64,000 nt of DNA, from positions 833,272 to 897,271 of the forward strand of contig KE159810.1 of the NCBI GenBank assembly GCA_000403495.2, in the 5' to 3' direction. This DNA is from Lachnospiraceae bacterium 10-1. Lineage in GTDB: Bacteria > Bacillota > Clostridia > Lachnospirales > Lachnospiraceae. Positions 1 through 64,000 of this stretch are shown here, piece after piece; within the stretch, counting starts at the first letter, position 1; the number at the start of each line of letters is the position of its first letter. The notes under the pieces were generated by a model. The model did not search any database. It saw only the letters and a program-made list of their open reading frames with translations, and was not told the DNA's origin. Made by a program: the position numbers and the translations under genes.

Positions 1-813
1 GACATCCCCAAAATTTCTTGCTGTACCATCTGCATTATAAAACTCAACTCCCAATCCATTAATGCAATCTGCTGCACCATTGGTATTGGTGGCCAGTCGA
101 GATATAATAGCATTAAGTGAAGTTCCTGCCATGCTTCCTTTAATTCCACTGTTAGCCATCAAACCAATTGCAAGAGCTACATCCTCCATACTGTAGCCCA
201 TAGTGCCTGCCATAGTCCCTGCATATTTAAAGGTTTCCCCCATCAGCTCCACATTGGTATTCGCATTGCCAGACGCCGCTGCCATGACATCTGCAAGTCT
301 TCCTGCATATCCGGCACTGTAGCCCATAGCGGTTAATGCATCTGTCACAATATCAGAAGTTGTTCCCAGCTCTGCTCCCGAAGCTGCTGCAAGGTTAAGA
401 ACCCCTTCAAGACCATCTAACATATCCCCTGTTTTCCATCCGGCCATTGCCATATATGTAAGAGCTTCGGCGGATTCAGAAGCTGAAAACTTAGTTGTTT
501 TTCCCATTTCTTCCGCTTTATTTCTTAAAGCCGCTAAATCTTCACCTGTAGCACCGGAAATTGCACCTACCTGTGACATTGCAGCCTCAAAGCTCGCTGT
601 CGCCTGAACAGCTTTTGTCCCGATATACGTAATAGGGGTTGTAAGTCCAAGGCTCAATTTTGTTCCCAGCCTCGTTGCATTTGTCCCTATAGTTTCAAAT
701 TTATCTGACATTTTTTGAGAAAAAGACTGTGCCCTGTCATTTGTTTCATCAATTGCATTGTTAGCTTCCGAATTTCTTACTGCAATTGTTCCAAATAATT
801 TAAACAATTCCAT
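1..813 (-). CDS. phage tail tape measure protein, N-terminal part (cut by window start)
   Basis: The frame is open from an ATG at 813 to the window edge, so only about 270 N-terminal residues are present. The start reads MELFKLFGTIAVRNSEANNA, followed by a region rich in Ala, Gly, Thr and Met containing TGEDLAALRNKAEEMGKTTK and AAASGAELGTTSDIV, which is typical of the TP901-type tape measure core. In siphophages this protein sets tail length and lies in the tail lumen. It follows the two tail chaperone frames, the expected order. An intrinsic terminator sits between the chaperones and this gene. The C-terminal part lies outside the window. Confidence 0.88.
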   Translation of the reverse strand, partial: MELFKLFGTIAVRNSEANNAIDETNDRAQSFSQKMSDKFETIGTNATRLGTKLSLGLTTPITYIGTKAVQATASFEAAMSQVGAISGATGEDLAALRNKAEEMGKTTKFSASESAEALTYMAMAGWKTGDMLDGLEGVLNLAAASGAELGTTSDIVTDALTAMGYSAGYAGRLADVMAAASGNANTNVELMGETFKYAGTMAGTMGYSMEDVALAIGLMANSGIKGSMAGTSLNAIISRLATNTNGAADCINGLGVEFYNADGTARNFGDV

Positions 814-848
814 ACTAAAGGGAATCCCCCTTTCTTTTATGCTCATAA

Positions 849-879
849 AAAACACCGGTAATCTGTTTACCGGTGTTTT
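849..879 (-). terminator. intrinsic terminator between tail chaperones and tape measure gene
   Basis: A perfect stem (AAAACACCGGTAA with its complement) and a 4-5 nt loop is followed on the minus strand by six T residues. It lies inside the late operon just upstream of the tape measure start, so it would lower tape measure transcription or require read-through. Confidence 0.75.
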
Positions 880-880
880 G

Positions 881-1195
881 CTATGTAGGGGATATCCTGC
901 TTAAAATCCCTCTTGCCTGCTGTTTTACAATATCAACCTGCCTGTCCGTCATGGCAAAAGATGCAGGTTCTTTTTTCTGTGTCAGTCCTTCTTTCCAGTC
1001 ATGGAAAGACCGATCTGTCATGCTGTGGATATAAGCAAGCCACAGCTTATCATTTTCTTCTTTTTGCAGCGCTTCCTTTCTGCGCTTTCCCTCTGCTTCA
1101 AGGATAAATGAAACAAATTCTCCAAACCTTCCCTGCCTGATATAAGTACTCATGAATTGGTCAGGACTTGCGTACCTGGAATACAGCAAGTCCAT
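881..1195 (-). CDS. tail assembly chaperone, GT-type extension frame
   Basis: This 104-residue frame starts MDLLYSRYASPDQFMS and lies just after the 151-residue chaperone gene in the -1 frame. It is open upstream of its ATG back through the slippery site at 1243-1237, so the product is probably made mainly as a fusion with the upstream gene by -1 frameshifting, like lambda gpG/gpGT. Such chaperones bind the tape measure protein during tail assembly. The ATG at 1195 has no convincing ribosome binding site, which favours the frameshift route. The position directly before the tape measure gene supports the call. Confidence 0.75.
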   Translation of the reverse strand: MDLLYSRYASPDQFMSTYIRQGRFGEFVSFILEAEGKRRKEALQKEENDKLWLAYIHSMTDRSFHDWKEGLTQKKEPASFAMTDRQVDIVKQQARGILSRISPT

Positions 1196-1209
1196 AAATT
1201 CAAATTCAC

Positions 1210-1665
1210 CTATGAAAGAAATTTGGAGAGCACCTTGAAAAAACTGGTATTGCGTGCCTCTGAAAAGGTATCAATGATCATAAGTGGAAGCGTACCAAAT
1301 TCCATTTCTTTCATATCTTCTATAGGTATGCCTGAAATATCTGACCACATTTCATATGTTTCATCTACAACCTTTGCCAGATTCCCGATCAGGATATCCG
1401 CTATGTCAAAAGACGCCATAATTCCGATCTGTTTTAAAGTCTTCTCGCCGGAGACTACCTGGATGAATGCCTCCTTGTAGTCCTTAATGCCTATTTTCTT
1501 TAAAATTTTCAGCAAAAGGAATAAATCACTGTCTTTTAACCTGCGCAGTTTATAAGGCCGCTCAATAACCTCCTCTTCCTTATTTTCTTCTTCCTTATTC
1601 TCTTCTACCTTTTTCTGCTCATTTTCGGGCTCCAGCACCGCTTGTTCAATCTTTTCTTTACTCAT
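1210..1665 (-). CDS. tail assembly chaperone (gpG-like)
   Basis: A 151-residue protein with a highly charged Glu/Lys N-terminus (to about residue 40) and a compact helical remainder (LKILKKIGIKDYKEAF). It lies between the tail tube and tape measure genes, where siphophages encode tail chaperones. Near its 3' end it holds a perfect T_TTT_TTC heptamer in the right phase to shift ribosomes into the 881-1195 frame. Family identity is inferred from position and frameshift architecture, as the sequence itself is weakly conserved. Confidence 0.75.
   Translation of the reverse strand: MSKEKIEQAVLEPENEQKKVEENKEEENKEEEVIERPYKLRRLKDSDLFLLLKILKKIGIKDYKEAFIQVVSGEKTLKQIGIMASFDIADILIGNLAKVVDETYEMWSDISGIPIEDMKEMEFGTLPLMIIDTFSEARNTSFFKVLSKFLS
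1237..1243 (-). promoter_or_regulatory. programmed -1 ribosomal frameshift site T_TTT_TTC
   Basis: The codons AGT TTT TTC of the chaperone gene give the classic X_XXY_YYZ heptamer TTTTTTC in zero-frame phase. After a -1 slip the reading frame continues CAA GGT GCT CTC with no stop and enters the 881-1195 frame. The zero frame ends nine codons later with TAG at 1212-1210. Confidence 0.75.
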
Positions 1666-1676
1666 ATAATCCTCCC

Positions 1677-2417
1677 TTATCCTTCAACGATCTGGTATAT
1701 TTTTGACTGGCTGCTTTTTCCTGTTTTATCAGGATAAAAAATGTAAACAGGAAGCGTATCATATACACCACTTTTAAAATCAGCAGTTGCTTTGAACACT
1801 GTCTTAACAACGGAAGTTTCCTTATTCTTAGCGTCCATCTCAAGTCCGGAAGAACAGATTGCATTTTCCAAAATGGCAACAATCTCCGTTCCATCCGTCA
1901 TACTGCCCACATAGGCAATATTATCCAGATAATCAGACAATTCAATCAGTGATTTTGTCTGAATCTGATTGTATCCGGGAATCAGGCTTTCAACTTCTTT
2001 TCCTACAATTGCGCGCTTAATAGATTCTAACGTATGCTGCGCAAGGTTTACTTCCAATGTCCCTGACTCACCGGTTTTCTGGTTAAGCCCCTTAATCTCT
2101 ACAACTGCCCCGTCTACCTCAATGGGCGTGATTTCCGGCACAATAGACAGTTTATTGCCACCGCTGGTAGCACCAAGCACATTCTCTTCTGAATCGTTCC
2201 ATGCGCCGACTACAAAATCACCAGCTTTCGGAGTGAATCCATCTTCCACTCCAATAAAGGAAGCCTTAGCCATGATCTGGCTCAATTTTATTTCGTCTGC
2301 GCCGGCCTGTTCTTCTACGTCAACCTTTTTGTAAACGTATTTGAAATTTTTGAATACAACCCCTGCACCAAGCAAAAAGTCATTAGGGGTATTGCTGTTA
2401 ATTCCTGATTTTCTCAT
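1677..2417 (-). CDS. major tail tube protein
   Basis: A protein of about 246 residues starting MRKSGINSNTPNDFLLGAG. It is rich in beta-type sequence, with the segment PKAGDFVVGAWNDSEE, as in siphophage tube proteins. It lies between the tail terminator-type gene and the chaperones, the canonical place for the tail tube. I chose the ATG at 2417, which follows a purine-rich GGAAGGTGGAAGA ribosome binding site; an in-frame upstream ATG at 2432 would add five residues. The start overlaps the previous stop by a few bases, so translation is coupled. Confidence 0.75.
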   Translation of the reverse strand: MRKSGINSNTPNDFLLGAGVVFKNFKYVYKKVDVEEQAGADEIKLSQIMAKASFIGVEDGFTPKAGDFVVGAWNDSEENVLGATSGGNKLSIVPEITPIEVDGAVVEIKGLNQKTGESGTLEVNLAQHTLESIKRAIVGKEVESLIPGYNQIQTKSLIELSDYLDNIAYVGSMTDGTEIVAILENAICSSGLEMDAKNKETSVVKTVFKATADFKSGVYDTLPVYIFYPDKTGKSSQSKIYQIVEG

Positions 2418-2809
2418 TCTTCCACCTTCCATTCTTTCACTGTTAAATTAATCTGCATCTTTTTCAGTTCATCATCCTCCAAAGGAATTGGTATACTGTT
2501 TGAATAAAAAATGGCTGTTACTGTACCTGATTCAGTAACAACCACTTTTCCTGTTGACTGGGGAAAACATTTCTTTATTTCTTTCTTTGCCTCTTCCAGA
2601 CGAATACTGCTTTCCCTTGAAAATCCTGTTAGAATAAATATTGCTTCCTCCTGTCCATCTTCATTCAATGGTTCAAGTTCCTGATATTCGCCTACAAAAT
2701 AAGTATTGGGAAGAGAATCTTCATTATCTGGCATATACTCCATAAAAGCATAAGGAAGATTCATTTCTTCCATGATATTTTTAATAATTCCAAGGGCTTC
2801 AATGCTCAT
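2414..2809 (-). CDS. tail terminator / tail completion protein
   Basis: A 131-residue protein, MSIEALGIIKNIMEEMNLPY, with the pattern of gp17-like tail terminators: an N-terminal helix, then PNTYFVGEYQE and a beta-rich C-terminus ending in TVKEWKVEE. It is placed between the gp10-like protein and the tail tube gene. It overlaps both neighbours by 4 bases. The assignment rests on position and general fold pattern. Confidence 0.6.
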   Translation of the reverse strand: MSIEALGIIKNIMEEMNLPYAFMEYMPDNEDSLPNTYFVGEYQELEPLNEDGQEEAIFILTGFSRESSIRLEEAKKEIKKCFPQSTGKVVVTESGTVTAIFYSNSIPIPLEDDELKKMQINLTVKEWKVEE

Positions 2810-3222
2810 TCGCTTCCCAGCCTTTCTCTAAAGATTCTCTCCGCCCATGCTGTAAGCCGGCCTCTTAATTCGGTAAAAGCTCTAAATAGCGGCCTGCGTG
2901 GTTTCTTACCTTTGGTGAAATGTCCTTTACCCTGTGCATCCACATAAAACCATCCTCCTTTACGCCCGCCGCCATTTAAGGCATACTCACCAGTACCAAA
3001 TTCTTCCCAGATGGCATTGTCATAGCTTGAACCTACATAACCTGTCAATTCTGCCTCTTCAACAGCATACCCATAGGAGCCCTTCGTCTGACCTGTTTTT
3101 ACTTTTGAATTGCGCTTAGTCTGTGCTTCCAGCTCCCCACAGGCTTCATATAAAAAGGCAATGGCTGCGTTGCTGATTGCTTCTTTTACCTCTATACGGT
3201 TGTCCTGAAATTCTACTGCCAT
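2806..3222 (-). CDS. HK97 gp10-like neck/tail-completion protein
   Basis: A 138-residue protein with the family signature seen in gp10-like proteins: KTGQTKGSYGYAV, then YVGSSYDNAIWEEFGTGEYA, and PRRPLFRAF near the end. These proteins act at the head-tail junction. It overlaps the tail terminator gene by 4 bases and follows the head-closure gene after a 2-base gap, the usual connector gene order. Confidence 0.8.
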   Translation of the reverse strand: MAVEFQDNRIEVKEAISNAAIAFLYEACGELEAQTKRNSKVKTGQTKGSYGYAVEEAELTGYVGSSYDNAIWEEFGTGEYALNGGGRKGGWFYVDAQGKGHFTKGKKPRRPLFRAFTELRGRLTAWAERIFRERLGSE

Positions 3223-3224
3223 AT

Positions 3225-3587
3225 TTATCTGCCTCCTGTATATTTCAGATAAATTTCAAGGTGCTCATGCATCCCCATAGGATCATCATACATTTTCACT
3301 TCGTAAATCTCTCCATCAATTATCATTCTGCTGTTTTCAGGTGTTATCTTTTCATCCGGTTTTCCTTCCACCTTATACTGAAGCTCAACATAATCACACA
3401 AGAAAATATGGGTGGATTCCTGTATTTTAGCATTAAAAGTTGTATGCTTCGAATCTCCATCAAGTAAATCCAGCCACCCTTTAAGAGAAGTAACTGCATC
3501 CACATAACTTTTTTCAGGTTCCCCTATCTTATTTTTGCTGACCTTCGCAGTCTGAATTACAGCTGATTTATTTCCGCCGATACCCAT
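3225..3587 (-). CDS. head closure / head-tail joining protein
   Basis: A 120-residue protein beginning MGIGGNKSAVIQTAKVSKNK. It carries a short beta-barrel type pattern (LKGWLDLLDGDSK, FLCDYVELQYKVE, RMIIDGEIYEVKMYDDP) typical of head-closure proteins that bind the connector. It sits between the DNA-packaging connector and the gp10-like gene. Function is inferred mainly from gene order and size. Confidence 0.65.
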   Translation of the reverse strand: MGIGGNKSAVIQTAKVSKNKIGEPEKSYVDAVTSLKGWLDLLDGDSKHTTFNAKIQESTHIFLCDYVELQYKVEGKPDEKITPENSRMIIDGEIYEVKMYDDPMGMHEHLEIYLKYTGGR

Positions 3588-3590
3588 TAA

Positions 3591-4118
3591 TCAAAACCTC
3601 GGTTTTATATATGGCTTCAAAAATCCAAGCAGGGAAACCGGATACCCCATCACCTGATTATTTGAATCCTGATCATAGTAAGTTACTGTATGCCTTGAAA
3701 GAGTTTCAGATTTAATTCCTACTTTATGGCGGTTGCCTTTTTCCCATATCATCAGGTCAATAACGCCTTTCTGTACATCCGGCGGATAAATAATCTTTGT
3801 TGCCATATTATAGGGATGATCATATAAATCATGATCAAGGACAATGGCATTGCTTTTAATTTCAACAATGCCATACAATCCATCATTTACCTGTGACTGT
3901 GAAATCTGGACGGTGTCCCCGACCTTAAAATAAGGCGAACTTCCCATTAACATACCGTCCTGTGAAGCTGCTTCAATCCGCATTGTACGGTTCTGGAAAT
4001 TATTATTGGTGTATGATCTGATCAGGTTTTCAACAGCCTGCAGTTTCGAAACCAGAGCATCCTTATTCATTTTTTTAAACTCATCCATAGAAAGCAGATC
4101 ATCAACTTTTACTATCAT
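3591..4118 (-). CDS. head-tail connector / DNA packaging protein (gp6-like)
   Basis: A 175-residue protein. The N-terminal helices (VKVDDLLSMDEFKKMNKDAL, VENLIRSYTNNNFQ) match the style of gp6-like head-tail connectors, here with a beta-rich middle insertion (KVGDTVQISQSQVNDGLYGI) and a C-terminal helix (GVIDLMIWEKGNRH). It follows the capsid region and precedes the head-closure gene, as in HK97-type phages. Confidence 0.65.
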   Translation of the reverse strand: MIVKVDDLLSMDEFKKMNKDALVSKLQAVENLIRSYTNNNFQNRTMRIEAASQDGMLMGSSPYFKVGDTVQISQSQVNDGLYGIVEIKSNAIVLDHDLYDHPYNMATKIIYPPDVQKGVIDLMIWEKGNRHKVGIKSETLSRHTVTYYDQDSNNQVMGYPVSLLGFLKPYIKPRF

Positions 4119-4135
4119 CAGGTCACCGCCTTTCT

Positions 4136-4453
4136 TTACTGTTCGATTACCTCATATCCTTCATGTTCCTTAAACCAGGCTGCCATTCTGTCAGAGGTGA
4201 TTTTTGCCTCGCCATTTGCAAACTGTACGCCGCCTGCGCCGATTCCACAGAATTTAGGATTATTAGTTACCTTTACCGTATACTTTTTAGGCTGTTCTGC
4301 TTTTTTTCTTTCCTCTTCGTCCCATGCTTTCTGAACTTTTGCAACAGCTTCAGCAACTAATTTATTAGCTGCATCCTCATTAAGTCCATCCTTTTCTGCC
4401 TTTTTCATAGCAGATTCTTTTGCTTTAGAAATCTTTTCCTCCAATGTAGCCAT
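4136..4453 (-). CDS. capsid-associated phage protein, conserved hypothetical
   Basis: A 105-residue protein with a Lys/Glu/Ala-rich N-terminal helix (about residues 1-55) and a C-terminal segment with NPKFCGIGAGGVQFANG and RMAAWFKEHEGYEV. This C-terminal pattern is familiar from small proteins encoded just after the capsid gene in clostridial phages. Its biochemical role is unknown; a capsid decoration or completion role is plausible from position only. Confidence 0.6.
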   Translation of the reverse strand: MATLEEKISKAKESAMKKAEKDGLNEDAANKLVAEAVAKVQKAWDEEERKKAEQPKKYTVKVTNNPKFCGIGAGGVQFANGEAKITSDRMAAWFKEHEGYEVIEQ

Positions 4454-4511
4454 ATTTTATATCTGTCCTTTCTGTTATTATTAAAAGGGGCGGTATTTCT
4501 TCCACCCCAAT

Positions 4512-5525
4512 TTATGCTGAAATCTTTACATTTCTAAGCACGCCTGCGTGCTGGGTATTTTTAAGCACCGTTGCAGCAATCATTTCCACTTCTGCCTCCT
4601 TTACGGTGCCCGGCTTGCTGAAATCAGGAAGATACTGGTCAATCACACTGCTGCCGGAAAGGCTGATTCCATGAAAACCGTCATTTACATCAAATCTAAC
4701 AGCGTAAATATCTGTCAATCCGGTTGTTTCTTTTTCTCCAATTGTTCTTGTAATTCCCTTTTTCACTACCGCATTTGCTACAGCCTTATTTGACTCCACT
4801 GTATAATGATTCTTTAAATCCATAAAGCGTATGCCATCCATAGATACAACTTTTTTGCCAAAAGCCTCCTCTGACTCTGTCTTATAGCCAAGAGTACGGG
4901 CAACTGTCTGGATTTTTGCAATCATATCCGTGTTCATCATCAAAGCGTCTGCATCTGTTTCTTTAATTAAAAGTGTCAGTGCTTCATAGAATTCGTCCGC
5001 GTTGGCCTTTGTCTTCACAATGTCAGACAAATCAATGACTTTTCCGGCATTAAATTCTGTGGAGTTGCCTGCCAGCATGGAGTCCAGCCCTTCAAACTGT
5101 GGATGTTCCCCGGATGCAGTCGTTACCGCATCCCCATTAATAAGGGTATAATGAAACAAAGAAACCACTGACTTAATATGTTCCTCAATCTGCCATGCAA
5201 GATTATCCCAGTGGCCGGCCACTTTATTTAATACTCTGTCCATCTGAACAGAACCGCCCATAATTGTAAGTGCTGCTTCGCATTCCTGCTTGGTTGCCGC
5301 ACTTGCAGTGTAGGATGCATTCAGCTTTCTAAATTCGGCTGTAGCAGGCAGAACTTTTCTTAAATATTTATATTTCATTGTAGAACCGCCGCCACTTGCA
5401 CTGACGCAATCATCAAAGGGAATCGACTGCAGAACTGTCGATTCTCTAAGGAAAATATCAACAATCTTTTCAAATACTTTGTCTGCCATGCCTTTTTTAA
5501 TTTCTTCCAATGTCATAACTGCCAT
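4512..5525 (-). CDS. major capsid protein
   Basis: A 337-residue protein beginning MAVMTLEEIKKGMADKVFEK, of the length and position of HK97-fold major capsid proteins. Supporting segments are the coat-like YKYLRKVLPATAEFRKLNAS and a C-terminal FHGISLSGSSVIDQYLPDF. It lies directly downstream of the scaffold gene. No protease or delta-domain is obvious, fitting phages that use a separate scaffold. Confidence 0.8.
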   Translation of the reverse strand: MAVMTLEEIKKGMADKVFEKIVDIFLRESTVLQSIPFDDCVSASGGGSTMKYKYLRKVLPATAEFRKLNASYTASAATKQECEAALTIMGGSVQMDRVLNKVAGHWDNLAWQIEEHIKSVVSLFHYTLINGDAVTTASGEHPQFEGLDSMLAGNSTEFNAGKVIDLSDIVKTKANADEFYEALTLLIKETDADALMMNTDMIAKIQTVARTLGYKTESEEAFGKKVVSMDGIRFMDLKNHYTVESNKAVANAVVKKGITRTIGEKETTGLTDIYAVRFDVNDGFHGISLSGSSVIDQYLPDFSKPGTVKEAEVEMIAATVLKNTQHAGVLRNVKISA

Positions 5526-5548
5526 AATAATTCACCTTTTACCTTTCT

Positions 5549-6139
5549 TTATTCATTGTTTTCATACTTCATTTTCAGGGCTTCTCCTAATGTTTTGGGC
5601 TCATTTATATCAGCGGCAGGATCACCTGTTTCAAGTTTGTGTTCCTGAACCTGTTTCTGTGCAGGGGTTTCAAAATTGCCGGGGAACTGTGTTTTCAGAC
5701 CAGCAATAAGGTCATCCTGCCCTTTCAGCTTCCCATCATCACCTATCTGCAGGTTCCGGTCTCCGGTACCTGCTTTAAAAATCAGATAATCAATGTCAGA
5801 AGCCTTTGCCCCTGCATCCAGCAGGGCAACCTTTAAAGCACTTTCAACTTTCAGCTTTTCATTTTCTGCTGACAAAGTAGTAATTTTGGTTTCATATTCT
5901 GTAATTTTGTCCTGCAGCCCTTTATCATTTGCTGTGTCTTTTTTTAAGTTTTTGATCAGCTCCCGTGCCTCTGTCAGCTCCTTATTTGCACCTTCATGAT
6001 CTGATTTCAATTTGGAATACCTTACGTCAAGATTCTCTTCACTTGCTGTAAAAATCTTATTTTCCTTCATGCTGTTCATGATCTTTGTGATCTGCTCTTC
6101 TGAAAGCCCCATAGCTTTCAAAATCTCCTGTAACGTCAT
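5549..6139 (-). CDS. phage scaffolding protein (GP20 family)
   Basis: A 196-residue, strongly coiled-coil protein (about residues 40-110, KLKSDHEGANKELTEARELI and onward) followed by LKVALLDAGAKASDIDYLI and FKAGTGDRNLQIGDDGKLKG, a recognisable pattern of GP20-type scaffolds. It guides capsid assembly and leaves before maturation. It immediately precedes the capsid gene. The region upstream (6140-6230) holds three TACGTCA-like motifs and no gene. Confidence 0.85.
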   Translation of the reverse strand: MTLQEILKAMGLSEEQITKIMNSMKENKIFTASEENLDVRYSKLKSDHEGANKELTEARELIKNLKKDTANDKGLQDKITEYETKITTLSAENEKLKVESALKVALLDAGAKASDIDYLIFKAGTGDRNLQIGDDGKLKGQDDLIAGLKTQFPGNFETPAQKQVQEHKLETGDPAADINEPKTLGEALKMKYENNE

Positions 6140-6231
6140 TTCTCTTTACCTCACCTTTCATACGATTTTGTACGTGTTACGTCACGATTTACTTGGCAGG
6201 TGTTTTACGTCACCCCTGACGAATGGTATAT

Positions 6232-6262
6232 AAAAAAGACAGCCTCTTTGACTGTCTTTTTT
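6232..6262 (-). terminator. intrinsic terminator after the MuF/small-ORF cassette
   Basis: A perfect 11-bp stem (AAAAAAGACAG / CTGTCTTTTTT) with a 9-nt loop ends in a T run on the minus strand. It separates the MuF head protein and its two tiny downstream ORFs from the scaffold and capsid genes. Confidence 0.8.
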
Positions 6263-6283
6263 AACAAAATAAGTATTCCTTTT

Positions 6284-6487
6284 TTACTCCTGCATTTCAA
6301 AAAGCCATGCATTTTCCTTTGTTCGGGGGATTTCATAATGCATATCCTTTGGCGCATATGCTTTAGGAAAAATCTTATCAGAATGCTCCCGAATTTCATC
6401 ATCCACTGGCATTCCCTTAAAAGCGTCTCTGTTTTTGTCAAAATCTTCATACGATTTCAAACTTAAAAAAAGTTCTTTCTGTGTCAC
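6284..6487 (-). CDS. small unknown protein downstream of MuF toxin-like gene (immunity candidate)
   Basis: A 67-residue ORF starting with GTG (MTQKELFLSLKSYEDFDKNR), preceded by AGAGGGGACATTAAA as ribosome binding site. The product is charged, with acidic patches (MPVDDEIREH), and has no membrane segment. It is the second of two tiny ORFs between the MuF-metallopeptidase gene and a strong terminator. No family is recognised. Genes in this place behind MuF toxins are often immunity genes; that is inference here. Confidence 0.55.
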   Translation of the reverse strand: MTQKELFLSLKSYEDFDKNRDAFKGMPVDDEIREHSDKIFPKAYAPKDMHYEIPRTKENAWLFEMQE

Positions 6488-6533
6488 TTTAATGTCCCCT
6501 CTACCAATGCAAAAATAATTTCAATTAGTCCTA

Positions 6534-6698
6534 TCAGTTTAATGTAATCAGGCCATTTTCGTCTGGCTCGGGCTCTCCAAATACTCTTATAAACTCTTCA
6601 ACAGCCCAGTCAGGCGCATCATTTTTTAAACACCATTTTTCAGACTGCTCATCAATATAGGCATAACCCTCTTCAATAATTCTTGGCTCATCTATCAT
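6534..6698 (-). CDS. tiny acidic protein abutting MuF toxin-like gene (immunity candidate)
   Basis: A 54-residue ORF (MIDEPRIIEEGYAYIDEQSE to the end ITLN). Its ATG directly follows the TAA of the MuF gene with no gap, so it is translationally coupled. The product is strongly acidic (many Asp and Glu, few Lys/Arg), a common property of immunity proteins for basic or metalloprotease toxins, although this is only suggestive. No family is recognised. Confidence 0.55.
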   Translation of the reverse strand: MIDEPRIIEEGYAYIDEQSEKWCLKNDAPDWAVEEFIRVFGEPEPDENGLITLN

Positions 6699-8312
6699 TT
6701 ATTTTATCTCCTCCAATGCTTTTTCTAACTTTTTCCCAAAGATTGTAGCAAACTCTCTCGGATTTTCTTCACCAAAATATTCTGCAAAACATTCTGCAAA
6801 TAATTCAGATTCGCTCTTAGTACCATACTTCGATACTGCATCCTTTAAACCTATATATGTACGCATAGTATATTCAGGATGTATAAGTTTATATTCGTCT
6901 AAGCTCTCTTTAATTATAAAATGCTCAAAATCTTTTTGCAACTCTCCCATTGAATGTGACACATAATGCCCCCATTCATGAATAAATGTGTGTATCGGAT
7001 TCTTTCCGCTGTGCCATCCGCTTTCAGTGGATGTAGCGCTTATCTTGGAAGCATAATCCAAAGAAGAAAACAATCCTGCATTCAATTTGATTCCGTCAAC
7101 TACCCCATTAATATAATAACTGAATTGTCCAAGCGTTCCTGAGCTTAACGCAGAAGGTGCTACATTCTTAATTTCAGGTATTTTATGAACAATTTTTTCT
7201 GTAAAAGATATATATTTTTCTCTAAATTTAGAATGCCATTCAGCTATTTGAATGGCAAGTTGTTCATCCATTGGATATTTCCTTGAATCACTAATTTTAA
7301 TTCCACAATCGGTAAAATGATTGAACGCTTCCTTCTTTGATGAAAAACTTTGCCCTGCTTGACTATTTTGCCAATCACTAAAAATCTTTTGTGCCTCCTG
7401 TTTAAATTCTCCGAATGTTTCTGCATGAACTTTGATAAGTTCATCTTTATCACCGTCCCATTTTGTATAATATTCCTCTTGGGATAAAGCACTTCTCGCA
7501 CGTGACAGCAGGCAGCACCGGCAATTGCAGTCTTCGGACGGATCACCAAAACCACCCGGATACATTGCTTTTTTTCCTGCCACTTCAAATGGTTCGTCTG
7601 TCTCTCTTACCTGTCCATTTAATGTTACATGATTAGGTCTTGTCAGGCTGTCAAGGGTGGAATCCCACTGTTTCACCATATCGGCACCCTTTTCTATGGC
7701 CCTCTGCTGGCAGTGAAGTGTTGATTCCTGCTGTACCCTGTGTCCTTCCGTTCTTGCAATGCCAACTGCACGATTGTACGCTCTGTCAAAGGGACTGTTC
7801 ATGCCTCTTGCTATTTTTTCAGCAACTTCATTCCACGAAGAACCATTTGCTATCCCTCGCGCAAGTTCAATTCTAATGCTTTTCTTTAACAGGTCAATAT
7901 CTTCACCCATGCGCCGGTATAGTCCCTGGGAAATCTTGGAATCTACCTGAACTGCCTGCAAGGCCTGCTCCTGATTCATGGGGAACATTAAAGGTATCCC
8001 CTGCCCCTGCAAGTCATATAATGTCCCCCAAAAGCCATCCTCATAGCATTCTGCCAGATAATCAGCTACTGTTACAAATGATTCACTTTCCAAGGTATTT
8101 AATACACTTTCCAGCTGCTTATTTAATGCCTCCTGATACTGCTTTTGCCAGATGATAGACTGCAGGTTTTCCATGTCCCTGCGTTTTGACAGGTCTATGA
8201 TTTTATTTACACAATCGCACTGGGCCTTTCCATATGCCAGTTTTAAGTCCTTAATCACTTTCTCTTCTCTATCGGCACAATGTTTCTGAACTTCAATCTG
8301 TCTTTTATTCAC
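6699..8312 (-). CDS. MuF/SPP1 gp7-like head protein with C-terminal HEWGH zinc metallopeptidase domain
   Basis: A protein of about 537 residues. Residues about 1-280 are the phage head morphogenesis domain, with the signature SLTRPNHVTLNGQV and then DPSEDCNCRCCLL. After a linker, the C-terminal region carries IHTFIHEWGHYVSHSM, an HExxH zinc-binding motif near residue 445, and a downstream ESELFAECFAEYF that can give the third Glu ligand. Ordinary minor head proteins lack such a domain; fusion of MuF to toxin domains is known in temperate phages. The GTG at 8312 follows GAGGAGG and is preferred over an in-frame ATG at 8327. The stop abuts the next ATG. Confidence 0.8.
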   Translation of the reverse strand: MNKRQIEVQKHCADREEKVIKDLKLAYGKAQCDCVNKIIDLSKRRDMENLQSIIWQKQYQEALNKQLESVLNTLESESFVTVADYLAECYEDGFWGTLYDLQGQGIPLMFPMNQEQALQAVQVDSKISQGLYRRMGEDIDLLKKSIRIELARGIANGSSWNEVAEKIARGMNSPFDRAYNRAVGIARTEGHRVQQESTLHCQQRAIEKGADMVKQWDSTLDSLTRPNHVTLNGQVRETDEPFEVAGKKAMYPGGFGDPSEDCNCRCCLLSRARSALSQEEYYTKWDGDKDELIKVHAETFGEFKQEAQKIFSDWQNSQAGQSFSSKKEAFNHFTDCGIKISDSRKYPMDEQLAIQIAEWHSKFREKYISFTEKIVHKIPEIKNVAPSALSSGTLGQFSYYINGVVDGIKLNAGLFSSLDYASKISATSTESGWHSGKNPIHTFIHEWGHYVSHSMGELQKDFEHFIIKESLDEYKLIHPEYTMRTYIGLKDAVSKYGTKSESELFAECFAEYFGEENPREFATIFGKKLEKALEEIK

Positions 8313-9783
8313 CTGCCGCCTCCTCATCTGGAGAAAGCTGATTCAAAGCAGATTTAACATCCTGAATTTGTTTTTCCGGATTCTGTTCTTTCTGCTCTTC
8401 AATTCTGCTTTTCACTTCATCATAATCAAGATCAAGGATTTCACATAATGCTTTCAAAATTGTATCATCATCAAATGCACTTGCAGCAGATAATAGTGTA
8501 TTTGTCTCCTGATTTTTCCTTTGCGCATTGAGCAGTTCAATTTCTGCATTATCCTTTGCATTTGTTATCACTTCGCGTTCAAGGACAATCTGGACATCTT
8601 TCATCTTATAATTTGTCTGCAGTTCTCTATTGATTTCGTCAAGAACCACCTTTAACATCTGCCGGAGGAACTTTTTCAGTCTGATTTCCAATTTGTCCGA
8701 TTTAAGATCAAGCAGGGCATATCTACTTTTAATAACAATATTTGTGATATTGCCATCTCCCACCTGTGTGGAATTAAATCCCATTCCAAACCGGTAAATA
8801 TTTTTCTCATCTAATTCTAATTTTACCTTTCTTGCTTCATACGGGATATTAATTGTTCTGATTTCAACATCACCATCTGAATTAACGCCGACATGCCTTT
8901 TAACTTTTATATTCTGAATCATTTCATCCAGATCTGCGCCTTGAAATCCTTTGACTACATACAGGCCTTCTCCGATATCCTGCAAATTATTGGATAAACC
9001 GCAGGCCATCAGGTCATAATCATCAATCAGTGCCTTAATTGGGTTTAATCCTGATGCCTGTTTCCGGTTATTGTCCAGCCGGAAGAAGGGAATAAAGCCA
9101 TATCCTCCATTCCCTTCATAATACAGATTTTCGTCTCCTGTTTTTTTGTATGTAATGTGCGGTCTTGGATTGATTTTCTCCGAATTATCCAGTTCGACTT
9201 TTCCGGTCCCGTTCTGTACGTAATATGTTGTCGCATCTTTATCCCAAACCTGAATCCTTGTAATAACTTTATTGCCTTTTTCAATTCTGTCTGTATAATA
9301 GTAAATTACATAATCACATCCATCATCTGTGTCTTTTCCCCTGACTTCCACTACTCCCATTGAATCTGCTGTCATAAATCTGGTTTTTCCGGATTCGGAC
9401 TTGTATGCATACATATTTTCAAAACCTTTGGCAATACATCCGGTCAAACATTCCTGCAGCTCTGTTTTAAATTCGTCTCCAAAATAATCATCAAGAGCAG
9501 CCTGTAGTTTTTCATCATCAGAACGCATAAAAGGCTTATCACTGGAAAGCATGTACTGTACCTGCTGGTCAACTAGCTCCGTGAAGAAAGGATGGGAAAT
9601 TTTTATGTTGCTGCGTATCTTATCTTCCTGTAGTTTTCCGTCACCATCAACATAATACATTTTATAGTCTTTTATATCATGCTTCCCTTCATAATACCGA
9701 AGGCCCACTTTGGCCTTATTCTTCTTTTCTGATGTTTTATCGTTTTCAATAAAATGCTGGATCTCTTTTACATTTAATGCCAT
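8305..9783 (-). CDS. phage portal protein (SPP1 gp6 type)
   Basis: A 492-residue protein with the SPP1-type portal pattern: KVGLRYYEGKHDIKDYK near the N-terminus, PFFTELVDQQVQYMLS, FIPFFRLDNNRKQASGLNPI and LIDDYDLMACGLSNNLQDI in the middle. The dodecameric portal is the DNA gate of the capsid. It lies between the large terminase and the MuF gene as expected; its 3' end overlaps the MuF start by 8 bases. Confidence 0.9.
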   Translation of the reverse strand: MALNVKEIQHFIENDKTSEKKNKAKVGLRYYEGKHDIKDYKMYYVDGDGKLQEDKIRSNIKISHPFFTELVDQQVQYMLSSDKPFMRSDDEKLQAALDDYFGDEFKTELQECLTGCIAKGFENMYAYKSESGKTRFMTADSMGVVEVRGKDTDDGCDYVIYYYTDRIEKGNKVITRIQVWDKDATTYYVQNGTGKVELDNSEKINPRPHITYKKTGDENLYYEGNGGYGFIPFFRLDNNRKQASGLNPIKALIDDYDLMACGLSNNLQDIGEGLYVVKGFQGADLDEMIQNIKVKRHVGVNSDGDVEIRTINIPYEARKVKLELDEKNIYRFGMGFNSTQVGDGNITNIVIKSRYALLDLKSDKLEIRLKKFLRQMLKVVLDEINRELQTNYKMKDVQIVLEREVITNAKDNAEIELLNAQRKNQETNTLLSAASAFDDDTILKALCEILDLDYDEVKSRIEEQKEQNPEKQIQDVKSALNQLSPDEEAAGE

Positions 9784-9801
9784 TGCTACACCTGCCTTTT
9801 A

Positions 9802-11193
9802 TTAATACAGCCATGTGTTAGGCTCATACAACGCAAGGGAAAGAGAATCTGCAGTATCAGGTGAACCTAATCCGCGTTTTTTCATATCATCCTTTGATTC
9901 AAGCTGTATTTTTCCTTTGGAAGTCATGTGATACTTTCTTACACTTAGCTGTTTAATCATTTCTGCGTCGTCGGGAAGTTCAAGTTCCACATTGTCCTTC
10001 CCCTGCATCTTGTTTGAGAAATTTTTTTCAAGCAATTCTTTTATATACCCCCACAACTGGGCGCCAAGGTTAAAATAATACTCATCCGTGGCAGATTCGC
10101 CATTGTTAACCGGAACTATTGTGTAGGGAAGTTTTTCTTCCCTTACCACCTCTTTCAGTCGGTCAGTAACACCGCCGCCTACGCCGGAATCATCTACTTT
10201 AATAATGCAGTTCTTGATATGGTAAAAGCTCTGCATATACTCCTTGCAGCACATGATCACATTCCCGGCTGTTTCCATTGTGCTTTTCTTTGTATATTTT
10301 CTGAATTCAAATACTTTCGTGCTGATTCTCGGCGTTATTACTGTTTTATCATCACCAAACCTTGCCACATCCACACCGACATGAAGTGTCTTAGCTGTAT
10401 TTATATCAGACTGTTTTAGTTTGTTCTGCGCTGAACATGCAAGTTCGACCGTTTCCAGGGATATGAAGGCATCAAGTGCGCCTTTGGGGAACTGCCCGTC
10501 AATTCTAACCCTGCATACATCAGAATCTTTTCCGTATTTGGATTCCAGCATTGCAATATTGTCTTTTGATGTACGCTTTGAATCCCTGCTGGAAACCGTA
10601 TGTGTTTTAAACTTATCCCTGTCTTTATTGAATGCATCAAAAAACACACCTTCTATGCGGTTGGGGTTCCCCATCAGTAGCAGCTTGTTATCGTCTCCTG
10701 TCAGAGTACCAAGTATGGCCTCCATAATAGGATCACTAACTCCGGATGCTTCATCTACCACAATCAGCATATGGTCTTCATGAAATCCCTGCATGTTCTC
10801 CGGTTTAGTTGCTGTTTTCGCTGTAGCAAACCACCGTTCCGAAGCTCCTTCCATATAGACTTTTGTCTTTGTCCATGTAAGAAGATTCTTTACCTTGGAA
10901 GAGTCAAGCCACTTTGCGATCTCAGCCCAAAGCACGTCATAAAGCTGCTGCATGGTGGGAGCTGTGGCAACTACCTTTGAATAGGGCCGGCACGTGATAA
11001 ACCATATAATAAGTCCGGCTTCCAGTGCTGTTTTCCCAACACCCTGACCGGACTTAACTGCAACCTTGGGATGCTTAGCAAGGTCTGCGGCTACTTCATC
11101 CTGCCAGTTGTCACATTTCATATCAAGCATATCTTCAAGGAATGCTGACGGATTATCATAATAAACTTCTAAGACATTAATCAGCTCTTCCAT
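9802..11193 (-). CDS. terL: terminase large subunit
   Basis: A protein of about 463 residues with an ATPase Walker A-like KSGQGVGKTALEA near residue 50, Walker B MLIVVDEASGV near residue 145, and a C-terminal nuclease region beginning LHVGVDVARFGDDKTVI, with Asp residues typical of the RNase H-fold nuclease. It drives DNA packaging and cutting. The ATG at 11193 is preferred over a GTG at 11205 that overlaps the AAGGAG site. It overlaps the small subunit gene slightly. Confidence 0.9.
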   Translation of the reverse strand: MEELINVLEVYYDNPSAFLEDMLDMKCDNWQDEVAADLAKHPKVAVKSGQGVGKTALEAGLIIWFITCRPYSKVVATAPTMQQLYDVLWAEIAKWLDSSKVKNLLTWTKTKVYMEGASERWFATAKTATKPENMQGFHEDHMLIVVDEASGVSDPIMEAILGTLTGDDNKLLLMGNPNRIEGVFFDAFNKDRDKFKTHTVSSRDSKRTSKDNIAMLESKYGKDSDVCRVRIDGQFPKGALDAFISLETVELACSAQNKLKQSDINTAKTLHVGVDVARFGDDKTVITPRISTKVFEFRKYTKKSTMETAGNVIMCCKEYMQSFYHIKNCIIKVDDSGVGGGVTDRLKEVVREEKLPYTIVPVNNGESATDEYYFNLGAQLWGYIKELLEKNFSNKMQGKDNVELELPDDAEMIKQLSVRKYHMTSKGKIQLESKDDMKKRGLGSPDTADSLSLALYEPNTWLY

Positions 11194-12073
11194 CCGTTTT
11201 TTCACTCCTTCGTTTTGCTATCTCAATAATAGCTGCTTTCCAATCCTGCACCTGCTCCTTTACTTCATCCTTCTGGATTACCTTTGATTTTAAAACTTCA
11301 ATTCTGGCTTTCTGCTCTGCTGTGGCCAAATCCATGTGATCTGAAATCCACTGCAAGGCTTTCATTCTATCAGCAAGTTTTATACTCGCTCCATCCTTCC
11401 CCTGCTTAATCTCTGAAATCAATGTTCCATCAATTTCAATACTTTCCCTGAAACGGACTACATTAATCTCCTTTTTAATTTCAATTTTTTTGCCGGTTTT
11501 TTCATCCTTTACTACAATGGGACCGAATGGCCCCATAACTGGAACTGTCTCACGTCCAAATTCTACGTAATCCGTAATATCGGCAAAGGCTATATCCATG
11601 TATTTCTGAAATATGTCTTCTTCCGTTAACATTTCTCTGTTAAGACGGTTTTGTTTCAGACGTTGGATTTCGTTTTTTATTTCAATACTTTTCAATAATT
11701 TTGATGCATTTCCACAGGCTGTAATGTAGTCTACTCCATATGCTTTTTGATATGCTTTAACAGCATTGAAACACTTAATATATAAACAGCAAAAAAGCCT
11801 TTGCTTATCAGTTAAATCAGGATTTTCTATTACCTGTTCAACTTCATTTGCAATGGCTTTTTCTTTATCTTTTTTTATATGCTTATGTTTAGTAACGTTA
11901 CTATTCCCATTTGGTAACGTTACTTTATCCCATCTATCCTGATTTTTCCATTTCCTGACCTGCTCTTCCGACACCTGCAGTTCTTCCGCAATGTCCTTAA
12001 GCAGGCGGCTTTTACCGCTTTCCAGCCAAAGCTGCTTTGCCTTGTCCCGGCTGGGACTTCTTGGTCTTGCCAT
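11177..12073 (-). CDS. terS: terminase small subunit
   Basis: A protein of about 298 residues. The N-terminal MARPRSPSRDKAKQLWLESG leads into a helix-turn-helix (LLKDIAEELQVSEEQVRKWK), as in clostridial small terminases. The middle has LTDKQRLFCCLYIKCFNAVK and GNASKLLKSIEIKNEI, the Terminase_2-like pattern. It recognises packaging sites in phage DNA. The ATG at 12073 follows an AGAGGTGG sequence. It overlaps the large subunit gene. Confidence 0.85.
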   Translation of the reverse strand: MARPRSPSRDKAKQLWLESGKSRLLKDIAEELQVSEEQVRKWKNQDRWDKVTLPNGNSNVTKHKHIKKDKEKAIANEVEQVIENPDLTDKQRLFCCLYIKCFNAVKAYQKAYGVDYITACGNASKLLKSIEIKNEIQRLKQNRLNREMLTEEDIFQKYMDIAFADITDYVEFGRETVPVMGPFGPIVVKDEKTGKKIEIKKEINVVRFRESIEIDGTLISEIKQGKDGASIKLADRMKALQWISDHMDLATAEQKARIEVLKSKVIQKDEVKEQVQDWKAAIIEIAKRRSEKTDGRAD

Positions 12074-12127
12074 TACCACCACCTCTTTTATATTTATTAA
12101 ATTTATACATATATTTTTGATTATAAA

Positions 12128-12156
12128 TTGAATTATTCTTTCTAATAGTTTATAAT
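12128..12156 (+). promoter_or_regulatory. sigma-A type promoter for the small membrane-protein unit
   Basis: TTGAAT, a 17-nt spacer and a perfect TATAAT lie on the plus strand, opposite to the late genes. Transcription would start near 12163 and run through the leader ORF and the 58-residue membrane protein to the terminator at 12612-12651. Confidence 0.6.
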
Positions 12157-12205
12157 TATATTTGTAGTAAAATACACATAGGAGGTAATGAAAGGAGAAG
12201 TATGT

Positions 12206-12298
12206 ATGTCAAAGAAATGTTATTATTGTGCTTTTACATGCACAATAGCAGGAGCGCCTTTTAAGGGTGAATTTTGGTCTTTAGTGGAACAAGCTTAG
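12206..12298 (+). CDS. 30-residue Cys-containing leader peptide (candidate)
   Basis: The ORF MSKKCYYCAFTCTIAGAPFK and ten more residues has a good AAAGGAG site 8 nt upstream. Its stop codon at 12296-12298 directly abuts the left arm of the 12-bp inverted repeat that pairs with the start of the next gene. This placement suggests that translating the leader could affect folding of the mRNA. Similar arrangements occur in leader-controlled toxin mRNAs, but no homolog is recognised and the peptide may not be functional. Confidence 0.4.
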   Translation: MSKKCYYCAFTCTIAGAPFKGEFWSLVEQA

Positions 12299-12452
12299 GC
12301 TATCGTCTCAGTAATCATACTCTCTCCAATATGACTTCCTAAACCAGTATTGGTTATCGTTTAACTCCTCTGGGCTTTCAGATATTCTGATGTAAGTCCA
12401 AATCCAATAGGACATAAGGAGGAGTCAGTATGAGTATATTTGAGACGATAGC
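12299..12452 (+). promoter_or_regulatory. long-range inverted repeat enclosing the start of the small membrane protein gene
   Basis: GCTATCGTCTCA at 12299-12310 is exactly complementary to TGAGACGATAGC at 12441-12452, which is inside codons 4-8 of the membrane protein gene. A second complementarity, ACTCCTC near 12364 with GAGGAGT at 12418-12424, would cover the Shine-Dalgarno sequence. Together these would hide the start site in the folded mRNA. Confidence 0.55.
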
Positions 12453-12606
12453 TAATACGGACTTTGTTATGTTTCTGTTAGGCGCCTTTGGCGTTTCCTT
12501 ATTTGTACAATTACATAAGGCGATTGTAAAGTGTAATTCTAAGGTATTTAGTGTAATCTGTGTTATACTAACATACATTTTTATTACAATGAACATGAGT
12601 AACTAG
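12430..12606 (+). CDS. 58-residue small membrane protein (type I toxin-like candidate)
   Basis: The ORF starts MSIFETIANTDFVMFLLGAF and has two hydrophobic stretches (about residues 12-26 and 40-54). It has a strong AAGGAGGAG site 7-8 nt upstream of the ATG. It forms an isolated plus-strand unit between the terminase and the late regulator, with its own promoter, leader and terminator. Short hydrophobic products with a sequestered Shine-Dalgarno site resemble type I toxins of Firmicutes; the MS-aromatic-E start is loosely like TxpA/BsrG, too little to claim homology. A holin-like or superinfection role is also possible. Confidence 0.6.
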   Translation: MSIFETIANTDFVMFLLGAFGVSLFVQLHKAIVKCNSKVFSVICVILTYIFITMNMSN

Positions 12607-12611
12607 AACTA

Positions 12612-12651
12612 ACGCAGAAGAACCGGATTAGCTACCCGGTTCTTTTTGCGT
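12612..12651 (+). terminator. intrinsic terminator of the small membrane-protein unit
   Basis: The stem AAGAACCGG / CCGGTTCTT with an 8-9 nt loop is followed by T residues, and is extended by outer ACGCA / TGCGT pairing. It sits five bases after the stop codon of the 58-residue ORF. Confidence 0.75.
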
Positions 12652-12692
12652 CATCTTCCACATACATCATAGCATATATATATACTGCAAAT

Positions 12693-13121
12693 CTATGCAA
12701 AGATTTTAAAATGTTCCAAAGCCTTGCTATGTAAATAATGCACTTGTCTTTCACTCACTCTCATTCTTACACAAATATCCTCCCATTTCATCAATTTTAT
12801 GTACCTATACATCAAAACATCTTTTTCATCTTCATTTTCAAGCTGCTCTATTCTATCTGTTATTTCCTTACACTTTTTAACTCTCTGATACCGGTATTTC
12901 TTATACTTCTTTTCCTCCTGATCAAGCAGGGCTGCATAGGAAGAAAGATCATTATTATTGTGTGCATGGGGCATTCCATCATTTACAACCGCAGGCAGCA
13001 TCCTATTAAGACGCATTTCCCGAATCTTAAGTTCGCTCCGTTCCATCTGGCGGACTATCTTTTTATAGCCTTTGAGGTATTCTTTTTTCAATTCAATATC
13101 TGCATTCTTTTCTTGTGCCAT
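12693..13121 (-). CDS. phage late transcription regulator, DUF1492 / ArpU-like
   Basis: A 142-residue protein. Its N-terminal half is helical and charged; its C-terminal part, VLMYRYIKLMKWEDICVRMR followed by VSERQVHYLHSKALEHF, is a sigma-70 region 4-like helix-turn-helix. Proteins of this type lie just upstream of the small terminase in Firmicute phages and are thought to activate late genes. Here the plus-strand membrane-protein unit is inserted between it and the terminase. Confidence 0.8.
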   Translation of the reverse strand: MAQEKNADIELKKEYLKGYKKIVRQMERSELKIREMRLNRMLPAVVNDGMPHAHNNNDLSSYAALLDQEEKKYKKYRYQRVKKCKEITDRIEQLENEDEKDVLMYRYIKLMKWEDICVRMRVSERQVHYLHSKALEHFKIFA

Positions 13122-13158
13122 TATGTCTCCCCTTCCTGCTGATGCATAACTAATTTTT

Positions 13159-13446
13159 TCATGTCCGATTATATTTGGCCTTTAGTTTCTTAAAATGTTC
13201 CTGCATTTCTTTCAGCAATGCATTACGGGCATTCTGATTATATGTTTTTCCCATTAAACCCTGCATGATTCTCATTTTTGTTCTCATAAATTTGTCTGAA
13301 ATAAAAACAGTATAGTGTGCATTGCACTCTGGACAAATAAAAAACTGCTCTATGATCTCCTCCCCGTCATTATCGTGTCCAATTACCATTTCTTCGATAT
13401 TAATTTTTATTTCCTTTTTACATTTATCACATATACAAGTTTTCAT
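13159..13446 (-). CDS. small zinc-ribbon phage protein
   Basis: A 95-residue protein with two Cys pairs, CICDKCKKEI near the start and FICPECNAHY near residue 37, which form a zinc ribbon. The remainder is basic and helical (NALLKEMQEHFKKLKAKY). Similar proteins are common in clostridial phages just before the late regulator. Function unknown; DNA binding or regulation is plausible. Confidence 0.6.
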   Translation of the reverse strand: MKTCICDKCKKEIKINIEEMVIGHDNDGEEIIEQFFICPECNAHYTVFISDKFMRTKMRIMQGLMGKTYNQNARNALLKEMQEHFKKLKAKYNRT

Positions 13447-13538
13447 GCTTATGTTCTCCCTTTATTTTACGCCTGCTGCCTCATGGCCTGACATATGCCT
13501 GCTGCCTTAGATAATTTTTATTCCCATATATCTTTCAA

Positions 13539-13904
13539 CTATTCACTGGGTTTTTTTATGATTTCATGTATTGTCAGAACAAAATAATTTCTATGTTTTT
13601 CAGCTCCCCATTCTTCTTTTCCTGTGCCGACTGACAGTGTACACTTCGCAATGAATGAGGGAGAATTTTTACTGTAACCGTTGCGGAACATGACTTCTCT
13701 GTAGGTATTTTTCTTCGCGCACTCCGATTGAAGAAAGCTCTTTATGTTTCTGCTGTGATATTCGCTGTGTGTCGTATGTACGCAAAATAAATTTGCTAAT
13801 CTTGCTGTATAGTACGGTTTGATTTCCCGGTATTCTTCTTTCTTCCCGCCCGACAAAATCATGTCGAACCATTTCTTTTTAATTGGCAGGGTTAACATTT
13901 TCAT
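13539..13904 (-). CDS. ASCH-domain-like protein
   Basis: A 121-residue protein starting MKMLTLPIKKKWFDMILSGG followed by KKEEYREIKPYY, the hallmark of ASCH/PUA-like domain proteins, which often have K-T/E-x-E-x-R in this place. Such domains bind RNA or modified nucleotides. It overlaps the preceding gene by 26 bases in the middle-gene operon. The C-terminal CTLSVGTGKEEWGAEKHRNY is consistent with a beta-barrel end. Confidence 0.65.
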   Translation of the reverse strand: MKMLTLPIKKKWFDMILSGGKKEEYREIKPYYTARLANLFCVHTTHSEYHSRNIKSFLQSECAKKNTYREVMFRNGYSKNSPSFIAKCTLSVGTGKEEWGAEKHRNYFVLTIHEIIKKPSE

Positions 13905-14535
13905 CCTCCTTTCGCTCTTCCTGCAAGACTTTTATTACCTCAACATTTTCCAACGGAATACAGAAGCTGCCTTCCGGTTCCCACTCTTTCCAGCGTTCGG
14001 CAAATTCTTCTAAAGTATCATACAGACACATTCCGGCTTCTGTTTCTGTAATAAACACAGTTTCTATTACTGCACGTTCGTCCTCAGGCTTCCATTTATA
14101 TAAATGCCAGCTTTCGTAATTGTCATAATCCCATGACGTTAATATTAATGTATGTCCGTCTATCGGCCAGCCTGTATTGCTTATTTTTCCTTCAATTATT
14201 TTTGGCAAATAATAATTCTTTATATCTATAGCCTGTCCGCAATAGATGCAGTGTTTTATATCATATTCGTTAACCAATTCACTATTGAATTCATTGTGGC
14301 AGTTGGGGCAAACTCCAAATGCTGTATCATCAATCGGCTTCTTTGGTTTCTGCTTTTCCATTGCCCTCCGGCATTCCTCTACTGTGCCAAGTCCCCTATA
14401 CCACTGGATTTCTTCAAGGGCTGCAATTGCTGCATCAAATGCTTTATGTCTGTCTACATATCTTTCTGCTGTTTCTGTTTTTATACGTTTTATCAAATCT
14501 GCTGCCTGCCATTCTGCCATCTTTCCTATCTCCAT
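13879..14535 (-). CDS. phage zinc-ribbon protein of unknown function
   Basis: A protein of about 218 residues. The N-terminal helical part (AERYVDRHKAFDAAIAALEE) is followed by a zinc ribbon, VCPNCHNEF with HCIYCGQAID, and a C-terminal domain with WPIDGHTLILTSWDYDNYES. The ATG at 14535 follows a strong GAAGGAGG site, while the in-frame upstream start does not. The composite architecture is often seen in Lachnospiraceae prophage middle regions. Function is not known. Confidence 0.6.
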   Translation of the reverse strand: MEIGKMAEWQAADLIKRIKTETAERYVDRHKAFDAAIAALEEIQWYRGLGTVEECRRAMEKQKPKKPIDDTAFGVCPNCHNEFNSELVNEYDIKHCIYCGQAIDIKNYYLPKIIEGKISNTGWPIDGHTLILTSWDYDNYESWHLYKWKPEDERAVIETVFITETEAGMCLYDTLEEFAERWKEWEPEGSFCIPLENVEVIKVLQEERKEDENVNPAN

Positions 14536-14548
14536 CAATTTTCCTCCT

Positions 14549-14740
14549 TCAAATACACGTAATTCCCATATCATAAAGACGCCCTATAACACTCTTTATA
14601 ATTTTCTCATCATATTTTTGAGGTTCTTTTTCTATGTCCCGAAGCACATAGAGCAATTCCCCTGTATTATAGCTTTTTATTAATGCAGCTTTTTCGTCCA
14701 TAGAATCATTGCATTCCTTAGAAACTCTGTAAGCCTTCAC
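14549..14740 (-). CDS. small phage protein, unknown
   Basis: A 63-residue ORF (MKAYRVSKECNDSMDEKAAL) with a good upstream AAGGAGG site within the recurring leader motif. No domain is recognised. It lies in the operon of small middle genes. Confidence 0.5.
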   Translation of the reverse strand: MKAYRVSKECNDSMDEKAALIKSYNTGELLYVLRDIEKEPQKYDEKIIKSVIGRLYDMGITCI

Positions 14741-14779
14741 TCTCTACCTCCTTAAATTTTAGTTTAGCGACCTAAGTTT

Positions 14780-15064
14780 TCACTCAACGCCGCCGGATTT
14801 AACCAAGTCAACTGCATATTCAAAAAAATTCGATATGCTTAATTTGCATTTTCCGTCAACTATTTCCATATAACGTTTTTTCAACTGCTCCACAACCTTG
14901 TCCACATTATAAGCGGTAGGTACATTTTCACTGTCATTAAGAAGGCAAACTGCTTTCAAAATTCCGTTTGCAAGTTCATAATCACCACGATTACACCCGA
15001 CTTCATCCGCATATGCTCTCAACAAACGTTCCGTCTCACTTCTGCTAATTAAATCATTGCTCAT
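14780..15064 (-). CDS. small phage protein, unknown
   Basis: A 94-residue ORF beginning MSNDLISRSETERLLRAYAD. The N-terminal NDLISRSE-type start followed by a predicted helix is common among small clostridial phage proteins. No catalytic motif is visible. It follows the YopX gene after 13 bases. Confidence 0.55.
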   Translation of the reverse strand: MSNDLISRSETERLLRAYADEVGCNRGDYELANGILKAVCLLNDSENVPTAYNVDKVVEQLKKRYMEIVDGKCKLSISNFFEYAVDLVKSGGVE

Positions 15065-15077
15065 TCTTCCTTACCTC

Positions 15078-15518
15078 TTATTTTCTCAACAATTCAGGAT
15101 TATCAAAAATGTTGCCAACTTTCAGTGCATAATCCTTTAAATCGCCTATCGGCATATCAGGATATCCTTCACATTCGGCGTAAAATCCAACCGAATCCAT
15201 GTATGTTTCATCTACAGGGCAGTACGCTTGATATGTTCCGAAACGCAATATCATTAATTGTCCGCCTGCCTGGCTTTCAAATATGTCGCCTTCATATGCT
15301 GTTTCCCCGTCCATATATTCTTTTCCCGTGCACAAACAAATAGTTTCTGCTGATATCATGCATTGCTTTGTACCGCCCCAGCTTTCCACTGCCCTAAAAT
15401 AATAGCTCACTATTCCCTTTTCCGTATCCGTTGCACATGGCCCCGACACGTAGCCCTTCACCCATTTTCCACTGTCGGCACCTTCAATACATTTTCCTCT
15501 AAATAAGATTACTCCCAT
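15078..15518 (-). CDS. YopX family phage protein
   Basis: A protein of about 146 residues with YopX features: an N-terminal LFRGKCIEGADSGKWVKGYV, then TICLCTGKEYMDGETAYEGD followed by IFES, the conserved second half. YopX proteins form small beta barrels in phages; their role is unknown. The ATG at 15518 follows GTGGAGG with good spacing and is preferred to a GTG at 15530. Confidence 0.8.
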   Translation of the reverse strand: MGVILFRGKCIEGADSGKWVKGYVSGPCATDTEKGIVSYYFRAVESWGGTKQCMISAETICLCTGKEYMDGETAYEGDIFESQAGGQLMILRFGTYQAYCPVDETYMDSVGFYAECEGYPDMPIGDLKDYALKVGNIFDNPELLRK

Positions 15519-15529
15519 AACAACCTCCA

Positions 15530-15688
15530 CTAAAATTTAACCTTTCCATGATATTTTATTGCCTTTATGGATAAATCAATTTCTTCTCCACATTTACATT
15601 TGCCAGATATACATGCAAATCTTTTGCAGTTTGGGCAAAAGAACGCTATGCCAAGTTCACGATCATACTTCCATAATGGTGCTTTCAA
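15530..15688 (-). CDS. 52-residue zinc-ribbon mini protein
   Basis: The ORF starts with TTG preceded by a strong GAGGAGG and encodes MKAPLWKYDRELGIAFFCPN, then CKRFACISGKCKCGEE. Four to five Cys residues form a compact zinc-binding pattern. Its stop overlaps the sequence leading to the YopX gene. It fills what would otherwise be an empty 190-base gap in the operon. Function unknown. Confidence 0.55.
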   Translation of the reverse strand: MKAPLWKYDRELGIAFFCPNCKRFACISGKCKCGEEIDLSIKAIKYHGKVKF

Positions 15689-15706
15689 TTTTACCTCCTC
15701 TAAAGT

Positions 15707-16060
15707 TTAATCTATCTTTAAATCAACATACCCAACAACTCTTTTAAATTGCCTGCTATCCAAATTATTAAATACCATCCCGTCTTTAAGGCTGTATCCT
15801 TTTATCCAGTTGTCTTGTATATTTGTTATTACAATTTCCCCATAATATCCATCATCTGTTACAACATCACCAACTCTAAACAGACCTTCGGAAATCTTTT
15901 TGATAATTGGTTTTATAATATTTCTATACGCTGGAGCAGAAAACACCTTAATTATCTGCTCTGCCCCACCCCTGCGCTTTACAACAAGTCCATCATCACA
16001 ATTATGTAAAATCCACTTTGCAACAATACAACCAGCTATATTAATTATTTTCTTTTTCAT
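15707..16060 (-). CDS. phage protein of unknown function
   Basis: A 117-residue basic protein (MKKKIINIAGCIVAKWILHN) with a beta-rich SH3-like C-terminal half (RVGDVVTDDGYYGEIVITNI). It lies in the middle operon and is preceded by the TTAAACTTTAGAGGAG leader motif. The SH3-like assignment is a by-eye impression. No function can be assigned. Confidence 0.5.
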   Translation of the reverse strand: MKKKIINIAGCIVAKWILHNCDDGLVVKRRGGAEQIIKVFSAPAYRNIIKPIIKKISEGLFRVGDVVTDDGYYGEIVITNIQDNWIKGYSLKDGMVFNNLDSRQFKRVVGYVDLKID

Positions 16061-16086
16061 CCTCGTTTTCTCCTCTAAAGTTTAAT

Positions 16087-16518
16087 TTAACCTTCCAGCA
16101 AAAACTGTTTTTCTTCCAACCTCTGATAAATTGTCTTCCCTCCCTCTGTTTCTATGTAGGGAAGAAAGATTTCCTCAAACCTAACCATTTCTATATCCAA
16201 AAGCGCCATCTGTGCTTCAACCCAGTCTTTCAGGATACGCCATGCCACACGTTCCGCCTGCTCTCTGGTGTCCTTGATCTGTTTCCGGGGATTCTCCCTT
16301 TTTTCTTTTTTCAGCACTTTCAGGCATTCATCAATTTTGACCGGCAGTATTACCGGAAGCTGCTGGGAACCAGTGTCAATTAAAAATGAAAGCCCTGTAA
16401 TTGTCTCACCATCATAATTCTTCATGATGGATTTTGCCTTATGCTTTACAAGTATGTACTCTATCTCTGATACTGTTTTATAAGCATCTATTGTTGTTGT
16501 GTAATTCAATATTGTCAT
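16087..16518 (-). CDS. conserved phage protein, unknown
   Basis: A 143-residue protein with the N-terminal segment TTTIDAYKTVSEIEYILVKH and a conserved-looking AWRILKDWVEAQMALLDIEM, followed by FLPYIETEGGKTIYQ. This pattern recurs in Gram-positive phages as a small protein of unknown role in the DNA-metabolism region. It follows the HTH gene and begins with an AAGGAGG site in the leader motif. Confidence 0.6.
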   Translation of the reverse strand: MTILNYTTTIDAYKTVSEIEYILVKHKAKSIMKNYDGETITGLSFLIDTGSQQLPVILPVKIDECLKVLKKEKRENPRKQIKDTREQAERVAWRILKDWVEAQMALLDIEMVRFEEIFLPYIETEGGKTIYQRLEEKQFLLEG

Positions 16519-16600
16519 ACGCCCTCCTTAAGTTTAATTTATCTGCTCTGCAATCCTATCCACGCCTGCTGCCTCTTTAGGCTTCTTTCAGGACTTCTTT

Positions 16601-16993
16601 TTATGTGGGTATGTAAAGATCTGTTACATCCACATACCGGATGCCGAAATATACCGCTTTTTCCAGCTTCGGCTTCCTCGGCGCTGCAAACCTTATGGGA
16701 AGCTCCTGCACAAAATCTTCTCCGCTGTCTTCCGGCTTTAAGTGATAATATACCGTCCCCTCCGGACAGCCGGTTTCTTCCGCTATCTCCGTAATCGTCA
16801 TTCCTTCCTGCCTCATCCGGCGGAATTCTTCTATCTGTTCTAAAGTGATTTTATTTCTTTTCCTGCGTAATTTATATTTCCTGAACAGGTATTCTATGGT
16901 GCCCTGATTTTTGCCAAGAGCTTTGGCTATTTCACAGATGGTCATTCCCTGCTGCCTCATCTGGGATAACTGGTCTTTTGTGGGATGTTCCAT
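16601..16993 (-). CDS. tandem helix-turn-helix DNA-binding protein
   Basis: A 130-residue protein with two resolvase-type HTH units in tandem: LSQMRQQGMTICEIAKALGK near residue 10 and FRRMRQEGMTITEIAEETGC near residue 57. The C-terminal tail is unrelated and basic. It probably binds DNA as a regulator of middle or late genes. A GC-rich hairpin (GGGAGCC / GGCTCCC) lies just upstream of its AAAGGAGG site, which could tune translation. Confidence 0.65.
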   Translation of the reverse strand: MEHPTKDQLSQMRQQGMTICEIAKALGKNQGTIEYLFRKYKLRRKRNKITLEQIEEFRRMRQEGMTITEIAEETGCPEGTVYYHLKPEDSGEDFVQELPIRFAAPRKPKLEKAVYFGIRYVDVTDLYIPT

Positions 16994-17053
16994 GCTTTTC
17001 CTCCTTTCCGGGAGCCATAAGGCTCCCCGGCTTTTTATGTGATATGTTTTACG

Positions 17054-17656
17054 CTATAAATATTTGTCTTCTGGAAGCTCCATGTTTTCCAGAAGGGTGA
17101 GATATGTTCGCAGCTCCTGATTGTCTTCGGGGACGCTGATAGGATATACTGCAAATGTCATGGTATCGTTCTTCCAATACAGTGTGCCCGGGGAGTCATT
17201 TAGCGTTTTAGGTCCTTCGGGTTCAAAATCGTCCTCTGTCCATGCACCTCTGTCAAACAGGTCTATAAAATAATTATCTACAAAAAAACATTTCTGGTCC
17301 TTCCTGTTTTGTATGACTCTGTATGTGCTTAAAGAACCCTGATAAAGCGACCTTGTTACCGTCATACTGCACTGGCACTTTTCAAAAATCTTTTCTACAT
17401 CCCACATATCAGTCATGACCATATATTGGGATGGCATGTCTTTTCCGGTTTTCATTACCTGCCCCTCTTCCGGAAGCTCCCCAATCAGCTCAATAACTGC
17501 TGCCTTTTCCTTATTAGGGAGCATATCCCTGTATACGCTTATGATTACGGTCCCGTCTGAAAAGAAATATTTTCTTTCCGTGCACCCTGCAATAAAGTGA
17601 TGCAGTTTCCATGCTGTGGTGATCATCTTTTTAAATTTTCCTGTGTTAATAAACAT
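17054..17656 (-). CDS. phage protein of unknown function
   Basis: A 200-residue protein (MFINTGKFKKMITTAWKLHH). It is rich in beta-type sequence with an acidic C-terminus, and no catalytic motif is seen. It overlaps the HNH gene by 34 bases and has an AAGGAGG site. The segment GLFIAGCTERKYFFSDGTVI-like start and MWDVEKIFEKCQCSMTVTRS could suggest a DNA-clamp-like fold, but this is only an impression. Confidence 0.5.
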   Translation of the reverse strand: MFINTGKFKKMITTAWKLHHFIAGCTERKYFFSDGTVIISVYRDMLPNKEKAAVIELIGELPEEGQVMKTGKDMPSQYMVMTDMWDVEKIFEKCQCSMTVTRSLYQGSLSTYRVIQNRKDQKCFFVDNYFIDLFDRGAWTEDDFEPEGPKTLNDSPGTLYWKNDTMTFAVYPISVPEDNQELRTYLTLLENMELPEDKYL

Positions 17657-18012
17657 GTCTGCCTCCTTAAATCTTTGTATTTGTCATAGATTAAATCTTC
17701 TTTGCTCCATCCGGGATAGAAGTTCCTCAGGTAGGCTTCGAAGCGCATGAGCATGTCCGGCCTTAAGCCTTTGTTTCCATTGTCCATAAGGCTGTGATGG
17801 TACCGGCAGCCTACCGCCCCGTTCTGCTCTATTCCCAATCCTCCCTGGGATTTTGGTATGCAGTGCATGATGTCTGTGGGCTGCAAGTCAATCCATGTGG
17901 CGCCCTCCGCCGGATATCCCATTGTGCAGAAGATACAGGCGCCTTTATCTCTTTCCCTGATTTTCTTTCTTGTTTTTGCGTCAAACTGACGCTGTCTTGT
18001 TGAACGGTTCAT
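17623..18012 (-). CDS. HNH endonuclease-like protein
   Basis: A protein of about 129 residues (MNRSTRQRQFDAKTRKKIRE). It has a zinc pair CIFC near residue 27 and a nuclease core DIMHCIPKSQGG, followed by NGAVGCRYHHSLMDN, the H-N-H pattern. It is encoded between a C5 methyltransferase and a protein of unknown function, overlapping both. The ATG at 18012 follows a GCAGGGGG site. It might act in DNA processing or homing. Confidence 0.75.
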   Translation of the reverse strand: MNRSTRQRQFDAKTRKKIRERDKGACIFCTMGYPAEGATWIDLQPTDIMHCIPKSQGGLGIEQNGAVGCRYHHSLMDNGNKGLRPDMLMRFEAYLRNFYPGWSKEDLIYDKYKDLRRQTCLLTQENLKR

Positions 18013-19607
18013 ATTTTTCCCCCTGCCTGCTCCTCCTCTATCCTCATGTTGGGCATCCTTTCCGCCCTGCACATTTCAGGCAGGTTTGCCCTCACCATTG
18101 CCGCCGGCAGTGGGGGACACACTGAATTTCCGCATCTGGCCACCTGCTCCGACCTTGGGTATGGTTTCCCTTCGCAGTCATGGTCTATGATGTAATCACC
18201 GGGGAAGCCCTGGCATCCGTACAGCTCCCTTGGCTCCAGCATCCGTAAGCCGATATCCACAATCCGGTACATGGTCCCTTTTATCTCCACAAGGGCGAAC
18301 CGGTCATGCGTCGGTATGGTGTCAATGGGCTCCTTTATGTCCTGCCCGGTTCCCTGTCCATAATATTTGATAAGGAATGCCCTGACTTCCCCAAAATGAC
18401 CGTCGCCTGCGGTAACTGTATGGAGCGGTTCTTTCATGTCCTGCCCGGTTCCCTGACCGTAAAACTTGCTTAAAAATGATGTTACAAGTCCGTATCTGTT
18501 GGAACCGTCCACCGTCATGACGGGCTCCCTCAAATCCTGCCCCCTTACTTCCTTTCCCGAAGTCTCTGAATGATACTGGATAAGAGTTGCCGCCACCTCA
18601 TAATTTCTGTCTGCGGTGGTAATTGTCGGAAGAGGGCTTCTCACATCTGCCCCGGCATTGTTTTCATTGCTGCACATGATACAGGGGGAGAGCACTGGCT
18701 CCACAATTCCAAATCCATGCTTTGACGTGACCACCCTTAAAGGTTCATTCATGCTGCTACAGTAATCAGAACTGCTTCCGCTGTGGTTCACCTGTACAAT
18801 AAATGGTTCTTTATTATCCAGTATGAATTTTTTCACTCCCCTTGCAATCCGTTCCATTGTTTTGGGGGCCAGGGGCCTGACTGCCCTGATTCCGTATTTC
18901 TCCTTGATTTCTTCCGCTGTGTCAAATATGGACGGACAGGGAAGGGAAAAGTCTATCTGTGTGTATGCCCCTGCATATGGCTTTAAAAATCCTTCTTTTG
19001 CCTTTATGCTGTTTCTCGGTGCATGGGTGGGCTCCGGCCATCTGATTGGCTTTCCATCGCACCTTGCAATCATGAAAAAGCGTTTCCTTATTGTGGGCGT
19101 ACCATAGTCCGCCGCTGTAAGCTCGTTAAATTCCACCTGGTACCCAAGTCCTTCCAGCTGTGAGACAAATTTCGCAAACGTAAAGCCTTTCTTTGCCTTT
19201 ATGGGGTGGCGCCTTCTGTTAAGGGGCCCCCAGGTCTTGAATTCTTCCACATTTTCCAGCATGATCACCCTGGGCCTTACCAGTCCTGCCCAGCGCAGCA
19301 CCACCCATGCAAGACCGCGTATATTTTTATCCTTTGGCTTTCCGCCCTTTGCTTTGGAAAAATGCTTACAGTCTGGAGAAAACCATGCAAGCCCTACAGG
19401 GCGTCCTGCACATACTTTTACGGGATCAACGTCCCATACGCTTTCGCAGTAGTGTTCTGTCCATGGATGGTTTGCCTTGTGCATCCTTACCGCCTGCGGA
19501 TCATGGTTGATGGCTATGTCAACACTGTATCCTGTGGCTGTTTCTATTCCGGTGCTGGCACCGCCTCCCCCTGCAAAGTTGTCAACTATTAATTCTCCGT
19601 TTATCAC
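18009..19607 (-). CDS. DNA cytosine-5 methyltransferase with repeat-containing target-recognition region
   Basis: A 532-residue protein with C5-methyltransferase motifs in order: I (DNFAGGGGASTGIE, near residue 9), IV with catalytic Cys as SPDCKHFSKAKGG (near 77), VI (IMLENVEEF), VIII (YGTPTIRKRFFMIA), IX (LEPRELYGCQGFPGDYI) and X (RCGNSVCPPLPAAMV). Between VIII and IX are about five degenerate repeats of 33-38 residues, the last two sharing YYGQGTGQD or FYGQGTGQD. It transfers methyl to cytosine, probably protecting phage DNA from host restriction; no cognate nuclease other than the HNH protein is nearby. It overlaps both neighbours by 4 bases. Confidence 0.88.
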   Translation of the reverse strand: MINGELIVDNFAGGGGASTGIETATGYSVDIAINHDPQAVRMHKANHPWTEHYCESVWDVDPVKVCAGRPVGLAWFSPDCKHFSKAKGGKPKDKNIRGLAWVVLRWAGLVRPRVIMLENVEEFKTWGPLNRRRHPIKAKKGFTFAKFVSQLEGLGYQVEFNELTAADYGTPTIRKRFFMIARCDGKPIRWPEPTHAPRNSIKAKEGFLKPYAGAYTQIDFSLPCPSIFDTAEEIKEKYGIRAVRPLAPKTMERIARGVKKFILDNKEPFIVQVNHSGSSSDYCSSMNEPLRVVTSKHGFGIVEPVLSPCIMCSNENNAGADVRSPLPTITTADRNYEVAATLIQYHSETSGKEVRGQDLREPVMTVDGSNRYGLVTSFLSKFYGQGTGQDMKEPLHTVTAGDGHFGEVRAFLIKYYGQGTGQDIKEPIDTIPTHDRFALVEIKGTMYRIVDIGLRMLEPRELYGCQGFPGDYIIDHDCEGKPYPRSEQVARCGNSVCPPLPAAMVRANLPEMCRAERMPNMRIEEEQAGGKI

Positions 19608-20731
19608 TGTGTCACCCCCAAAAAGTCTTCAAGATGCATTTGTCCATCTATATTGGCTGACATCTCTTTTTCTTTATTCATTCTCTTCTGCTTATACTCA
19701 TTATATTTTTCACGGTATTCGTAGCTTTTCCCAAATATATTCCATGCAGCTTTTACTACATTGGGTTCATATGGCTGGATTTTTTTCAGATCATCCACCG
19801 CCTTATGGGATATCGGACACCCACAGCACCCTGTTCTCGTTAAGCCATAAACTTCGTAAGCATCCGAATACCTTATTCCAAACCGTTCCCTGTACCATTC
19901 TTTGTCTTTATCCGAAACGTAGTAAAGAGGTCTGAACCTGTACTGCCCATTACTGGTTTCTGTAAAACAAAGTGCTGTATTGTCTTTCCGGGGTACTGAT
20001 CTCATCCCACCCTCATCCCTGCGCTCTCCAGTTATAATCATTTCATAGTTTTTCTGCACTGTATAAGCCGCCTGCTTTTTGCAGTAATCACAGCACCTGG
20101 CACTGATCTGGAAGTCCGGCGGATTCTCACCAATAAAGTCTCTCATATACTTTGATGAGTTGATTACAAGCTGGATATCCGGTCTTGGCTCCCCTGATGA
20201 ATTGCAGCAGCAAAGGAAATTGATTACGCTTTCGCACTTTGGATAGCGTTCTTTTAACTCTTTCCGCTTCGCCGGTTTATCTTCGGCGCGTTCATATTCT
20301 TCTGCAATGGATAACGGAATGTTTTTCTTCTGCCACCCTTCCAATCCTGCAGACATTATCTTTGATACAAATGGTATCCCAAATGTTCTTGACGCCTGGA
20401 CGATTCCTATTTTAGGCCGGCATTCCTCAATTTCCACTCCATATTTTTCTGCTGCTTCCCTTACATGGTCTTTAGTGGCTTTCATTTCCAAGCCCGTGTT
20501 AAAGAACACATACTTAACCGGGGGAAGTGACGGGACAATTTTCCGTGCTTTTTCAATCAGGTCAATCATTATATCGCTGTCCGCCCCACCTGAATAAGAG
20601 CAGATGGCCTTCGGATGCTGCCTGAGATGCGTCATTATAATGCCTGTTATCGCCTGAAATTTTTCTGGCGCATTAAAATCTGCATAATCTGGTCTTTCAG
20701 TGTAAACTCTGCTTTTATAAGTTTCTTTCAT
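19604..20731 (-). CDS. PAPS reductase/ATP-pyrophosphatase-family protein with Cys clusters
   Basis: A 375-residue protein with the PP-loop motif ICSYSGGADSDIMID near residue 45, typical of PAPS reductase and related enzymes that activate substrates with ATP. Cys-rich segments NFLCCCNSSGE, ARCCDYCKKQ and TGCCGCPISHK could hold an iron-sulfur cluster. Such proteins occur in phages beside DNA methyltransferases; this one overlaps the methyltransferase by 4 bases. DndC-type DNA sulfur modification, tRNA thiolation or sulfate metabolism are possible; the cysteine clusters favour a sulfur-transfer role. Confidence 0.7.
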   Translation of the reverse strand: MKETYKSRVYTERPDYADFNAPEKFQAITGIIMTHLRQHPKAICSYSGGADSDIMIDLIEKARKIVPSLPPVKYVFFNTGLEMKATKDHVREAAEKYGVEIEECRPKIGIVQASRTFGIPFVSKIMSAGLEGWQKKNIPLSIAEEYERAEDKPAKRKELKERYPKCESVINFLCCCNSSGEPRPDIQLVINSSKYMRDFIGENPPDFQISARCCDYCKKQAAYTVQKNYEMIITGERRDEGGMRSVPRKDNTALCFTETSNGQYRFRPLYYVSDKDKEWYRERFGIRYSDAYEVYGLTRTGCCGCPISHKAVDDLKKIQPYEPNVVKAAWNIFGKSYEYREKYNEYKQKRMNKEKEMSANIDGQMHLEDFLGVTQ

Positions 20732-20788
20732 CTTTTAAAGGAACCTGTCATAACGTTGCCCCGGCCGGAGGTTCGGCTCCTTTCTTTT

Positions 20789-21232
20789 TTATTTCTCTAA
20801 TTTCCTTTTAATCTCCCTTAACATCACATCCTGATATTCGTGCCAGCCGGAATCTGTTTCGATCAGGTGGCGCTCCATCAGTTCTGACACCTCTTTCCAT
20901 AATCCGGCATTGGATAATTCTTTCCCTCCGGCTTTCGCCCATCCGTTCTTTTTCCACTGTTTCAGCCACCCATTTTCCACTGCCTGCAAAACGTGTCCGC
21001 ATCTGGTGTTTATCCGGATGGAGCAGGTTTTTGTGAGGATGGATAATGCGTCTCTTAACAGTTCTAAAACTAACGCATTTTCGCTTGTTTTCTCTTTGAT
21101 GACCATGCCGCTTCTGGTGACGGGTATTTTACTGCCTGTCACAAACTCTACAAGCCATTCCCCGGCTGCCCTTGCAGGCCTGGGCCCCTTCATTGATGTC
21201 TCTATGTAGATGGTTACATTAAAGAACTCCAT
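20789..21232 (-). CDS. RNase H-like phage protein with altered active-site residues
   Basis: A 147-residue protein with the layout of RNase HI: an N-terminal beta strand (NVTIYIETSMKGP), a helix with ENALVLELLRDALSIL, a strand IRINTR, and the C-terminal LKQWKKNGWAKAGGKELSNA resembling the RNase HI WKxNGW region. The expected first and third acidic residues are replaced (Glu and Asn), so activity may be lost or changed. It overlaps nothing but abuts the Rep gene. A replication role is likely. Confidence 0.65.
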   Translation of the reverse strand: MEFFNVTIYIETSMKGPRPARAAGEWLVEFVTGSKIPVTRSGMVIKEKTSENALVLELLRDALSILTKTCSIRINTRCGHVLQAVENGWLKQWKKNGWAKAGGKELSNAGLWKEVSELMERHLIETDSGWHEYQDVMLREIKRKLEK

Positions 21233-21233
21233 C

Positions 21234-22049
21234 CTATCCGCCTCCCTCCTGCATCTGCTTCCACTCCTCCCTGCTCTTTACCTCATTTATCCTGCATTCG
21301 GTATAGCAGAGGTAGCTCATGCCGGTATATTTGTTTTTTCCGCTTCTGATGCTGTTTTTGTCTATGTAGTATCCCGGATGGGGTTTTGGCCCTTCTTCTG
21401 TCAGCTTTTTTACTGTCCAGCGCCTGTAATACTTCCGCTCCGGCTCCGGCCGGATAAGGTTGCGTGAGGAATTATAGCTGAGCAGTTCTTTTCTCTCCTC
21501 TTCCGGAAAGAGGGAAAGCTGCTTCTCTACTTCTTCGTCAGGCTGTTTTACGATATAATTCGCCAGTTTTTCATATCCGCCATATTCGTATATGCTTTCA
21601 AAATGGATTCTTCCGCATTTCTTCCACGCTTCCTGCGCCAGAAGGTCCGCATCCCCTCCCCTGATTCTCGGGATGATCATGTGGATATGGATGCCTCCTC
21701 TTTTTCCCACTTCCATCCGGTATATGTATTTGAGCATGTGTCCTCTTTTTTCGTACCGGTACCTGAGGCGGCTGACAAAATTTGTGAAATCTTTTTTTAC
21801 CTCCCACAGAGGCTTTCTTTTTCCTTTTGGATATTTTAATGTGATCCAGAGATCATCAGGAAAGAAGTTTGCCTTGATCAGCCGCCTTACATATTTTTCC
21901 CTGTTTGCCTGGTTCTGTTTTTTTATCTGTTCAGGGGTTGCCCTGTGTCTTGCAGCCCTCTTTTCTCCTTTGGCTCCGTATTTCCCTATCCACTTAATTT
22001 CATGCTCCATGGAGTTTGGAAACCGGAAGGTGTCAAGCCAGTGTGCCAC
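21234..22049 (-). CDS. HUH-family rolling-circle replication initiator
   Basis: A 271-residue protein with the HUH motif GGIHIHMIIPR near residue 120 and a candidate catalytic Tyr in EKLANYIVKQP near residue 168, as in rolling-circle Rep relaxases. The N-terminal part has LWITLKYPKGKRKPLWEVKK. It would nick an origin and prime replication. It has a GTG start at 22049 after GGAGG. A perfect 15-bp inverted repeat sits 74 bases upstream and is a natural origin candidate. HUH Rep genes in tailed phages of Clostridia are known but little studied. Confidence 0.8.
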   Translation of the reverse strand: MAHWLDTFRFPNSMEHEIKWIGKYGAKGEKRAARHRATPEQIKKQNQANREKYVRRLIKANFFPDDLWITLKYPKGKRKPLWEVKKDFTNFVSRLRYRYEKRGHMLKYIYRMEVGKRGGIHIHMIIPRIRGGDADLLAQEAWKKCGRIHFESIYEYGGYEKLANYIVKQPDEEVEKQLSLFPEEERKELLSYNSSRNLIRPEPERKYYRRWTVKKLTEEGPKPHPGYYIDKNSIRSGKNKYTGMSYLCYTECRINEVKSREEWKQMQEGGG

Positions 22050-22082
22050 ACTTTTACCTCCAACTTTAATATACTTAGATTG

Positions 22083-22112
22083 TTAAAAAAATGAGGTCAA
22101 AAACCTCATTTT
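22083..22112 (-). terminator. intrinsic terminator upstream of the Rep gene
   Basis: The stem AAAATGAGGT / ACCTCATTTT with a 5-nt loop is followed by T residues on the minus strand. It lies between the small genes at 22.2-22.7 kb and the Rep gene, so Rep may be expressed by read-through or its own promoter. Confidence 0.65.
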
Positions 22113-22122
22113 CCTTGACTTT

Positions 22123-22175
22123 TCCGGCTGAATACGGTATGATGATTACAGGTGTTGAGTCCGTATTCAGCCGGA
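22123..22175. other. candidate double-strand origin: perfect 15-bp inverted repeat next to Rep
   Basis: TCCGGCTGAATACGG (22123-22137) and its exact reverse complement (22161-22175) flank a 23-nt loop. It stands just upstream of the HUH Rep gene in a non-coding gap. Rolling-circle origins commonly place the nick in the loop or stem of such a structure; no known nick consensus is seen. Confidence 0.5.
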
Positions 22176-22198
22176 CGTAAGGCGTATGAGGTGCAGGC

Positions 22199-22525
22199 TC
22201 ATGCGCTGTTTTTTTGTAAAGGTTCATAGTTCTTGTTTTCGTAACCCCCGTCTCTTTTGACCACTGCCTCGTAAAAGGCTTTCTGTACCTCATCTTCCGG
22301 AAACAGGCCTTCACGCAGGATTACTCCTCTTTCGCCCCGTTCGCCAAAAAACTCATTTAACATTTCCTCATCTGCCTGTAAAAACAGCAGGACGTCGCGT
22401 GTTGTGTCGTAGCGGCTTTTTGCTTCCGCCCATCTTTTGTTACGCATATAATATTTGAACAATTCCGGCTGGTCATAAAGCTTGTCCAGCAGGGCTTTTC
22501 CTGACAGCAGTTCCTTTCCCGGCAT
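22199..22525 (-). CDS. small phage protein, unknown
   Basis: A protein of about 108 residues (MPGKELLSGKALLDKLYDQP) with largely helical, charged sequence (NKRWAEAKSRYDTTRDVLLF). A GGGAGG site precedes a GTG at 22528 and an ATG at 22525. It overlaps the tail of a smaller ORF upstream. It lies between the candidate origin and other tiny early genes. Function unknown. Confidence 0.55.
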   Translation of the reverse strand: MPGKELLSGKALLDKLYDQPELFKYYMRNKRWAEAKSRYDTTRDVLLFLQADEEMLNEFFGERGERGVILREGLFPEDEVQKAFYEAVVKRDGGYENKNYEPLQKNSA

Positions 22526-22637
22526 CACAATGCCTCCCTTCTTTTCCGCAATATAAATACTCCGGCTTCTCTACCTGTTTCTTTTTCCACTCTTCCGTAC
22601 CTGTGATCAGGCCGGCATCTTCCAACTGGGCGTACAT
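22473..22637 (-). CDS. 54-residue candidate early protein
   Basis: MYAQLEDAGLITGTEEWKKK continues to PEYLYCGKEGRHCDAGKG, with an AAGAAGG site 6 nt upstream. It overlaps the next gene by 53 bases in another frame. The Cys/His pair suggests weak metal binding. Short and unsupported by homology. Confidence 0.35.
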   Translation of the reverse strand: MYAQLEDAGLITGTEEWKKKQVEKPEYLYCGKEGRHCDAGKGTAVRKSPAGQAL

Positions 22638-22735
22638 ATGGCACCTTCTTTCTTTTCAAGATATTTCCGTAAATTTGCTACCGCAAATATGCTTTGTAAA
22701 ATCTTCATCATCTTGGATTTCATTGCGTCTTTCAT
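22607..22735 (-). CDS. 42-residue candidate early peptide
   Basis: MKDAMKSKMMKILQSIFAVA followed by NLRKYLEKKEG is basic and amphipathic. It overlaps the following 54-residue ORF. The ribosome binding site is weak, so this is only a candidate. Confidence 0.25.
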   Translation of the reverse strand: MKDAMKSKMMKILQSIFAVANLRKYLEKKEGAICTPSWKMPA

Positions 22736-22752
22736 GTAATTCTTTTTTTCTA

Positions 22753-22781
22753 TTGTCTTTTATTCCCATTTCCTCTATAAT
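22753..22781 (+). promoter_or_regulatory. promoter of the lone plus-strand gene
   Basis: TTGTCT, a 17-nt spacer and TATAAT precede the plus-strand ORF at 22817, with an AAAGGAG site just before its start. Confidence 0.5.
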
Positions 22782-22816
22782 CTTTATACTAAACACATCC
22801 CAGAAAGGAGTCTGTT

Positions 22817-23248
22817 ATGGCTATTTATAAAATACGTGAATTACAGAACCGTCTCTGTGAAATGTCCGAAGACGGGTATCTCTACACAGAACTTTACGAA
22901 CTTGAAGCTGATGAAGAGCTTCCTGCTGGATTTGCATTTTCAGCTGTTACTCCAGATGAATTTATTGATTATGAAACTGTTAGTTCTTGTTCCCCTGTAT
23001 CAGATGAGGATTTTTTCCATGATTCATTTAAACCCACGGATCAATGCCACGAAATTTCGTTTACGTATGAAGAGATTGCAACCCTCCATCATGCCTTAAC
23101 AAATGCTCTTGAATATTTCAAGGAATGTGAAAAGGATCCTCAATATTCACATGAAGTTAAAAAAGATATAAAATCCTCTTCTGTCAAATGTCGGAATCTG
23201 CAAGCCAGATTAAGAAAATTTTTAAATAACTTGGTTATTTCAAAGTAA
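22817..23248 (+). CDS. lone plus-strand phage protein, unknown
   Basis: A 143-residue protein (MAIYKIRELQNRLCEMSEDG) with a strongly acidic N-terminal two-thirds, and a C-terminal helical part (HHALTNALEYFKECEKDPQY). It is transcribed against all its neighbours, has its own promoter and AAAGGAG site, and its 3' end overlaps the opposite-strand gene by 14 bases. This isolation suggests independent regulation, for example in lysogeny. Acidic composition could mean DNA mimicry; no family is recognised. Confidence 0.65.
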   Translation: MAIYKIRELQNRLCEMSEDGYLYTELYELEADEELPAGFAFSAVTPDEFIDYETVSSCSPVSDEDFFHDSFKPTDQCHEISFTYEEIATLHHALTNALEYFKECEKDPQYSHEVKKDIKSSSVKCRNLQARLRKFLNNLVISK

Positions 23249-23453
23249 TAGTCCATTTACAGCTGACCTTGCCATTCAAAAGGTGATTCATTTTGCGAAT
23301 TGCCTTTTGAATTTCTTTTTTTATTTTTTCTCTATCTTCCCTGTCAGACGTATAACAATGAATTTCAATATGCGTATCTCTTGTTTCTCTGGATCGAACC
23401 TTTATTTGTTTCTTTTGTGGAAAAACAAATTCCTGCTCAATATATTTCTTCAT
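23235..23453 (-). CDS. small phage protein, unknown
   Basis: A 72-residue protein with basic segments (FVFPQKKQIKVRSRETRDTH) and an amphipathic helix (EKIKKEIQKAIRKMNHLL). It converges on the plus-strand gene and overlaps its end by 14 bases. It also overlaps the next upstream ORF. No domain is recognised. Confidence 0.5.
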   Translation of the reverse strand: MKKYIEQEFVFPQKKQIKVRSRETRDTHIEIHCYTSDREDREKIKKEIQKAIRKMNHLLNGKVSCKWTITLK

Positions 23454-23634
23454 TTTTCCTTCCTCCCATGATCACGTTGCCAATTCCTCTGACCATCTCA
23501 CGCATGTTTATGTATCTTCTGGTCATTTCTTCAAAAATGACTTCATCCGGCAGGGTTTCTGCCACAAGTTTCTGCTCTTCTAACGCCATTCCCTGCATCC
23601 TAAGCTGCAGTTCTTCTTTCTCAAATCCGCTCAA
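23437..23634 (-). CDS. small phage protein, unknown
   Basis: A 65-residue charged helical protein (MSGFEKEELQLRMQGMALEE). It is in the early operon, overlapping the 72-residue gene by 17 bases. An AGAAAGGAGATA sequence precedes the ATG, and no function is known. Confidence 0.5.
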   Translation of the reverse strand: MSGFEKEELQLRMQGMALEEQKLVAETLPDEVIFEEMTRRYINMREMVRGIGNVIMGGRKNEEIY

Positions 23635-23648
23635 TATATATCTCCTTT

Positions 23649-23765
23649 CTATATGGGAAGTGCTGCAAGCAGCAGGCTTATATGTTCTTTTAACCAGCCC
23701 AGCGCAAATATAAATGCTAATATTAAAACAAAAATATTTATGTTTTTCACCTCCTGTTCTGTCAT
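23649..23765 (-). CDS. 38-residue single-pass membrane peptide
   Basis: MTEQEVKNINIFVLILAFIF continues ALGWLKEHIS, one clear transmembrane stretch. An alternative GTG five codons later has a better-spaced AGGAGG site. It follows another tiny membrane protein directly, and it is not explained by any neighbouring gene. Confidence 0.45.
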   Translation of the reverse strand: MTEQEVKNINIFVLILAFIFALGWLKEHISLLLAALPI

Positions 23766-23772
23766 GTATCTC

Positions 23773-23904
23773 TTACACTGCCTGTCCTAATAAGATAAGC
23801 AGCATTATTATTGTTAAAATACCTGGTATGATCTGGTTGTCACTATCCACTGCTGAAGCTGATAGTATCAGGATCATAAATACTGCTTTTTCTTTCAGAT
23901 TCAC
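23773..23904 (-). CDS. 43-residue membrane peptide
   Basis: A GTG-start ORF (MNLKEKAVFMILILSASAVD) with an AGAAAGGA site and two hydrophobic stretches. It precedes the 38-residue membrane ORF after 7 bases, and the two form a pair of membrane mini-proteins in the early operon. Unknown role; superinfection immunity is one possibility. Confidence 0.45.
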   Translation of the reverse strand: MNLKEKAVFMILILSASAVDSDNQIIPGILTIIMLLILLGQAV

Positions 23905-23926
23905 AGGCTTGTCCTTTCTGGCAGGT

Positions 23927-24112
23927 TCATACCTGCTCAACTTTTTGTTTTCTTTGCTGTTCTGTGAACTTTCTAAATTCTTCGCGTAAAATCAGCTCTG
24001 AAACTCTGGATATTATCGCTTGCTGCTCTTCTGGTGTTTTGTTTATGTAGTAGTCGTCGTGGACAATAATATGACATCCCTCTGGACTATAGTAATCTCT
24101 GACTATTGCCAT
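23927..24112 (-). CDS. small early phage protein, unknown
   Basis: A 61-residue protein (MAIVRDYYSPEGCHIIVHDD) ending in a Glu/Lys/Gln-rich helix (EFRKFTEQQRKQKVEQV). Similar short proteins with a YYSPEGCxIxVHDDYY pattern are common near the replication or early genes of clostridial phages. It is the most upstream of the early small genes before the 470-base non-coding stretch. Confidence 0.6.
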   Translation of the reverse strand: MAIVRDYYSPEGCHIIVHDDYYINKTPEEQQAIISRVSELILREEFRKFTEQQRKQKVEQV

Positions 24113-24588
24113 GACATCACCTCAAATCTTTTAATCAATCTTATGTTTTACTGGTTGTACTTCTTTACCTTGCACGCTTGTCATGATAAAATATATTTAC
24201 CCAAATCGGGCAGGAAAGGAGCTGGTTTTATTGACCAAACTTTTGACTTTGCCCTGCTCTCTTTTATGAAGGAAGTTGCGTTGTTGGTACCTCCGCAATA
24301 TTTGGTATAGGGGTTAAATTTAAATATGTTCAAAGCTAAGCTAATCATGGATAATCACAGCATTATCATTTTTCGCACCCCTATATCAGATAAACTTTGT
24401 AATCCACCAGCTAATGGGCCTTTTTATTGTTGCTGAACTAAAACTGCATAAGTGGTGGAGCGCTCGAAGAAACATTGGTGTCGTACAATGTGGTGAAAAC
24501 CTGCAAAGCGCATAGAGTTAAAAAATTTAGGTAAAAAACTGTTAGTGACGACACACTAGCAGTTTTTTGTTGTCTAAAAGTCTGCTTC
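24113..24588. other. non-coding stretch with inverted repeats (candidate structured RNA)
   Basis: No convincing gene is visible. Complementary arms TATAGGGGT (24306-24314) and ACCCCTATA (24377-24385), then TCCACCA (24403-24409) and TGGTGGA (24453-24459), lead to a strong terminator hairpin at 24533-24568. This series fits a plus-strand structured RNA. A TTG-start 12-codon ORF near 24230 with an AAAGGAG site is the only peptide candidate. Confidence 0.4.
24533..24568. terminator. bidirectional intrinsic terminator
   Basis: A 15-bp stem with one G-U pair (AAAAAACTGTTAGTG / CACTAGCAGTTTTTT) and a 6-nt loop. It would end the minus-strand gene at 24589-24747 and any plus-strand RNA from the gap. 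Confidence 0.7.
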
Positions 24589-24747
24589 CTATGGTTCTCT
24601 CTTTACAGTCTCAAGTTCCTTCTTCTCAATTTGATCTCTGGCTAACAATATATCTGTTGCAAAAATTAATGTTCTAAGACTAGATTCCTGCATTTTTACT
24701 GCTTTTTTAGCTAATTCTTCAATTTCTTTTTCTTTATCTATTAACAC
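24589..24747 (-). CDS. small early protein divergent from the repressor (Cro-position)
   Basis: A GTG-start ORF of about 52 residues beginning MLIDKEKEIEELAKKAVKMQ; GGAGG lies 8 nt upstream. An in-frame start at 24801 would overlap the operator and has no good site. The protein is a charged helix without an obvious HTH. It is the first gene transcribed leftward from the lysogeny switch but is followed at once by a terminator. Its role is unknown. Confidence 0.55.
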   Translation of the reverse strand: MLIDKEKEIEELAKKAVKMQESSLRTLIFATDILLARDQIEKKELETVKREP

Positions 24748-24786
24748 ATTTTCACCTCCAATTACGTCTTCCAACGTTACTATTAT

Positions 24787-24885
24787 CGTTGATAAACACA
24801 TATTATATCATTTTTATTTGTTTGTCAACACATTTAAGAAATTGTTTTCGTTGACTAACGCAAAAAAGCATGCTATTATATTCAA
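24787..24885. promoter_or_regulatory. divergent early/repressor promoters with three operator-like sites
   Basis: Leftward: TTGACA (complement of 24823-24828), 15-17 nt, and TATAAT-type -10. Rightward: TTGACT (24851-24856), 17 nt, TATTAT (24874-24879). Three related sites overlap them: CGTTGATAAACA (24787-24798), TGTTGACAAACA on the minus strand (24819-24830) and CGTTGACTAACG (24849-24860). They are likely repressor operators. Confidence 0.65.
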
Positions 24886-24900
24886 AGAGAGGAGGAAACT

Positions 24901-25317
24901 ATGAATATATCTGACAGAATAAAAGAAATAAGAAAATCGCTCAAATTAAGCCAAGAAGAGTTCGGCCAAATATTAGGAGTTAGTAGGGATGTAATAGGAA
25001 ATATAGAATATGATAGACTTAAAAGACCAGATCAAAAAGAACCTATCTATAAACTTATATGTGAAAAATTTAATGTAGATGAAACTTGGCTTCGCGCTGG
25101 TGAGGGTGAAATGTTTCAAGAAATTTTACCTGAAGATGAAATAGCCTCTGCTGTATCGAATGTCCTTGAAGATATCAAATGTGAAAATTCCATTTACACA
25201 CTTGTCAAAGAATTACTGTTAAAATACGAGCAATTAGACACTAGCTCCAAAAAAGTCATTAATAAATATGTTGATGATGTAATATTAGGGTATACACAAA
25301 AAAAGGAAGAGCCTTGA
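24901..25317 (+). CDS. cI-like XRE-family phage repressor
   Basis: A 138-residue protein with an N-terminal helix-turn-helix (LKLSQEEFGQILGVSRDVIG, near residue 17-36) and a short C-terminal helical domain. It lacks a LexA-type peptidase domain, so induction cannot occur by RecA-driven self-cleavage of this protein as seen. It follows GAGAGGAGG at correct spacing and is read rightward from the promoter at 24851. It presumably holds lysogeny through the three operator-like sites. Confidence 0.8.
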   Translation: MNISDRIKEIRKSLKLSQEEFGQILGVSRDVIGNIEYDRLKRPDQKEPIYKLICEKFNVDETWLRAGEGEMFQEILPEDEIASAVSNVLEDIKCENSIYTLVKELLLKYEQLDTSSKKVINKYVDDVILGYTQKKEEP

Positions 25318-25330
25318 TTCTTCCTTTTTT
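25302..25330 (+). terminator. terminator of the repressor gene
   Basis: The stem AAAGGAAGA / TCTTCCTTT with an 8-nt loop and a T run overlaps the last codons and stop of the repressor gene. Confidence 0.75.
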
Positions 25331-25354
25331 AGAGTTTTACCACTATAATCTACT

Positions 25355-25504
25355 TCATTCAATATTTTGTTTGAAAGAAAAATGATTACCTACTTTTCTT
25401 TTCTCAATATGTTTCTTAATAATTGTATACAATTGTTTTAAAAATATAATGTCATTATCCTCTATCAGTTCTAACAATTCTAATATCTTGCTTTTGTAAT
25501 CCAT
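25355..25504 (-). CDS. 49-residue helical protein next to the repressor
   Basis: MDYKSKILELLELIEDNDII continues FLKQLYTIIKKHIEKRK. It has a GGGGGGAAAT site and converges on the repressor gene. Short Glu/Leu/Ile-rich proteins of this style often stand beside phage and mobile-element regulators in Clostridia and may be regulators or anti-repressors, but this is inference. Confidence 0.6.
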   Translation of the reverse strand: MDYKSKILELLELIEDNDIIFLKQLYTIIKKHIEKRKVGNHFSFKQNIE

Positions 25505-25893
25505 ATTTCCCCCCTGAAAGTATAGTGTATTACTTTGCTATAAATATATAATACACAATTTTATTAGTAGATTTCAATAGGGCAAAATCGGCGCCTGCCC
25601 CTAAAACCCTGTTTTATTATACATTTTTGTACACTATTAATAAGCACCATGTAATAATTAACACTCTGCATGTAAAAATTAACACGTTTGGCCTAAAAAT
25701 TTCGTCACTTTTTTTGAATGTACAGTGTTAATTTATACTCCGCTTTATTCGCATCTAATTTTTAAAAAGGCTTTTATGAATAATTAAAGAATAAAATGGA
25801 ACTATAGTTCATTTTACAAAAAAATGCTATTTGATATAATAAAAAGTAAATCAAATCTTCTATCAATCGGCTTTTTACAAAGGAGAAATTTCT
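25505..25893. promoter_or_regulatory. 390-base non-coding region with palindromes and promoter of the moron gene
   Basis: The complementary arms AATTAACACT (25656-25665) and AGTGTTAATT (25724-25733), and a further copy of AATTAACAC at 25678-25686, suggest operators or a folded RNA. A 12-bp palindrome GAACTATAGTTC (25799-25810) overlaps the -35 region of a promoter TTTACA (25813-25818), 16 nt, TATAAT (25835-25840). No gene is seen. Confidence 0.55.
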
Positions 25894-26865
25894 ATGAAGA
25901 GCACAAACAAGGTACTAAACTTATTAACTGCTTTTTTAGCTGTAATTGGTGCATGTGCCGCTACTCTGGTCTGCTTTATTGTTATCTATTCCCAAGTAAA
26001 TGGAGGATTTTCGCAAAAACCTCATGATTTTTCTGCTACTTCATCAGAAACTAATCCTATCAGAAATGACTTAGACATTAATTTAGATAGCGGTAATTAT
26101 ACATCTGCCATTATCAGCAGCCCTGAACCTGATTTCGATATTGCTTTTACTGATGAAAAAACAAATTCAGAAAGTTCTTTGCCCGAAACCGTTAAACCTG
26201 TTAAATCAGGCACATATACTATTGATGCTATAGAATTCTGGTTTTCTGATTCAGTAATAAATGACGTAACTGGCAAATGGCGAATATCTTCTATTGCATC
26301 ATCAAAAGATATTGCAGAATACGTTATTGATTACTATAATGCACTTTTCAGTTCAAATGATGAAATTCATGCCATTGTAAATTTTTCATTAAATACAACT
26401 ACTTCTATATCTGTGCTCCCTGATGGGACACTAGATGTAGCTATACATGAATATATTGATGGCGAAGAACATGATGCCAAAGCACTATTTGGTGGAATGC
26501 TGTTAAAGGAATATTTTGTCAATCCACAGACTGGCGAATTTGAAGAAATTACTTCTGCTTCTCTCACATCACCCGTTGAGAACAACGGACCAAATACCAC
26601 TTACTCATATGAAGTTCCAATAGAAAATTCTAATCAAATGACAATTGGCTCTGCTTCAACTGGAAATGACAATGATTTTAACACATACAGCACGCTTGAC
26701 ACTCAAGATTCGACGCTGGGCAGTGATACAGTATGGCTTTCAGCTACAGGATCAAAATATCATAGTATCAATAATTGTGGCAAAATGGATCCTAATAAGG
26801 CTCGCCAAGTTTCCCTTGAATACGCGATTAGTGATGGATATGAAAAATGTGATAACTGTTTCTAA
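25894..26865 (+). CDS. membrane-anchored extracytoplasmic protein with C-terminal Cys/His motif (phage moron)
   Basis: A 323-residue protein with an N-terminal membrane anchor (about residues 8-32), then a Ser/Thr/Asp-rich linker and a globular part. The C-terminus, WLSATGSKYHSINNCGKMDP, then ends in GYEKCDNCF, a Cys/His arrangement seen at the end of some secreted nuclease-like and competence proteins. AAGGAGAAAT precedes the ATG. It has its own promoter with an SOS-like palindrome, and lies opposite to the lytic genes, as lysogenic conversion genes do. Its function is unknown. Confidence 0.7.
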   Translation: MKSTNKVLNLLTAFLAVIGACAATLVCFIVIYSQVNGGFSQKPHDFSATSSETNPIRNDLDINLDSGNYTSAIISSPEPDFDIAFTDEKTNSESSLPETVKPVKSGTYTIDAIEFWFSDSVINDVTGKWRISSIASSKDIAEYVIDYYNALFSSNDEIHAIVNFSLNTTTSISVLPDGTLDVAIHEYIDGEEHDAKALFGGMLLKEYFVNPQTGEFEEITSASLTSPVENNGPNTTYSYEVPIENSNQMTIGSASTGNDNDFNTYSTLDTQDSTLGSDTVWLSATGSKYHSINNCGKMDPNKARQVSLEYAISDGYEKCDNCF

Positions 26866-26989
26866 ATGTAAAATCGCCCCTGCAAAGTATAGAAGAATTG
26901 GAATAATATTATCGCTAGTTGCCATTGTATGGACACTTATTTTTTACAGCTTATGGGATAAAATTCCTTAAAATAATTTCTTACAAAAT

Positions 26990-27027
26990 AAAAGCATCTA
27001 TCCGGTTATTACTCCTTCAAGATGCTT
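26990..27027. terminator. terminator between convergent genes
   Basis: The arms AAAGCATCT (26990-26998) and AGATGCTTT (27019-27027) enclose a 20-nt loop, in the 170-base gap between the moron and the Panacea-partner gene. Confidence 0.45.
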
Positions 27028-27043
27028 TCACACTTTTATAATA

Positions 27044-27949
27044 TTATGCGCATATAAACATTATAATAAAACACAGAAAATTAAACCAAAACAAATAAGG
27101 GTACTTATCTATCCATCTAAAAACAGCTATTTTTTTATCGGATTCCTCTTTTGTAGAAATCGGCATTCCAACCAGTTTTGACAGAATATATAAAAACATG
27201 AAAATAATATCAAACATTACAATTCCGACAAAAGATATCCCAAACCCTATTTGATACCATTCGGCTTGATGTATATTTGTCAAAACGTCGGAGAAAACCG
27301 AAACACCGCCAAAAAATACAATGACTATTGCAGTAAAAATTCCAAGTATTGATACAAATTGTGAATATACATTATTCACTTTTTTCTTTAATTTTTTTGA
27401 TAATTTATCTGCCTCCCTGAATCTGTTTTCAAACTCCGCAACTGTCTGAATTAATGAAATATCTTGTTTTTTAAAACTATCTGTACTTTCCTGTTTGAAC
27501 TGATCAATGATTTCATTAATTCTATCTAAATTCTTTTTATGATCTGTAATCCTTACTATCTCAAGCATTATATGATCATACAGCTCATCAACACCTTTTA
27601 TTGCTTTTTTGTACATTCCTTCATTTTTATGCATAATCTGTTTTAAGGATTCTATATTTGATGTGAGATTAATCAATTGTTGCTCATTCATATCCCAATG
27701 CGCATATATTTCAGCAGACACATTATAATATGAATACTCGTATCCACTTTCATATGCCTCTACCAAACAAAGTGCCATATCAGTATATTTTGCAATATCG
27801 ATACTTTTAAAATTATCATCCATCATGAATCGGATGAACTGATTAATTTCTCCTGAAATCTCTAATTCTTCATTCTTTTCATTAGTATTACAAATATCAT
27901 CAGTGTCCGGGCCTGTTGTATTAAATAATATATCTTTATCTTCTGCCAT
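27044..27949 (-). CDS. membrane protein partner of Panacea gene (toxin/effector candidate)
   Basis: A 301-residue protein: an acidic cytosolic N-terminus, a long helical/coiled-coil middle (about residues 70-195, including YKKAIKGVDELYDHIMLEIV), then three membrane segments (about 200-222, 234-262 and 284-301, including GIFTAIVIVFFGGVSVF). It follows the Panacea gene by 18 bases, so the two are an operon. A membrane-acting toxin fits the known range of Panacea partners, but no toxin family is recognised. The architecture is also that of membrane effectors in abortive infection. Confidence 0.65.
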   Translation of the reverse strand: MAEDKDILFNTTGPDTDDICNTNEKNEELEISGEINQFIRFMMDDNFKSIDIAKYTDMALCLVEAYESGYEYSYYNVSAEIYAHWDMNEQQLINLTSNIESLKQIMHKNEGMYKKAIKGVDELYDHIMLEIVRITDHKKNLDRINEIIDQFKQESTDSFKKQDISLIQTVAEFENRFREADKLSKKLKKKVNNVYSQFVSILGIFTAIVIVFFGGVSVFSDVLTNIHQAEWYQIGFGISFVGIVMFDIIFMFLYILSKLVGMPISTKEESDKKIAVFRWIDKYPYLFWFNFLCFIIMFICA

Positions 27950-27967
27950 AATTTTACCTTGTTATAT

Positions 27968-28399
27968 TTATTTTGCACAGGCATATTCCCTTATATATTC
28001 AATGGGAATATCGACTTTTGTGCCATTATATACTTTACTCCAAGGGCTTCCAGGTCTATGACTTTTTTCTACCAACTCCCAAGGAGTAATACTCGTACAT
28101 GCATTAATTACTCGTTTAATTAACTTCTCTTCCTCTGCGGAAAACATGTTCGTTACGTTTTCGTACAAATTACATATTTTAGTAGGCCCATAACTACTAA
28201 ACCACTCATATACATTTGGTACTACTGGTCCATACTGCCACGCCTGAATATTTTCAGGAAAAGCTAATTCAGCAAATACCCTGATGAAATTTAACTGTAC
28301 ATAATATAATATTTTCTGTAATTGTAAATTTGTAATAGGTTTTCCGCATCTAGTACAATAATCTACAACATATTTTGCAATGTCCATTGAACTATTCAT
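27968..28399 (-). CDS. Panacea (DUF4065, GepA/SocA-like) domain protein, antitoxin candidate
   Basis: A 143-residue protein with the full domain pattern: DIAKYVVDYCTRCGKPITNL followed by QLQKILYYVQLNF, then FPENIQAWQYGPVVPNVYEW and a C-terminal PWSKVYNG. Panacea domains act as antitoxins for many unrelated toxins and as proteolytic adaptors (SocA). It is first in a two-gene operon with the membrane protein; antitoxin-first order is usual. Its strong minus-strand promoter lies beside an SOS-like box. An AGGTTGGAAG-type site precedes the ATG. Confidence 0.8.
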   Translation of the reverse strand: MNSSMDIAKYVVDYCTRCGKPITNLQLQKILYYVQLNFIRVFAELAFPENIQAWQYGPVVPNVYEWFSSYGPTKICNLYENVTNMFSAEEEKLIKRVINACTSITPWELVEKSHRPGSPWSKVYNGTKVDIPIEYIREYACAK

Positions 28400-28433
28400 C
28401 TTCCAACCTCCTCTGCATTTTAATCAACTCAAA

Positions 28434-28617
28434 AAGAACATCTCTATATTTATAGTATGTTCTTATCGTAAATAATTAACCTTATCTTGCCATTTATATG
28501 TTTCACTTTTATTATATCTGTTTTTTAGAATTTGTCAAATTTCGCGAACATTCGTTCTCTTCATATTATTTGATACACTAAAAATTTGTTGACAGGATTT
28601 CTAAACAACTTTAGTAT
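28434..28617. promoter_or_regulatory. divergent promoters with an SOS (LexA/DinR)-like box
   Basis: Minus strand: TTGACA (complement of 28533-28538), 16 nt, TATAAT (28511-28516) drives the Panacea operon. Plus strand: TTGACA (28589-28594), 17 nt, TAGTAT (28612-28617) drives the recombinase. CGAACATTCGTTCT (28545-28558) between them matches the GAAC-N4-GTTC form of the Gram-positive SOS box. The inverted repeat AAGAACAT / ATGTTCTT (28434-28441, 28457-28464) lies in the Panacea leader. Confidence 0.65.
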
Positions 28618-28670
28618 TTTTATATAGATAATAACCTTAACCACAACCAGCAACACCAAGGAGGAAAACC

Positions 28671-30248
28671 ATGCAGGACAACTACTGTGCCTATCTTCGC
28701 AAAAGCCGCGCGGATCGTGACGCTGAAATGAAGGGTGAAGAAGAAACTCTTGCCCGGCATAAGCGTATTTTAACAGAACTATCCAAAAAGATGGGAAAAC
28801 CTATTTCCAGATTCTATTCCGAGGTTGTATCTGGAGAAACAATCACCGCTCGTCCTGTCATGCAGGAACTTCTATCTGATGTGGAATCTGGCATGTGGAA
28901 GGGTGTTTATGTGGTAGAAGTAGAACGTCTTGCACGTGGCAACACCAAAGATCAGGGTATTGTTGCTGATGCCTTCAAATATTCTAACACTGTCATTATC
29001 ACTCCATCCAAAACCTATGATCCGAATAATGAATTTGACGAAGAATATTTTGAGTTTGGACTCTTTATGTCCAGACGCGAATATAAGACCATTAACCGGC
29101 GTCTGCAGCGTGGGCGTATCGCTTCTGTGAAAGAAGGAAACTATATTGGCGGTTCGGCTCCTTATGGCTATAGAAAGGTCAAACTGTCAAAAGGCTATTC
29201 CCTTGAGATTATTCCCGAACAGGCAGAAATCGTCAGGCAAATCTATAACTGGTACTGCCAAGGTGAACAGCAGCCAGACGGTACCTTCTGCCGACTTGGC
29301 ACGGATGCTATAGCAACTAAACTGGATTCTATGGGTATTAAACCTGTTGTTAATGATAAATGGTCTAGGGCGACCATCAGCGATATGTTAAAAAATCTTA
29401 CCTATACCGGCAAGGTATTCTTTGGACAGTATAAAGAAATTAAGACTTCCGTAAACGGAAAGGTTGTTAAAAAGAGAGTATATGATCCAAACCACCTGGT
29501 TGCACAGGGAAAGCATGAGGCAATCATTAGTGACGATCAATTTGAACTTGCTGCTAAAATGCGAACAGTAAATCAAAAAAATACTGTGCCCGCTGCCTCT
29601 GTGCTGCAAAACCCTCTTTCAGGTCTTGTATACTGCAAGAAGTGCGGCACCCTCATGACACGACTGGCTCCTAATTCCAGAAACAAATATTCAACCCTCA
29701 AATGCCCGAATCGGTATTGTGGCAATGTATCTTCTCCCCTTTTCTTAGTAGAGCGTCAAGTACTGCAATACCTGAAAGACTGGCTGCATGCTTATGAGGT
29801 TGACAATAAGGCAATGAACTTTTCCCCTATAAATGAGGAAATCAATCTGAAGCTTGATACCATAAAGAAACTACGGTCAGAAATTGCGCAACTTACCTCA
29901 CAACTTAACCGGGCATATGATCTCTTGGAGCAGGAAGTGTACACGATTGAAATATTTAAAGAAAGGCAGGCCAACCTTAAGAACTCTATTTTCTCCTTAG
30001 AAGAGCAATTAAACGCCCATGAAAGTGACTTAAATCACCTTCGGGAACTTCAAATTACGCAGGAACTTTTTGCACCTAAGGTCAGACATTTACTTGATAC
30101 TTACAAAACAAACAGCACCGAACTTAATAACTCCATCCTGAAAGAACTTATTGCCCGAATTGACTATGAAAAAGAGACTCGCAACACACGCGGAAAACTG
30201 GATAATTGTAATTTCTCCTTAAGCATATTCCCTCATATCTCTAATTAA
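28671..30248 (+). CDS. large serine recombinase (phage integrase)
   Basis: A 525-residue protein. The N-terminal resolvase domain has the catalytic serine motif YLRKSRADRD (Ser12). It continues with the recombinase domain (GGSAPYGYRKVKLSKGYSLE near residue 160 and FGQYKEIKTSVNGKV near 260), a zinc ribbon CKKCGTLMTR...CPNRYCG near residue 320-350, and a long coiled coil (390-450). It carries out site-specific integration and, with a partner factor, excision. AAGGAGG precedes the ATG. It lies next to the right prophage end. Confidence 0.93.
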   Translation: MQDNYCAYLRKSRADRDAEMKGEEETLARHKRILTELSKKMGKPISRFYSEVVSGETITARPVMQELLSDVESGMWKGVYVVEVERLARGNTKDQGIVADAFKYSNTVIITPSKTYDPNNEFDEEYFEFGLFMSRREYKTINRRLQRGRIASVKEGNYIGGSAPYGYRKVKLSKGYSLEIIPEQAEIVRQIYNWYCQGEQQPDGTFCRLGTDAIATKLDSMGIKPVVNDKWSRATISDMLKNLTYTGKVFFGQYKEIKTSVNGKVVKKRVYDPNHLVAQGKHEAIISDDQFELAAKMRTVNQKNTVPAASVLQNPLSGLVYCKKCGTLMTRLAPNSRNKYSTLKCPNRYCGNVSSPLFLVERQVLQYLKDWLHAYEVDNKAMNFSPINEEINLKLDTIKKLRSEIAQLTSQLNRAYDLLEQEVYTIEIFKERQANLKNSIFSLEEQLNAHESDLNHLRELQITQELFAPKVRHLLDTYKTNSTELNNSILKELIARIDYEKETRNTRGKLDNCNFSLSIFPHISN

Positions 30249-30290
30249 TATTACATATGACATAAACGTGCGTATACTTACGGCCCTCCA
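30249..30290. other. probable right prophage junction (attR region)
   Basis: Just after the recombinase stop the frame of a host GH18 gene opens at 30261 and becomes homologous-looking from about TATACTTACGG (30273-30283), which encodes the family YTYG segment. The crossover is probably in or near this stretch. The left end is outside the window, so the exact core cannot be read. Confidence 0.5.
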
Positions 30291-30701
30291 ATGGCTGTAG
30301 CACCCATCAACAAAGTACGGGAAGTTGTGGACTACGCCATTACCCGCATTGATCCTGCAAAAATTGACTTAGGCATACCAAACTATGGCTACGACTGGAC
30401 GCTTCCATATGTCCGCGGCAGCTCTGCTGCAGTTACCATCAGCAATTTGGAAGCAATTCAAATCGCCATTGCCCATGATGCGGAAATATTTTTTGACGAA
30501 ACCGCCATGTCTCCTTATTTTCAATATGAGCAAAGCGGGCAGCTTCATGAGGTTTGGTTTGAAGATGTACGAAGCTATCGGGAAAAGTTCTCTCTCCTTC
30601 CTGCCTACCTGCTACGGGGCATGGGGTATTGGCAGATCATGCGGTTTTTCCGTCCCAACTGGCTTCTTCTTCAGGATACCTTTCAAATAAGAAAACTATA
30701 G
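30261..30701 (+). pseudogene. spore GH18 glycosidase (SleL/YaaH-like), C-terminal part interrupted by prophage
   Basis: The open frame gives YTYGPPMAVAPINKVREVVD and GIPNYGYDWTLPYVRGSSAA, then IFFDETAMSPYFQYEQ and YLLRGMGYWQIMRFFRPNW: the C-terminal half of spore-type GH18 N-acetylglucosaminidases that cut cortex peptidoglycan in germination. The catalytic DxDxE region and LysM domains belong to the missing N-terminal part, which should lie beyond the left prophage end. The 3' end overlaps the convergent dipeptidase gene by 6 bases. As it stands it is broken, but precise excision could restore it. Confidence 0.8.
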
Positions 30702-31736
30702 GATCTTTCTGAAAAAGCTGATAAAGTTTCCCCCCATAATACATTTCACATCCTCACAGCTCATTCCTCTTTGTAAAAGCGCAGCGCTAAGCAGCGGAAT
30801 CTGTCCATGATTTAAAAGGCAGTCATACCTTTTTTCAGGTTTCCTCCCACTTAACGCCGCTTTTGCAAAATCATAAGAATCACACAAATCAAAGCCATAG
30901 CCCACATGTAATGCTCCGATTTTTTCTACCTCATACTCTATATGCCTGCAAAGCATCTCCAAATGATTTCCTTCAAAGGAGCCTGCAATATATACACAGC
31001 CATTCATTCCCATAATACCGCCCTGAGCTGACAATGCTTCCATTTGCTCATCTGTCAGGTTCCGGTAATTATCATGAATGTGCCTGCTTCCGGAATGAGT
31101 TGCAACAAAACTTTTTTCTGTAATCCGGCATAGTTGCTCAAAGCCTTCATCATTTAAATGGCTTACATCAAGAAACATGGACAGCTCTTCCATTTTCTTT
31201 ACTGCTTCTATTCCTGCCTCAGTCAGGGCACCAAAAATCTGTCTGTGTTCTGATGCCTTACAGCATCCTGTTGCCAGCGCATTTGCCCTGCTCCAGGTAA
31301 GAGAAGCTCCTCTTACCCCCATTTCATACAGCATATCCAATTTAGCAATATCCTCACCAATACAGTCAAGCCCCTCCATGTATATCATAATTCCAACTTT
31401 ATTCTCTTCCAGTGCTTTGTCTAAATCTGCTTTATTTTTAATCAGTAAAACCTCTTTAAGCCCTTCCACATCTTCTTTCAAAGCATCGATCTGTTTCAGT
31501 GCATTGTCCCATGCCCTATCCAGATTGCCATTTTCCACATAAACAGAGGAAATCACCAAATTGATCCCAGCCTTGCAAAAATACGGTAAATAATAGTTTT
31601 TTACCACATTATGCTCCCCCGCCATATTCCTTAAAAGAATTTCTCCCGCCAAATCCAGGTGGGCATCTACCACCGGATTTTCCTGATGCAGTTTTAACGC
31701 CTGTCTTACATATTCTTCCTTTACCTTAACATCCAT
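30696..31736 (-). CDS. membrane dipeptidase (peptidase M19 family)
   Basis: A 346-residue protein with M19 features: zinc ligands in VVDAHLDLAGEI near residue 22, an MIYMEGLDCIG Glu region, and FVATHSGSRHIHDNYRNLTD near residue 205-225. It hydrolyses dipeptides, using two metal ions. It appears to lack the C-terminal arm seen in some relatives but has the full catalytic set (MNGCVYIAGSFEG and HVGYGFDLCDS). Convergent with the broken GH18 gene. Confidence 0.88.
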   Translation of the reverse strand: MDVKVKEEYVRQALKLHQENPVVDAHLDLAGEILLRNMAGEHNVVKNYYLPYFCKAGINLVISSVYVENGNLDRAWDNALKQIDALKEDVEGLKEVLLIKNKADLDKALEENKVGIMIYMEGLDCIGEDIAKLDMLYEMGVRGASLTWSRANALATGCCKASEHRQIFGALTEAGIEAVKKMEELSMFLDVSHLNDEGFEQLCRITEKSFVATHSGSRHIHDNYRNLTDEQMEALSAQGGIMGMNGCVYIAGSFEGNHLEMLCRHIEYEVEKIGALHVGYGFDLCDSYDFAKAALSGRKPEKRYDCLLNHGQIPLLSAALLQRGMSCEDVKCIMGGNFISFFRKIL

Positions 31737-31843
31737 ATCTACATCCTTTCCCCGCTGCCCTGTATCCCAAAGTTGTCACCATCCAACTTTTGTTTACCAA
31801 GCTCACCCATTCACTTTTGAAGGTATTCCACCGGCCGCATCAT

Positions 31844-31877
31844 AAAAGGTGCACCGGATTTTTCCAACGCACCTTTT
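31844..31877. terminator. intrinsic terminator of pseB-like gene
   Basis: AAAAGGTGC (31844-31852) and GCACCTTTT (31869-31877) form a 9-bp stem with T runs on both strands, in the 205-base gap between the dipeptidase and pseB-like genes. Confidence 0.65.
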
Positions 31878-31941
31878 TCTTTTATCTATATGCAGTTCTT
31901 TAAAAACTGTAACCACTTAGCCTTTGGCATTCAAAAAAGCT

Positions 31942-32940
31942 TTATTTCTCAAGATCCACCTTTTTAAGCAGTTCCTGAATATCCTGAACACTAAGCCACT
32001 CTTTATTGTTTCCGGAGCTGTAGGAAAAGCCTTCCTCCACCTTCTGACCGCTTAAATTTATCTTTTGCTTGTCGTTCCAAACCACTTGGGGATATACAAT
32101 AAAATGCTTGTCATACTCATAGGTGGTCGCAGAATCCTCCACTGTCACCATAATTTCATGAAGCTTTTCTCCCGGGCGGATTCCGATTTCCGGCATCTTA
32201 CATCCTGGCAGCATAGCCTGGGCCAAATCCGTCACTTTAAAGGAAGGAATTTTGCTGATAAAAGTCTCGCCGCCGTTTGCTTCTTCCAATGCCTTAATTA
32301 CCAGCTCAACCCCCTGTGTCAGACTGATCCAGAAGCGCGTCATGCGGTAGTCAGTAATTGGCAGCTCGTTTCCACCATTTTTGATAATATTATGGAATAC
32401 AGGAATGATGGATCCCCGGCTTCCTGCCACATTTCCATAACGGACAATTGAAAAATTAATGTCCTTAGAGCCTGCATATGCATTGGCTGCTATAAACAAT
32501 TTATCTGATACCAGCTTGGTGCCTCCATACAGATTCACCGGATTCACCGCCTTGTCAGTGGAAAGCGCAACTACCTTCTTCACCCCGGAATCCAAGGATG
32601 CATCTATTACATTCTGGGCCCCGTGAATATTGGTCTTGATAGCTTCGTTAGGGTTATATTCACATGCCGGAACCTGCTTTAAGGCTGCTGCATGAATCAC
32701 AAAGTCCACGCCTTCAAAAGCCCTGCGAAGCCTTTCTTTATCTCTTACGTCCCCAATAAAAAACCGGAGCTTGTCCTTGTATTCTTTAAATTCATTCTCC
32801 ATGATAAACTGTTTAAATTCATCTCTGGAGTATATGATAATCTTCTTCGGATTGTAATTTGTAAGCACGTACTTTGTAAAACATTTGCCAAAAGATCCTG
32901 TGCCGCCGGTAATAAGAATTGTTTTGTTATCCAATAACAT
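31942..32940 (-). CDS. pseB: UDP-N-acetylglucosamine 4,6-dehydratase (inverting), PseB-like
   Basis: A protein of about 332 residues of the short-chain dehydrogenase/CapD type: the NAD motif TILITGGTGSFGKCFTKYVL, then IIIYSRDEFKQ and HAAALKQVPACEYNPNEAIK, and the SYK-type active site with LYGGTKLVSDK. This converts UDP-GlcNAc to a 4-keto-6-deoxy sugar, first step to pseudaminic acid and related sugars. Later Pse genes are not in the window, so its end product is open. The ATG at 32940 after GGAGG is preferred to an upstream one at 32991. Confidence 0.88.
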   Translation of the reverse strand: MLLDNKTILITGGTGSFGKCFTKYVLTNYNPKKIIIYSRDEFKQFIMENEFKEYKDKLRFFIGDVRDKERLRRAFEGVDFVIHAAALKQVPACEYNPNEAIKTNIHGAQNVIDASLDSGVKKVVALSTDKAVNPVNLYGGTKLVSDKLFIAANAYAGSKDINFSIVRYGNVAGSRGSIIPVFHNIIKNGGNELPITDYRMTRFWISLTQGVELVIKALEEANGGETFISKIPSFKVTDLAQAMLPGCKMPEIGIRPGEKLHEIMVTVEDSATTYEYDKHFIVYPQVVWNDKQKINLSGQKVEEGFSYSSGNNKEWLSVQDIQELLKKVDLEK

Positions 32941-33055
32941 AAAACTGCCTCCACTTGCTCTATAATTTACAAAGGCCTTGACCAGAGGCAAGGCCTTGCG
33001 AATATCATATCACAAATCAAACATAACAGCAAATTTTTTTCAAACCAGCAGATTT

Positions 33056-35638
33056 CTAACAGGTAGCCCCGCCTTTCATATGTTTCTGAGCCGATATATT
33101 TTCCTGCTTTCTTTCCAGCAGGTCATCTGCAAGGAGCTGCTTTTGTACCTGTTCAAAACCGATTCTCTCTACCGTATCAGCAAAACGCTCCCCGGTAATG
33201 CCCTGTTCCCTGAATAAAAGAATCGCTTTTTCCACAATGGCAAGCACCTCTTCCTTATCCGTAAATACTTTATCAAGATATCTTCCTCTGGCAACCTTCT
33301 TTCCCCAGCGGCCGCCAATATAAATCCGGTAGCCATTCACATAATTTTCCAATGCACCAAAAGGGCACTTACCCATGCAGCGGCCGCAATGATTACACTC
33401 ATTCTCATCAATAACCAGCCTGCCTTCCTTAAGACCGGCAACTTTGATAGGACAGTTTTTCTCTACCTGGCATACTTTGCACCCCCGGCACTTTTCAGGA
33501 TCAAGCTGAGGTACACGCTGTCCGATAATCCCCAGGTCATTCAGATCAGGCTTTACACAATTGTTGGGACATCCGCCTACTGCTATCTTAAATTTATGAG
33601 GCAGCTTTACAGATGCATAACCATGGAAAAATCTCTCATGAATTTCTTCTGATAATTCAAAGGTATCAATCAATCCATACTGGCAGGTAGTTCCTTTACA
33701 GGATACCACCGGACGTACCTTAGAGCCTGTGCCGCCCATCTCTAAGCCTGCTTCTGACAGATACTCCCGAAGCGGTTCAATATTTTCAAAGGGAACTCCC
33801 TGTATTTCCATAGTCAGCCGGGAGGTCATAGTTACTTCACCGCTTCCAAACTGCTCTGCCGCCTGGGCAATTGCTTTTGCTTCTTCTGCTGTGATCTTTC
33901 CATTCCGTGTGATTACCCGTCCATTAAACTTATCCGGCGTCCTCTTATCCTTTAAAAAGCCAAGCGCCTTTACTCTGGTTTCCTCTTCCCTGGAAACCTG
34001 ACCGCCATCATTTTTTACCTTTACATCATTAAAGAAAGTGGCGCCTTCCAGCACAATGGTATTGGTATAGCCATAAAAGCGCAGGCGGTTCTGTAAAAAA
34101 TATCCTCTCTTTCCTTTTGCACATACGAGCAGCAGCTTTTCTTCCCTGCCAATTCCGGGCAGTTCTCCTTTTACACTGGCAAGATCAATATATTCCGCAC
34201 CGGGGATGGTGGGAACCGGCGCCACATCCAGTATCCTGAAGCCTTCCGCTTTCCCTTCCGCATACTCTGCCGGAGTCATGCTTACCATATCTCCATTTAA
34301 TTTATTCATAAGTACATACACTGCCTGCACCAAGGGATGAATTGCAGTAGAAAAAGGTGGTGCGTAAGCAAAATCCGCATTTTCAAAGTCTTCCAGCCTT
34401 GCTCCCATATTGATTCCCATTACTGCAATGTCTACCATCTTATCCACAGCCCCCGGTCCAAATACCTGTAAGCCAAGCAGCTTATGGCTTTCCTTATCTG
34501 CAATCAGCTTTGTTGCAAAGAACGCCGAATCCGGATAATAATGGGCTTTATCATCCGTAACTGCAAGCACTGTTTCCACCTGATAACCTGCATCGATAGC
34601 CTGTGCTTCGGTCAGTCCGGTACGCCCACAGTTAAGTCCCGGCAGCTTTACCACACCGGTTCCCAATACACCCGGATATTCCTTCTGCTCTCCGGCAAGA
34701 ATCTGTGCCAAAGTACGTCCTTCCAGATTGGCAGAAGATCCCATCGGGGACCACTGGGCCTTTCCGGTAATTCGGCTGACTACCTGTACACAATCGCCTG
34801 CCGCATAAACATCAGTAAGGCTGGTTTTCATAGTCCGGTCTACCAGAATCGTTCCCCGGTTCATTTCAATACCGCTATTTTCTAAAAATCCGGTGTTGGG
34901 GCGAATACCCGCTGCCATGATCACAAGTCCACAGCTTAGCACGCCTGCACTGGTTTTTATGGATGATACCTTTTTATCACCTGAAATCTCTTCCGCCTTT
35001 GTTCCCGTAATAACCTTAATTCCTTTTTTCAATAAATGTTTTTTGCCATAGGCCGCCATTTCAGGATCCAGTATGTTGGGAAGAATCTGGGGGGCAAAAT
35101 CGATCACTGTAACTGAAACACCCTTCTGCTGCAAATTTTCCGCCATTTCAAGACCAATAAATCCTGCGCCAACCACCACTGCTTTTTTTACATTTTCTTC
35201 TTCCACATAAGCTCTTACATTAACCGCGTCTTCTGGAGTGCGCATGGTGAATACCCCGCCCAGTTCCATTCCCTTTACTGGCAAAACTGCCGGAGAAGCT
35301 CCTGTTGCAATTACCAGCTTATCGTAATTATGTACTTCCTCTTCACCGGTTTTTACATCCTTTGCCCTGACAGATTTTGTCTGTGGATCAATGCTAACCA
35401 CCTCTTTTTCCGTGAGCACTTCCACCCCTGTCAGCGCCGCATATTTTGCCGGTGTATTTACAATCAATTCCTCCGGTTCCTGAATCATGCCACCTACATA
35501 ATAAGGAAGTCCGCAGCCCGCATAGGAAATATCTCTGCTTTTTGTAAGCAGAGTAACCTGCATATTTCTGTCCGCCCGTTTTAATTTTGCTGCGGTCTTT
35601 GTCCCGGCCGCCACACCTCCAACCACTAATACCTTCAT
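33056..35638 (-). CDS. CoA-disulfide reductase / rhodanese / sulfite reductase-ferredoxin fusion
   Basis: An 860-residue protein. Residues about 1-440 are an FAD-dependent CoA-disulfide reductase (KVLVVGGVAAGTKTAAKLKR, active Cys in YAGCGLPYY, and VVGAGFIGLEMAE). About 455-545 is a rhodanese domain with Cys in LLLVCAKGKRG. About 590-700 is a siroheme/4Fe-4S reductase domain (VSCKGTTCQYG, GGCPNNCVKP), and then two ferredoxin motifs (CRGCKVCQVEKNCP and CNHCGRCMGKCP). Such fusions move electrons from NAD(P)H to sulfur or sulfite. It overlaps the EAL gene stop by 4 bases (ATGA). Confidence 0.85.
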   Translation of the reverse strand: MKVLVVGGVAAGTKTAAKLKRADRNMQVTLLTKSRDISYAGCGLPYYVGGMIQEPEELIVNTPAKYAALTGVEVLTEKEVVSIDPQTKSVRAKDVKTGEEEVHNYDKLVIATGASPAVLPVKGMELGGVFTMRTPEDAVNVRAYVEEENVKKAVVVGAGFIGLEMAENLQQKGVSVTVIDFAPQILPNILDPEMAAYGKKHLLKKGIKVITGTKAEEISGDKKVSSIKTSAGVLSCGLVIMAAGIRPNTGFLENSGIEMNRGTILVDRTMKTSLTDVYAAGDCVQVVSRITGKAQWSPMGSSANLEGRTLAQILAGEQKEYPGVLGTGVVKLPGLNCGRTGLTEAQAIDAGYQVETVLAVTDDKAHYYPDSAFFATKLIADKESHKLLGLQVFGPGAVDKMVDIAVMGINMGARLEDFENADFAYAPPFSTAIHPLVQAVYVLMNKLNGDMVSMTPAEYAEGKAEGFRILDVAPVPTIPGAEYIDLASVKGELPGIGREEKLLLVCAKGKRGYFLQNRLRFYGYTNTIVLEGATFFNDVKVKNDGGQVSREEETRVKALGFLKDKRTPDKFNGRVITRNGKITAEEAKAIAQAAEQFGSGEVTMTSRLTMEIQGVPFENIEPLREYLSEAGLEMGGTGSKVRPVVSCKGTTCQYGLIDTFELSEEIHERFFHGYASVKLPHKFKIAVGGCPNNCVKPDLNDLGIIGQRVPQLDPEKCRGCKVCQVEKNCPIKVAGLKEGRLVIDENECNHCGRCMGKCPFGALENYVNGYRIYIGGRWGKKVARGRYLDKVFTDKEEVLAIVEKAILLFREQGITGERFADTVERIGFEQVQKQLLADDLLERKQENISAQKHMKGGATC

Positions 35639-37410
35639 ATACTTCCTCCTTTACTTATTCCGCCTGCATTCTTTTGTTTCAATAAAAGCTCAAAAAAATC
35701 TTCTGCCGGCATAGGTTTTGCATAGTAATACCCCTGCACCTGATCACAGCCAATGCTCTGTAAAAGCTCTGTCTGCTCTTTGGTTTCCACCCCTTCTGCC
35801 AAAAGTCCCAGCTCCAGCTTATCTGCCATAGAAACCACCTGCTCCAAAATCATTCTTCCTTTATTTGAAACTGTCATATTTTCAATAAATTTCCTGTCAA
35901 GCTTAATTACGTCAAAAGGAGTTTCCAACAGTATATTCAAGGAAGAATAACCGCTTCCAAAATCATCCATTAAAAGAGTAAATCCTTCTTCCTTAAGCTG
36001 CAATGCTTTCATGCTCACCTGCTGGTTATCTGCCGTCTCCGTAATTTCCAATTCCAACAGCTTTTTAGAAATGCCATATTCTTCTATCATGTCTGCAAGT
36101 ACCTGTATGCATTCATCATCCAGAAGATGTACTCTTGACATATTTACAGAGACGGGGCAAAAATCAACTCCGGCTTCCCTGCATCTTGCAAGAAAGCGGC
36201 ATGCTTCCTCCCATATATAATAATCTACCTTTTTTATAAATCCATTTTCTTCAATAATGGGAATAAACTGATCCGGATAAATCATTCCGCGCTCCGGATG
36301 ATGCCACCGTATTAATGCTTCCGCACCAATAATCTCATTTTTTGCAATACTGTATTTAGGTTGAAGATACATCATAAATTGTCTTTCAGTAATAGCAGCC
36401 TGCATGTTTTCTTCAATAAATTTTCTGTTATATAATGTATCTTTGAACTGCTCCTTATAAAATAGTACATTTGTTACTATATTATTTTTGGCAGCCTTCC
36501 TTGCCATAGCCGCCCGATCCTCCATCTGCCGCTGTTCCATTTCCCTGTCTTCAATGGTGTACACACCATAGGCCATCTGAAGTTTTACATTTTTAAAGTT
36601 ATTAATCTTTCCATCCAGTTGACGGATAAATTCCACTAACTCTTCTTCATCCTCATACTCTGTAACTACCATGAACACATCACTTCGCAGATTCACAAAA
36701 AACTGTCTCTCATGACAACTTTCCTTCAGCCCACGGATAATAAAGTCTAAAACTTCATTTCCAAACTTTTCCCCGTACAAATCATTGATAATTTTAAATT
36801 TACGCACATCAAACTGAATAAATCCAATTTCCTTAGTAGATGAAAAAATCAGTTCATTGACATTTTTTCTAAAACGCCTGATTCGGCTGATGGTTTTCAG
36901 TATGTTCTGCACCTCGTCCTTTTCCGGCAGATCCTCTAAGTTTATACTGCTTTCTTCTTTATCCTTTAATTGGTCCTCCAGCATTTTTTCCAATATTTCA
37001 ATACTGACGTTGATTGCCCTTGGACATTTCTGCAAAATTAACCCTTCCTGACGGATAGCTGCCATTTCCTTTGGTTTTGATATGTCCTTTCCCAAAATGT
37101 CCCTGCACTTGATTTTTCCGTTCATTTTCTCTCTAAATGCATTTATAAACTCGTCTGTCTTTTTATTTCCGTAAATTTCCTGTTCCCTGTCCTGTGAATC
37201 ATAAAACCCCAGTGCCATTCCAAGCACCATCAGCGCTGCCGTAATGCATCCGCATACACTCCCCTGATGCATTCCTCCGCCAAAGCATGTACTGATTTTA
37301 AACGCTGTCTTTAAGTCCATGCCAAAGTCCTCTGCAAACGCCCCAAATAATGCCTGTGAACAATGATACTGCTGGCGCAAAAGATGTTCCGCTTTCTCAC
37401 TGTGTGTCAT
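35635..37410 (-). CDS. C_GCAxxG_C_C redox domain - degenerate GGDEF - EAL protein (c-di-GMP phosphodiesterase)
   Basis: A protein of about 591 residues. Its N-terminus (about 1-150) has the C_GCAxxG_C_C pattern (YHCSQALFGAFAEDFG, STCFGGGMHQGSVCGC) of redox-active Cys proteins. A diguanylate-cyclase-like region follows, with RSDVF at the GGDEF position, so it is degenerate. The EAL domain is complete (GAEALIRWHHPERG, VNMSR, LEITET, MDDFGSGYSSL, IKLDRKF) and should cut c-di-GMP. A GGGGGATC site precedes the ATG at 37410. Its stop overlaps the sulfur-reductase gene, which hints at redox or sulfur sensing. Confidence 0.82.
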   Translation of the reverse strand: MTHSEKAEHLLRQQYHCSQALFGAFAEDFGMDLKTAFKISTCFGGGMHQGSVCGCITAALMVLGMALGFYDSQDREQEIYGNKKTDEFINAFREKMNGKIKCRDILGKDISKPKEMAAIRQEGLILQKCPRAINVSIEILEKMLEDQLKDKEESSINLEDLPEKDEVQNILKTISRIRRFRKNVNELIFSSTKEIGFIQFDVRKFKIINDLYGEKFGNEVLDFIIRGLKESCHERQFFVNLRSDVFMVVTEYEDEEELVEFIRQLDGKINNFKNVKLQMAYGVYTIEDREMEQRQMEDRAAMARKAAKNNIVTNVLFYKEQFKDTLYNRKFIEENMQAAITERQFMMYLQPKYSIAKNEIIGAEALIRWHHPERGMIYPDQFIPIIEENGFIKKVDYYIWEEACRFLARCREAGVDFCPVSVNMSRVHLLDDECIQVLADMIEEYGISKKLLELEITETADNQQVSMKALQLKEEGFTLLMDDFGSGYSSLNILLETPFDVIKLDRKFIENMTVSNKGRMILEQVVSMADKLELGLLAEGVETKEQTELLQSIGCDQVQGYYYAKPMPAEDFFELLLKQKNAGGISKGGSI

Positions 37411-37538
37411 GCGATCCCCCACTTTTCCATCGGAAATACCGATAATATATTTTTACTATCATTTTAACAAAAATATACGAAAATGTGAAGCATCATGAGG
37501 CACATAGACATAGGACAGTCAACATTAAATCAATACTG

Positions 37539-38453
37539 TTATTCATCCCCCCTGCTTAATGCAATTGCCGCTATCGCGCACAAAATCCCTCCAACCACAA
37601 AAGCTAAGTAGGAATACCGCCATGCTTCTTTTAAAATTCCAATCAGAAAAAAAACAATGGTTGATATAAGCATAATACAACCGCATAATTTTCCAATTAA
37701 TTCATCTCTCTTTTTCTTTTCAGGTGAAGGATTATTTTCCTTATTATATCCTTTAATATTATATTTTTCCTTCTGTAGTGCCGTGAAAGTAAGCAGGGAA
37801 ACTGCTGCCGTAACAATCATCATAAAAATTCCATTAATATAATATTCCCACTTTTCCACCTGCATTTTATCCGCAAGCTGTAGTTTTTCTAACCTGGCAT
37901 CTGCCATAATAACAAATAAACAGCCAGTTAAAATCAGCCCTACACCTACAACAATTCCTATAATAAAATGCTTGTAAGCCCTCTCTTTTTCTTCTTCCGT
38001 ATAAAAATCTTCTATTTGGGGATTTTTTTCATTAAAACGAATACTCTGCATTCCGATTACAATAAAGATCATAACAGACACAATAAGCAGTACAAAGAAA
38101 GCTGCTGTTGCCATATCTTCTTCAATACCGGCTCCGCAAAGCAGCATCATCAGGCTAATACCAAAAAGCAATATTCCCACACCGGCCGAAATCATTCTGC
38201 TGAAAGTGTTTTTAAATTTGTCATATCCATAACTGTCTTTTGCAAAAGCCTGACTTACATCTCCCTGCATTAAAGTGTCCATATTGCAGTGAAACATATT
38301 GCAGATCTGCAGCAGCTTTTCCATCTCAGGAAAACTTTGTCCTGACTCCCATTTGGAAACAGACTGCCTTGATACTTCAAGCTGTTCTGCTAATTGTTCT
38401 TGTGTAATTTCTTTCTGTTTTCTTAAATACTGTAAATTTTCTCCAAAACTCAT
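37539..38453 (-). CDS. XRE-family regulator with membrane domain
   Basis: A 304-residue protein. The N-terminal HTH (ITQEQLAEQLEVSRQSVSKW, residues 15-34, then ESGQSFPEMEKL) is joined to about six membrane segments (residues about 85-300, for example GVGILLFGISLMMLLCGAG). These membrane-tied XRE proteins are common in Firmicutes and sense envelope or unknown signals. It stands alone between the redox operon and the polysaccharide cluster. Confidence 0.8.
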   Translation of the reverse strand: MSFGENLQYLRKQKEITQEQLAEQLEVSRQSVSKWESGQSFPEMEKLLQICNMFHCNMDTLMQGDVSQAFAKDSYGYDKFKNTFSRMISAGVGILLFGISLMMLLCGAGIEEDMATAAFFVLLIVSVMIFIVIGMQSIRFNEKNPQIEDFYTEEEKERAYKHFIIGIVVGVGLILTGCLFVIMADARLEKLQLADKMQVEKWEYYINGIFMMIVTAAVSLLTFTALQKEKYNIKGYNKENNPSPEKKKRDELIGKLCGCIMLISTIVFFLIGILKEAWRYSYLAFVVGGILCAIAAIALSRGDE

Positions 38454-38585
38454 TTGACTTTGCTCCTTTCAATCTTTCCTCGTTTACTGTATGGTTATAT
38501 CATACAGTTGCATGGGAGCAACTTCTATCAATCTCATGTTGCTTTTAAGTTTTTTGATGTCGCTTTTCGGTTGCAATCCCCCTTT

Positions 38586-40235
38586 TTACTGCATTTTGTA
38601 CAATGTCCACAATCCTTTTTGTGCAACCACTTCATAAGCAGTCAGATGAATATTTGCTTCAAGCAGCTTCTCAAGACACTCTTCTTTATTCTCATAATCA
38701 GCCACATAAACTAACAGCCGACTGCTCTCCGTAATTTCTTTATCTGTAATTTGTTCCTGATTTCCCTGACTCGCCATATAAAATTTATCATATTCCATTA
38801 ACTCATCAGAAAGCCACCAAACATGATCAGAGGATGCATCATTGTAAAAAACCACTACAGGTTCATTTGGGCAGGCTTTTACATATTCCATTACCTCCCT
38901 TTCCTCTTCATAAAGGAAAAAGACTTTATCTCCTTTCAGTGCAAGTCCGTTCATAATCAAAATGACAATACTTCCGAAAAGCGCCGTCGCGCACACTGCA
39001 TTACTGCCTGCCTTCTGCCTGCCAGCCCCAAAAGGCTCCAAGGCAAAAATCTCTTCTGTAAGTCTAAAGATAACATACAAAATCGAAAAAAGAAAAATGC
39101 CATACACAGGAAGTTGATACCTGTTGGAAGTTTCTCCTAAAATTAAAGCTGTTTTTGACACCGTAAAAAAATATCCTGCTCCGGCAAATAATAAAAGTCC
39201 TGTACTTTCATTTAAAACTTTCCATTTTCCGCCTTTTCTTTTCTTCAAAAACCACACGGTCACTGCTAAAAGACATATTCCTAAAAGCCACCAGCTTAAC
39301 GTTCCATTTAATACATAATCGTCGAACAATCCTCCAAAAAACTTAAGCCGCCCCCATGTATTAGAAGCATTGCTGAACTCACTAACCGCTTCTGTCCCCC
39401 GATATCCCCTGAAAATATGGGATAAGCTGGCGGGATAATAGCAAATTGCCAATCCAAGTCCTGCCGCACAGGCGGCTGCATAACCGCATAGCGGCTTGAT
39501 TTTTTTGTTTTTCAGAAGATAAAAGCAAAATCCTGCCCCTAAAAAGAAATGAAAAATAATATAATAATATTGGGTTAAAAATCCTAAAAATACAGTAATA
39601 CTAAGTGGCAGCAAAAAGCTCTTTACCCTATAGTCCTGCTGTTTTACCGCCCGAAGGTGCAAATCCATGCAAAGTAAAATAAATAAAGTAAGCCACTGAT
39701 ACATACGGATAAACATGACTCCTGAAATCACGGCAGGACAAAATCCCCATGCAAGACAGGTTAAAAAAGCTATCAAGCCTGCCTTTTTGCTGAATTTTTC
39801 ACTTTGCTCCCTGCCGGAGGCCGCCGTATATGCACCATAAGCCAGCAGCAGGTATGAGATTACATAGGCAGTTAAATTTACCCCAATTCCCAGCCATTTG
39901 CTAAACAAATCAGGAAACAGGGAACAGGCAGTATGGAAAATATAGTAATAAACCGGAGGGTGCACATCCCATGACTGCATCTGTTTCACCACATCATACC
40001 GAAATTCTTCTCCCGAAAGTACCACAAAATCATTTCGAAGCGCATCCTTTTCCATCCACTGTCTATCCTCTACTGACAGTCCTGCCGTTTTATTTGTGGA
40101 GTAATAAGTATAAAGTTCATCTTCGTGAAAACCAGCCTTCCGGCTGCCATAATAAAAAAGACAGCCTATCTGCAGAAAAAGCAGTACTCCCATCGCAAGT
40201 CCAAATTTAAAATTTATTTTCAAGGCTCTATTCAT
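38586..40235 (-). CDS. GT-C fold membrane glycosyltransferase (ArnT/PMT-like)
   Basis: A 549-residue integral membrane protein with about 11-12 hydrophobic segments. A conserved acidic motif FHEDELYTYY in the first external loop and the WDVHPPVYYYIFH motif match GT39-like GT-C glycosyltransferases. These transfer sugars from polyprenyl phosphate at the outside of the membrane. It is the last gene of the polysaccharide cluster and its start overlaps the GT2 stop by 4 bases. It may decorate the polymer or a protein. Confidence 0.8.
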   Translation of the reverse strand: MNRALKINFKFGLAMGVLLFLQIGCLFYYGSRKAGFHEDELYTYYSTNKTAGLSVEDRQWMEKDALRNDFVVLSGEEFRYDVVKQMQSWDVHPPVYYYIFHTACSLFPDLFSKWLGIGVNLTAYVISYLLLAYGAYTAASGREQSEKFSKKAGLIAFLTCLAWGFCPAVISGVMFIRMYQWLTLFILLCMDLHLRAVKQQDYRVKSFLLPLSITVFLGFLTQYYYIIFHFFLGAGFCFYLLKNKKIKPLCGYAAACAAGLGLAICYYPASLSHIFRGYRGTEAVSEFSNASNTWGRLKFFGGLFDDYVLNGTLSWWLLGICLLAVTVWFLKKRKGGKWKVLNESTGLLLFAGAGYFFTVSKTALILGETSNRYQLPVYGIFLFSILYVIFRLTEEIFALEPFGAGRQKAGSNAVCATALFGSIVILIMNGLALKGDKVFFLYEEEREVMEYVKACPNEPVVVFYNDASSDHVWWLSDELMEYDKFYMASQGNQEQITDKEITESSRLLVYVADYENKEECLEKLLEANIHLTAYEVVAQKGLWTLYKMQ

Positions 40236-41245
40236 TCCTTTTTTCCTTTTAATAATTGCAGCATTCTATGTACTTTTCTGACAAATTTAGGCGCAGTGCC
40301 AAGAAGCAGCAGATAAGTCTTATTTTTTTTGGTCAGGTAAGGCGACCTGCGCACATCTTTCTTATGCCTCTTTAAATATTCTTTCACCTGACAATAGAAT
40401 GTATTCTTTTTGTTCATGAAAGAAATAGGAATATGAAGCATATAGTCAAGTCTCTGAAACAGCCCAAAACGCATCGCCTCCGGCAAAAGATCCGGATATT
40501 CCTTCTCCACAATTTGATAAACTCTGTCTGCATTTTTCACAATATCTGTAAATACCTGGGGAAACTCATCTTTATTTTTGGTGCGTGTATTGCTTCCATA
40601 CCGGTAAAAAACATGGTAGTCCTGCCAGGGCATCACTGCAACCGCCGGTATTTTGGGAAGCAGCCTTACAAGCAGATAAAAATCCTCATTCAACTCCCCT
40701 TCCGGAAAACGCTCTTCCTTTAATAAAGAAGCGTGAATCAGTTTTGTACAGAAAGAGCAGTCCCCCTTATGGAGCAGCAGTTCCCTCATAAAATGCTGGC
40801 AGTCCCAAAGTTCAGGCTCCCCAGGCGGCTGGCAGACATTAGGCAAAAGATTTCCTTTTTCGTCAATCTCATCCCTCGAAGTCTGCACCATAAGCAGATT
40901 TTCCTCCACCGCAACCTGCAAAAGTCTTTCATACATTTCCGGCTCTATATAATCGTCACTGTCCACAAAGCCGATAAAATCTCCTCTGGCCTTGGAAATC
41001 CCAAAATTCCGCGCAGAGGAAGAACCACCGTTTTCCTTATGAAATACCCGTATTCTCCGATCTTCTAATGCAAACTTTTCCGCCAGAGCTCCGCTGTTAT
41101 CGGTAGAACCGTCATCCACCAAAATAATTTCCAGATTCCGGTAAGTCTGCCTGCGTATGGAATCCACACACCTTTGCAGCAGATCAACCGTATTATAAAC
41201 CGGCACGATCACACTGATCCATAACGGTCTTCTTTCTTCTTCCAT
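40232..41245 (-). CDS. family 2 glycosyltransferase
   Basis: A 337-residue GT-A fold enzyme: ISVIVPVYNTVDLLQRCVDS near residue 12, EIILVDDGSTDNS near 35, and GDFIGFVDSDDYIEPEMY near 90 with the DxD. The C-terminal region is basic and helical. It sits in the exopolysaccharide operon and overlaps the next gene by 4 bases. Sugar donor and acceptor cannot be told. Confidence 0.85.
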   Translation of the reverse strand: MEEERRPLWISVIVPVYNTVDLLQRCVDSIRRQTYRNLEIILVDDGSTDNSGALAEKFALEDRRIRVFHKENGGSSSARNFGISKARGDFIGFVDSDDYIEPEMYERLLQVAVEENLLMVQTSRDEIDEKGNLLPNVCQPPGEPELWDCQHFMRELLLHKGDCSFCTKLIHASLLKEERFPEGELNEDFYLLVRLLPKIPAVAVMPWQDYHVFYRYGSNTRTKNKDEFPQVFTDIVKNADRVYQIVEKEYPDLLPEAMRFGLFQRLDYMLHIPISFMNKKNTFYCQVKEYLKRHKKDVRRSPYLTKKNKTYLLLLGTAPKFVRKVHRMLQLLKGKKE

Positions 41246-41266
41246 GACAATCCTCCGTCTGTTTTT

Positions 41267-42448
41267 CTAAAATTCTTTGCTGCTTATGATCTTGTACATC
41301 CGCCCTGGCGCTATCACCCCGGCCGGGCTTAAGGGCCCTTCCCCGGGCGGTGTAAAACTGCCTTCTTTTAGTTCTTTTATCATGCGAAGTAGTTCTTTTG
41401 CCGCATAAGGCGCATTCCACAATCGGCTGATCGTCTCATAGGCATTCTCTCCCATCCGCTCTATTTCTTTTGGGTTCTTTAACAGAAATAAAACTGCTTC
41501 CTCCATTTTCTCATAGCTTCCGCCAGAATAAATCATGCCATTTTCCCTGTGCCTGATCAAATAAGGAACTGCGCCTGCCTGCACATTAGCCACCACTGCG
41601 CATCCGCTATTCATAGCCTCATTTACCACTGCCCCCCAGCCTTCCAAATGGTTGCTGGTGAAGATATGAATCTGACATTTTTCCATAATGGAACGCACTT
41701 TCTCCGGCCTTTGGAACCCGTAAAAAGTAAGCTTGTCCTCCACATCATATTCCCAGGAAAGACGCTTTAATTCTTCCTCCATCTCTCCGCCGCCAGCCAT
41801 ATGAATGTGAAATTTTGTCATTTCTTTAAGATTTTTAGCCAGTCTGATCATATACTCCGGATGTTTTAAAGGAATGAATCTGCCTGCCCAGACAATATGA
41901 ATCTGCCCATCTGACAGTTTCATTTTTCTTAGCTGTTCCTTTTCATAATATTTAACCTCCGGAAAATACCCCCATTTAAACATTTTTTCCGGATAAGCAT
42001 GAATCAGATGAAAATCAGAAGCCACATATGCCCCTGCACATAATAGATAGGCAGGTTTTTTCCTATACCTGGTATGTTCTTTATACTTGTGAAAAAGCCC
42101 CCTTGGGGAAATGGCCTTCCACTGGCCTTCCCTGTAAAGGCGTTCGCTGATGCGTATCGTCAATTTTCCCGCATTTAAACGTTCCTCTACTAAATCCTCG
42201 CGCCCGCTCCAGCCTGCAAGCAATACATCACTTTCCATAATCATTTTTCTGCAGGCCGCCTCATTTTCATAAAGGAAAGAAACATAGGGCAGTTCTTCTC
42301 CTTCTGTGCTCCATCCCATAGAAAGCCGCTCCTGCTCCATAGGCTGCGTCTGAATAAAGTGGTATTCCTTCCCTAAAAGCTCATAGCAGGCATTTGAAAA
42401 AGGAATCTGATGATGATTAATATAATTTGATATAAAGGTAACTGTCAT
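41267..42448 (-). CDS. family 4 glycosyltransferase
   Basis: A 393-residue GT-B protein. The C-terminal half shows the GT4 donor site (VWAGRFIPLKHPEYMIRLAK, IFTSNHLEGWGAVVNEAMNS). The N-terminus begins MTVTFISNYINHHQIPFSNA. It transfers a nucleotide-sugar residue in polysaccharide repeat assembly. It overlaps the upstream GT4 by 4 bases. There are four to five bases of tail past the last domain. Confidence 0.85.
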   Translation of the reverse strand: MTVTFISNYINHHQIPFSNACYELLGKEYHFIQTQPMEQERLSMGWSTEGEELPYVSFLYENEAACRKMIMESDVLLAGWSGREDLVEERLNAGKLTIRISERLYREGQWKAISPRGLFHKYKEHTRYRKKPAYLLCAGAYVASDFHLIHAYPEKMFKWGYFPEVKYYEKEQLRKMKLSDGQIHIVWAGRFIPLKHPEYMIRLAKNLKEMTKFHIHMAGGGEMEEELKRLSWEYDVEDKLTFYGFQRPEKVRSIMEKCQIHIFTSNHLEGWGAVVNEAMNSGCAVVANVQAGAVPYLIRHRENGMIYSGGSYEKMEEAVLFLLKNPKEIERMGENAYETISRLWNAPYAAKELLRMIKELKEGSFTPPGEGPLSPAGVIAPGRMYKIISSKEF

Positions 42449-43728
42449 TCCCTTTCCCCTATCATTTTATAGATCTCTAATAGTCTTAAATAATTTGCTT
42501 CTCCGTCATGGGTAATGTGGGCTCTTTCCGCCGCTTTCATGGAGATTCTCTCTGCAAGGCAGCGTCCGTTTTCATCTTTCCTTCTGTCCCACAAGGCTTC
42601 TATTTTTTCTGCCATTGCAGCCACATCTCCTGTGGGGAACAAAAGACCATTTTTTCCGTCCTCAATCAAATCCGGTATCCCTCCTGCATTTGAGGCTGCT
42701 GCCGGCACCCCCAAAAGCTGTGCCTCCCCCACCGTGTTAGGGGAATTTTCCAATACGGAAGCGCACACAAACACGCTGGATTTTAAAAACTGCTGTTTCA
42801 TCTCTTCCGCATTTAGCTTTCCGGCAAGAATCACCTTGTTCTCCAGCTTATATTTTTTAATCAGGGAAAGCAGATATTTTCCATAAGCGGGAAGTTTTAT
42901 TTTTTCTTTTACCGTACGATGTTCTATCACACTGTTTCCTGCCACCGTAAGGATTGCATCGGGATATTTTTGACTTAGTACTGCCAATGCCTCAAGCACA
43001 AAATGCATTCCCTTTAAGGGATAATCTCCCTGTCCTAAAAAAATACTGTGTTCCCGGCACTTAGCCAGCTGCCACTGCCCTGTGTAGAATTCCTTCCGCA
43101 TGGTTTCATTCATGGGGAAATACAGTGCATGGGGATTGATCTTTGCGGTGCCTTCCCTGTCAAACCGGGTTCTTCCGGTAATATTTCCGCATCCGGCTAT
43201 GGCTTTTTGCTCATGTATCCCCCGTTTCTTAAACTTCTCCTGTTGCTGCCGTATAGAATCCTTTTTCATAAAGTCCCGAAAAGTCACTTGGTTTTGCACC
43301 TTTTCAGGAATACCTGCCATATAAACCTTTGCAATCTCCCCGCATAATCCCTGTATGCCGATCAGCGTTTTATGAGGATTATGAAAGGCTTTTACCGCAG
43401 CCAGGGTATGGGGAAATTCTGTCCCAAAAACATGAATAATATCTGGTTTAAAATCCTCAAATATTTTTTCAAATGTGGTTTCCAGTTCCGGTACATATTT
43501 CTCCGGCGTATTTAAGTCTTCTACAAAAGAATAACATTCCACTCCCTGTATGGTTAGCTTTAACTGCCTGTCAAGAGGAAAGCAGACACCTAAAACAAAA
43601 GGAACCTCTTTTCCACATACCTTTTCAAAAATACCGGAAAGCCATCCTTCCCGGTTGCTATATGGTAAATGAAGTTCCTGCCCTATAGCCGGCAGCATAA
43701 TATTGCATATCCACAAAACTCTGTTCAT
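42445..43728 (-). CDS. family 4 glycosyltransferase
   Basis: A 427-residue GT-B enzyme with an N-terminal acceptor domain (ILWICNIMLPAIGQELHLPY-like start) and a donor domain including ILAGKLNAEEMKQQFLKSSV, FVCASVLENSPNTVGEAQLL and GVPAAASNAGGIPDLIEDGK. The ENSPNTVGEA form of the ExxE region is typical of capsule/EPS GT4 enzymes. It is translationally coupled to the next GT4. Confidence 0.88.
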   Translation of the reverse strand: MNRVLWICNIMLPAIGQELHLPYSNREGWLSGIFEKVCGKEVPFVLGVCFPLDRQLKLTIQGVECYSFVEDLNTPEKYVPELETTFEKIFEDFKPDIIHVFGTEFPHTLAAVKAFHNPHKTLIGIQGLCGEIAKVYMAGIPEKVQNQVTFRDFMKKDSIRQQQEKFKKRGIHEQKAIAGCGNITGRTRFDREGTAKINPHALYFPMNETMRKEFYTGQWQLAKCREHSIFLGQGDYPLKGMHFVLEALAVLSQKYPDAILTVAGNSVIEHRTVKEKIKLPAYGKYLLSLIKKYKLENKVILAGKLNAEEMKQQFLKSSVFVCASVLENSPNTVGEAQLLGVPAAASNAGGIPDLIEDGKNGLLFPTGDVAAMAEKIEALWDRRKDENGRCLAERISMKAAERAHITHDGEANYLRLLEIYKMIGERE

Positions 43729-43745
43729 AATTAACCCATGTCTTT

Positions 43746-44594
43746 CTATCTGTGAAGATACAGCATCTTTTTCAAACGATTATAAATTCCTGCTGTCTTT
43801 TCATTTTCAGCAATCATTGTGCGCAGCGGAGCAAGGGTAAGACACATAATCAGCTTAAATTTGAAAAGCTGCCCTGCCGGAATATATTTCCGGGTAATTT
43901 CTTTATGTTCTTTTTGAGATCTCTTTTTGTTTTCCTTTGTTTCCGAAAAGCCTCCGCCCTCATAATCCACGATCATAAGCTCCGTATAGTGAAAAGCAGG
44001 CCTGTCTCCACCTTCCCCACATCCATCTCCGCTTCGAAAAAAACACCACAAAAATTGCTCATAGTCTGCCCTTACCAGATATTTTGTCTCAAAGGGGTGT
44101 CCCTTAACCAGCCTTATGTCATAAAAACAGGCCTGATGGCAGGGCACGTTCCGGTAACATCCAAAAGCGTCTATATGAGGATTGGAAATCACCTGCTGTC
44201 CGGTAAGGCGTTCAAAAATGTTTCCATAGAAAATTCCCAGCGTACCTGGATTTTCCTTCTGTTTTATAAACTCCGCCATTTTTTCAAGCACATCTTCCGA
44301 ATAAAAAATATCCCCGCAGTTTAAAAAATAAAGATACTTTCCGGCTGCTTCCTCCACCGCCTGATTCATGGCATCATAAATTCCGGTGTCCTTTTTTTCC
44401 AGAATTCTGATCGTAAGTCCCTTTTTTCCCGCAAGCTTCTTTACATACTCAAGGGAACCATCCTTAGACATCCCATCCTTGATGATTACTTCGCAGTCCC
44501 TAAAACTCTGCTTATCTATACTATCCAGAGTCTTTTTCAACTTGTCCCCCGGATTTAAACACACCACAATGATTGAAAAAAACATCTGCTTCAT
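43746..44594 (-). CDS. family 2 glycosyltransferase
   Basis: A 282-residue GT2 protein: FFSIIVVCLNPGDKLKKTLD at the start, VIIKDGMSKDGSLEYVKKLA and KYLYFLNCGDIFYSEDVLEK, where NCGD replaces the usual DxD, and NVPCHQACFYD. These WcaA-like enzymes are common in EPS operons. Its first residues fit closely to the polymerase stop upstream (6-base gap). Confidence 0.83.
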   Translation of the reverse strand: MKQMFFSIIVVCLNPGDKLKKTLDSIDKQSFRDCEVIIKDGMSKDGSLEYVKKLAGKKGLTIRILEKKDTGIYDAMNQAVEEAAGKYLYFLNCGDIFYSEDVLEKMAEFIKQKENPGTLGIFYGNIFERLTGQQVISNPHIDAFGCYRNVPCHQACFYDIRLVKGHPFETKYLVRADYEQFLWCFFRSGDGCGEGGDRPAFHYTELMIVDYEGGGFSETKENKKRSQKEHKEITRKYIPAGQLFKFKLIMCLTLAPLRTMIAENEKTAGIYNRLKKMLYLHR

Positions 44595-44600
44595 TCCTCC

Positions 44601-45710
44601 TTAATTCACATCCGAAAGAATCGGCACCATATCATGAAACATAAAAGTTTCATAGGGCAGAATCCGGAGCCCGTCATTTCCGGCTTTCATCAAAATAAAT
44701 ACTGCAAAATACAAAACCGCCGCACCAATTACTCCCACAGTAAACAGCTTCTTCAGGTTTTTATTTTCCACTCCTTTCATTAATGCCGGAAGGAAAAAAA
44801 TATGGGTGAATGTGAGATAATATCCAATTCTTGAAATAATGGGAAGAAAAGAGCAGCATACATACATTACCAGCGCCCCAAGATTACAGTAAAAATAAAA
44901 CCGGTTTCTCCTTTTGTCCTTTACAGTGTTTTTATAATATATCAAAGAAAAGATCAAAACAGCCAGACATCTTGCAATATTGACAATGCTGGTTCCCCCT
45001 TCTAAATATTCTGTGTCCTCATAGGTAGGATAGAGAAATACCACTACCTTTAAATAAAAGTCCTGCATAAAAAAGAAGGTGGAACAAAATACTGCCGCCA
45101 ATCCTAACTGCCATTTTTTCCAGGTTAGAGATGCAAGAAAATATAACGGAATCACCACAAGAATGGATTTGTGCAGCGTGGCGCCTAAAAGCACCAGCAA
45201 AATGAATTTAAACCACTGCCTTCCAAGCACATAGGGAATGACTGCCACTGCAATTGCCAGTGCCAGATAATATCTTACCGTATTAAAGGACTGAAAATAA
45301 TACCCAAATGCCATAAATAAAAAGAAGGAAAAACCAAAGGAGTCTGCCTGTCTATAGATGGCAGCCATAAATATTAACACGGTAAAAAACGCAAAAAATG
45401 CGAATACCAGCAGATAGTTTTCAAAACCGGAAAGATTATATATTATCCTTACAATCCAATTAAAACCCGCCTCTGTAGGCACAAAAGCATCACAGTTTAT
45501 CAAATGCATAAACTCCACATATTTTGCATAATCATTTCCCACATTCAGCCTGCATGCAGCAAGTCCAAACAAAAGCAGAAAAACAGATACCAGACAAAGT
45601 CTGTTTAGTATCTGCTGTCTGCTGACTATATTTTGTTGTATCTTACAGTGGTTGTTTACCATAAGCCCAAGAAAAACTGTAAGCACCGCCACAAAAATAT
45701 ATAAAATCAT
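44601..45710 (-). CDS. EpsG-family polysaccharide polymerase (Wzy-like)
   Basis: A 369-residue polytopic membrane protein with about 10-11 hydrophobic segments. The motif LAACRLNVGNDYAKYVEFMH near residue 55, with RxxxGxDY, is the signature of the EpsG/Wzy-like family, and SFNTVRYYLALAIAVAVIPY follows. It would join repeat units on the outside. It lies at the centre of the cluster, between two GT2 genes. Confidence 0.8.
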   Translation of the reverse strand: MILYIFVAVLTVFLGLMVNNHCKIQQNIVSRQQILNRLCLVSVFLLLFGLAACRLNVGNDYAKYVEFMHLINCDAFVPTEAGFNWIVRIIYNLSGFENYLLVFAFFAFFTVLIFMAAIYRQADSFGFSFFLFMAFGYYFQSFNTVRYYLALAIAVAVIPYVLGRQWFKFILLVLLGATLHKSILVVIPLYFLASLTWKKWQLGLAAVFCSTFFFMQDFYLKVVVFLYPTYEDTEYLEGGTSIVNIARCLAVLIFSLIYYKNTVKDKRRNRFYFYCNLGALVMYVCCSFLPIISRIGYYLTFTHIFFLPALMKGVENKNLKKLFTVGVIGAAVLYFAVFILMKAGNDGLRILPYETFMFHDMVPILSDVN

Positions 45711-45715
45711 AGTCC

Positions 45716-46507
45716 TTAATACCGCTTCTTTCCTTCCCTGATCCCCTGCTTCATCAATTTGTACGCCTTGTTCACAGATATTTCCTTTAACATTTCCTTT
45801 TTATGTGCATAAAGAAAACGCAATGAAAAAATCTCCGCCATCCCTCCATATAGATAATGATACAATACGCCTCTGTCTATAAAAAACTTATCCGTATAGC
45901 CCTTAAACCAGGTAGATTCCCGATAAGTTTCCTGTCCCAGCTCTCCGGTGTCTGCATAAAGGTGAAGTCCCTTTTTCAGGCAGTCATGTAAAAATAAGCT
46001 GTCTTCTCCATTACTATATCTGGCTCCACCGCCAAACAAAAGAGAAAAGCTCACATTTGCCCGGCGTAAGGATTCCGTTCTTGCTGCCACTGCAAAAGTA
46101 GGATATCTTCCATAATTATACCAGCGGATTCTTTTTTTCTCCTGATTATAATAGGTTTTCCTTTCCGGATGAACCTTAAAGTTAAAGGTAATCAGATCTG
46201 CGTCCGGATTCTTTTGGAATGCATTGCACACGATCCGCTCATAACCTGGATCAAAAACAATATCCTCATCCGAAAACAAACAATATTCATGGTCAGAATG
46301 CAGCAGTGCGGTATTCCTGCTAAGTCCCACTCCCCGCTCCGCCATAAAATAACATTTAATTAATTTATCATTATAAGAATACTCCATATAAGCATTCCTG
46401 TCACATTGATTCACAATAATGGCATCCGTTTCCAGATTCATCCTGGAAGCTGTTTTTTCCACCTGGGCATTTACCGTTGAAACTAATACCTGCAATTTTG
46501 ATTTCAT
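45716..46507 (-). CDS. family 2-like glycosyltransferase
   Basis: A 263-residue protein with a GT-A type start (MKSKLQVLVSTVNAQVEKTA), GLSRNTALLHSDHEYCLFSD then EDIVFDPGYE as DxD-type site, and LLFGGGARYSNGEDSLFLHD near residue 160. The pattern is that of small EPS glycosyltransferases. It is immediately downstream of the chain-length regulator gene and 5 bases from the polymerase gene. Confidence 0.8.
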   Translation of the reverse strand: MKSKLQVLVSTVNAQVEKTASRMNLETDAIIVNQCDRNAYMEYSYNDKLIKCYFMAERGVGLSRNTALLHSDHEYCLFSDEDIVFDPGYERIVCNAFQKNPDADLITFNFKVHPERKTYYNQEKKRIRWYNYGRYPTFAVAARTESLRRANVSFSLLFGGGARYSNGEDSLFLHDCLKKGLHLYADTGELGQETYRESTWFKGYTDKFFIDRGVLYHYLYGGMAEIFSLRFLYAHKKEMLKEISVNKAYKLMKQGIREGKKRY

Positions 46508-46559
46508 TCACATCTTTTCCGCATGCCAACGATCCCGCCGCAGTGCGCCTTTCTGTCTG

Positions 46560-47699
46560 TTACGCAAAATATCTGTTTAAAAATTCTTCATCAGCCTGGG
46601 CAATTATCATTCCAAGCACCTGGCAATCCTGATTTTTCAAAAATGTTAAAATCCGGGAAGTTTTACGACCTGTATCTTTTCCAAAAGGAAGCAGCAGAAT
46701 CACGCCTCCTGCCTCTCTGATTTTTTTACACCCTTCCTCAGATAACACATTTTCATTAAAAGAAAGAATTTCCCACTCCCCCTTTACTTCCGAGGCACTT
46801 TCTTCTCCCTGTATATTCCAGCTAAAATCCCCTTCACTATCCGGCGTGTTATTTCCAATCAGTCCGTCCGGATCCTCTCTGTTCAAAAGCCTTTCAATTT
46901 CAAGCTTTCGGGTATCTGCATGATTATCCATATCCAAAACTGCAAAGCTTCTCTTATCTGCCATAAGATAACGAAGACTGGCTTTTAATTCCCTTGCATA
47001 AGGCTGAAGCCCTTTTTGATTTCGGGTAAGAATTCCAAGGGCCCTGCAGGCATATTTCTTTTCCAGATCCTCCTGAACATACACAGATTCATCCAGTACA
47101 TAGCTAAATCCAATAATCAGCATTGCCAAAATTCCAAGAATCACTGCCCCCGTCACACAAGCTTCGGTAGTTCTTTCATCCCAGTATACCCGCTCCGGCG
47201 CTCCGGAACGGATCACGGCAATCTGATTCAGTTCTTCGGCATCCCTTGCATATTCCCGAAGCCCGCTTTCCATTGCATTACGAATTTCACGTACAAACTT
47301 TTCATTATCTCCCCTTACCGTTATGGTAAGAAGTCTGATATCTGATAAGATTTCCGCAGTAGTTGCCTCCCGTACCTGATCCCTGTCATATCCCGGAAGG
47401 CTGCTCATTACTATGTCTAAAATCGGATCCGTATCAATCAGATCATTCCAGGTATACCCATTATAATACTGATACACATTGCCATTTTCATCATTGCCAA
47501 AGCTGATATACAGCTTAGAAACGGAAGCATATTCTACAGGCATCTTCATTGAACGCACCACCTGGTAAATAATACCGCCGCAGGTGGCGCCTAAAATGGC
47601 AAGCATTACCACAAGCCATATCTTTTTTTGAAGGTACAGCGCCAGTCTTTTTAAGTCCATTCCCCTATTTAAATATTCTTCATTCATTTCCATTTTCAT
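46560..47699 (-). CDS. Wzz/YveK-type polysaccharide co-polymerase with vestigial kinase-like tail
   Basis: A 379-residue protein: membrane segment near residue 30 (KIWLVVMLAILGATCGGIIY), an extracellular Wzz region with SVSKLYISFGNDENGNVYQY, and a second membrane segment near 180-200. The tail (about 225-379) resembles a MinD/BY-kinase fold but has no Walker A loop (AGGVILLLPFGKDTGRKTSR, then LGMIIAQADEEF). It controls chain length with the polymerase. GGAGG lies upstream of the start, which overlaps the sugar transferase. Confidence 0.8.
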   Translation of the reverse strand: MKMEMNEEYLNRGMDLKRLALYLQKKIWLVVMLAILGATCGGIIYQVVRSMKMPVEYASVSKLYISFGNDENGNVYQYYNGYTWNDLIDTDPILDIVMSSLPGYDRDQVREATTAEILSDIRLLTITVRGDNEKFVREIRNAMESGLREYARDAEELNQIAVIRSGAPERVYWDERTTEACVTGAVILGILAMLIIGFSYVLDESVYVQEDLEKKYACRALGILTRNQKGLQPYARELKASLRYLMADKRSFAVLDMDNHADTRKLEIERLLNREDPDGLIGNNTPDSEGDFSWNIQGEESASEVKGEWEILSFNENVLSEEGCKKIREAGGVILLLPFGKDTGRKTSRILTFLKNQDCQVLGMIIAQADEEFLNRYFA

Positions 47700-49098
47700 T
47701 TTTTAAAGTTTCCTCCGCTTTCAAGGACCTCATTGCTGTTACCTGTGTGCTGTCCACTCCCTCTGTGCTCTCCGGCCTGATCAATATTTTTAATGTCAAA
47801 AGCATCAGTTTTAAATCCAGCCAAACGGAATAATTTTCAATATAAAACAAATCCAGCTTTAACTTATCATAAGGCGTAGTGTTATATTTCCCATAAACCT
47901 GCGCATAGCCTGCCAAACCTGCTTTTACCTTCATTCGAAACACAAACTCGGGCATATCTTCCACATACTGCCTGATAATTTCCGGTCTCTCCGGTCTTGG
48001 ACCTATAAAAGACATATCTCCTGCCAGAATATTAAATAGCTGGGGCAGCTCGTCAATCCGCACCGCGCGTATAAACTTTCCTATGGGTGTGATTCTGTTG
48101 TCATTTTTGGCCGCCAGCCTTGCCACTCCATCCTTTTCCGCATCTACACGCATACTCCTGAATTTCATGATCTTAAATTCCCGGCCGCCCTTCGTGCACC
48201 GCACCTGTTTATAAAGTACCGGTCCATTGTCATAACATTTAACTAATATCGCCGTGATCAGCATAAAAGGTGATGTTATTACCAAAAGAATCACCGCACA
48301 GACAAGGTCAATCATACGCTTGATCGCTCTTTGCTCGATCTTAAGAGCATATTCCCTTGTCAGGAGTATTGGCGTATCAAACAAATGAAGCTGATCTGAA
48401 CCTTTAATCAATACATCTGGAATTTTAGGCATCATATAGACTCTGATAAACCTGCTGTAACAGTACTTTAAAAGACGGTTGCGCGTCTGTGTGGGAATAT
48501 CCCACAGCACTACAGCTCCATAGCCCTTTTCCACCTCTTCCTCCAGCCTTGCAATCCCTTCTTTTACATCAATACACTTTACAATCTTATATTTATCCCT
48601 GCGGGATGCAAACTTGTTTAAAATATCATCAATGTTACGCTCTCCATGTATCAGCAGCATTTCCCTTGGCGGAAACACCTTGCGGTAAACGGTGTTGCAC
48701 AACGCTGTCCATAAGCCTGAAAATAAAACCTGCACAAGCGTCGCCTCTATCAGGCAATCCGGCAAAACCAAATTGTTATTCATAAGAGAAATCTGTCCGT
48801 AAGTGATAATATTTACAAACAAAAGAGAAAACATCTGTGATAAAAATACATCTATTGTTTTTAAATATCCTATTTTTAATCCGCCATAGGTATTTGCAAA
48901 GAAAAACAGTAAAATAAAATATATGGCAATAATCAGCAGATGACCGTAACGGTAAAATTTTAATCCTCTGTTAAAGTCATTTACAATAGGATAATAATAA
49001 TTAATCCAGATATATGCATAAATAATCGTCTGTATGAAAAGCCCCATCAGGCTGAGTCCCAGTACGATCACTCTTTTTATTGTTTCCAAACGTCTCAC
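47680..49098 (-). CDS. polyprenyl-phosphate sugar-1-phosphate transferase (initiating EPS transferase)
   Basis: A protein of about 472 residues. Four to five N-terminal membrane segments (about 5-110), a linker domain (residues 130-240), and a C-terminal bacterial sugar transferase domain with GPVLYKQVRCTKGGREFKIM, KFRSMRVDAE and then DELPQLFNILAGDMSFIGPR. It loads the first sugar phosphate onto undecaprenyl phosphate. A GTG at 49098 with GGAGG is preferred to an ATG at 49140 with no ribosome binding site. Confidence 0.88.
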   Translation of the reverse strand: MRRLETIKRVIVLGLSLMGLFIQTIIYAYIWINYYYPIVNDFNRGLKFYRYGHLLIIAIYFILLFFFANTYGGLKIGYLKTIDVFLSQMFSLLFVNIITYGQISLMNNNLVLPDCLIEATLVQVLFSGLWTALCNTVYRKVFPPREMLLIHGERNIDDILNKFASRRDKYKIVKCIDVKEGIARLEEEVEKGYGAVVLWDIPTQTRNRLLKYCYSRFIRVYMMPKIPDVLIKGSDQLHLFDTPILLTREYALKIEQRAIKRMIDLVCAVILLVITSPFMLITAILVKCYDNGPVLYKQVRCTKGGREFKIMKFRSMRVDAEKDGVARLAAKNDNRITPIGKFIRAVRIDELPQLFNILAGDMSFIGPRPERPEIIRQYVEDMPEFVFRMKVKAGLAGYAQVYGKYNTTPYDKLKLDLFYIENYSVWLDLKLMLLTLKILIRPESTEGVDSTQVTAMRSLKAEETLKNENGNE

Positions 49099-49151
49099 TT
49101 TAACCTCCACATATACCGCAGCTTTTCTGCGATATTGCATTAATCATGCTT

Positions 49152-49919
49152 TCAGAGCCTTCGCAGCGTAGCCCGAACTGCCCAGAAAAACAAATTATAA
49201 CAACTGTACGGCAAAGAAAGTTTTTCTTCTCTTCTGTACAAATTCCATATTCTTCTAACAGCCTCCAGTTTATTGGAGGATAAGGAGGATGCAGGCCTTC
49301 TGTAGACTGCCAGCACCTGGTCAAACCCATATGCGGTAATGCCGGATTTTAATATCTTCCACCAGGTGGCAGTATCCTCGCTTTTCACCATAGGCATTTT
49401 AATCAAATCCCTGCCTATTTTTTGGCTGTCAAAGAGAACTGTTGTCGTAAAAATCACCGTTCTGGACAAGGCTTTCCTGTAAGTAAGTTCTTCCGGCACA
49501 TGCACAATCTTCCCAGTGCCCCGGGCATTTTCATCACCAAATTCATAAGAGGTGAATACAAATGCCGCCTGCTTTTTTTTCATAAATGCAAGTTCCTTTT
49601 CCAGCTTGTCCGGCATCCACAAATCATCTGCATCAAGAAAAGCAATGTATCTTCCTTTTGCAGCATCTATTCCTCTATTTCTGGCGGCTGCCGCACCTTC
49701 ATTTGTCTTTTTTTCAATCAGACGGATTCTTTCATCATTAACAGAAGCCAGATAATTTTTGACCACTGATAAAGTATCATCCTTTGAATGGTCGTCTACC
49801 AGAATTAATTCCCAGCAAATATAAGTCTGGGCACGTACTGAATTTATTGTTTCTTCTATATAAATACCGGCATTATACACCGGCACAATGATGCTGACAA
49901 GTTCCTCCGGGTTATTCAT
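49152..49919 (-). CDS. family 2 glycosyltransferase
   Basis: A 255-residue GT2 enzyme: VSIIVPVYNAGIYIEETINS, WELILVDDHSKDDTLSVVKN and GAAAARNRGIDAAKGRYIAF, then LDADDLWMPDKLEKE. It lies between the DPM1-type transferase and the initiating sugar transferase, abutting the former with no gap. It should add a sugar to the growing lipid-linked repeat unit. Confidence 0.86.
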   Translation of the reverse strand: MNNPEELVSIIVPVYNAGIYIEETINSVRAQTYICWELILVDDHSKDDTLSVVKNYLASVNDERIRLIEKKTNEGAAAARNRGIDAAKGRYIAFLDADDLWMPDKLEKELAFMKKKQAAFVFTSYEFGDENARGTGKIVHVPEELTYRKALSRTVIFTTTVLFDSQKIGRDLIKMPMVKSEDTATWWKILKSGITAYGFDQVLAVYRRPASSLSSNKLEAVRRIWNLYRREEKLSLPYSCYNLFFWAVRATLRRL

Positions 49920-50849
49920 TTATATTTCCTCTTTCACAAGATAGATTGGCCTTCTTTTAACCTCCATATACGTCTTTGCCAGATATTGTCCCACAATCCC
50001 CAGGCAAAAAAGCTGTACGCCGCTGATCAGGGAAATAATGCAGACCAGTGAGGGCCAGCCGGAAGTAGGATCTCCAAAGACCGCTTTTCTGATAATTGTA
50101 AAAATGATAAGGGCAAATGCCGCAATGCAAAAAAGCACGCCCATAAAAGCTGCAAATCCAAGAGGTGCTGTAGAAAATGCGGTAATCCCGTCAAGAGAAT
50201 AGAGAAACAGTTTCCAGAAAGACCATTTGGTTTCTCCCTTTTTCCGCTCTATATTTTCAAATTCAAGCCACTTGGTTTCAAATCCAACCCAGCCAAAAAT
50301 TCCTTTGCTGAAGCGATTATATTCATGTATGGAAAGAATAGAATCCACTACCTGCCTGGTCATCAGACGATAATCTCTTGCCCCGTCCATAATCTCAGTT
50401 TTAGAGATCTTCCTCATAAGCCTGTAGAACATTCTTGCAAAGAAAGACCGGATGGGCGGTTCTCCCTTACGGGTAACCCGTCTGGTTGCCACAGAATCAT
50501 ACCCTTCCTTCAAAAACCCGAACATTTCCGGTAAAAGTGCCGGCGGATCCTGTAAGTCTGCATCCAAAAATACCACATAATCGCCATTTGCTTTTTCGAG
50601 CCCCGCATAAATGGCTGCTTCCTTGCCAAAATTCCGTGAAAAAGAAAGCAGATGTACACGTCCATCCTTTTGAATCAGCTTCTTTATTTCAGAAACAGTA
50701 CCGTCTTTAGAACCGTCGTCAATATACCAAATTTCCAGTTCCACCTCTTTTTCTTTAAAAAAGACTTCATTTTTTATAAATTCATGATAAAAGTCTGCAA
50801 TATTTTCTTCCTCATTATAACAAGGAACAATTGCACTGAGTAATTTCAT
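49920..50849 (-). CDS. polyprenyl-phosphate glycosyltransferase (DPM1/GtrB-like)
   Basis: A protein of about 309 residues. The N-terminal GT2 domain has LSAIVPCYNEEENIADFYHE, WYIDDGSKDGT and DYVVFLDADLQDPPALLPEM; two membrane segments follow near residues 220-245 and 260-285. Such proteins make polyprenyl-phosphate sugars used by GT-C enzymes; the GT-C gene at the other end of the cluster fits. The ATG at 50849 is preferred to one at 50894 because the domain begins directly there. Confidence 0.86.
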   Translation of the reverse strand: MKLLSAIVPCYNEEENIADFYHEFIKNEVFFKEKEVELEIWYIDDGSKDGTVSEIKKLIQKDGRVHLLSFSRNFGKEAAIYAGLEKANGDYVVFLDADLQDPPALLPEMFGFLKEGYDSVATRRVTRKGEPPIRSFFARMFYRLMRKISKTEIMDGARDYRLMTRQVVDSILSIHEYNRFSKGIFGWVGFETKWLEFENIERKKGETKWSFWKLFLYSLDGITAFSTAPLGFAAFMGVLFCIAAFALIIFTIIRKAVFGDPTSGWPSLVCIISLISGVQLFCLGIVGQYLAKTYMEVKRRPIYLVKEEI

Positions 50850-50956
50850 GCTTATACCATGTCCTTCCCTAAACCTGCTGACTTTGGGGCGCATTTCTTC
50901 ATATTTTCCAAACTTCCCCTATATTACCTTATTATTCTATCACACAAAAAAAAATA

Positions 50957-51853
50957 TCACAATTGAGAATCCATGTAAATAAGTACTTTAATACAAAATT
51001 CACTTTTTTGAGTATAAACCGTCATCTGTCCGTCATACTTTTTTACTATGCCTTTCACCGACTTAAGCCCAATTCCATGATGCTTTTTTTCTCTCTTATT
51101 TGTTAAAAAATCTCCCTCTTCGTTTCTGGCTCTTTCCCCTTTAAAACCATTGTTAATTTCCATAAAAAAAGCTGTTTTATCTGTTCTTATCACCAAACTT
51201 ATTTTCCTTTTTCCAGAATCCATTCCCTCTGCCGCTTCCATTGCATTATCCATTAAATTTCCTATTAAAATATTTAAGTCAATATGGTCAATAGAAACCT
51301 GTCCGGTGATCTGTATTGTTTTCTCCACTTCAATATGCATCTTTTTCGCAGTGTTTAATTTAAAATTAACAATGGAATCAATTCCAATATTTCCCGTATA
51401 AATAAATTTTTCCCTGTTTTTTACTGCTCCAACCTGTTTTTGATAATGGGCCATCAAAAGATCATACCGCCCTTTCTCCAGATAGTCCATCTCCAATACA
51501 CAACTATTTTTCAAATCATGACGTAATTTACTTAAATTACTCCACTGGCTTTCATACGCTTCATAGCTGATACGGACATATTCATTCTGCTGCTTCAAAA
51601 TTTTATTTTCCCTGTCTGCCAGATCATAAATTTTTATCCGGTAGCGTAAGTAGTACGCCGATAAATTGATTGTTATTAAAACCGGAGCAACAATAATCTG
51701 CACTTCTTTGATCAGCCTGCCATTGCTGCCCCATACCATACAGCAAAAAATACAAATAAAAACACTTCCAAGGGTTACAAATATAGCGGCTGCCCATTCT
51801 GTTATTTTCGCTCTGCTTTTTTCATTACCTTTCAATAAATGCATTTTGTTCAA
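50957..51853 (-). CDS. GHKL (AgrC-type) sensor histidine kinase
   Basis: A 298-residue protein with only two N-terminal membrane segments (about 16-40 and 50-72), then a phosphoacceptor region LSKLRHDLKNSCVLEMDYLE (His in HDLKN), an N box (IGNLMDNAMEAAEGMD) and a G box (KHHGIGLKSVKGIV). The short sensor part differs from typical AgrC kinases. It lies upstream of the polysaccharide cluster, and a LytTR regulator is nearby. Its signal is unknown. Confidence 0.85.
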   Translation of the reverse strand: MNKMHLLKGNEKSRAKITEWAAAIFVTLGSVFICIFCCMVWGSNGRLIKEVQIIVAPVLITINLSAYYLRYRIKIYDLADRENKILKQQNEYVRISYEAYESQWSNLSKLRHDLKNSCVLEMDYLEKGRYDLLMAHYQKQVGAVKNREKFIYTGNIGIDSIVNFKLNTAKKMHIEVEKTIQITGQVSIDHIDLNILIGNLMDNAMEAAEGMDSGKRKISLVIRTDKTAFFMEINNGFKGERARNEEGDFLTNKREKKHHGIGLKSVKGIVKKYDGQMTVYTQKSEFCIKVLIYMDSQL

Positions 51854-51875
51854 CCTTATACCTCTGGCAATGCAA

Positions 51876-51903
51876 AACCGGCGGAACTATAATTCCGCCG
51901 GTT
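51876..51903. terminator. hairpin between XRE regulator and kinase genes
   Basis: AACCGGCGGAA (51876-51886) and its complement (51893-51903) form an 11-bp stem with a 6-nt loop, followed by four T residues on the minus strand. It can end transcription of the XRE gene or reduce kinase expression. Confidence 0.6.
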
Positions 51904-51917
51904 AAATCAACTTATAC

Positions 51918-52313
51918 CTACTTGCCTTTTTCTATATTGTTTTTTAATAGTTTATAAACATAATTGTAATTTTTCAAAAATTCAGGGAGCACCTGGATTT
52001 CAATATCCGTAAACTCTTCAATGATCGAAGCAATTTCATCATGATATACATCCCGCTTTCCTACCCGGAGACTACCGCATAAAAGCTGATCTACGGAGCA
52101 GTTAAGGGCATTGGCGATGTTTACCAGTTTCTCTAGCCCAACCCTGCTTTTGGCATTTTCCACATTACTGATATGTTGAACGGAAAGACCAGCTCTGGAA
52201 GCAAGCTCTGCCTGAGGTATATTTAATTCTTCTCTTCTTTTTCTGATTCTAATCCCCAGGTCACGATAATCCAGCTTCACCTGCATACCCCCATATTCTA
52301 TAGTTAACGTCAT
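51918..52313 (-). CDS. XRE-family transcriptional regulator
   Basis: A 131-residue protein with a helix-turn-helix (IPQAELASRAGLSVQHISNV near residue 33-52, then ENAKSRVGLEKLVNIANALN). The remaining 55 residues form an unknown C-terminal helical part. It lies between the LytTR regulator and the kinase. It may respond to the same system or set its expression. Confidence 0.8.
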   Translation of the reverse strand: MTLTIEYGGMQVKLDYRDLGIRIRKRREELNIPQAELASRAGLSVQHISNVENAKSRVGLEKLVNIANALNCSVDQLLCGSLRVGKRDVYHDEIASIIEEFTDIEIQVLPEFLKNYNYVYKLLKNNIEKGK

Positions 52314-52616
52314 TAGAAATGTCGTTTACTATATGTGTAACTAAGACAATATTTTATAAGAAGAAATCCGTTTCGAGAATCAACTATATAAATATTTTAT
52401 TCTTATAGTTATAATTTACAAAAATATTTAAATTATTTTTCCATAAAACATGCACTTGTGTACACAAGACAACAGACAGGAAATAAATTCCTGCCTGCTA
52501 AAAGAATTGTCTTAAAGAAGTGATTTAAGATATGTCATCTCCAACTCCTTTTTCATTATAAATAAAATTATATCTTCTGACGGATTATGTAAAAAACAGC
52601 ACTGCTATTGTAATAT
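52314..52616. other. non-coding gap with nested hairpins and an 8-codon ORF
   Basis: A/T-rich. The outer arms AAGACAA and TTGTCTT (about 52464-52470 and 52508-52514) enclose an inner stem of AGACAGGAAAT-type and ATTCCTGCCT, a likely terminator after the LytTR gene on the minus strand. An 8-codon ORF (52538-52512) with a strong AAGGAG site reads MTYLKSLL. No larger peptide or AgrD-like gene is seen. Confidence 0.45.
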
Positions 52617-53339
52617 TTAGCACTTTTCTGCCAGTAATTTCATATGATGTCTGCCAATTAAGCACCTTTTTTCCCGGCTGACAGTCAGAATATCTCCATT
52701 TCTCATTACAATGTTTTTATAATGGTACTGCTCAATCTGTCTTTCGTTTACCAGATATGATTTATGAATCCTCATGAATTGATGATTATACCCCGCCAGC
52801 TTTTCCTCCAGTTCATCCAGCTTTTCATAGAAAACATGCTCTCTTCCATCTTCCATTAAAATCCTGACCATGCGCCTTTCACTTGCAAAGTATAGCACCT
52901 GTTTTAAGTTAATGTGAAAGGTAACCCATTTATATTGAAAATAAAAACTTTCATTGTATAAGCTCTGCTCCCGGGCAGCCTTGTCCAGTACTTCATAAAT
53001 TTTCTGTTTTGCAATAGGTTTTTCCACAAATTGAAAAGGATATACCTGAAACATCTTTTTAAAATAATGTTCATGTCCGGATACAAACACAATACTCACA
53101 AACCGGTCTGCCTTCCTTAGCTTTAAAGCTGTTTCCATGCCATTTATTCCATCCAGCTCAATGTCCATAAATACCACTGCAAAATCACCTTTTGCCTCTA
53201 AATTCAGAAGCACTTCTTCTCCGCTTCTAAATTTTTCCAATTTTACATTGATCTTTCTCATTTTAGCCCAGTCCATAACAAAATTCCCCAGCGTTTCCAC
53301 GTAGCACGAAACATCATCACATACACCAATCCTTATCAT
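52617..53339 (-). CDS. LytTR-family response regulator (AgrA-like)
   Basis: A 240-residue protein. The receiver domain (1-120) shows the acidic pair in IRIGVCDDVSCYVETLG, the phospho-Asp in FAVVFMDIELDGINGMETAL and the conserved Lys in FQFVEKPIAKQ. The LytTR DNA-binding domain (about 135-240) includes FMRIHKSYLVNERQIEQYHY. It most likely pairs with the GHKL kinase two genes downstream, with the XRE gene between them. Confidence 0.88.
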   Translation of the reverse strand: MIRIGVCDDVSCYVETLGNFVMDWAKMRKINVKLEKFRSGEEVLLNLEAKGDFAVVFMDIELDGINGMETALKLRKADRFVSIVFVSGHEHYFKKMFQVYPFQFVEKPIAKQKIYEVLDKAAREQSLYNESFYFQYKWVTFHINLKQVLYFASERRMVRILMEDGREHVFYEKLDELEEKLAGYNHQFMRIHKSYLVNERQIEQYHYKNIVMRNGDILTVSREKRCLIGRHHMKLLAEKC

Positions 53340-53365
53340 CCTCTGTCCCTCTCATGCTAAAGAAA

Positions 53366-53396
53366 AGACCACCCTTGAATAGGTGGTCTCATCTTT
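53366..53396 (-). terminator. terminator downstream of the chemoreceptor pseudogene
   Basis: AGACCACC (53366-53373) and GGTGGTCT (53382-53389) form a stem followed by TTTTCTTT on the minus strand. Confidence 0.65.
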
Positions 53397-53432
53397 TGTA
53401 TCTTTAAGTAACTATCTGTTCTCTCAATTATG

Positions 53433-55170
53433 CTAATTTAAATAAAACTTTCCTGCCAGCTTTTTCAATTGTTGTGATTGAGAAGCCAATTCTTGAGATA
53501 TTCCAGCACTTTCTTTTGAAGTAGCGGAAGTCACCTGAATTGCTTCAGAAATTTGATCAATTCCCAAAGTCACCTGCTCGATATCATCTGTCTGCCCCTC
53601 TACAGCCTGCACTACAACACTCATTTTAGCAGTAACATTTCCCGCAATCTCACTGGTCTTATTTAATGATTCCGTAACATTAGCCACCGCTTGATTTCCA
53701 TCAGCAACAACTGAAATTGATTCCTCTATCAACTCCTTGACAGCTTTAGCCGCTTCATCAGACCTAATTGCTAAGCTGCGTACTTCATCTGCTACTACCG
53801 CAAAGCCTTTTCCTGCAGCACCTGCACGTGCTGCTTCAACCGAAGCATTTAATGCTAAAATATTAGTCTGAAGAGCAATTTCTTCAATAGCAGCAATGAT
53901 TTTGCTGATTTTCTCAGAGGAGCTGGAAATTCTCGTCATAGCTAAATTTAACCCTTTAACATGTTCAACACTAATTTCCAACTGGGCACCTGCCTGATTG
54001 ACAAATTGACCAGCTTCTGCAGCCGCCGAAGCAGTCTGCCTGGAACTTTCGGAAATTCCGGTAACAGTACATGACAATTCTTGTACTGTTTGTGCCTGCA
54101 AATCTGCGGATTCGCTCAAAGAATGCGCCCCATCCGATGTTTGACTTGCACTAGCCGCTACTATTCCTACTGATTGGCTGATCTGAAAAAGAATATCTTT
54201 TAAAGAGCTGTGAATGTCCCTCACAGACTGCTCAATCATGCAAAAATCTCCCTGATAAGTCTTGGTAATTTCCTCCCTAAAATCTCCTTCCGCCATCCTT
54301 CCTAAATGATGTGAAGCGTCCATCACTACATCTCCCAAACGTGAGACAGTAGTCCCCAGTGCTTTAGTCAGTTCACTTGGCTCACCTCCGGAAGCTATTG
54401 CCGGCATCGGAGTATGCAGATCTCCATCAGCCAATTGCTCCAGCCGGGTAATACATGCCCGGATTGGCCTGGAAATAGACCGCGCCATCAGCATCGCTAC
54501 CGGAAAGGAAGCTATTACTACCAAAATCACCACTGCAATCGTATATAAGATACTGCTGTCTAAAGTAGATTTAAACTCCCGCTGACTTGTTTCAATGGCA
54601 ATACTCCAGTTTTGATTTCCACTAATAGGTGCAAATCCAATAAATTTATTATCTCCATAAAAATTATAACTGCCAAAACCTGTTTCTCCCTGAATCATAC
54701 GCTGATTTACCTTCAACAATAATAGGTACTTCCAATAAAAAAATCATCTGCTCCCCATCATTCATAATGTCTGATATGTAGGGCTTCATGCTTTCTTTAC
54801 ATTTCTGAAAATATTCTTCTTCTGCATAGTTATAACCGGTAGATGAGAAACCATCAGCATCCATTTTACCAGTGTAAAGAAACCCATTCCGCATTGCAAT
54901 ATCATCTCTGACAGGCACCAGTTCAGGTGCGTCAGGATCTAATTCCTGAAAAATATCGGAAGCTGCTGCTTCCTGCAGAGCCGTCCAGTAATTATCCATC
55001 CGCCACTGAACAGCGTTAGCCGCCATTTGAGCAGCCGGACCTACAGTCTTTGCCATAAGGGTATCAATACCACTGGCATTTAATAAGGCAGTAATCACGC
55101 CAATCAATATCGAACCGACCAGCACCACCAACAGCATACTAACCAGAATTTTTGCTTTGATTGACTTCAT
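53433..55170 (-). pseudogene. methyl-accepting chemotaxis protein, interrupted by internal deletion and frameshift
   Basis: The N-terminal 168-residue piece starts at 55170 with a strong AGGAGG site: membrane segment, then the first half of a dCache sensor ending near EVPIIVEGK. The reading then shifts frame, and the remainder (VNQRMIQGETGFGSYNFYGD) goes on to a second membrane segment, HAMP and the signalling domain (EIALQTNILALNASVEAARA). The joint lies near 54703-54715. Intact relatives have about 75-80 further sensor residues between these parts, so an out-of-frame deletion is likely. Without a fix the receptor cannot be made from this start. Confidence 0.8.
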
Positions 55171-55493
55171 GAATCAATTTCCTCCTAGTTCATTTCTATT
55201 TCTTCATTTTATTTGAATACTGATTTCGGTTCTGCTCTCTTTTGCACATTCGCAAAGTGCTGTAAACTCCCTCCTTTCATAGCAAATATAACCGAAACTA
55301 AAACAGGGAAAACACAAATGCTTTCCCAAAATGTATTATTATACATAAACATAAAACATATTTTTTTGTGTTCATATTACCACAGGATACTTATGACTGC
55401 AATACAATAAAATATTCTTGTATTCTGTTTTCCTTTTATGGGTTAAAATACAATTATAGGTTTTATATGATTTAGTTTAAGGAGAAAATAAAC
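55171..55493. other. divergent promoter region, no gene seen
   Basis: An A/T-rich 320-base stretch between the chemoreceptor pseudogene and the aldehyde dehydrogenase. It should hold promoters for both. AAGGAG before the aldehyde dehydrogenase ATG and AGGAGG before the receptor ATG are clear; -35/-10 pairs are not convincing. Confidence 0.4.
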
Positions 55494-56873
55494 ATGAATG
55501 AAAAGCAATTACAGGAGCTTATTGCCAGACAGCGCAGATTTTACGCATCAGGCGTTACAAAATCTTATAAATACCGCCAAAAGACGCTTGCATCTCTAAA
55601 ATCTGCTATTCTGCGCCATGAAAAGGAATTATTGGAAGCACTGAAAAAAGATTTGGGAAAAAGCAAATCAGAAAGTTATATGTGTGAAATCGGCCTGACG
55701 CTCTCCGAGCTTAGCTGGATGCAGCGTCACCTAAAAGGTCTGATGCGGGAAAAATCCGTTCCCACACCCCTTTCCCAGTTTGCCGCCCGGAGCTTTCGTT
55801 CTCCTTCTCCTTATGGAACCATACTGATTATGAGCCCTTGGAATTATCCCGTGCTTTTAACTTTAGAGCCATTAATTGATGCATTATCCGCCGGTAACAC
55901 TGTCATTGTAAAACCCAGCGCTTACGCTCCTTACGTTTCTTTGGTGTTACAGGAGTTATTAAAAGAATGCTTTCCTACTGAATATGTAGCTGTGGTGACC
56001 GGTGGGCGGAGCGAAAATCAGGCTCTTTTAAATCAGCACTTTGACAAAATATTTTTTACCGGAGGAGAACATGTAGGACGGGAGGTTCTCCGCCATGCGG
56101 CAGAACACTTAACCCCTGTTACTTTGGAATTAGGCGGAAAGAGCCCCTGTATTGTAGAAAAGTCTGCCAACATAACACTTGCTGCCAGAAGAATTGTATT
56201 TGGAAAGTTTTTAAACTGCGGGCAGACTTGTGTTGCCCCTGACTATGTTTTATGTGATGAATCAATTCAAAAAGAGCTTCTTACAGCCATCCGGCAGGAA
56301 ATAAAAAGGCAGTTTGGCAAAGAGCCTCTTTTGAATCCCAACTATGGAAAGATAATTAACGAAAAGCATTTTCACAGAATCCTTGGACTGATAAATCCTG
56401 AAAAATTAGTCTGTGGAGGAAATTATGACACAGATGCACTCCGTATTGCACCCACTGTTATGAAAAATGTAACCTTTAAAGACGCTGTTATGAGGCAGGA
56501 AATCTTCGGTCCTCTCCTTCCTGTTCTTACTTATAAATCAATAAAAGAGGCAGTATATCTAATTGAAAGCCATCCTCACCCGCTGGCTCTCTATGTATTC
56601 ACAGAAAACCGTGTCCTGTGGAAAAAGCTTTTGTCCTCCTGCCATTTCGGCGGCGGATGTATCAATGATACCATTATTCACCTTGCCACCAGCTCCATGC
56701 CCTTTGGCGGTGTAGGCGGAAGCGGTATGGGAAGCTATCATGGCAAAGCCGGCTTTGAAGAGTTCAGCCACACCAGAAGTATTATAGATAAAAAAACCTG
56801 GCTAGACCTTCCCATTCGTTATCAGCCCTACAGCAGTTTAAAGCTGTATATGGTCAAAAAATTTCTCAAATAA
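55494..56873 (+). CDS. class 3-type aldehyde dehydrogenase
   Basis: A 459-residue enzyme of usual class 3 length, with the general-base Glu in VTLELGGKSPCIVEK near residue 215, catalytic Cys in FLNCGQTCVAPDYVL near residue 245, the IMSPWNYPVLLTLEPLIDAL segment and a C-terminal FGGVGGSGMGSYHGKAGFEE. It oxidises aldehydes with NAD(P), probably medium or long chain ones. AAGGAGAAAATAAAC lies before the ATG. It stands alone with its own terminator. Confidence 0.93.
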   Translation: MNEKQLQELIARQRRFYASGVTKSYKYRQKTLASLKSAILRHEKELLEALKKDLGKSKSESYMCEIGLTLSELSWMQRHLKGLMREKSVPTPLSQFAARSFRSPSPYGTILIMSPWNYPVLLTLEPLIDALSAGNTVIVKPSAYAPYVSLVLQELLKECFPTEYVAVVTGGRSENQALLNQHFDKIFFTGGEHVGREVLRHAAEHLTPVTLELGGKSPCIVEKSANITLAARRIVFGKFLNCGQTCVAPDYVLCDESIQKELLTAIRQEIKRQFGKEPLLNPNYGKIINEKHFHRILGLINPEKLVCGGNYDTDALRIAPTVMKNVTFKDAVMRQEIFGPLLPVLTYKSIKEAVYLIESHPHPLALYVFTENRVLWKKLLSSCHFGGGCINDTIIHLATSSMPFGGVGGSGMGSYHGKAGFEEFSHTRSIIDKKTWLDLPIRYQPYSSLKLYMVKKFLK

Positions 56874-56899
56874 AAATACATGAGCTTTGGAGTTCACGA

Positions 56900-56934
56900 A
56901 AAAACTGCAGGGACTGATCTTCCCTGCAGTTTTT
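56900..56934. terminator. bidirectional intrinsic terminator
   Basis: A perfect 14-bp stem (AAAAACTGCAGGGA / TCCCTGCAGTTTTT) with a 7-nt loop and T/A runs on both sides serves the convergent aldehyde dehydrogenase and membrane-protein genes. Confidence 0.88.
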
Positions 56935-56962
56935 ATGTACTTGCTTCATATAATCTATTAGT

Positions 56963-57565
56963 CTATACCAGCATTCCTACCGTTAAAACAATATTTAAAA
57001 TCCAAAGAATCACTGCCACAATTGCACCGATAATACAGAGAATTTTTCCGGCCTTCGCCATGCCCGCCTTGCTGGAGCCAATTCCCATTCTTGCCCTTGA
57101 AATACCAACTGCTGCAAGAAGAATACTAATAATAGGACTCCATACAAACAATACACTTAAAATACCAAGTACAAGTCCTGCTGTAGCCGCACCGGTATTA
57201 TCCACTGTCTTAACAGGAACTGCCTGTGTTACATCCTGTCCTTCCGGAATATCCTGCTGCAGCGCGGTAAACAACTGCTCCAGGCTTGTTTTATAAGGTT
57301 TCTTCTGCGCAACTGCCACAAACCCGTCCAAATCCCATTCTTTTCCGGCAGTTCCTTTAAGCCATGCCTCTAAATGTAAAGTTCCATTTACATAAGACCA
57401 GTTTAAATACTTATAACCTTCCAGCATGGCATCACCCGCCCTGTAAGCAGGCTCCCCTTTCCAGTCAGACATGGAAAACTGATTTTTCTGAAGATAATCG
57501 TTCATCACAAAAGTTACAAATTCCTCCGGTTTGTTTAAAACCAAATCTTTTACAAATCTTGCCAT
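56963..57565 (-). CDS. DUF4190-like membrane protein with soluble N-terminal domain
   Basis: A 200-residue protein. The first 110 residues form a soluble domain with VRAMLEGYKYLNWSYVNGTL-type beta pattern (MLEGYKYLNWSYVNGTLHLE). The C-terminal part has two membrane segments (about 128-150 and 170-198: GLVLGILSVLFVWSPIISIL, AGKILCIIGAIVAVILWILN), as in DUF4190. The gene has no clear partner. Its role is unknown. Confidence 0.7.
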   Translation of the reverse strand: MARFVKDLVLNKPEEFVTFVMNDYLQKNQFSMSDWKGEPAYRAGDAMLEGYKYLNWSYVNGTLHLEAWLKGTAGKEWDLDGFVAVAQKKPYKTSLEQLFTALQQDIPEGQDVTQAVPVKTVDNTGAATAGLVLGILSVLFVWSPIISILLAAVGISRARMGIGSSKAGMAKAGKILCIIGAIVAVILWILNIVLTVGMLV

Positions 57566-57695
57566 TTCCTTCTCCCCTCATTGTCAAATTTATTTTAATA
57601 ATAAATTATCATATTATCCTTTAAAAAACAAGAATTCCTGATAAAAATACAGGCAAAAAGTGATTAACAACTTTATTTATTGTTTTGCAAGATTC

Positions 57696-57724
57696 TTGTA
57701 TTAAATATCTCTTGGTGATATAAT
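57696..57724 (+). promoter_or_regulatory. promoter of the hemerythrin fusion gene
   Basis: TTGTAT (57696-57701), a 17-nt spacer and TATAAT (57719-57724), with transcription starting about 40 bases before the ATG at 57774. Confidence 0.6.
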
Positions 57725-57773
57725 AATTGCATTGCCAACTATAGGAAATAATCATAGTATAAGGAGAAGTGAC

Positions 57774-59117
57774 ATGAACCAAAATCAATTTGTATGGCAT
57801 GACCGTTACAAAATCGGTGTGGATTTTCTTGACAAGGAACATAAGCAGCTTTTTTCAACTATGAATAAACTACTGCAGCTCAGCGACAATGAAGAAAAAA
57901 GTGAATGGGTATGCCGGGAAGGTGTCAAATACTTAAAAAATCATACCGAAAAACATTTTGAACACGAAGAAGCATATATGCAGTCAATTGAATATGAAGA
58001 GTATGAAGTACATAAACGTCTCCATGACAATTTCAGATTTGAAACACTGCCTGCACTAGAAGCTGAATTAAAAGAAACCCAGTATTCCGTTGAATCCATC
58101 CGGCATTTTCTGGCAGTCTGCATCGGATGGGTGGTTGCACATACCCAGACAGAAGATCTGGCCATTGTAGGAAAAACAAAAAGCAAATGGAAAAATATTT
58201 CACATGAAGCAGAAAATGATGCTTTAGAATCTGCCATCCTTCAACTAATTCAGGAAATGTTTCATTTAAAGGCAAAACTGATCAGTGAACAGTACGCTGG
58301 TGAAGATTTTGGAAAAATGATCTGCTGTCGTTTTTTCTATAAGGGAGATCAAAAGGAAAAATGGGAAGTCACTCTTATATTTGAAGACAGACTGCTGCTT
58401 AAAATTGTAAGCAGGATTTTAAATACAGATTATCCTAAAATTGATGATATGGTAATTAACGTTACCCGCTATCTGTCACGTCAGTTTTTAGAAAAAATCA
58501 GGGAGAATTTTCCTGCAATTGCCCTCTTAAAGATGGAAAAAGAGTGCCTTTTGACACATGAGCAGCTTGTAAATTCTTTTGAAAGAGAACAGCCTTCCTG
58601 CAGCCTGTTGTTTGATGCAGGGGAAGGATATTTTGCTTTTTGTGCTGCCACCGCTGACTCCATTCGGGAAAAGATTTCCATTAACTCTCAAAATGCTTTA
58701 ACTGCAGTCAGTGATTATCTGGTGAAAGAAAAAGAAGAAAATGAAAAACGAAAACAAAAAATTCTGGTTGTAGATGATTCCGAGTTTATGAGAAGCAGAA
58801 TGGTCAAGCTGCTAATATCAGACTATGATCTGATTGAGGCCAGTTCCAGTTTATCCGCCATTCAGAAAATTACCATAAACCGTCCAAATTTGGTTTTATT
58901 AGATTATGAAATGCCTGTATGCGACGGAAGACAGGCATTGGAAATGATTCGTTCAGAAAAAGAAATTGCAGACATTCCGGTTATGTTTTTAACCGGCAGG
59001 GGCGATCGGGAAAGTATCAAAAAAGTTATTTCCCTAAAGCCGGAAGGTTATCTTTTAAAAACGATGTCTGACGAAGAAATCAAGAAAAGCATTGATGATT
59101 TTTTGCAAAGTCAGTAA
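57774..59117 (+). CDS. bacteriohemerythrin - CheX-like - receiver fusion protein
   Basis: A protein of about 447 residues. Residues 1-140 are hemerythrin with iron ligands in VDFLDKEHKQLF, FEHEEAYM, HKRLHDNF and GWVVAHTQTED. The middle (about 180-305) looks like a CheX-type phosphatase fold, with a degenerate motif near DDMVINVTRYLS. The C-terminal receiver (about 330-447) has VVDDSEFM, phospho-Asp in LVLLDYEMPVCDG and Lys in GYLLKTMSD. It should sense oxygen and take part in phospho-relay control of motility. AAGGAG precedes the ATG. Confidence 0.82.
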   Translation: MNQNQFVWHDRYKIGVDFLDKEHKQLFSTMNKLLQLSDNEEKSEWVCREGVKYLKNHTEKHFEHEEAYMQSIEYEEYEVHKRLHDNFRFETLPALEAELKETQYSVESIRHFLAVCIGWVVAHTQTEDLAIVGKTKSKWKNISHEAENDALESAILQLIQEMFHLKAKLISEQYAGEDFGKMICCRFFYKGDQKEKWEVTLIFEDRLLLKIVSRILNTDYPKIDDMVINVTRYLSRQFLEKIRENFPAIALLKMEKECLLTHEQLVNSFEREQPSCSLLFDAGEGYFAFCAATADSIREKISINSQNALTAVSDYLVKEKEENEKRKQKILVVDDSEFMRSRMVKLLISDYDLIEASSSLSAIQKITINRPNLVLLDYEMPVCDGRQALEMIRSEKEIADIPVMFLTGRGDRESIKKVISLKPEGYLLKTMSDEEIKKSIDDFLQSQ

Positions 59118-59142
59118 AATAACATTAATGAATGAATTTCGT

Positions 59143-59178
59143 ATACCTGCTGCATTAAAAATGCCGCAGGTATTTTTT
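59143..59178 (+). terminator. terminator of the hemerythrin gene
   Basis: ATACCTGC (59143-59150) and GCAGGTAT (59166-59173) form a stem followed by TTTTTT. Confidence 0.7.
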
Positions 59179-59305
59179 CCAAAAACCGGCTTGCAAAACA
59201 TGAATGTATTTGATAAAAACCAGTTATTTTCAACGTCTTTATTTTTGCACAAATTCCTCTTATGTTTTTTGTCTATTATTTTTCTTTATTTGTAACCAAG
59301 GATAC

Positions 59306-59333
59306 TTGCATATTTTGCTCCGACCGGTATAAT
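59306..59333 (+). promoter_or_regulatory. promoter of nrdDG
   Basis: TTGCAT (59306-59311), a 16-nt spacer and TATAAT (59328-59333). The leader holds ACAATATATG near 59366, a sequence faintly like half an NrdR box, but not enough to claim one. Confidence 0.5.
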
Positions 59334-59385
59334 ACTAAATATGCCTGTTTTTTATCAGCAATATACAATATATGGGGGTATTAGA

Positions 59386-61548
59386 ATGAATATCATCAAA
59401 AGAAGCGGTATGGAGGTTACTTTTGACTCCGGTAAAATAGAAGAAGCAGTAAAAAAAGCCAATGCCAGTGTTCAGGAATCTGACCGCTTAAGCTTAGAGC
59501 AAATCAAAACTATAGTAGATAATGTTACAAATCTTTGCATCGAAATGAAGCGGAGTCCTAACGTGGAAGAAATTCAGGATTTGGTGGAAGAAGAAATCAT
59601 GAAGCAGCAAACCTATAAGCTTGCTTCAAACTATATTACTTACCGCTACAAACGGGAGCTTGTCCGCAAGTCCAATTCCACCGATGAGCAGATTTTATCT
59701 CTCTTAGAATGCAATAATGAAGAAGTGCTCCAGGAAAATTCCAATAAAAATCCCATTGTCAACAGTGTACAAAGAGATTATATGGCAGGAGAAGTCAGTA
59801 AGGATATTACCAAGCGTTTTCTGCTTCCTCCTGACATTGTTGATGCACATGAAAAAGGACTGATTCATTTTCATGATGCCGATTATTTTGCCCAGCACAT
59901 GCATAACTGCTGCCTGGTAAATTTAGAAGATATGCTTCAGAACGGTACCATTATCAGTGAGGCTATGATTGAACGCCCCCACAGTTTTTCTACTGCCTGC
60001 AATATTGCAACTCAGGCCATTGCACAGATTGCAAGCTCCCAATATGGCGGTCAAAGCATCACTTTGTCCCATCTTGCACCTTTTGTTCAGGTAAGCAGGG
60101 AAAAATTCCGTCGGGAAGTAAGGGAAGAATTAACTGCCCAGCAAATAGAAGCAACTGATGAGCTGGTCAACAAAATGGCCGAAATGCGGGTTCGCCGGGA
60201 AATTAAGCAGGGAGTACAAATGATTCAATATCAGGTAATCACTCTAATGACCACCAACGGACAGGCACCTTTTGTCACTGTGTTTATGTATTTAAATGAA
60301 GTGCCTGAGGGACAATTGCGGGATGACCTGGCGCTGATCATAGAAGAAATGCTTCTTGGCCGAATTCAGGGCGTAAAAAATGAGCAGGGAATCTATATTA
60401 CACCGGCATTTCCAAAGCTTATTTATGTGCTGGAAGAAAACAATATCTTTGAGGATTCCAAATATTGGCATCTTACCCGGCTTGCTGCCCGTTGTACTGC
60501 CAAACGTCTGGTACCTGATTATATTTCTGAAAAAATCATTAAAACCCTGAAAGAAGGCAACTGTTATCCCTGTATGGGCTGCCGCTCTTTCTTATCTATC
60601 TACAAAGATGAAAATGGCTCCTATAAATTTTACGGAAGGTTCAATCAGGGTGTTGTAACTTTAAATTTAGTGGACGCAGCCTGCTCGTCTGGCGGTGATA
60701 TGGACAAATTCTGGGATATTTTAGAGGAACGTCTTCTCCTTTGCAGAAGAGCCCTTATGTGCCGGCACGAACGCCTTAAGGGAACCCCTTCCGACGTTGC
60801 CCCTATTTTATGGCAAAATGGCGCGCTTGCCCGTCTGAAAAAAGGAGAAACCATAGATAAGCTTCTTTATGGAGGCTACTCTACTATTTCCCTGGGATAT
60901 GCTGGTTTATGCGAATGCGTCCGCTATATGACCGGAAAATCCCATACAGATCCGGAGGCAACTCCCTTTGCTTTACAAATTATGAATCATTTAAATGATA
61001 CCTGCAAAAAATGGGAAAAAGAAACGAATATTGGCTTTAGTCTTTATGGCACTCCATTAGAATCCACTACTTACAAATTTTCCAAGTGCCTTCAGAATCG
61101 TTTTGGAATTATTCCCGACGTAACTGACAAAAATTATATCACCAACAGCTATCACGTTCATGTGACTGAATCCATCAATGCCTTTGACAAATTAACCTTT
61201 GAAGCTCAATTTCAGAAGCTGTCTCCCGGCGGTGCAATCAGCTATGTGGAAGTTCCCAATATGCAGAATAATATAGATGCCGTGCTTGCCGTTATGCAGC
61301 ATATTTACGATCATATTATGTACGCGGAACTGAATACCAAAAGCGATTATTGCCAGGAATGTGGATATGACGGAGAAATCCGCATTATTGAAGATGAGCA
61401 CAATAAGCTGGTTTGGGAATGCCCCAAATGTGGAAACAGAGATCAGAACAAAATGAATGTGGCAAGACGTACCTGCGGCTATATTGGCACCCAGTTCTGG
61501 AATCAGGGACGCACACAGGAAATCAAAGAGCGGGTGCTGCATTTGTAA
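59386..61548 (+). CDS. nrdD: anaerobic ribonucleoside-triphosphate reductase
   Basis: A 720-residue protein. The ATP cone domain (1-95: IIKRSGMEVTFDSGKIEEAV) is followed by the class III core: HFHDADYFAQHMHNC, active-site Cys in CYPCMGCRSFLSIYK, a zinc site (CQECGYDGEI, ECPKCGNRD) and the glycyl radical loop RRTCGYIGTQFWNQG at the end. It reduces ribonucleoside triphosphates without oxygen. A GGGGG site lies before the ATG at 59386; an upstream in-frame ATG at 59341 has no good site. nrdG follows. Confidence 0.97.
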   Translation: MNIIKRSGMEVTFDSGKIEEAVKKANASVQESDRLSLEQIKTIVDNVTNLCIEMKRSPNVEEIQDLVEEEIMKQQTYKLASNYITYRYKRELVRKSNSTDEQILSLLECNNEEVLQENSNKNPIVNSVQRDYMAGEVSKDITKRFLLPPDIVDAHEKGLIHFHDADYFAQHMHNCCLVNLEDMLQNGTIISEAMIERPHSFSTACNIATQAIAQIASSQYGGQSITLSHLAPFVQVSREKFRREVREELTAQQIEATDELVNKMAEMRVRREIKQGVQMIQYQVITLMTTNGQAPFVTVFMYLNEVPEGQLRDDLALIIEEMLLGRIQGVKNEQGIYITPAFPKLIYVLEENNIFEDSKYWHLTRLAARCTAKRLVPDYISEKIIKTLKEGNCYPCMGCRSFLSIYKDENGSYKFYGRFNQGVVTLNLVDAACSSGGDMDKFWDILEERLLLCRRALMCRHERLKGTPSDVAPILWQNGALARLKKGETIDKLLYGGYSTISLGYAGLCECVRYMTGKSHTDPEATPFALQIMNHLNDTCKKWEKETNIGFSLYGTPLESTTYKFSKCLQNRFGIIPDVTDKNYITNSYHVHVTESINAFDKLTFEAQFQKLSPGGAISYVEVPNMQNNIDAVLAVMQHIYDHIMYAELNTKSDYCQECGYDGEIRIIEDEHNKLVWECPKCGNRDQNKMNVARRTCGYIGTQFWNQGRTQEIKERVLHL

Positions 61549-61582
61549 GAAAACCATGTGCAGGAAAGGTTGGCGAAATTAC

Positions 61583-62098
61583 ATGAAATACGCGGACATA
61601 AAATACTATGATATTGCAAACGGGCTGGGAGTTCGAACCAGCCTGTTTGTGTCTGGCTGTACCCACAGGTGCCGGGGATGTTTTAATGAAAACACATGGG
61701 ATTTTAACTATGGTAATGATTTTACGGAAGAGACGATCCAGGAAATCCTGGAATCTATTTCTCCAAAATATATCAGCGGCCTGACTCTTTTAGGCGGAGA
61801 ACCTATGGAACCTTCCAATCAAAGAGCGCTTCTTCCACTGCTTGAACAGTTTAAAAAGCGCTTCCCGGAAAAAAACATCTGGTGCTATACCGGATATACC
61901 TATGAGACGGATCTTTTATCTCCTGATGGGCGGGCCCACTGCGAAGCAACGGAAGCCTTTCTGTCCTATGTGGATGTACTGGTAGATGGAGAATTTGATC
62001 AAAACCAGTATGATATCAGTCTGAAATTCCGTGGCAGTAAAAATCAGCGTATTCTGCAGATTCAAAAAGAAGGCTGCCCACAATTATTTCCACTTTAG
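61583..62098 (+). CDS. nrdG: anaerobic ribonucleotide reductase activating protein (radical SAM)
   Basis: A protein of about 171 residues with the radical SAM cluster motif SGCTHRCRGCFNENTWDF near residue 25 and LTLLGGEPMEPSNQRALLP. It makes the glycyl radical in NrdD with S-adenosylmethionine. AGGAAAGGT lies about 12 bases before the ATG at 61583; the longer frame from 61457 only reads through the nrdD end. Confidence 0.95.
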   Translation: MKYADIKYYDIANGLGVRTSLFVSGCTHRCRGCFNENTWDFNYGNDFTEETIQEILESISPKYISGLTLLGGEPMEPSNQRALLPLLEQFKKRFPEKNIWCYTGYTYETDLLSPDGRAHCEATEAFLSYVDVLVDGEFDQNQYDISLKFRGSKNQRILQIQKEGCPQLFPL

Positions 62099-62101
62099 CC
62101 T

Positions 62102-62794
62102 CTAGGCCATGCCGCTTTTTTTATATGCATACCCAAACAATACCACTGCTATTAAAAAATTACCTGAAATAATTACTGCATTTTCAGCACTTGCCCCTGT
62201 TTTTCCAATTCCGTTTATTAAAATGCTGACCTGTTGTGAATAGGCGATTTTTGCTACTTTTTCAATAGACTCATTAAACGTGGAAAGCATTGGCAAAAAG
62301 GCAAAAACTACCATAACCGGCACTGTAAGGGAGGTTGCCGCCATTTGATTTTTGCTGCTTGTGCCTATTGCTGCGCCGATCAGCATGGAAACTAAAACCC
62401 CCACCCCAATAATTGTAAGAAAAGATAAAAGCATTTTCCCTTTATAGCCGCCTGAAATACCAATCGCACAGCTTCCCATCATGCAGATTATCCATATGTA
62501 GCAGCCTACGCCAATTAAATATTCTGCCGGCTTTACATTTGACATCAAAAGTACCCGAAGGGTATTTTTTTCTTTTTCCTCAGAAATGATTGCCGACATG
62601 GCAACCAAAGGCGCCATTCCCACATACATTGCCGCAAACATATTTGCAAAAAAATGTTCCGGCATTCCTTCTATATGGATGGAATATTCCATGATAATTG
62701 ACATAATCGGAAAAATAAGGAATTCTATAAGAACTGACTTATTTTTCAAAGTATCCTTAATCTGTTTTTGAAAAATCGCAATTATATTTTTCAT
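62102..62794 (-). CDS. ABC-2 type transporter permease
   Basis: A 230-residue membrane protein with about six hydrophobic segments and the ABC-2 features IIAIFQKQIKDTLKNKSVLI at the start and LVAMSAIISEEKEKNTLRVL near residue 62. It forms a channel with the ATPase encoded just upstream with no gap. Its substrate could be a drug, peptide or lipid. It converges on nrdG. Confidence 0.88.
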   Translation of the reverse strand: MKNIIAIFQKQIKDTLKNKSVLIEFLIFPIMSIIMEYSIHIEGMPEHFFANMFAAMYVGMAPLVAMSAIISEEKEKNTLRVLLMSNVKPAEYLIGVGCYIWIICMMGSCAIGISGGYKGKMLLSFLTIIGVGVLVSMLIGAAIGTSSKNQMAATSLTVPVMVVFAFLPMLSTFNESIEKVAKIAYSQQVSILINGIGKTGASAENAVIISGNFLIAVVLFGYAYKKSGMA

Positions 62795-63643
62795 TTACTC
62801 GAATCTCCTTCCTGTAAGCTCCATAAAAACAGTTTCCAGGCTGGGTTCTGTGGAATGAATGGTTTCCACCATTTCCTTTTCCAGATAATCTTTTACCTCA
62901 TCTGCTGCCATACTCCCATTTGGCAATGCCACATTTCTTCCATCCAAAAGCCTGATCTGCAGCTTGTTTTGATGATTATATCTTAAGCAGATTTCCTTAG
63001 GACTTCCATATTCCACAATTTTCCCTTCATTTAAAAGAGCAATATGATCACACAGCTTTGACGCTTCTTCCATATTGTGAGTTGTCAGAAATATGGCCGC
63101 GCCTCTTTCCTGTTCTTTTTTGATCAATTGATGAATCATGGATACTGCCTGGGGATCCAGACCGCTGGATGGCTCATCAAGAAAAAGAATTTCCGGCTCA
63201 TTCATTACCGCTCTGGCTAAAGCCAGCCTTCCCCTCATTCCCTTTGAAAGCTTTGATACCGGTTCCCTGGCTGCATCTGCCAGATCCACCTGTCTGAGTA
63301 CCTCTGATATTCTGCCGCGTGGTACCTGATAAATTTTTGCAAAAAGTTTTAAATTATCATAGCAGGACAATCTCTCATACAATCCCAGATTATCCATCAT
63401 CATTCCCATCTTCCGGTAAACAAAAGGCTCCAGGGCTCCAGTGTCCTGTCCTAATATCATACTTGCGCCTTTTGTACACCGGAGCTGTCCTGTCAATATC
63501 TTAATAATTGTAGTTTTTCCGGCTCCGGAAGGACCAAGCAGCCCAAAAATCTCGCCGGGAGAAACCTTTAAGTTAACCCCTTTCAATACTTCTTTTCGGT
63601 CAAAATTCCTTACAACATCCTGCATTTCAATTACATATTCCAT
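62795..63643 (-). CDS. ABC transporter ATP-binding protein
   Basis: A protein of about 282 residues: Walker A (GLLGPSGAGKTTIIKILTG) near residue 35, signature LSKGMRGRLALARAVM, Walker B EILFLDEPSSGLDP and the H-loop in LTTHNMEEASKLCDH. The ATG at 63643 follows an AAGGAGAGAAGG site and is preferred over an in-frame upstream start at 63670. It lies directly before the permease. Confidence 0.93.
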   Translation of the reverse strand: MEYVIEMQDVVRNFDRKEVLKGVNLKVSPGEIFGLLGPSGAGKTTIIKILTGQLRCTKGASMILGQDTGALEPFVYRKMGMMMDNLGLYERLSCYDNLKLFAKIYQVPRGRISEVLRQVDLADAAREPVSKLSKGMRGRLALARAVMNEPEILFLDEPSSGLDPQAVSMIHQLIKKEQERGAAIFLTTHNMEEASKLCDHIALLNEGKIVEYGSPKEICLRYNHQNKLQIRLLDGRNVALPNGSMAADEVKDYLEKEMVETIHSTEPSLETVFMELTGRRFE

Positions 63644-64000
63644 TCTTATCCTTCTCTCCTTCCCCTTCATAGAAAACAGCTTCCTGCTTCTTTAATTTGG
63701 CAAGTGCCTCTTCCATTTTTCTGTTTTCCATTTTTTCCTTCCACATTGTCACTACTGTGCTCACCACAAAGCAAAGGCCAAAGCATAAAATGAACATAAT
63801 CCAAGGTAGCCACATATCTGTAGGAAACCAGTCAAAACACAATACAAAAACCACTATTGTGCTTATTTCTGATAAAACCATGCAGGCAGTCCTCTCTACA
63901 ATCGGCATCTTTTTAATGATAATATCCGTAAAAAAAATATATCTGATAAATGTAGTTATTACTGCTACTCCCAAAAACTGCATCATCGTTGCTATACTAA
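63627..64000 (-). CDS. DUF3021-like membrane protein, N-terminus possibly beyond window
   Basis: At least 119 residues with about four hydrophobic segments (VITTFIRYIFFTDIIIKKMP, MWLPWIMFILCFGLCFVVST) and a charged C-terminal tail. DUF3021 proteins stand beside ABC-2 exporters and LytTR regulators in Firmicutes, as here. The frame continues open to the window edge, with no ribosome binding site before the ATG at 63986, so the true start probably lies outside. It overlaps the ATPase start by 17 bases. Confidence 0.6.
   Translation of the reverse strand, partial: SIATMMQFLGVAVITTFIRYIFFTDIIIKKMPIVERTACMVLSEISTIVVFVLCFDWFPTDMWLPWIMFILCFGLCFVVSTVVTMWKEKMENRKMEEALAKLKKQEAVFYEGEGEKDKNGICN

Follow-up and report, generated by a model that had tools for sequence, protein, structure and literature searches.

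A siphovirus-like prophage with a large serine recombinase splits a YaaH/SleL-like spore hydrolase gene at a site shared across Clostridia

The sporulation genes sigK, spsM, spoVFB, gerE and yabG carry elements that are excised in sporulation or according to growth phase (PMC5595907, PMC10747680). Excision of SPbeta rejoins spsM, a spore-envelope gene of Bacillus subtilis (PMC4191935). In both SPbeta and the skin element of C. difficile, the recombinase is constitutive while the directionality factor is under sporulation control (PMC5595907), and in C. difficile skin it is the directionality factor that controls the element (PMC5025042).

Here we describe a locus of Lachnospiraceae bacterium 10-1 in which a prophage divides a YaaH/SleL-like gene. 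It resembles SPbeta in spsM in that a serine-recombinase prophage lies in a spore-envelope gene, a likeness of working principle only; the target gene and the host group differ, and our candidate directionality protein of about 55 residues was not identified as SprB. As with skin in sigK of B. subtilis and Clostridioides difficile, a serine recombinase element splits a sporulation gene, but the target there is a sigma factor, whereas here it is a cell-wall hydrolase and the element is a prophage with a full structural gene set. The gin element in gerE (B. cereus), yin in yabG (C. botulinum) and vfbin in spoVFB are likewise elements of varied size in sporulation genes, and are non-phage or prophage-like; unlike these, one recombinase clade and one site recur here across many genera, in elements of 1.35-50.7 kb. 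A literature search, mainly outside the subscription journals, did not turn up YaaH/SleL among the reported targets. Mechanisms of this class are known; what appears to be new is the target gene, together with the site-specific clade of recombinases and the candidate factor. A cortex/germination hydrolase would be one more of the few spore genes in which excisable elements lie, with full phages through mini-elements at one identical site and a named candidate directionality protein.

The window is the whole 64,000-nucleotide stretch that was analysed, C11:833272-897271 of a 4.57-Mb genome. The sequence-only reading had proposed a prophage with a serine recombinase in a SleL/YaaH-like target, which Pfam domains, phage genes and structure matches bear out, and the recombinase gene (28671-30248, plus) is indeed followed by the C-terminal half of a GH18 gene in the same orientation (30278-30701, plus). 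The N-terminal half, which that reading had suggested seeking beyond the left prophage end, was located by a GH18 search of the same genome at C11:822963-823678, past the left window edge and on the same strand of the same 1.08-Mb contig. The two parts are separated by 39.9 kb, the element measuring 39,870 bp, and the window contains its rightmost 30.3 kb. The N-part ORF encodes LysM and GH18 domains and enters phage DNA immediately past ...LLMTYEWGYTY; the prophage cuts the last ~140 codons off from the rest of the gene. On the other side, 30249-30272 is still phage DNA and the gene part starts from the att core TATAC (30273-30277). The features of the window are as follows.

1-30277, no strand: right three quarters of the prophage, from attL/attR positions and phage genes; the remainder, C11:823679-833271, lies outside the window
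1677-12082, minus: structural module (PHROGs matches)
1677-2432, minus: major tail (PHROGs)
4512-5525, minus: major head (PHROGs)
6699-8327, minus: minor head/maturation protease (PHROGs)
8305-9783, minus: portal (PHROGs)
9802-11205, minus: terminase large subunit (PHROGs)
11177-12082, minus: terminase small subunit (PHROGs)
23927-24112, minus: 61-aa member of the ~55-aa family, candidate recombination directionality factor, common to 14 of 15 complete elements
24901-25317, plus: HTH (Xre-type) phage repressor (PHROGs; Pfam HTH_3/HTH_19)
28589-28617, plus: sigmaA-like promoter TTGACA-N17-TAGTAT 5' of the recombinase, by consensus match only
28671-30248, plus: large serine recombinase, 525 aa (Pfam Resolvase, Recombinase, Zn_ribbon_recom; phrog_95 integrase)
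30253-30277, plus: phage half of attR, with arm ACATATGACATAAA, core TATAC at 30273-30277 and predicted crossover at AC 30276-30277
30278-30701, plus: C-terminal part of the LysM-GH18 (YaaH/SleL-like) gene, with its stop at 30701; the N-part is left of the window

The tape-measure, holin and endolysin genes (PHROGs) fall outside the window, to its left, and from its gene content the prophage looks complete and siphovirus-like. Just inside attL is a LytTR-type response regulator (Pfam Response_reg and LytTR; L007:3705-4433, C11:823705-824433, minus strand), a phage-borne host-type regulator at the left end of the prophage; the G034 element has a similar 244-aa ORF at the equivalent end (L047:12967-13701).

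The junctions read GGGTAC-AC-ATATGCT at attL and GCGTAT-AC-TTACGGC at attR. Joining the flanks in silico at the shared AC dinucleotide gives an uninterrupted, in-frame ORF of 379 aa, and precise removal would recover the reading frame. The phage ends, when joined, form an attP whose arms, ACATATGACATAAA / TTTATATCATATGT, make a near-perfect inverted repeat centred exactly on AC, which fixes the orientation because it is non-palindromic. This predicted attP, palindromic and sharing a short non-palindromic core with attB, has the geometry expected of a serine-integrase site. The element encodes its own site-specific recombinase, in which a Resolvase domain with the Ser nucleophile (the invariant Ser12 within YLRKSR in the alignment) is joined to a recombinase domain and a zinc ribbon, as in large serine recombinases. 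The exact attP predicted for this phage had no match in IMG/VR, where one contig (L197) carries an identical recombinase followed by the same C-half; INPHARED held no close relative of the recombinase (best 48%).

Two PDB structures match the rejoined protein over residues 3-378 and across the join: 4s3k (Spore germination protein YaaH, E 2e-77) and 4s3j (cortical-lytic enzyme). With LysM and GH18 domains and full-length YaaH/SleL similarity, the target gene is predicted to encode a spore cell-wall hydrolase of this family. SpoIVA is present in 74 of the 76 carriers of the orthologue, and the two co-occur in the family's other genera (Fisher p = 2.5e-6, for genomes that are not phylogenetically independent). 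Upstream, CATAnnnTA stands at -60 to -25 from the start codon in 29 of 36 orthologues (shuffle mean 0.9), with AC at sigmaK-like spacing in 15 of the 36 (shuffle mean 0.15); the box looks like the -10 element of a sigmaE/sigmaK mother-cell promoter. Family, SpoIVA co-occurrence and -10 box together link the split coding sequence to sporulation or germination. Eight SpoIVA-positive genomes of the genus are without the gene, which is therefore inessential to having a sporulation programme and dispensable in places. The interrupted genome itself has SpoIVA, an uninterrupted sigK-like gene scoring slightly below the family cut-off, and two additional GH18 genes, which could compensate for loss of the split hydrolase.

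The same split recurs widely. Among 194 relatives, the gene is divided at the same residues in G025, G030, G034, G090 and G128, and 397 family genomes yielded further splits in G226, G244, G268, G294, G361, G381 and G382. Each split genome has a recombinase of the same family, usually beside one half (on another contig in G244). A GTDB scan revealed the split in the closed genomes of Anaerocolumna sp. MB42-C2 and AGMB13025, and in isolates of Lacrimispora amygdalina, Anaerostipes hominis BG01, Clostridium sp. KNHs205 and E02, Eubacterium sp. 14-2 and Lactonifactor longoviformis (the G244 genome). When 27 interrupted genomes were tried, all 25 that could be resolved had the insertion at the same codons, between YEWGYTY and GPP, and rejoined in frame: after joining at TAYAC, a frame of 377-478 aa stayed open through the motif. 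The join script left two cases, G507, whose C-half is at a contig edge, and G516, whose C-side is divergent (TACAGTATTCC instead of GGCCCTCC). In the genus, 4 of the 29 genomes that carry the gene have it split; in the family sample, whose matches include some paralogues, the split is present in 9 of the 127 matching genomes.

The 15 complete elements, those with both halves on one contig, measure 1.35, 3.8, 4.5, 4.9, 8.1, 10.7, 12.4, 12.8, 17.7, 20.3, 39.9, 46.2, 47.4, 49.6 and 50.7 kb. In one of two layouts, the one found here, the recombinase reads into the C-half; in the other it lies antisense at the end of the N-half. The 1.35-kb element (G361, L079:7585-8935) contains only a recombinase cut to 314 aa, with neither zinc ribbon nor coiled coil, and a 74-aa HTH protein; both gene halves are open, suggesting either a locked remnant or an element mobilised in trans.

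A tree of 165 recombinases places all 48 that are inserted in the target gene in one 62-member group (SH-aLRT 99) and the 103 others outside it; none of 500 label shuffles was equally clustered. Fourteen members of the group are without a GH18 half. L217, L218, L220 and L223 stop at or near the att core, while L202, L205, L209 and L219 have an intact palindrome-like attP and then non-GH18 sequence, L139 being similar. L202, L205, L209 and L219 are, as read from these sequences, unintegrated forms, with a free attP in some viral contigs. Comparison shows a clade whose site, in many Clostridia, is the conserved DNA of the YEWGYTYGPP motif. Recombinases for which attB and attP are known and conserved also have value as tools. 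Faecal phage MT835739 and Dorea phage DO134P1 were considered as users of the site and rejected, having no such attP and recombinases outside the clade. In L087 (G118 C33), a related recombinase lies 0.5 kb past an intact YaaH-like copy (4473-5993 and 6478-7602). The genome under study (4.6 Mb) carries an unusually heavy load of 38 PF07508 recombinase matches, and a relative has up to 44.

When the ORFs of the 15 complete elements were clustered, only the recombinase and a protein of ~55 aa stood out as convincing families common to them; the 12.8-kb element does have its recombinase, though outside the recombinase cluster, and one further cluster consists of ORFs antisense to the recombinase. 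The ~55-aa family is absent only from the 1.35-kb element with the truncated recombinase, and an intact recombinase accompanies the ~55-aa gene in elements of 3.7 kb and upwards. Within the genus, the family occurs in 4 of 4 split-gene genomes vs 1 of 33 others (Fisher p = 8e-5), detection being partly by construction as three of the four sit in the model of the family and G025 does not; PF07508 recombinases occur in every genome of the genus. The family is also common near related recombinases with other sites, as expected of a directionality factor co-evolving with its recombinase. Searches of the ~55-aa protein against Pfam, PHROG and NCBIfam gave no match. It is our candidate for the directionality factor.

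The stretch GTACAA-N9-CATAnnAT, 5' of the ~55-aa gene (about 24130-24165 in the window, minus strand), occurs in 35 of 49 clade members vs 11 of 72 others. We do not claim it as a sporulation promoter of this gene, since its conservation resembles that of codons, and it probably encodes part of a short upstream peptide (VQPVxHKI); the search established no sporulation promoter for the ~55-aa gene. HicB-like (and some HicA-like) genes lie near the recombinase in L117, L118, L126, L149 and L044; the HicB cluster comprises 12 loci, 10 of them GH18-inserted, and is enriched beside recombinases in the target gene. The HicB-like ORF was discarded as a directionality factor, being part of HicAB-like pairs and found only in some elements.

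The most likely mechanism, and in our judgement a fairly probable one, is sporulation-linked excision of the element. The sequence shows that a temperate phage has inserted itself, by way of its large serine recombinase, at a dedicated attB within the YaaH/SleL-like gene. The recombinase, with the ~55-aa protein as directionality factor, would then excise the element by recombining attL with attR at the AC core, presumably in the mother cell during sporulation, when the hydrolase gene would be turned on from the sigmaE/K-type promoter suggested by the conserved -10 box. The sigmaA-like promoter of the recombinase fits the pattern of SPbeta and C. difficile skin, where sporulation control acts on the directionality factor. 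The in-frame junctions and purifying selection suggest that the rejoined 379-aa gene would yield a functional enzyme. The mother cell would die and the spore chromosome would retain the prophage, allowing lysogeny and sporulation to coexist as in SPbeta-spsM and skin-sigK, and excision may serve the lytic cycle too. This relation between lysogeny and sporulation is testable in cultured Anaerocolumna, Lacrimispora amygdalina, Anaerostipes hominis and Lactonifactor longoviformis. The sequence-only reading had suggested such a developmental switch, and our observations are consistent with it. We counted the in-frame junctions, the purifying selection on both halves, the -10 box, the free attP sites, the mini-elements retaining the recombinase and the SpoIVA co-occurrence for sporulation-linked excision, and against it the failure to establish a sporulation promoter for the ~55-aa gene, the two other GH18 genes, the eight SpoIVA-positive genomes without the target gene, and the G361 element, whose halves are open despite a truncated recombinase and no ~55-aa gene. 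A wider proposal, which we hold tentatively and rate as slightly short of probable, is that the recombinase and ~55-aa module has been kept as a developmental switch for one spore hydrolase and carried in many Clostridia by intact phages and by mini-elements down to 3.7 kb, the latter acting like a DNA-level intron removed at each sporulation.

The main rival is passive inactivation of the gene, in which the phage merely exploits conserved DNA in a dispensable spore gene as a convenient attB, lysogens live without the hydrolase, and insertions are recent and turn over by ordinary induction and loss. Many phages use conserved gene motifs as attB, the two other GH18 genes are in keeping with dispensability, and the free attP forms could reflect ordinary phage mobility. 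Within the genus, the median pN/pS of the N and C parts was 0.25/0.21 for split-split, 0.25/0.19 for intact-intact and 0.27/0.19 for split-intact pairs, so both halves are under purifying selection equal to that of uninterrupted relatives, and none of the 25 resolvable interrupted genes has decayed. Intact halves would also be expected from recent insertion, and the recombinase has moved recently between species in at least one case (L141/L143). Between Lacrimispora amygdalina and Hungatella SA7853, the divergence of gene and recombinase is matched (dS 0.59 for N, 0.82 for C and 0.68 for the recombinase) and omega is low (0.05, 0.02 and 0.06, respectively). An insertion roughly contemporary with the species split would account for this, the interrupted gene having stayed under selection for function; phages diverging in step could produce the same pattern. 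For the Anaerocolumna pair, whose phage modules are colinear, vertical inheritance was dropped as the recombinase (dS 1.0) is less diverged than the gene (dS 1.8-2.7), values above ~1 being near saturation. Small elements with no evident virion module persist with recombinase and ~55-aa gene intact, which also speaks against passive inactivation, and we regard it as unlikely, if still a serious contender.

Another alternative is active lysogeny, in which a subpopulation excises the element stochastically or under stress, independently of sporulation, and regains the hydrolase at any time. It would suit the sigmaA-like recombinase promoter, and yin in yabG excises by growth phase within one culture (PMC10747680). 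We consider it improbable, as restoration outside sporulation would have little effect on a target with a mother-cell-type -10 box. Many of the relatives are metagenome bins, but an assembly or binning artefact is refuted by the two halves on a single 1.08-Mb contig here and by the same structure in the closed Anaerocolumna sp. MB42-C2 and AGMB13025 genomes and other isolates, and the identical codon split in some 26 other genomes likewise rules out chance.

Two further observations concern other genes of the window. Near the recombinase, an ORF with a SocA/Panacea domain (27968-28399, minus) adjoins one for a putative membrane coiled-coil protein (27044-27949, minus), a possible toxin-antitoxin or defence pair. 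Beyond the prophage, an 860-aa ORF (33056-35638, minus strand) was judged by eye to resemble, in order, an FAD/CoA-disulfide-reductase-type oxidoreductase, a rhodanese-like part and a sulfite/nitrite-reductase-like iron-sulfur part.
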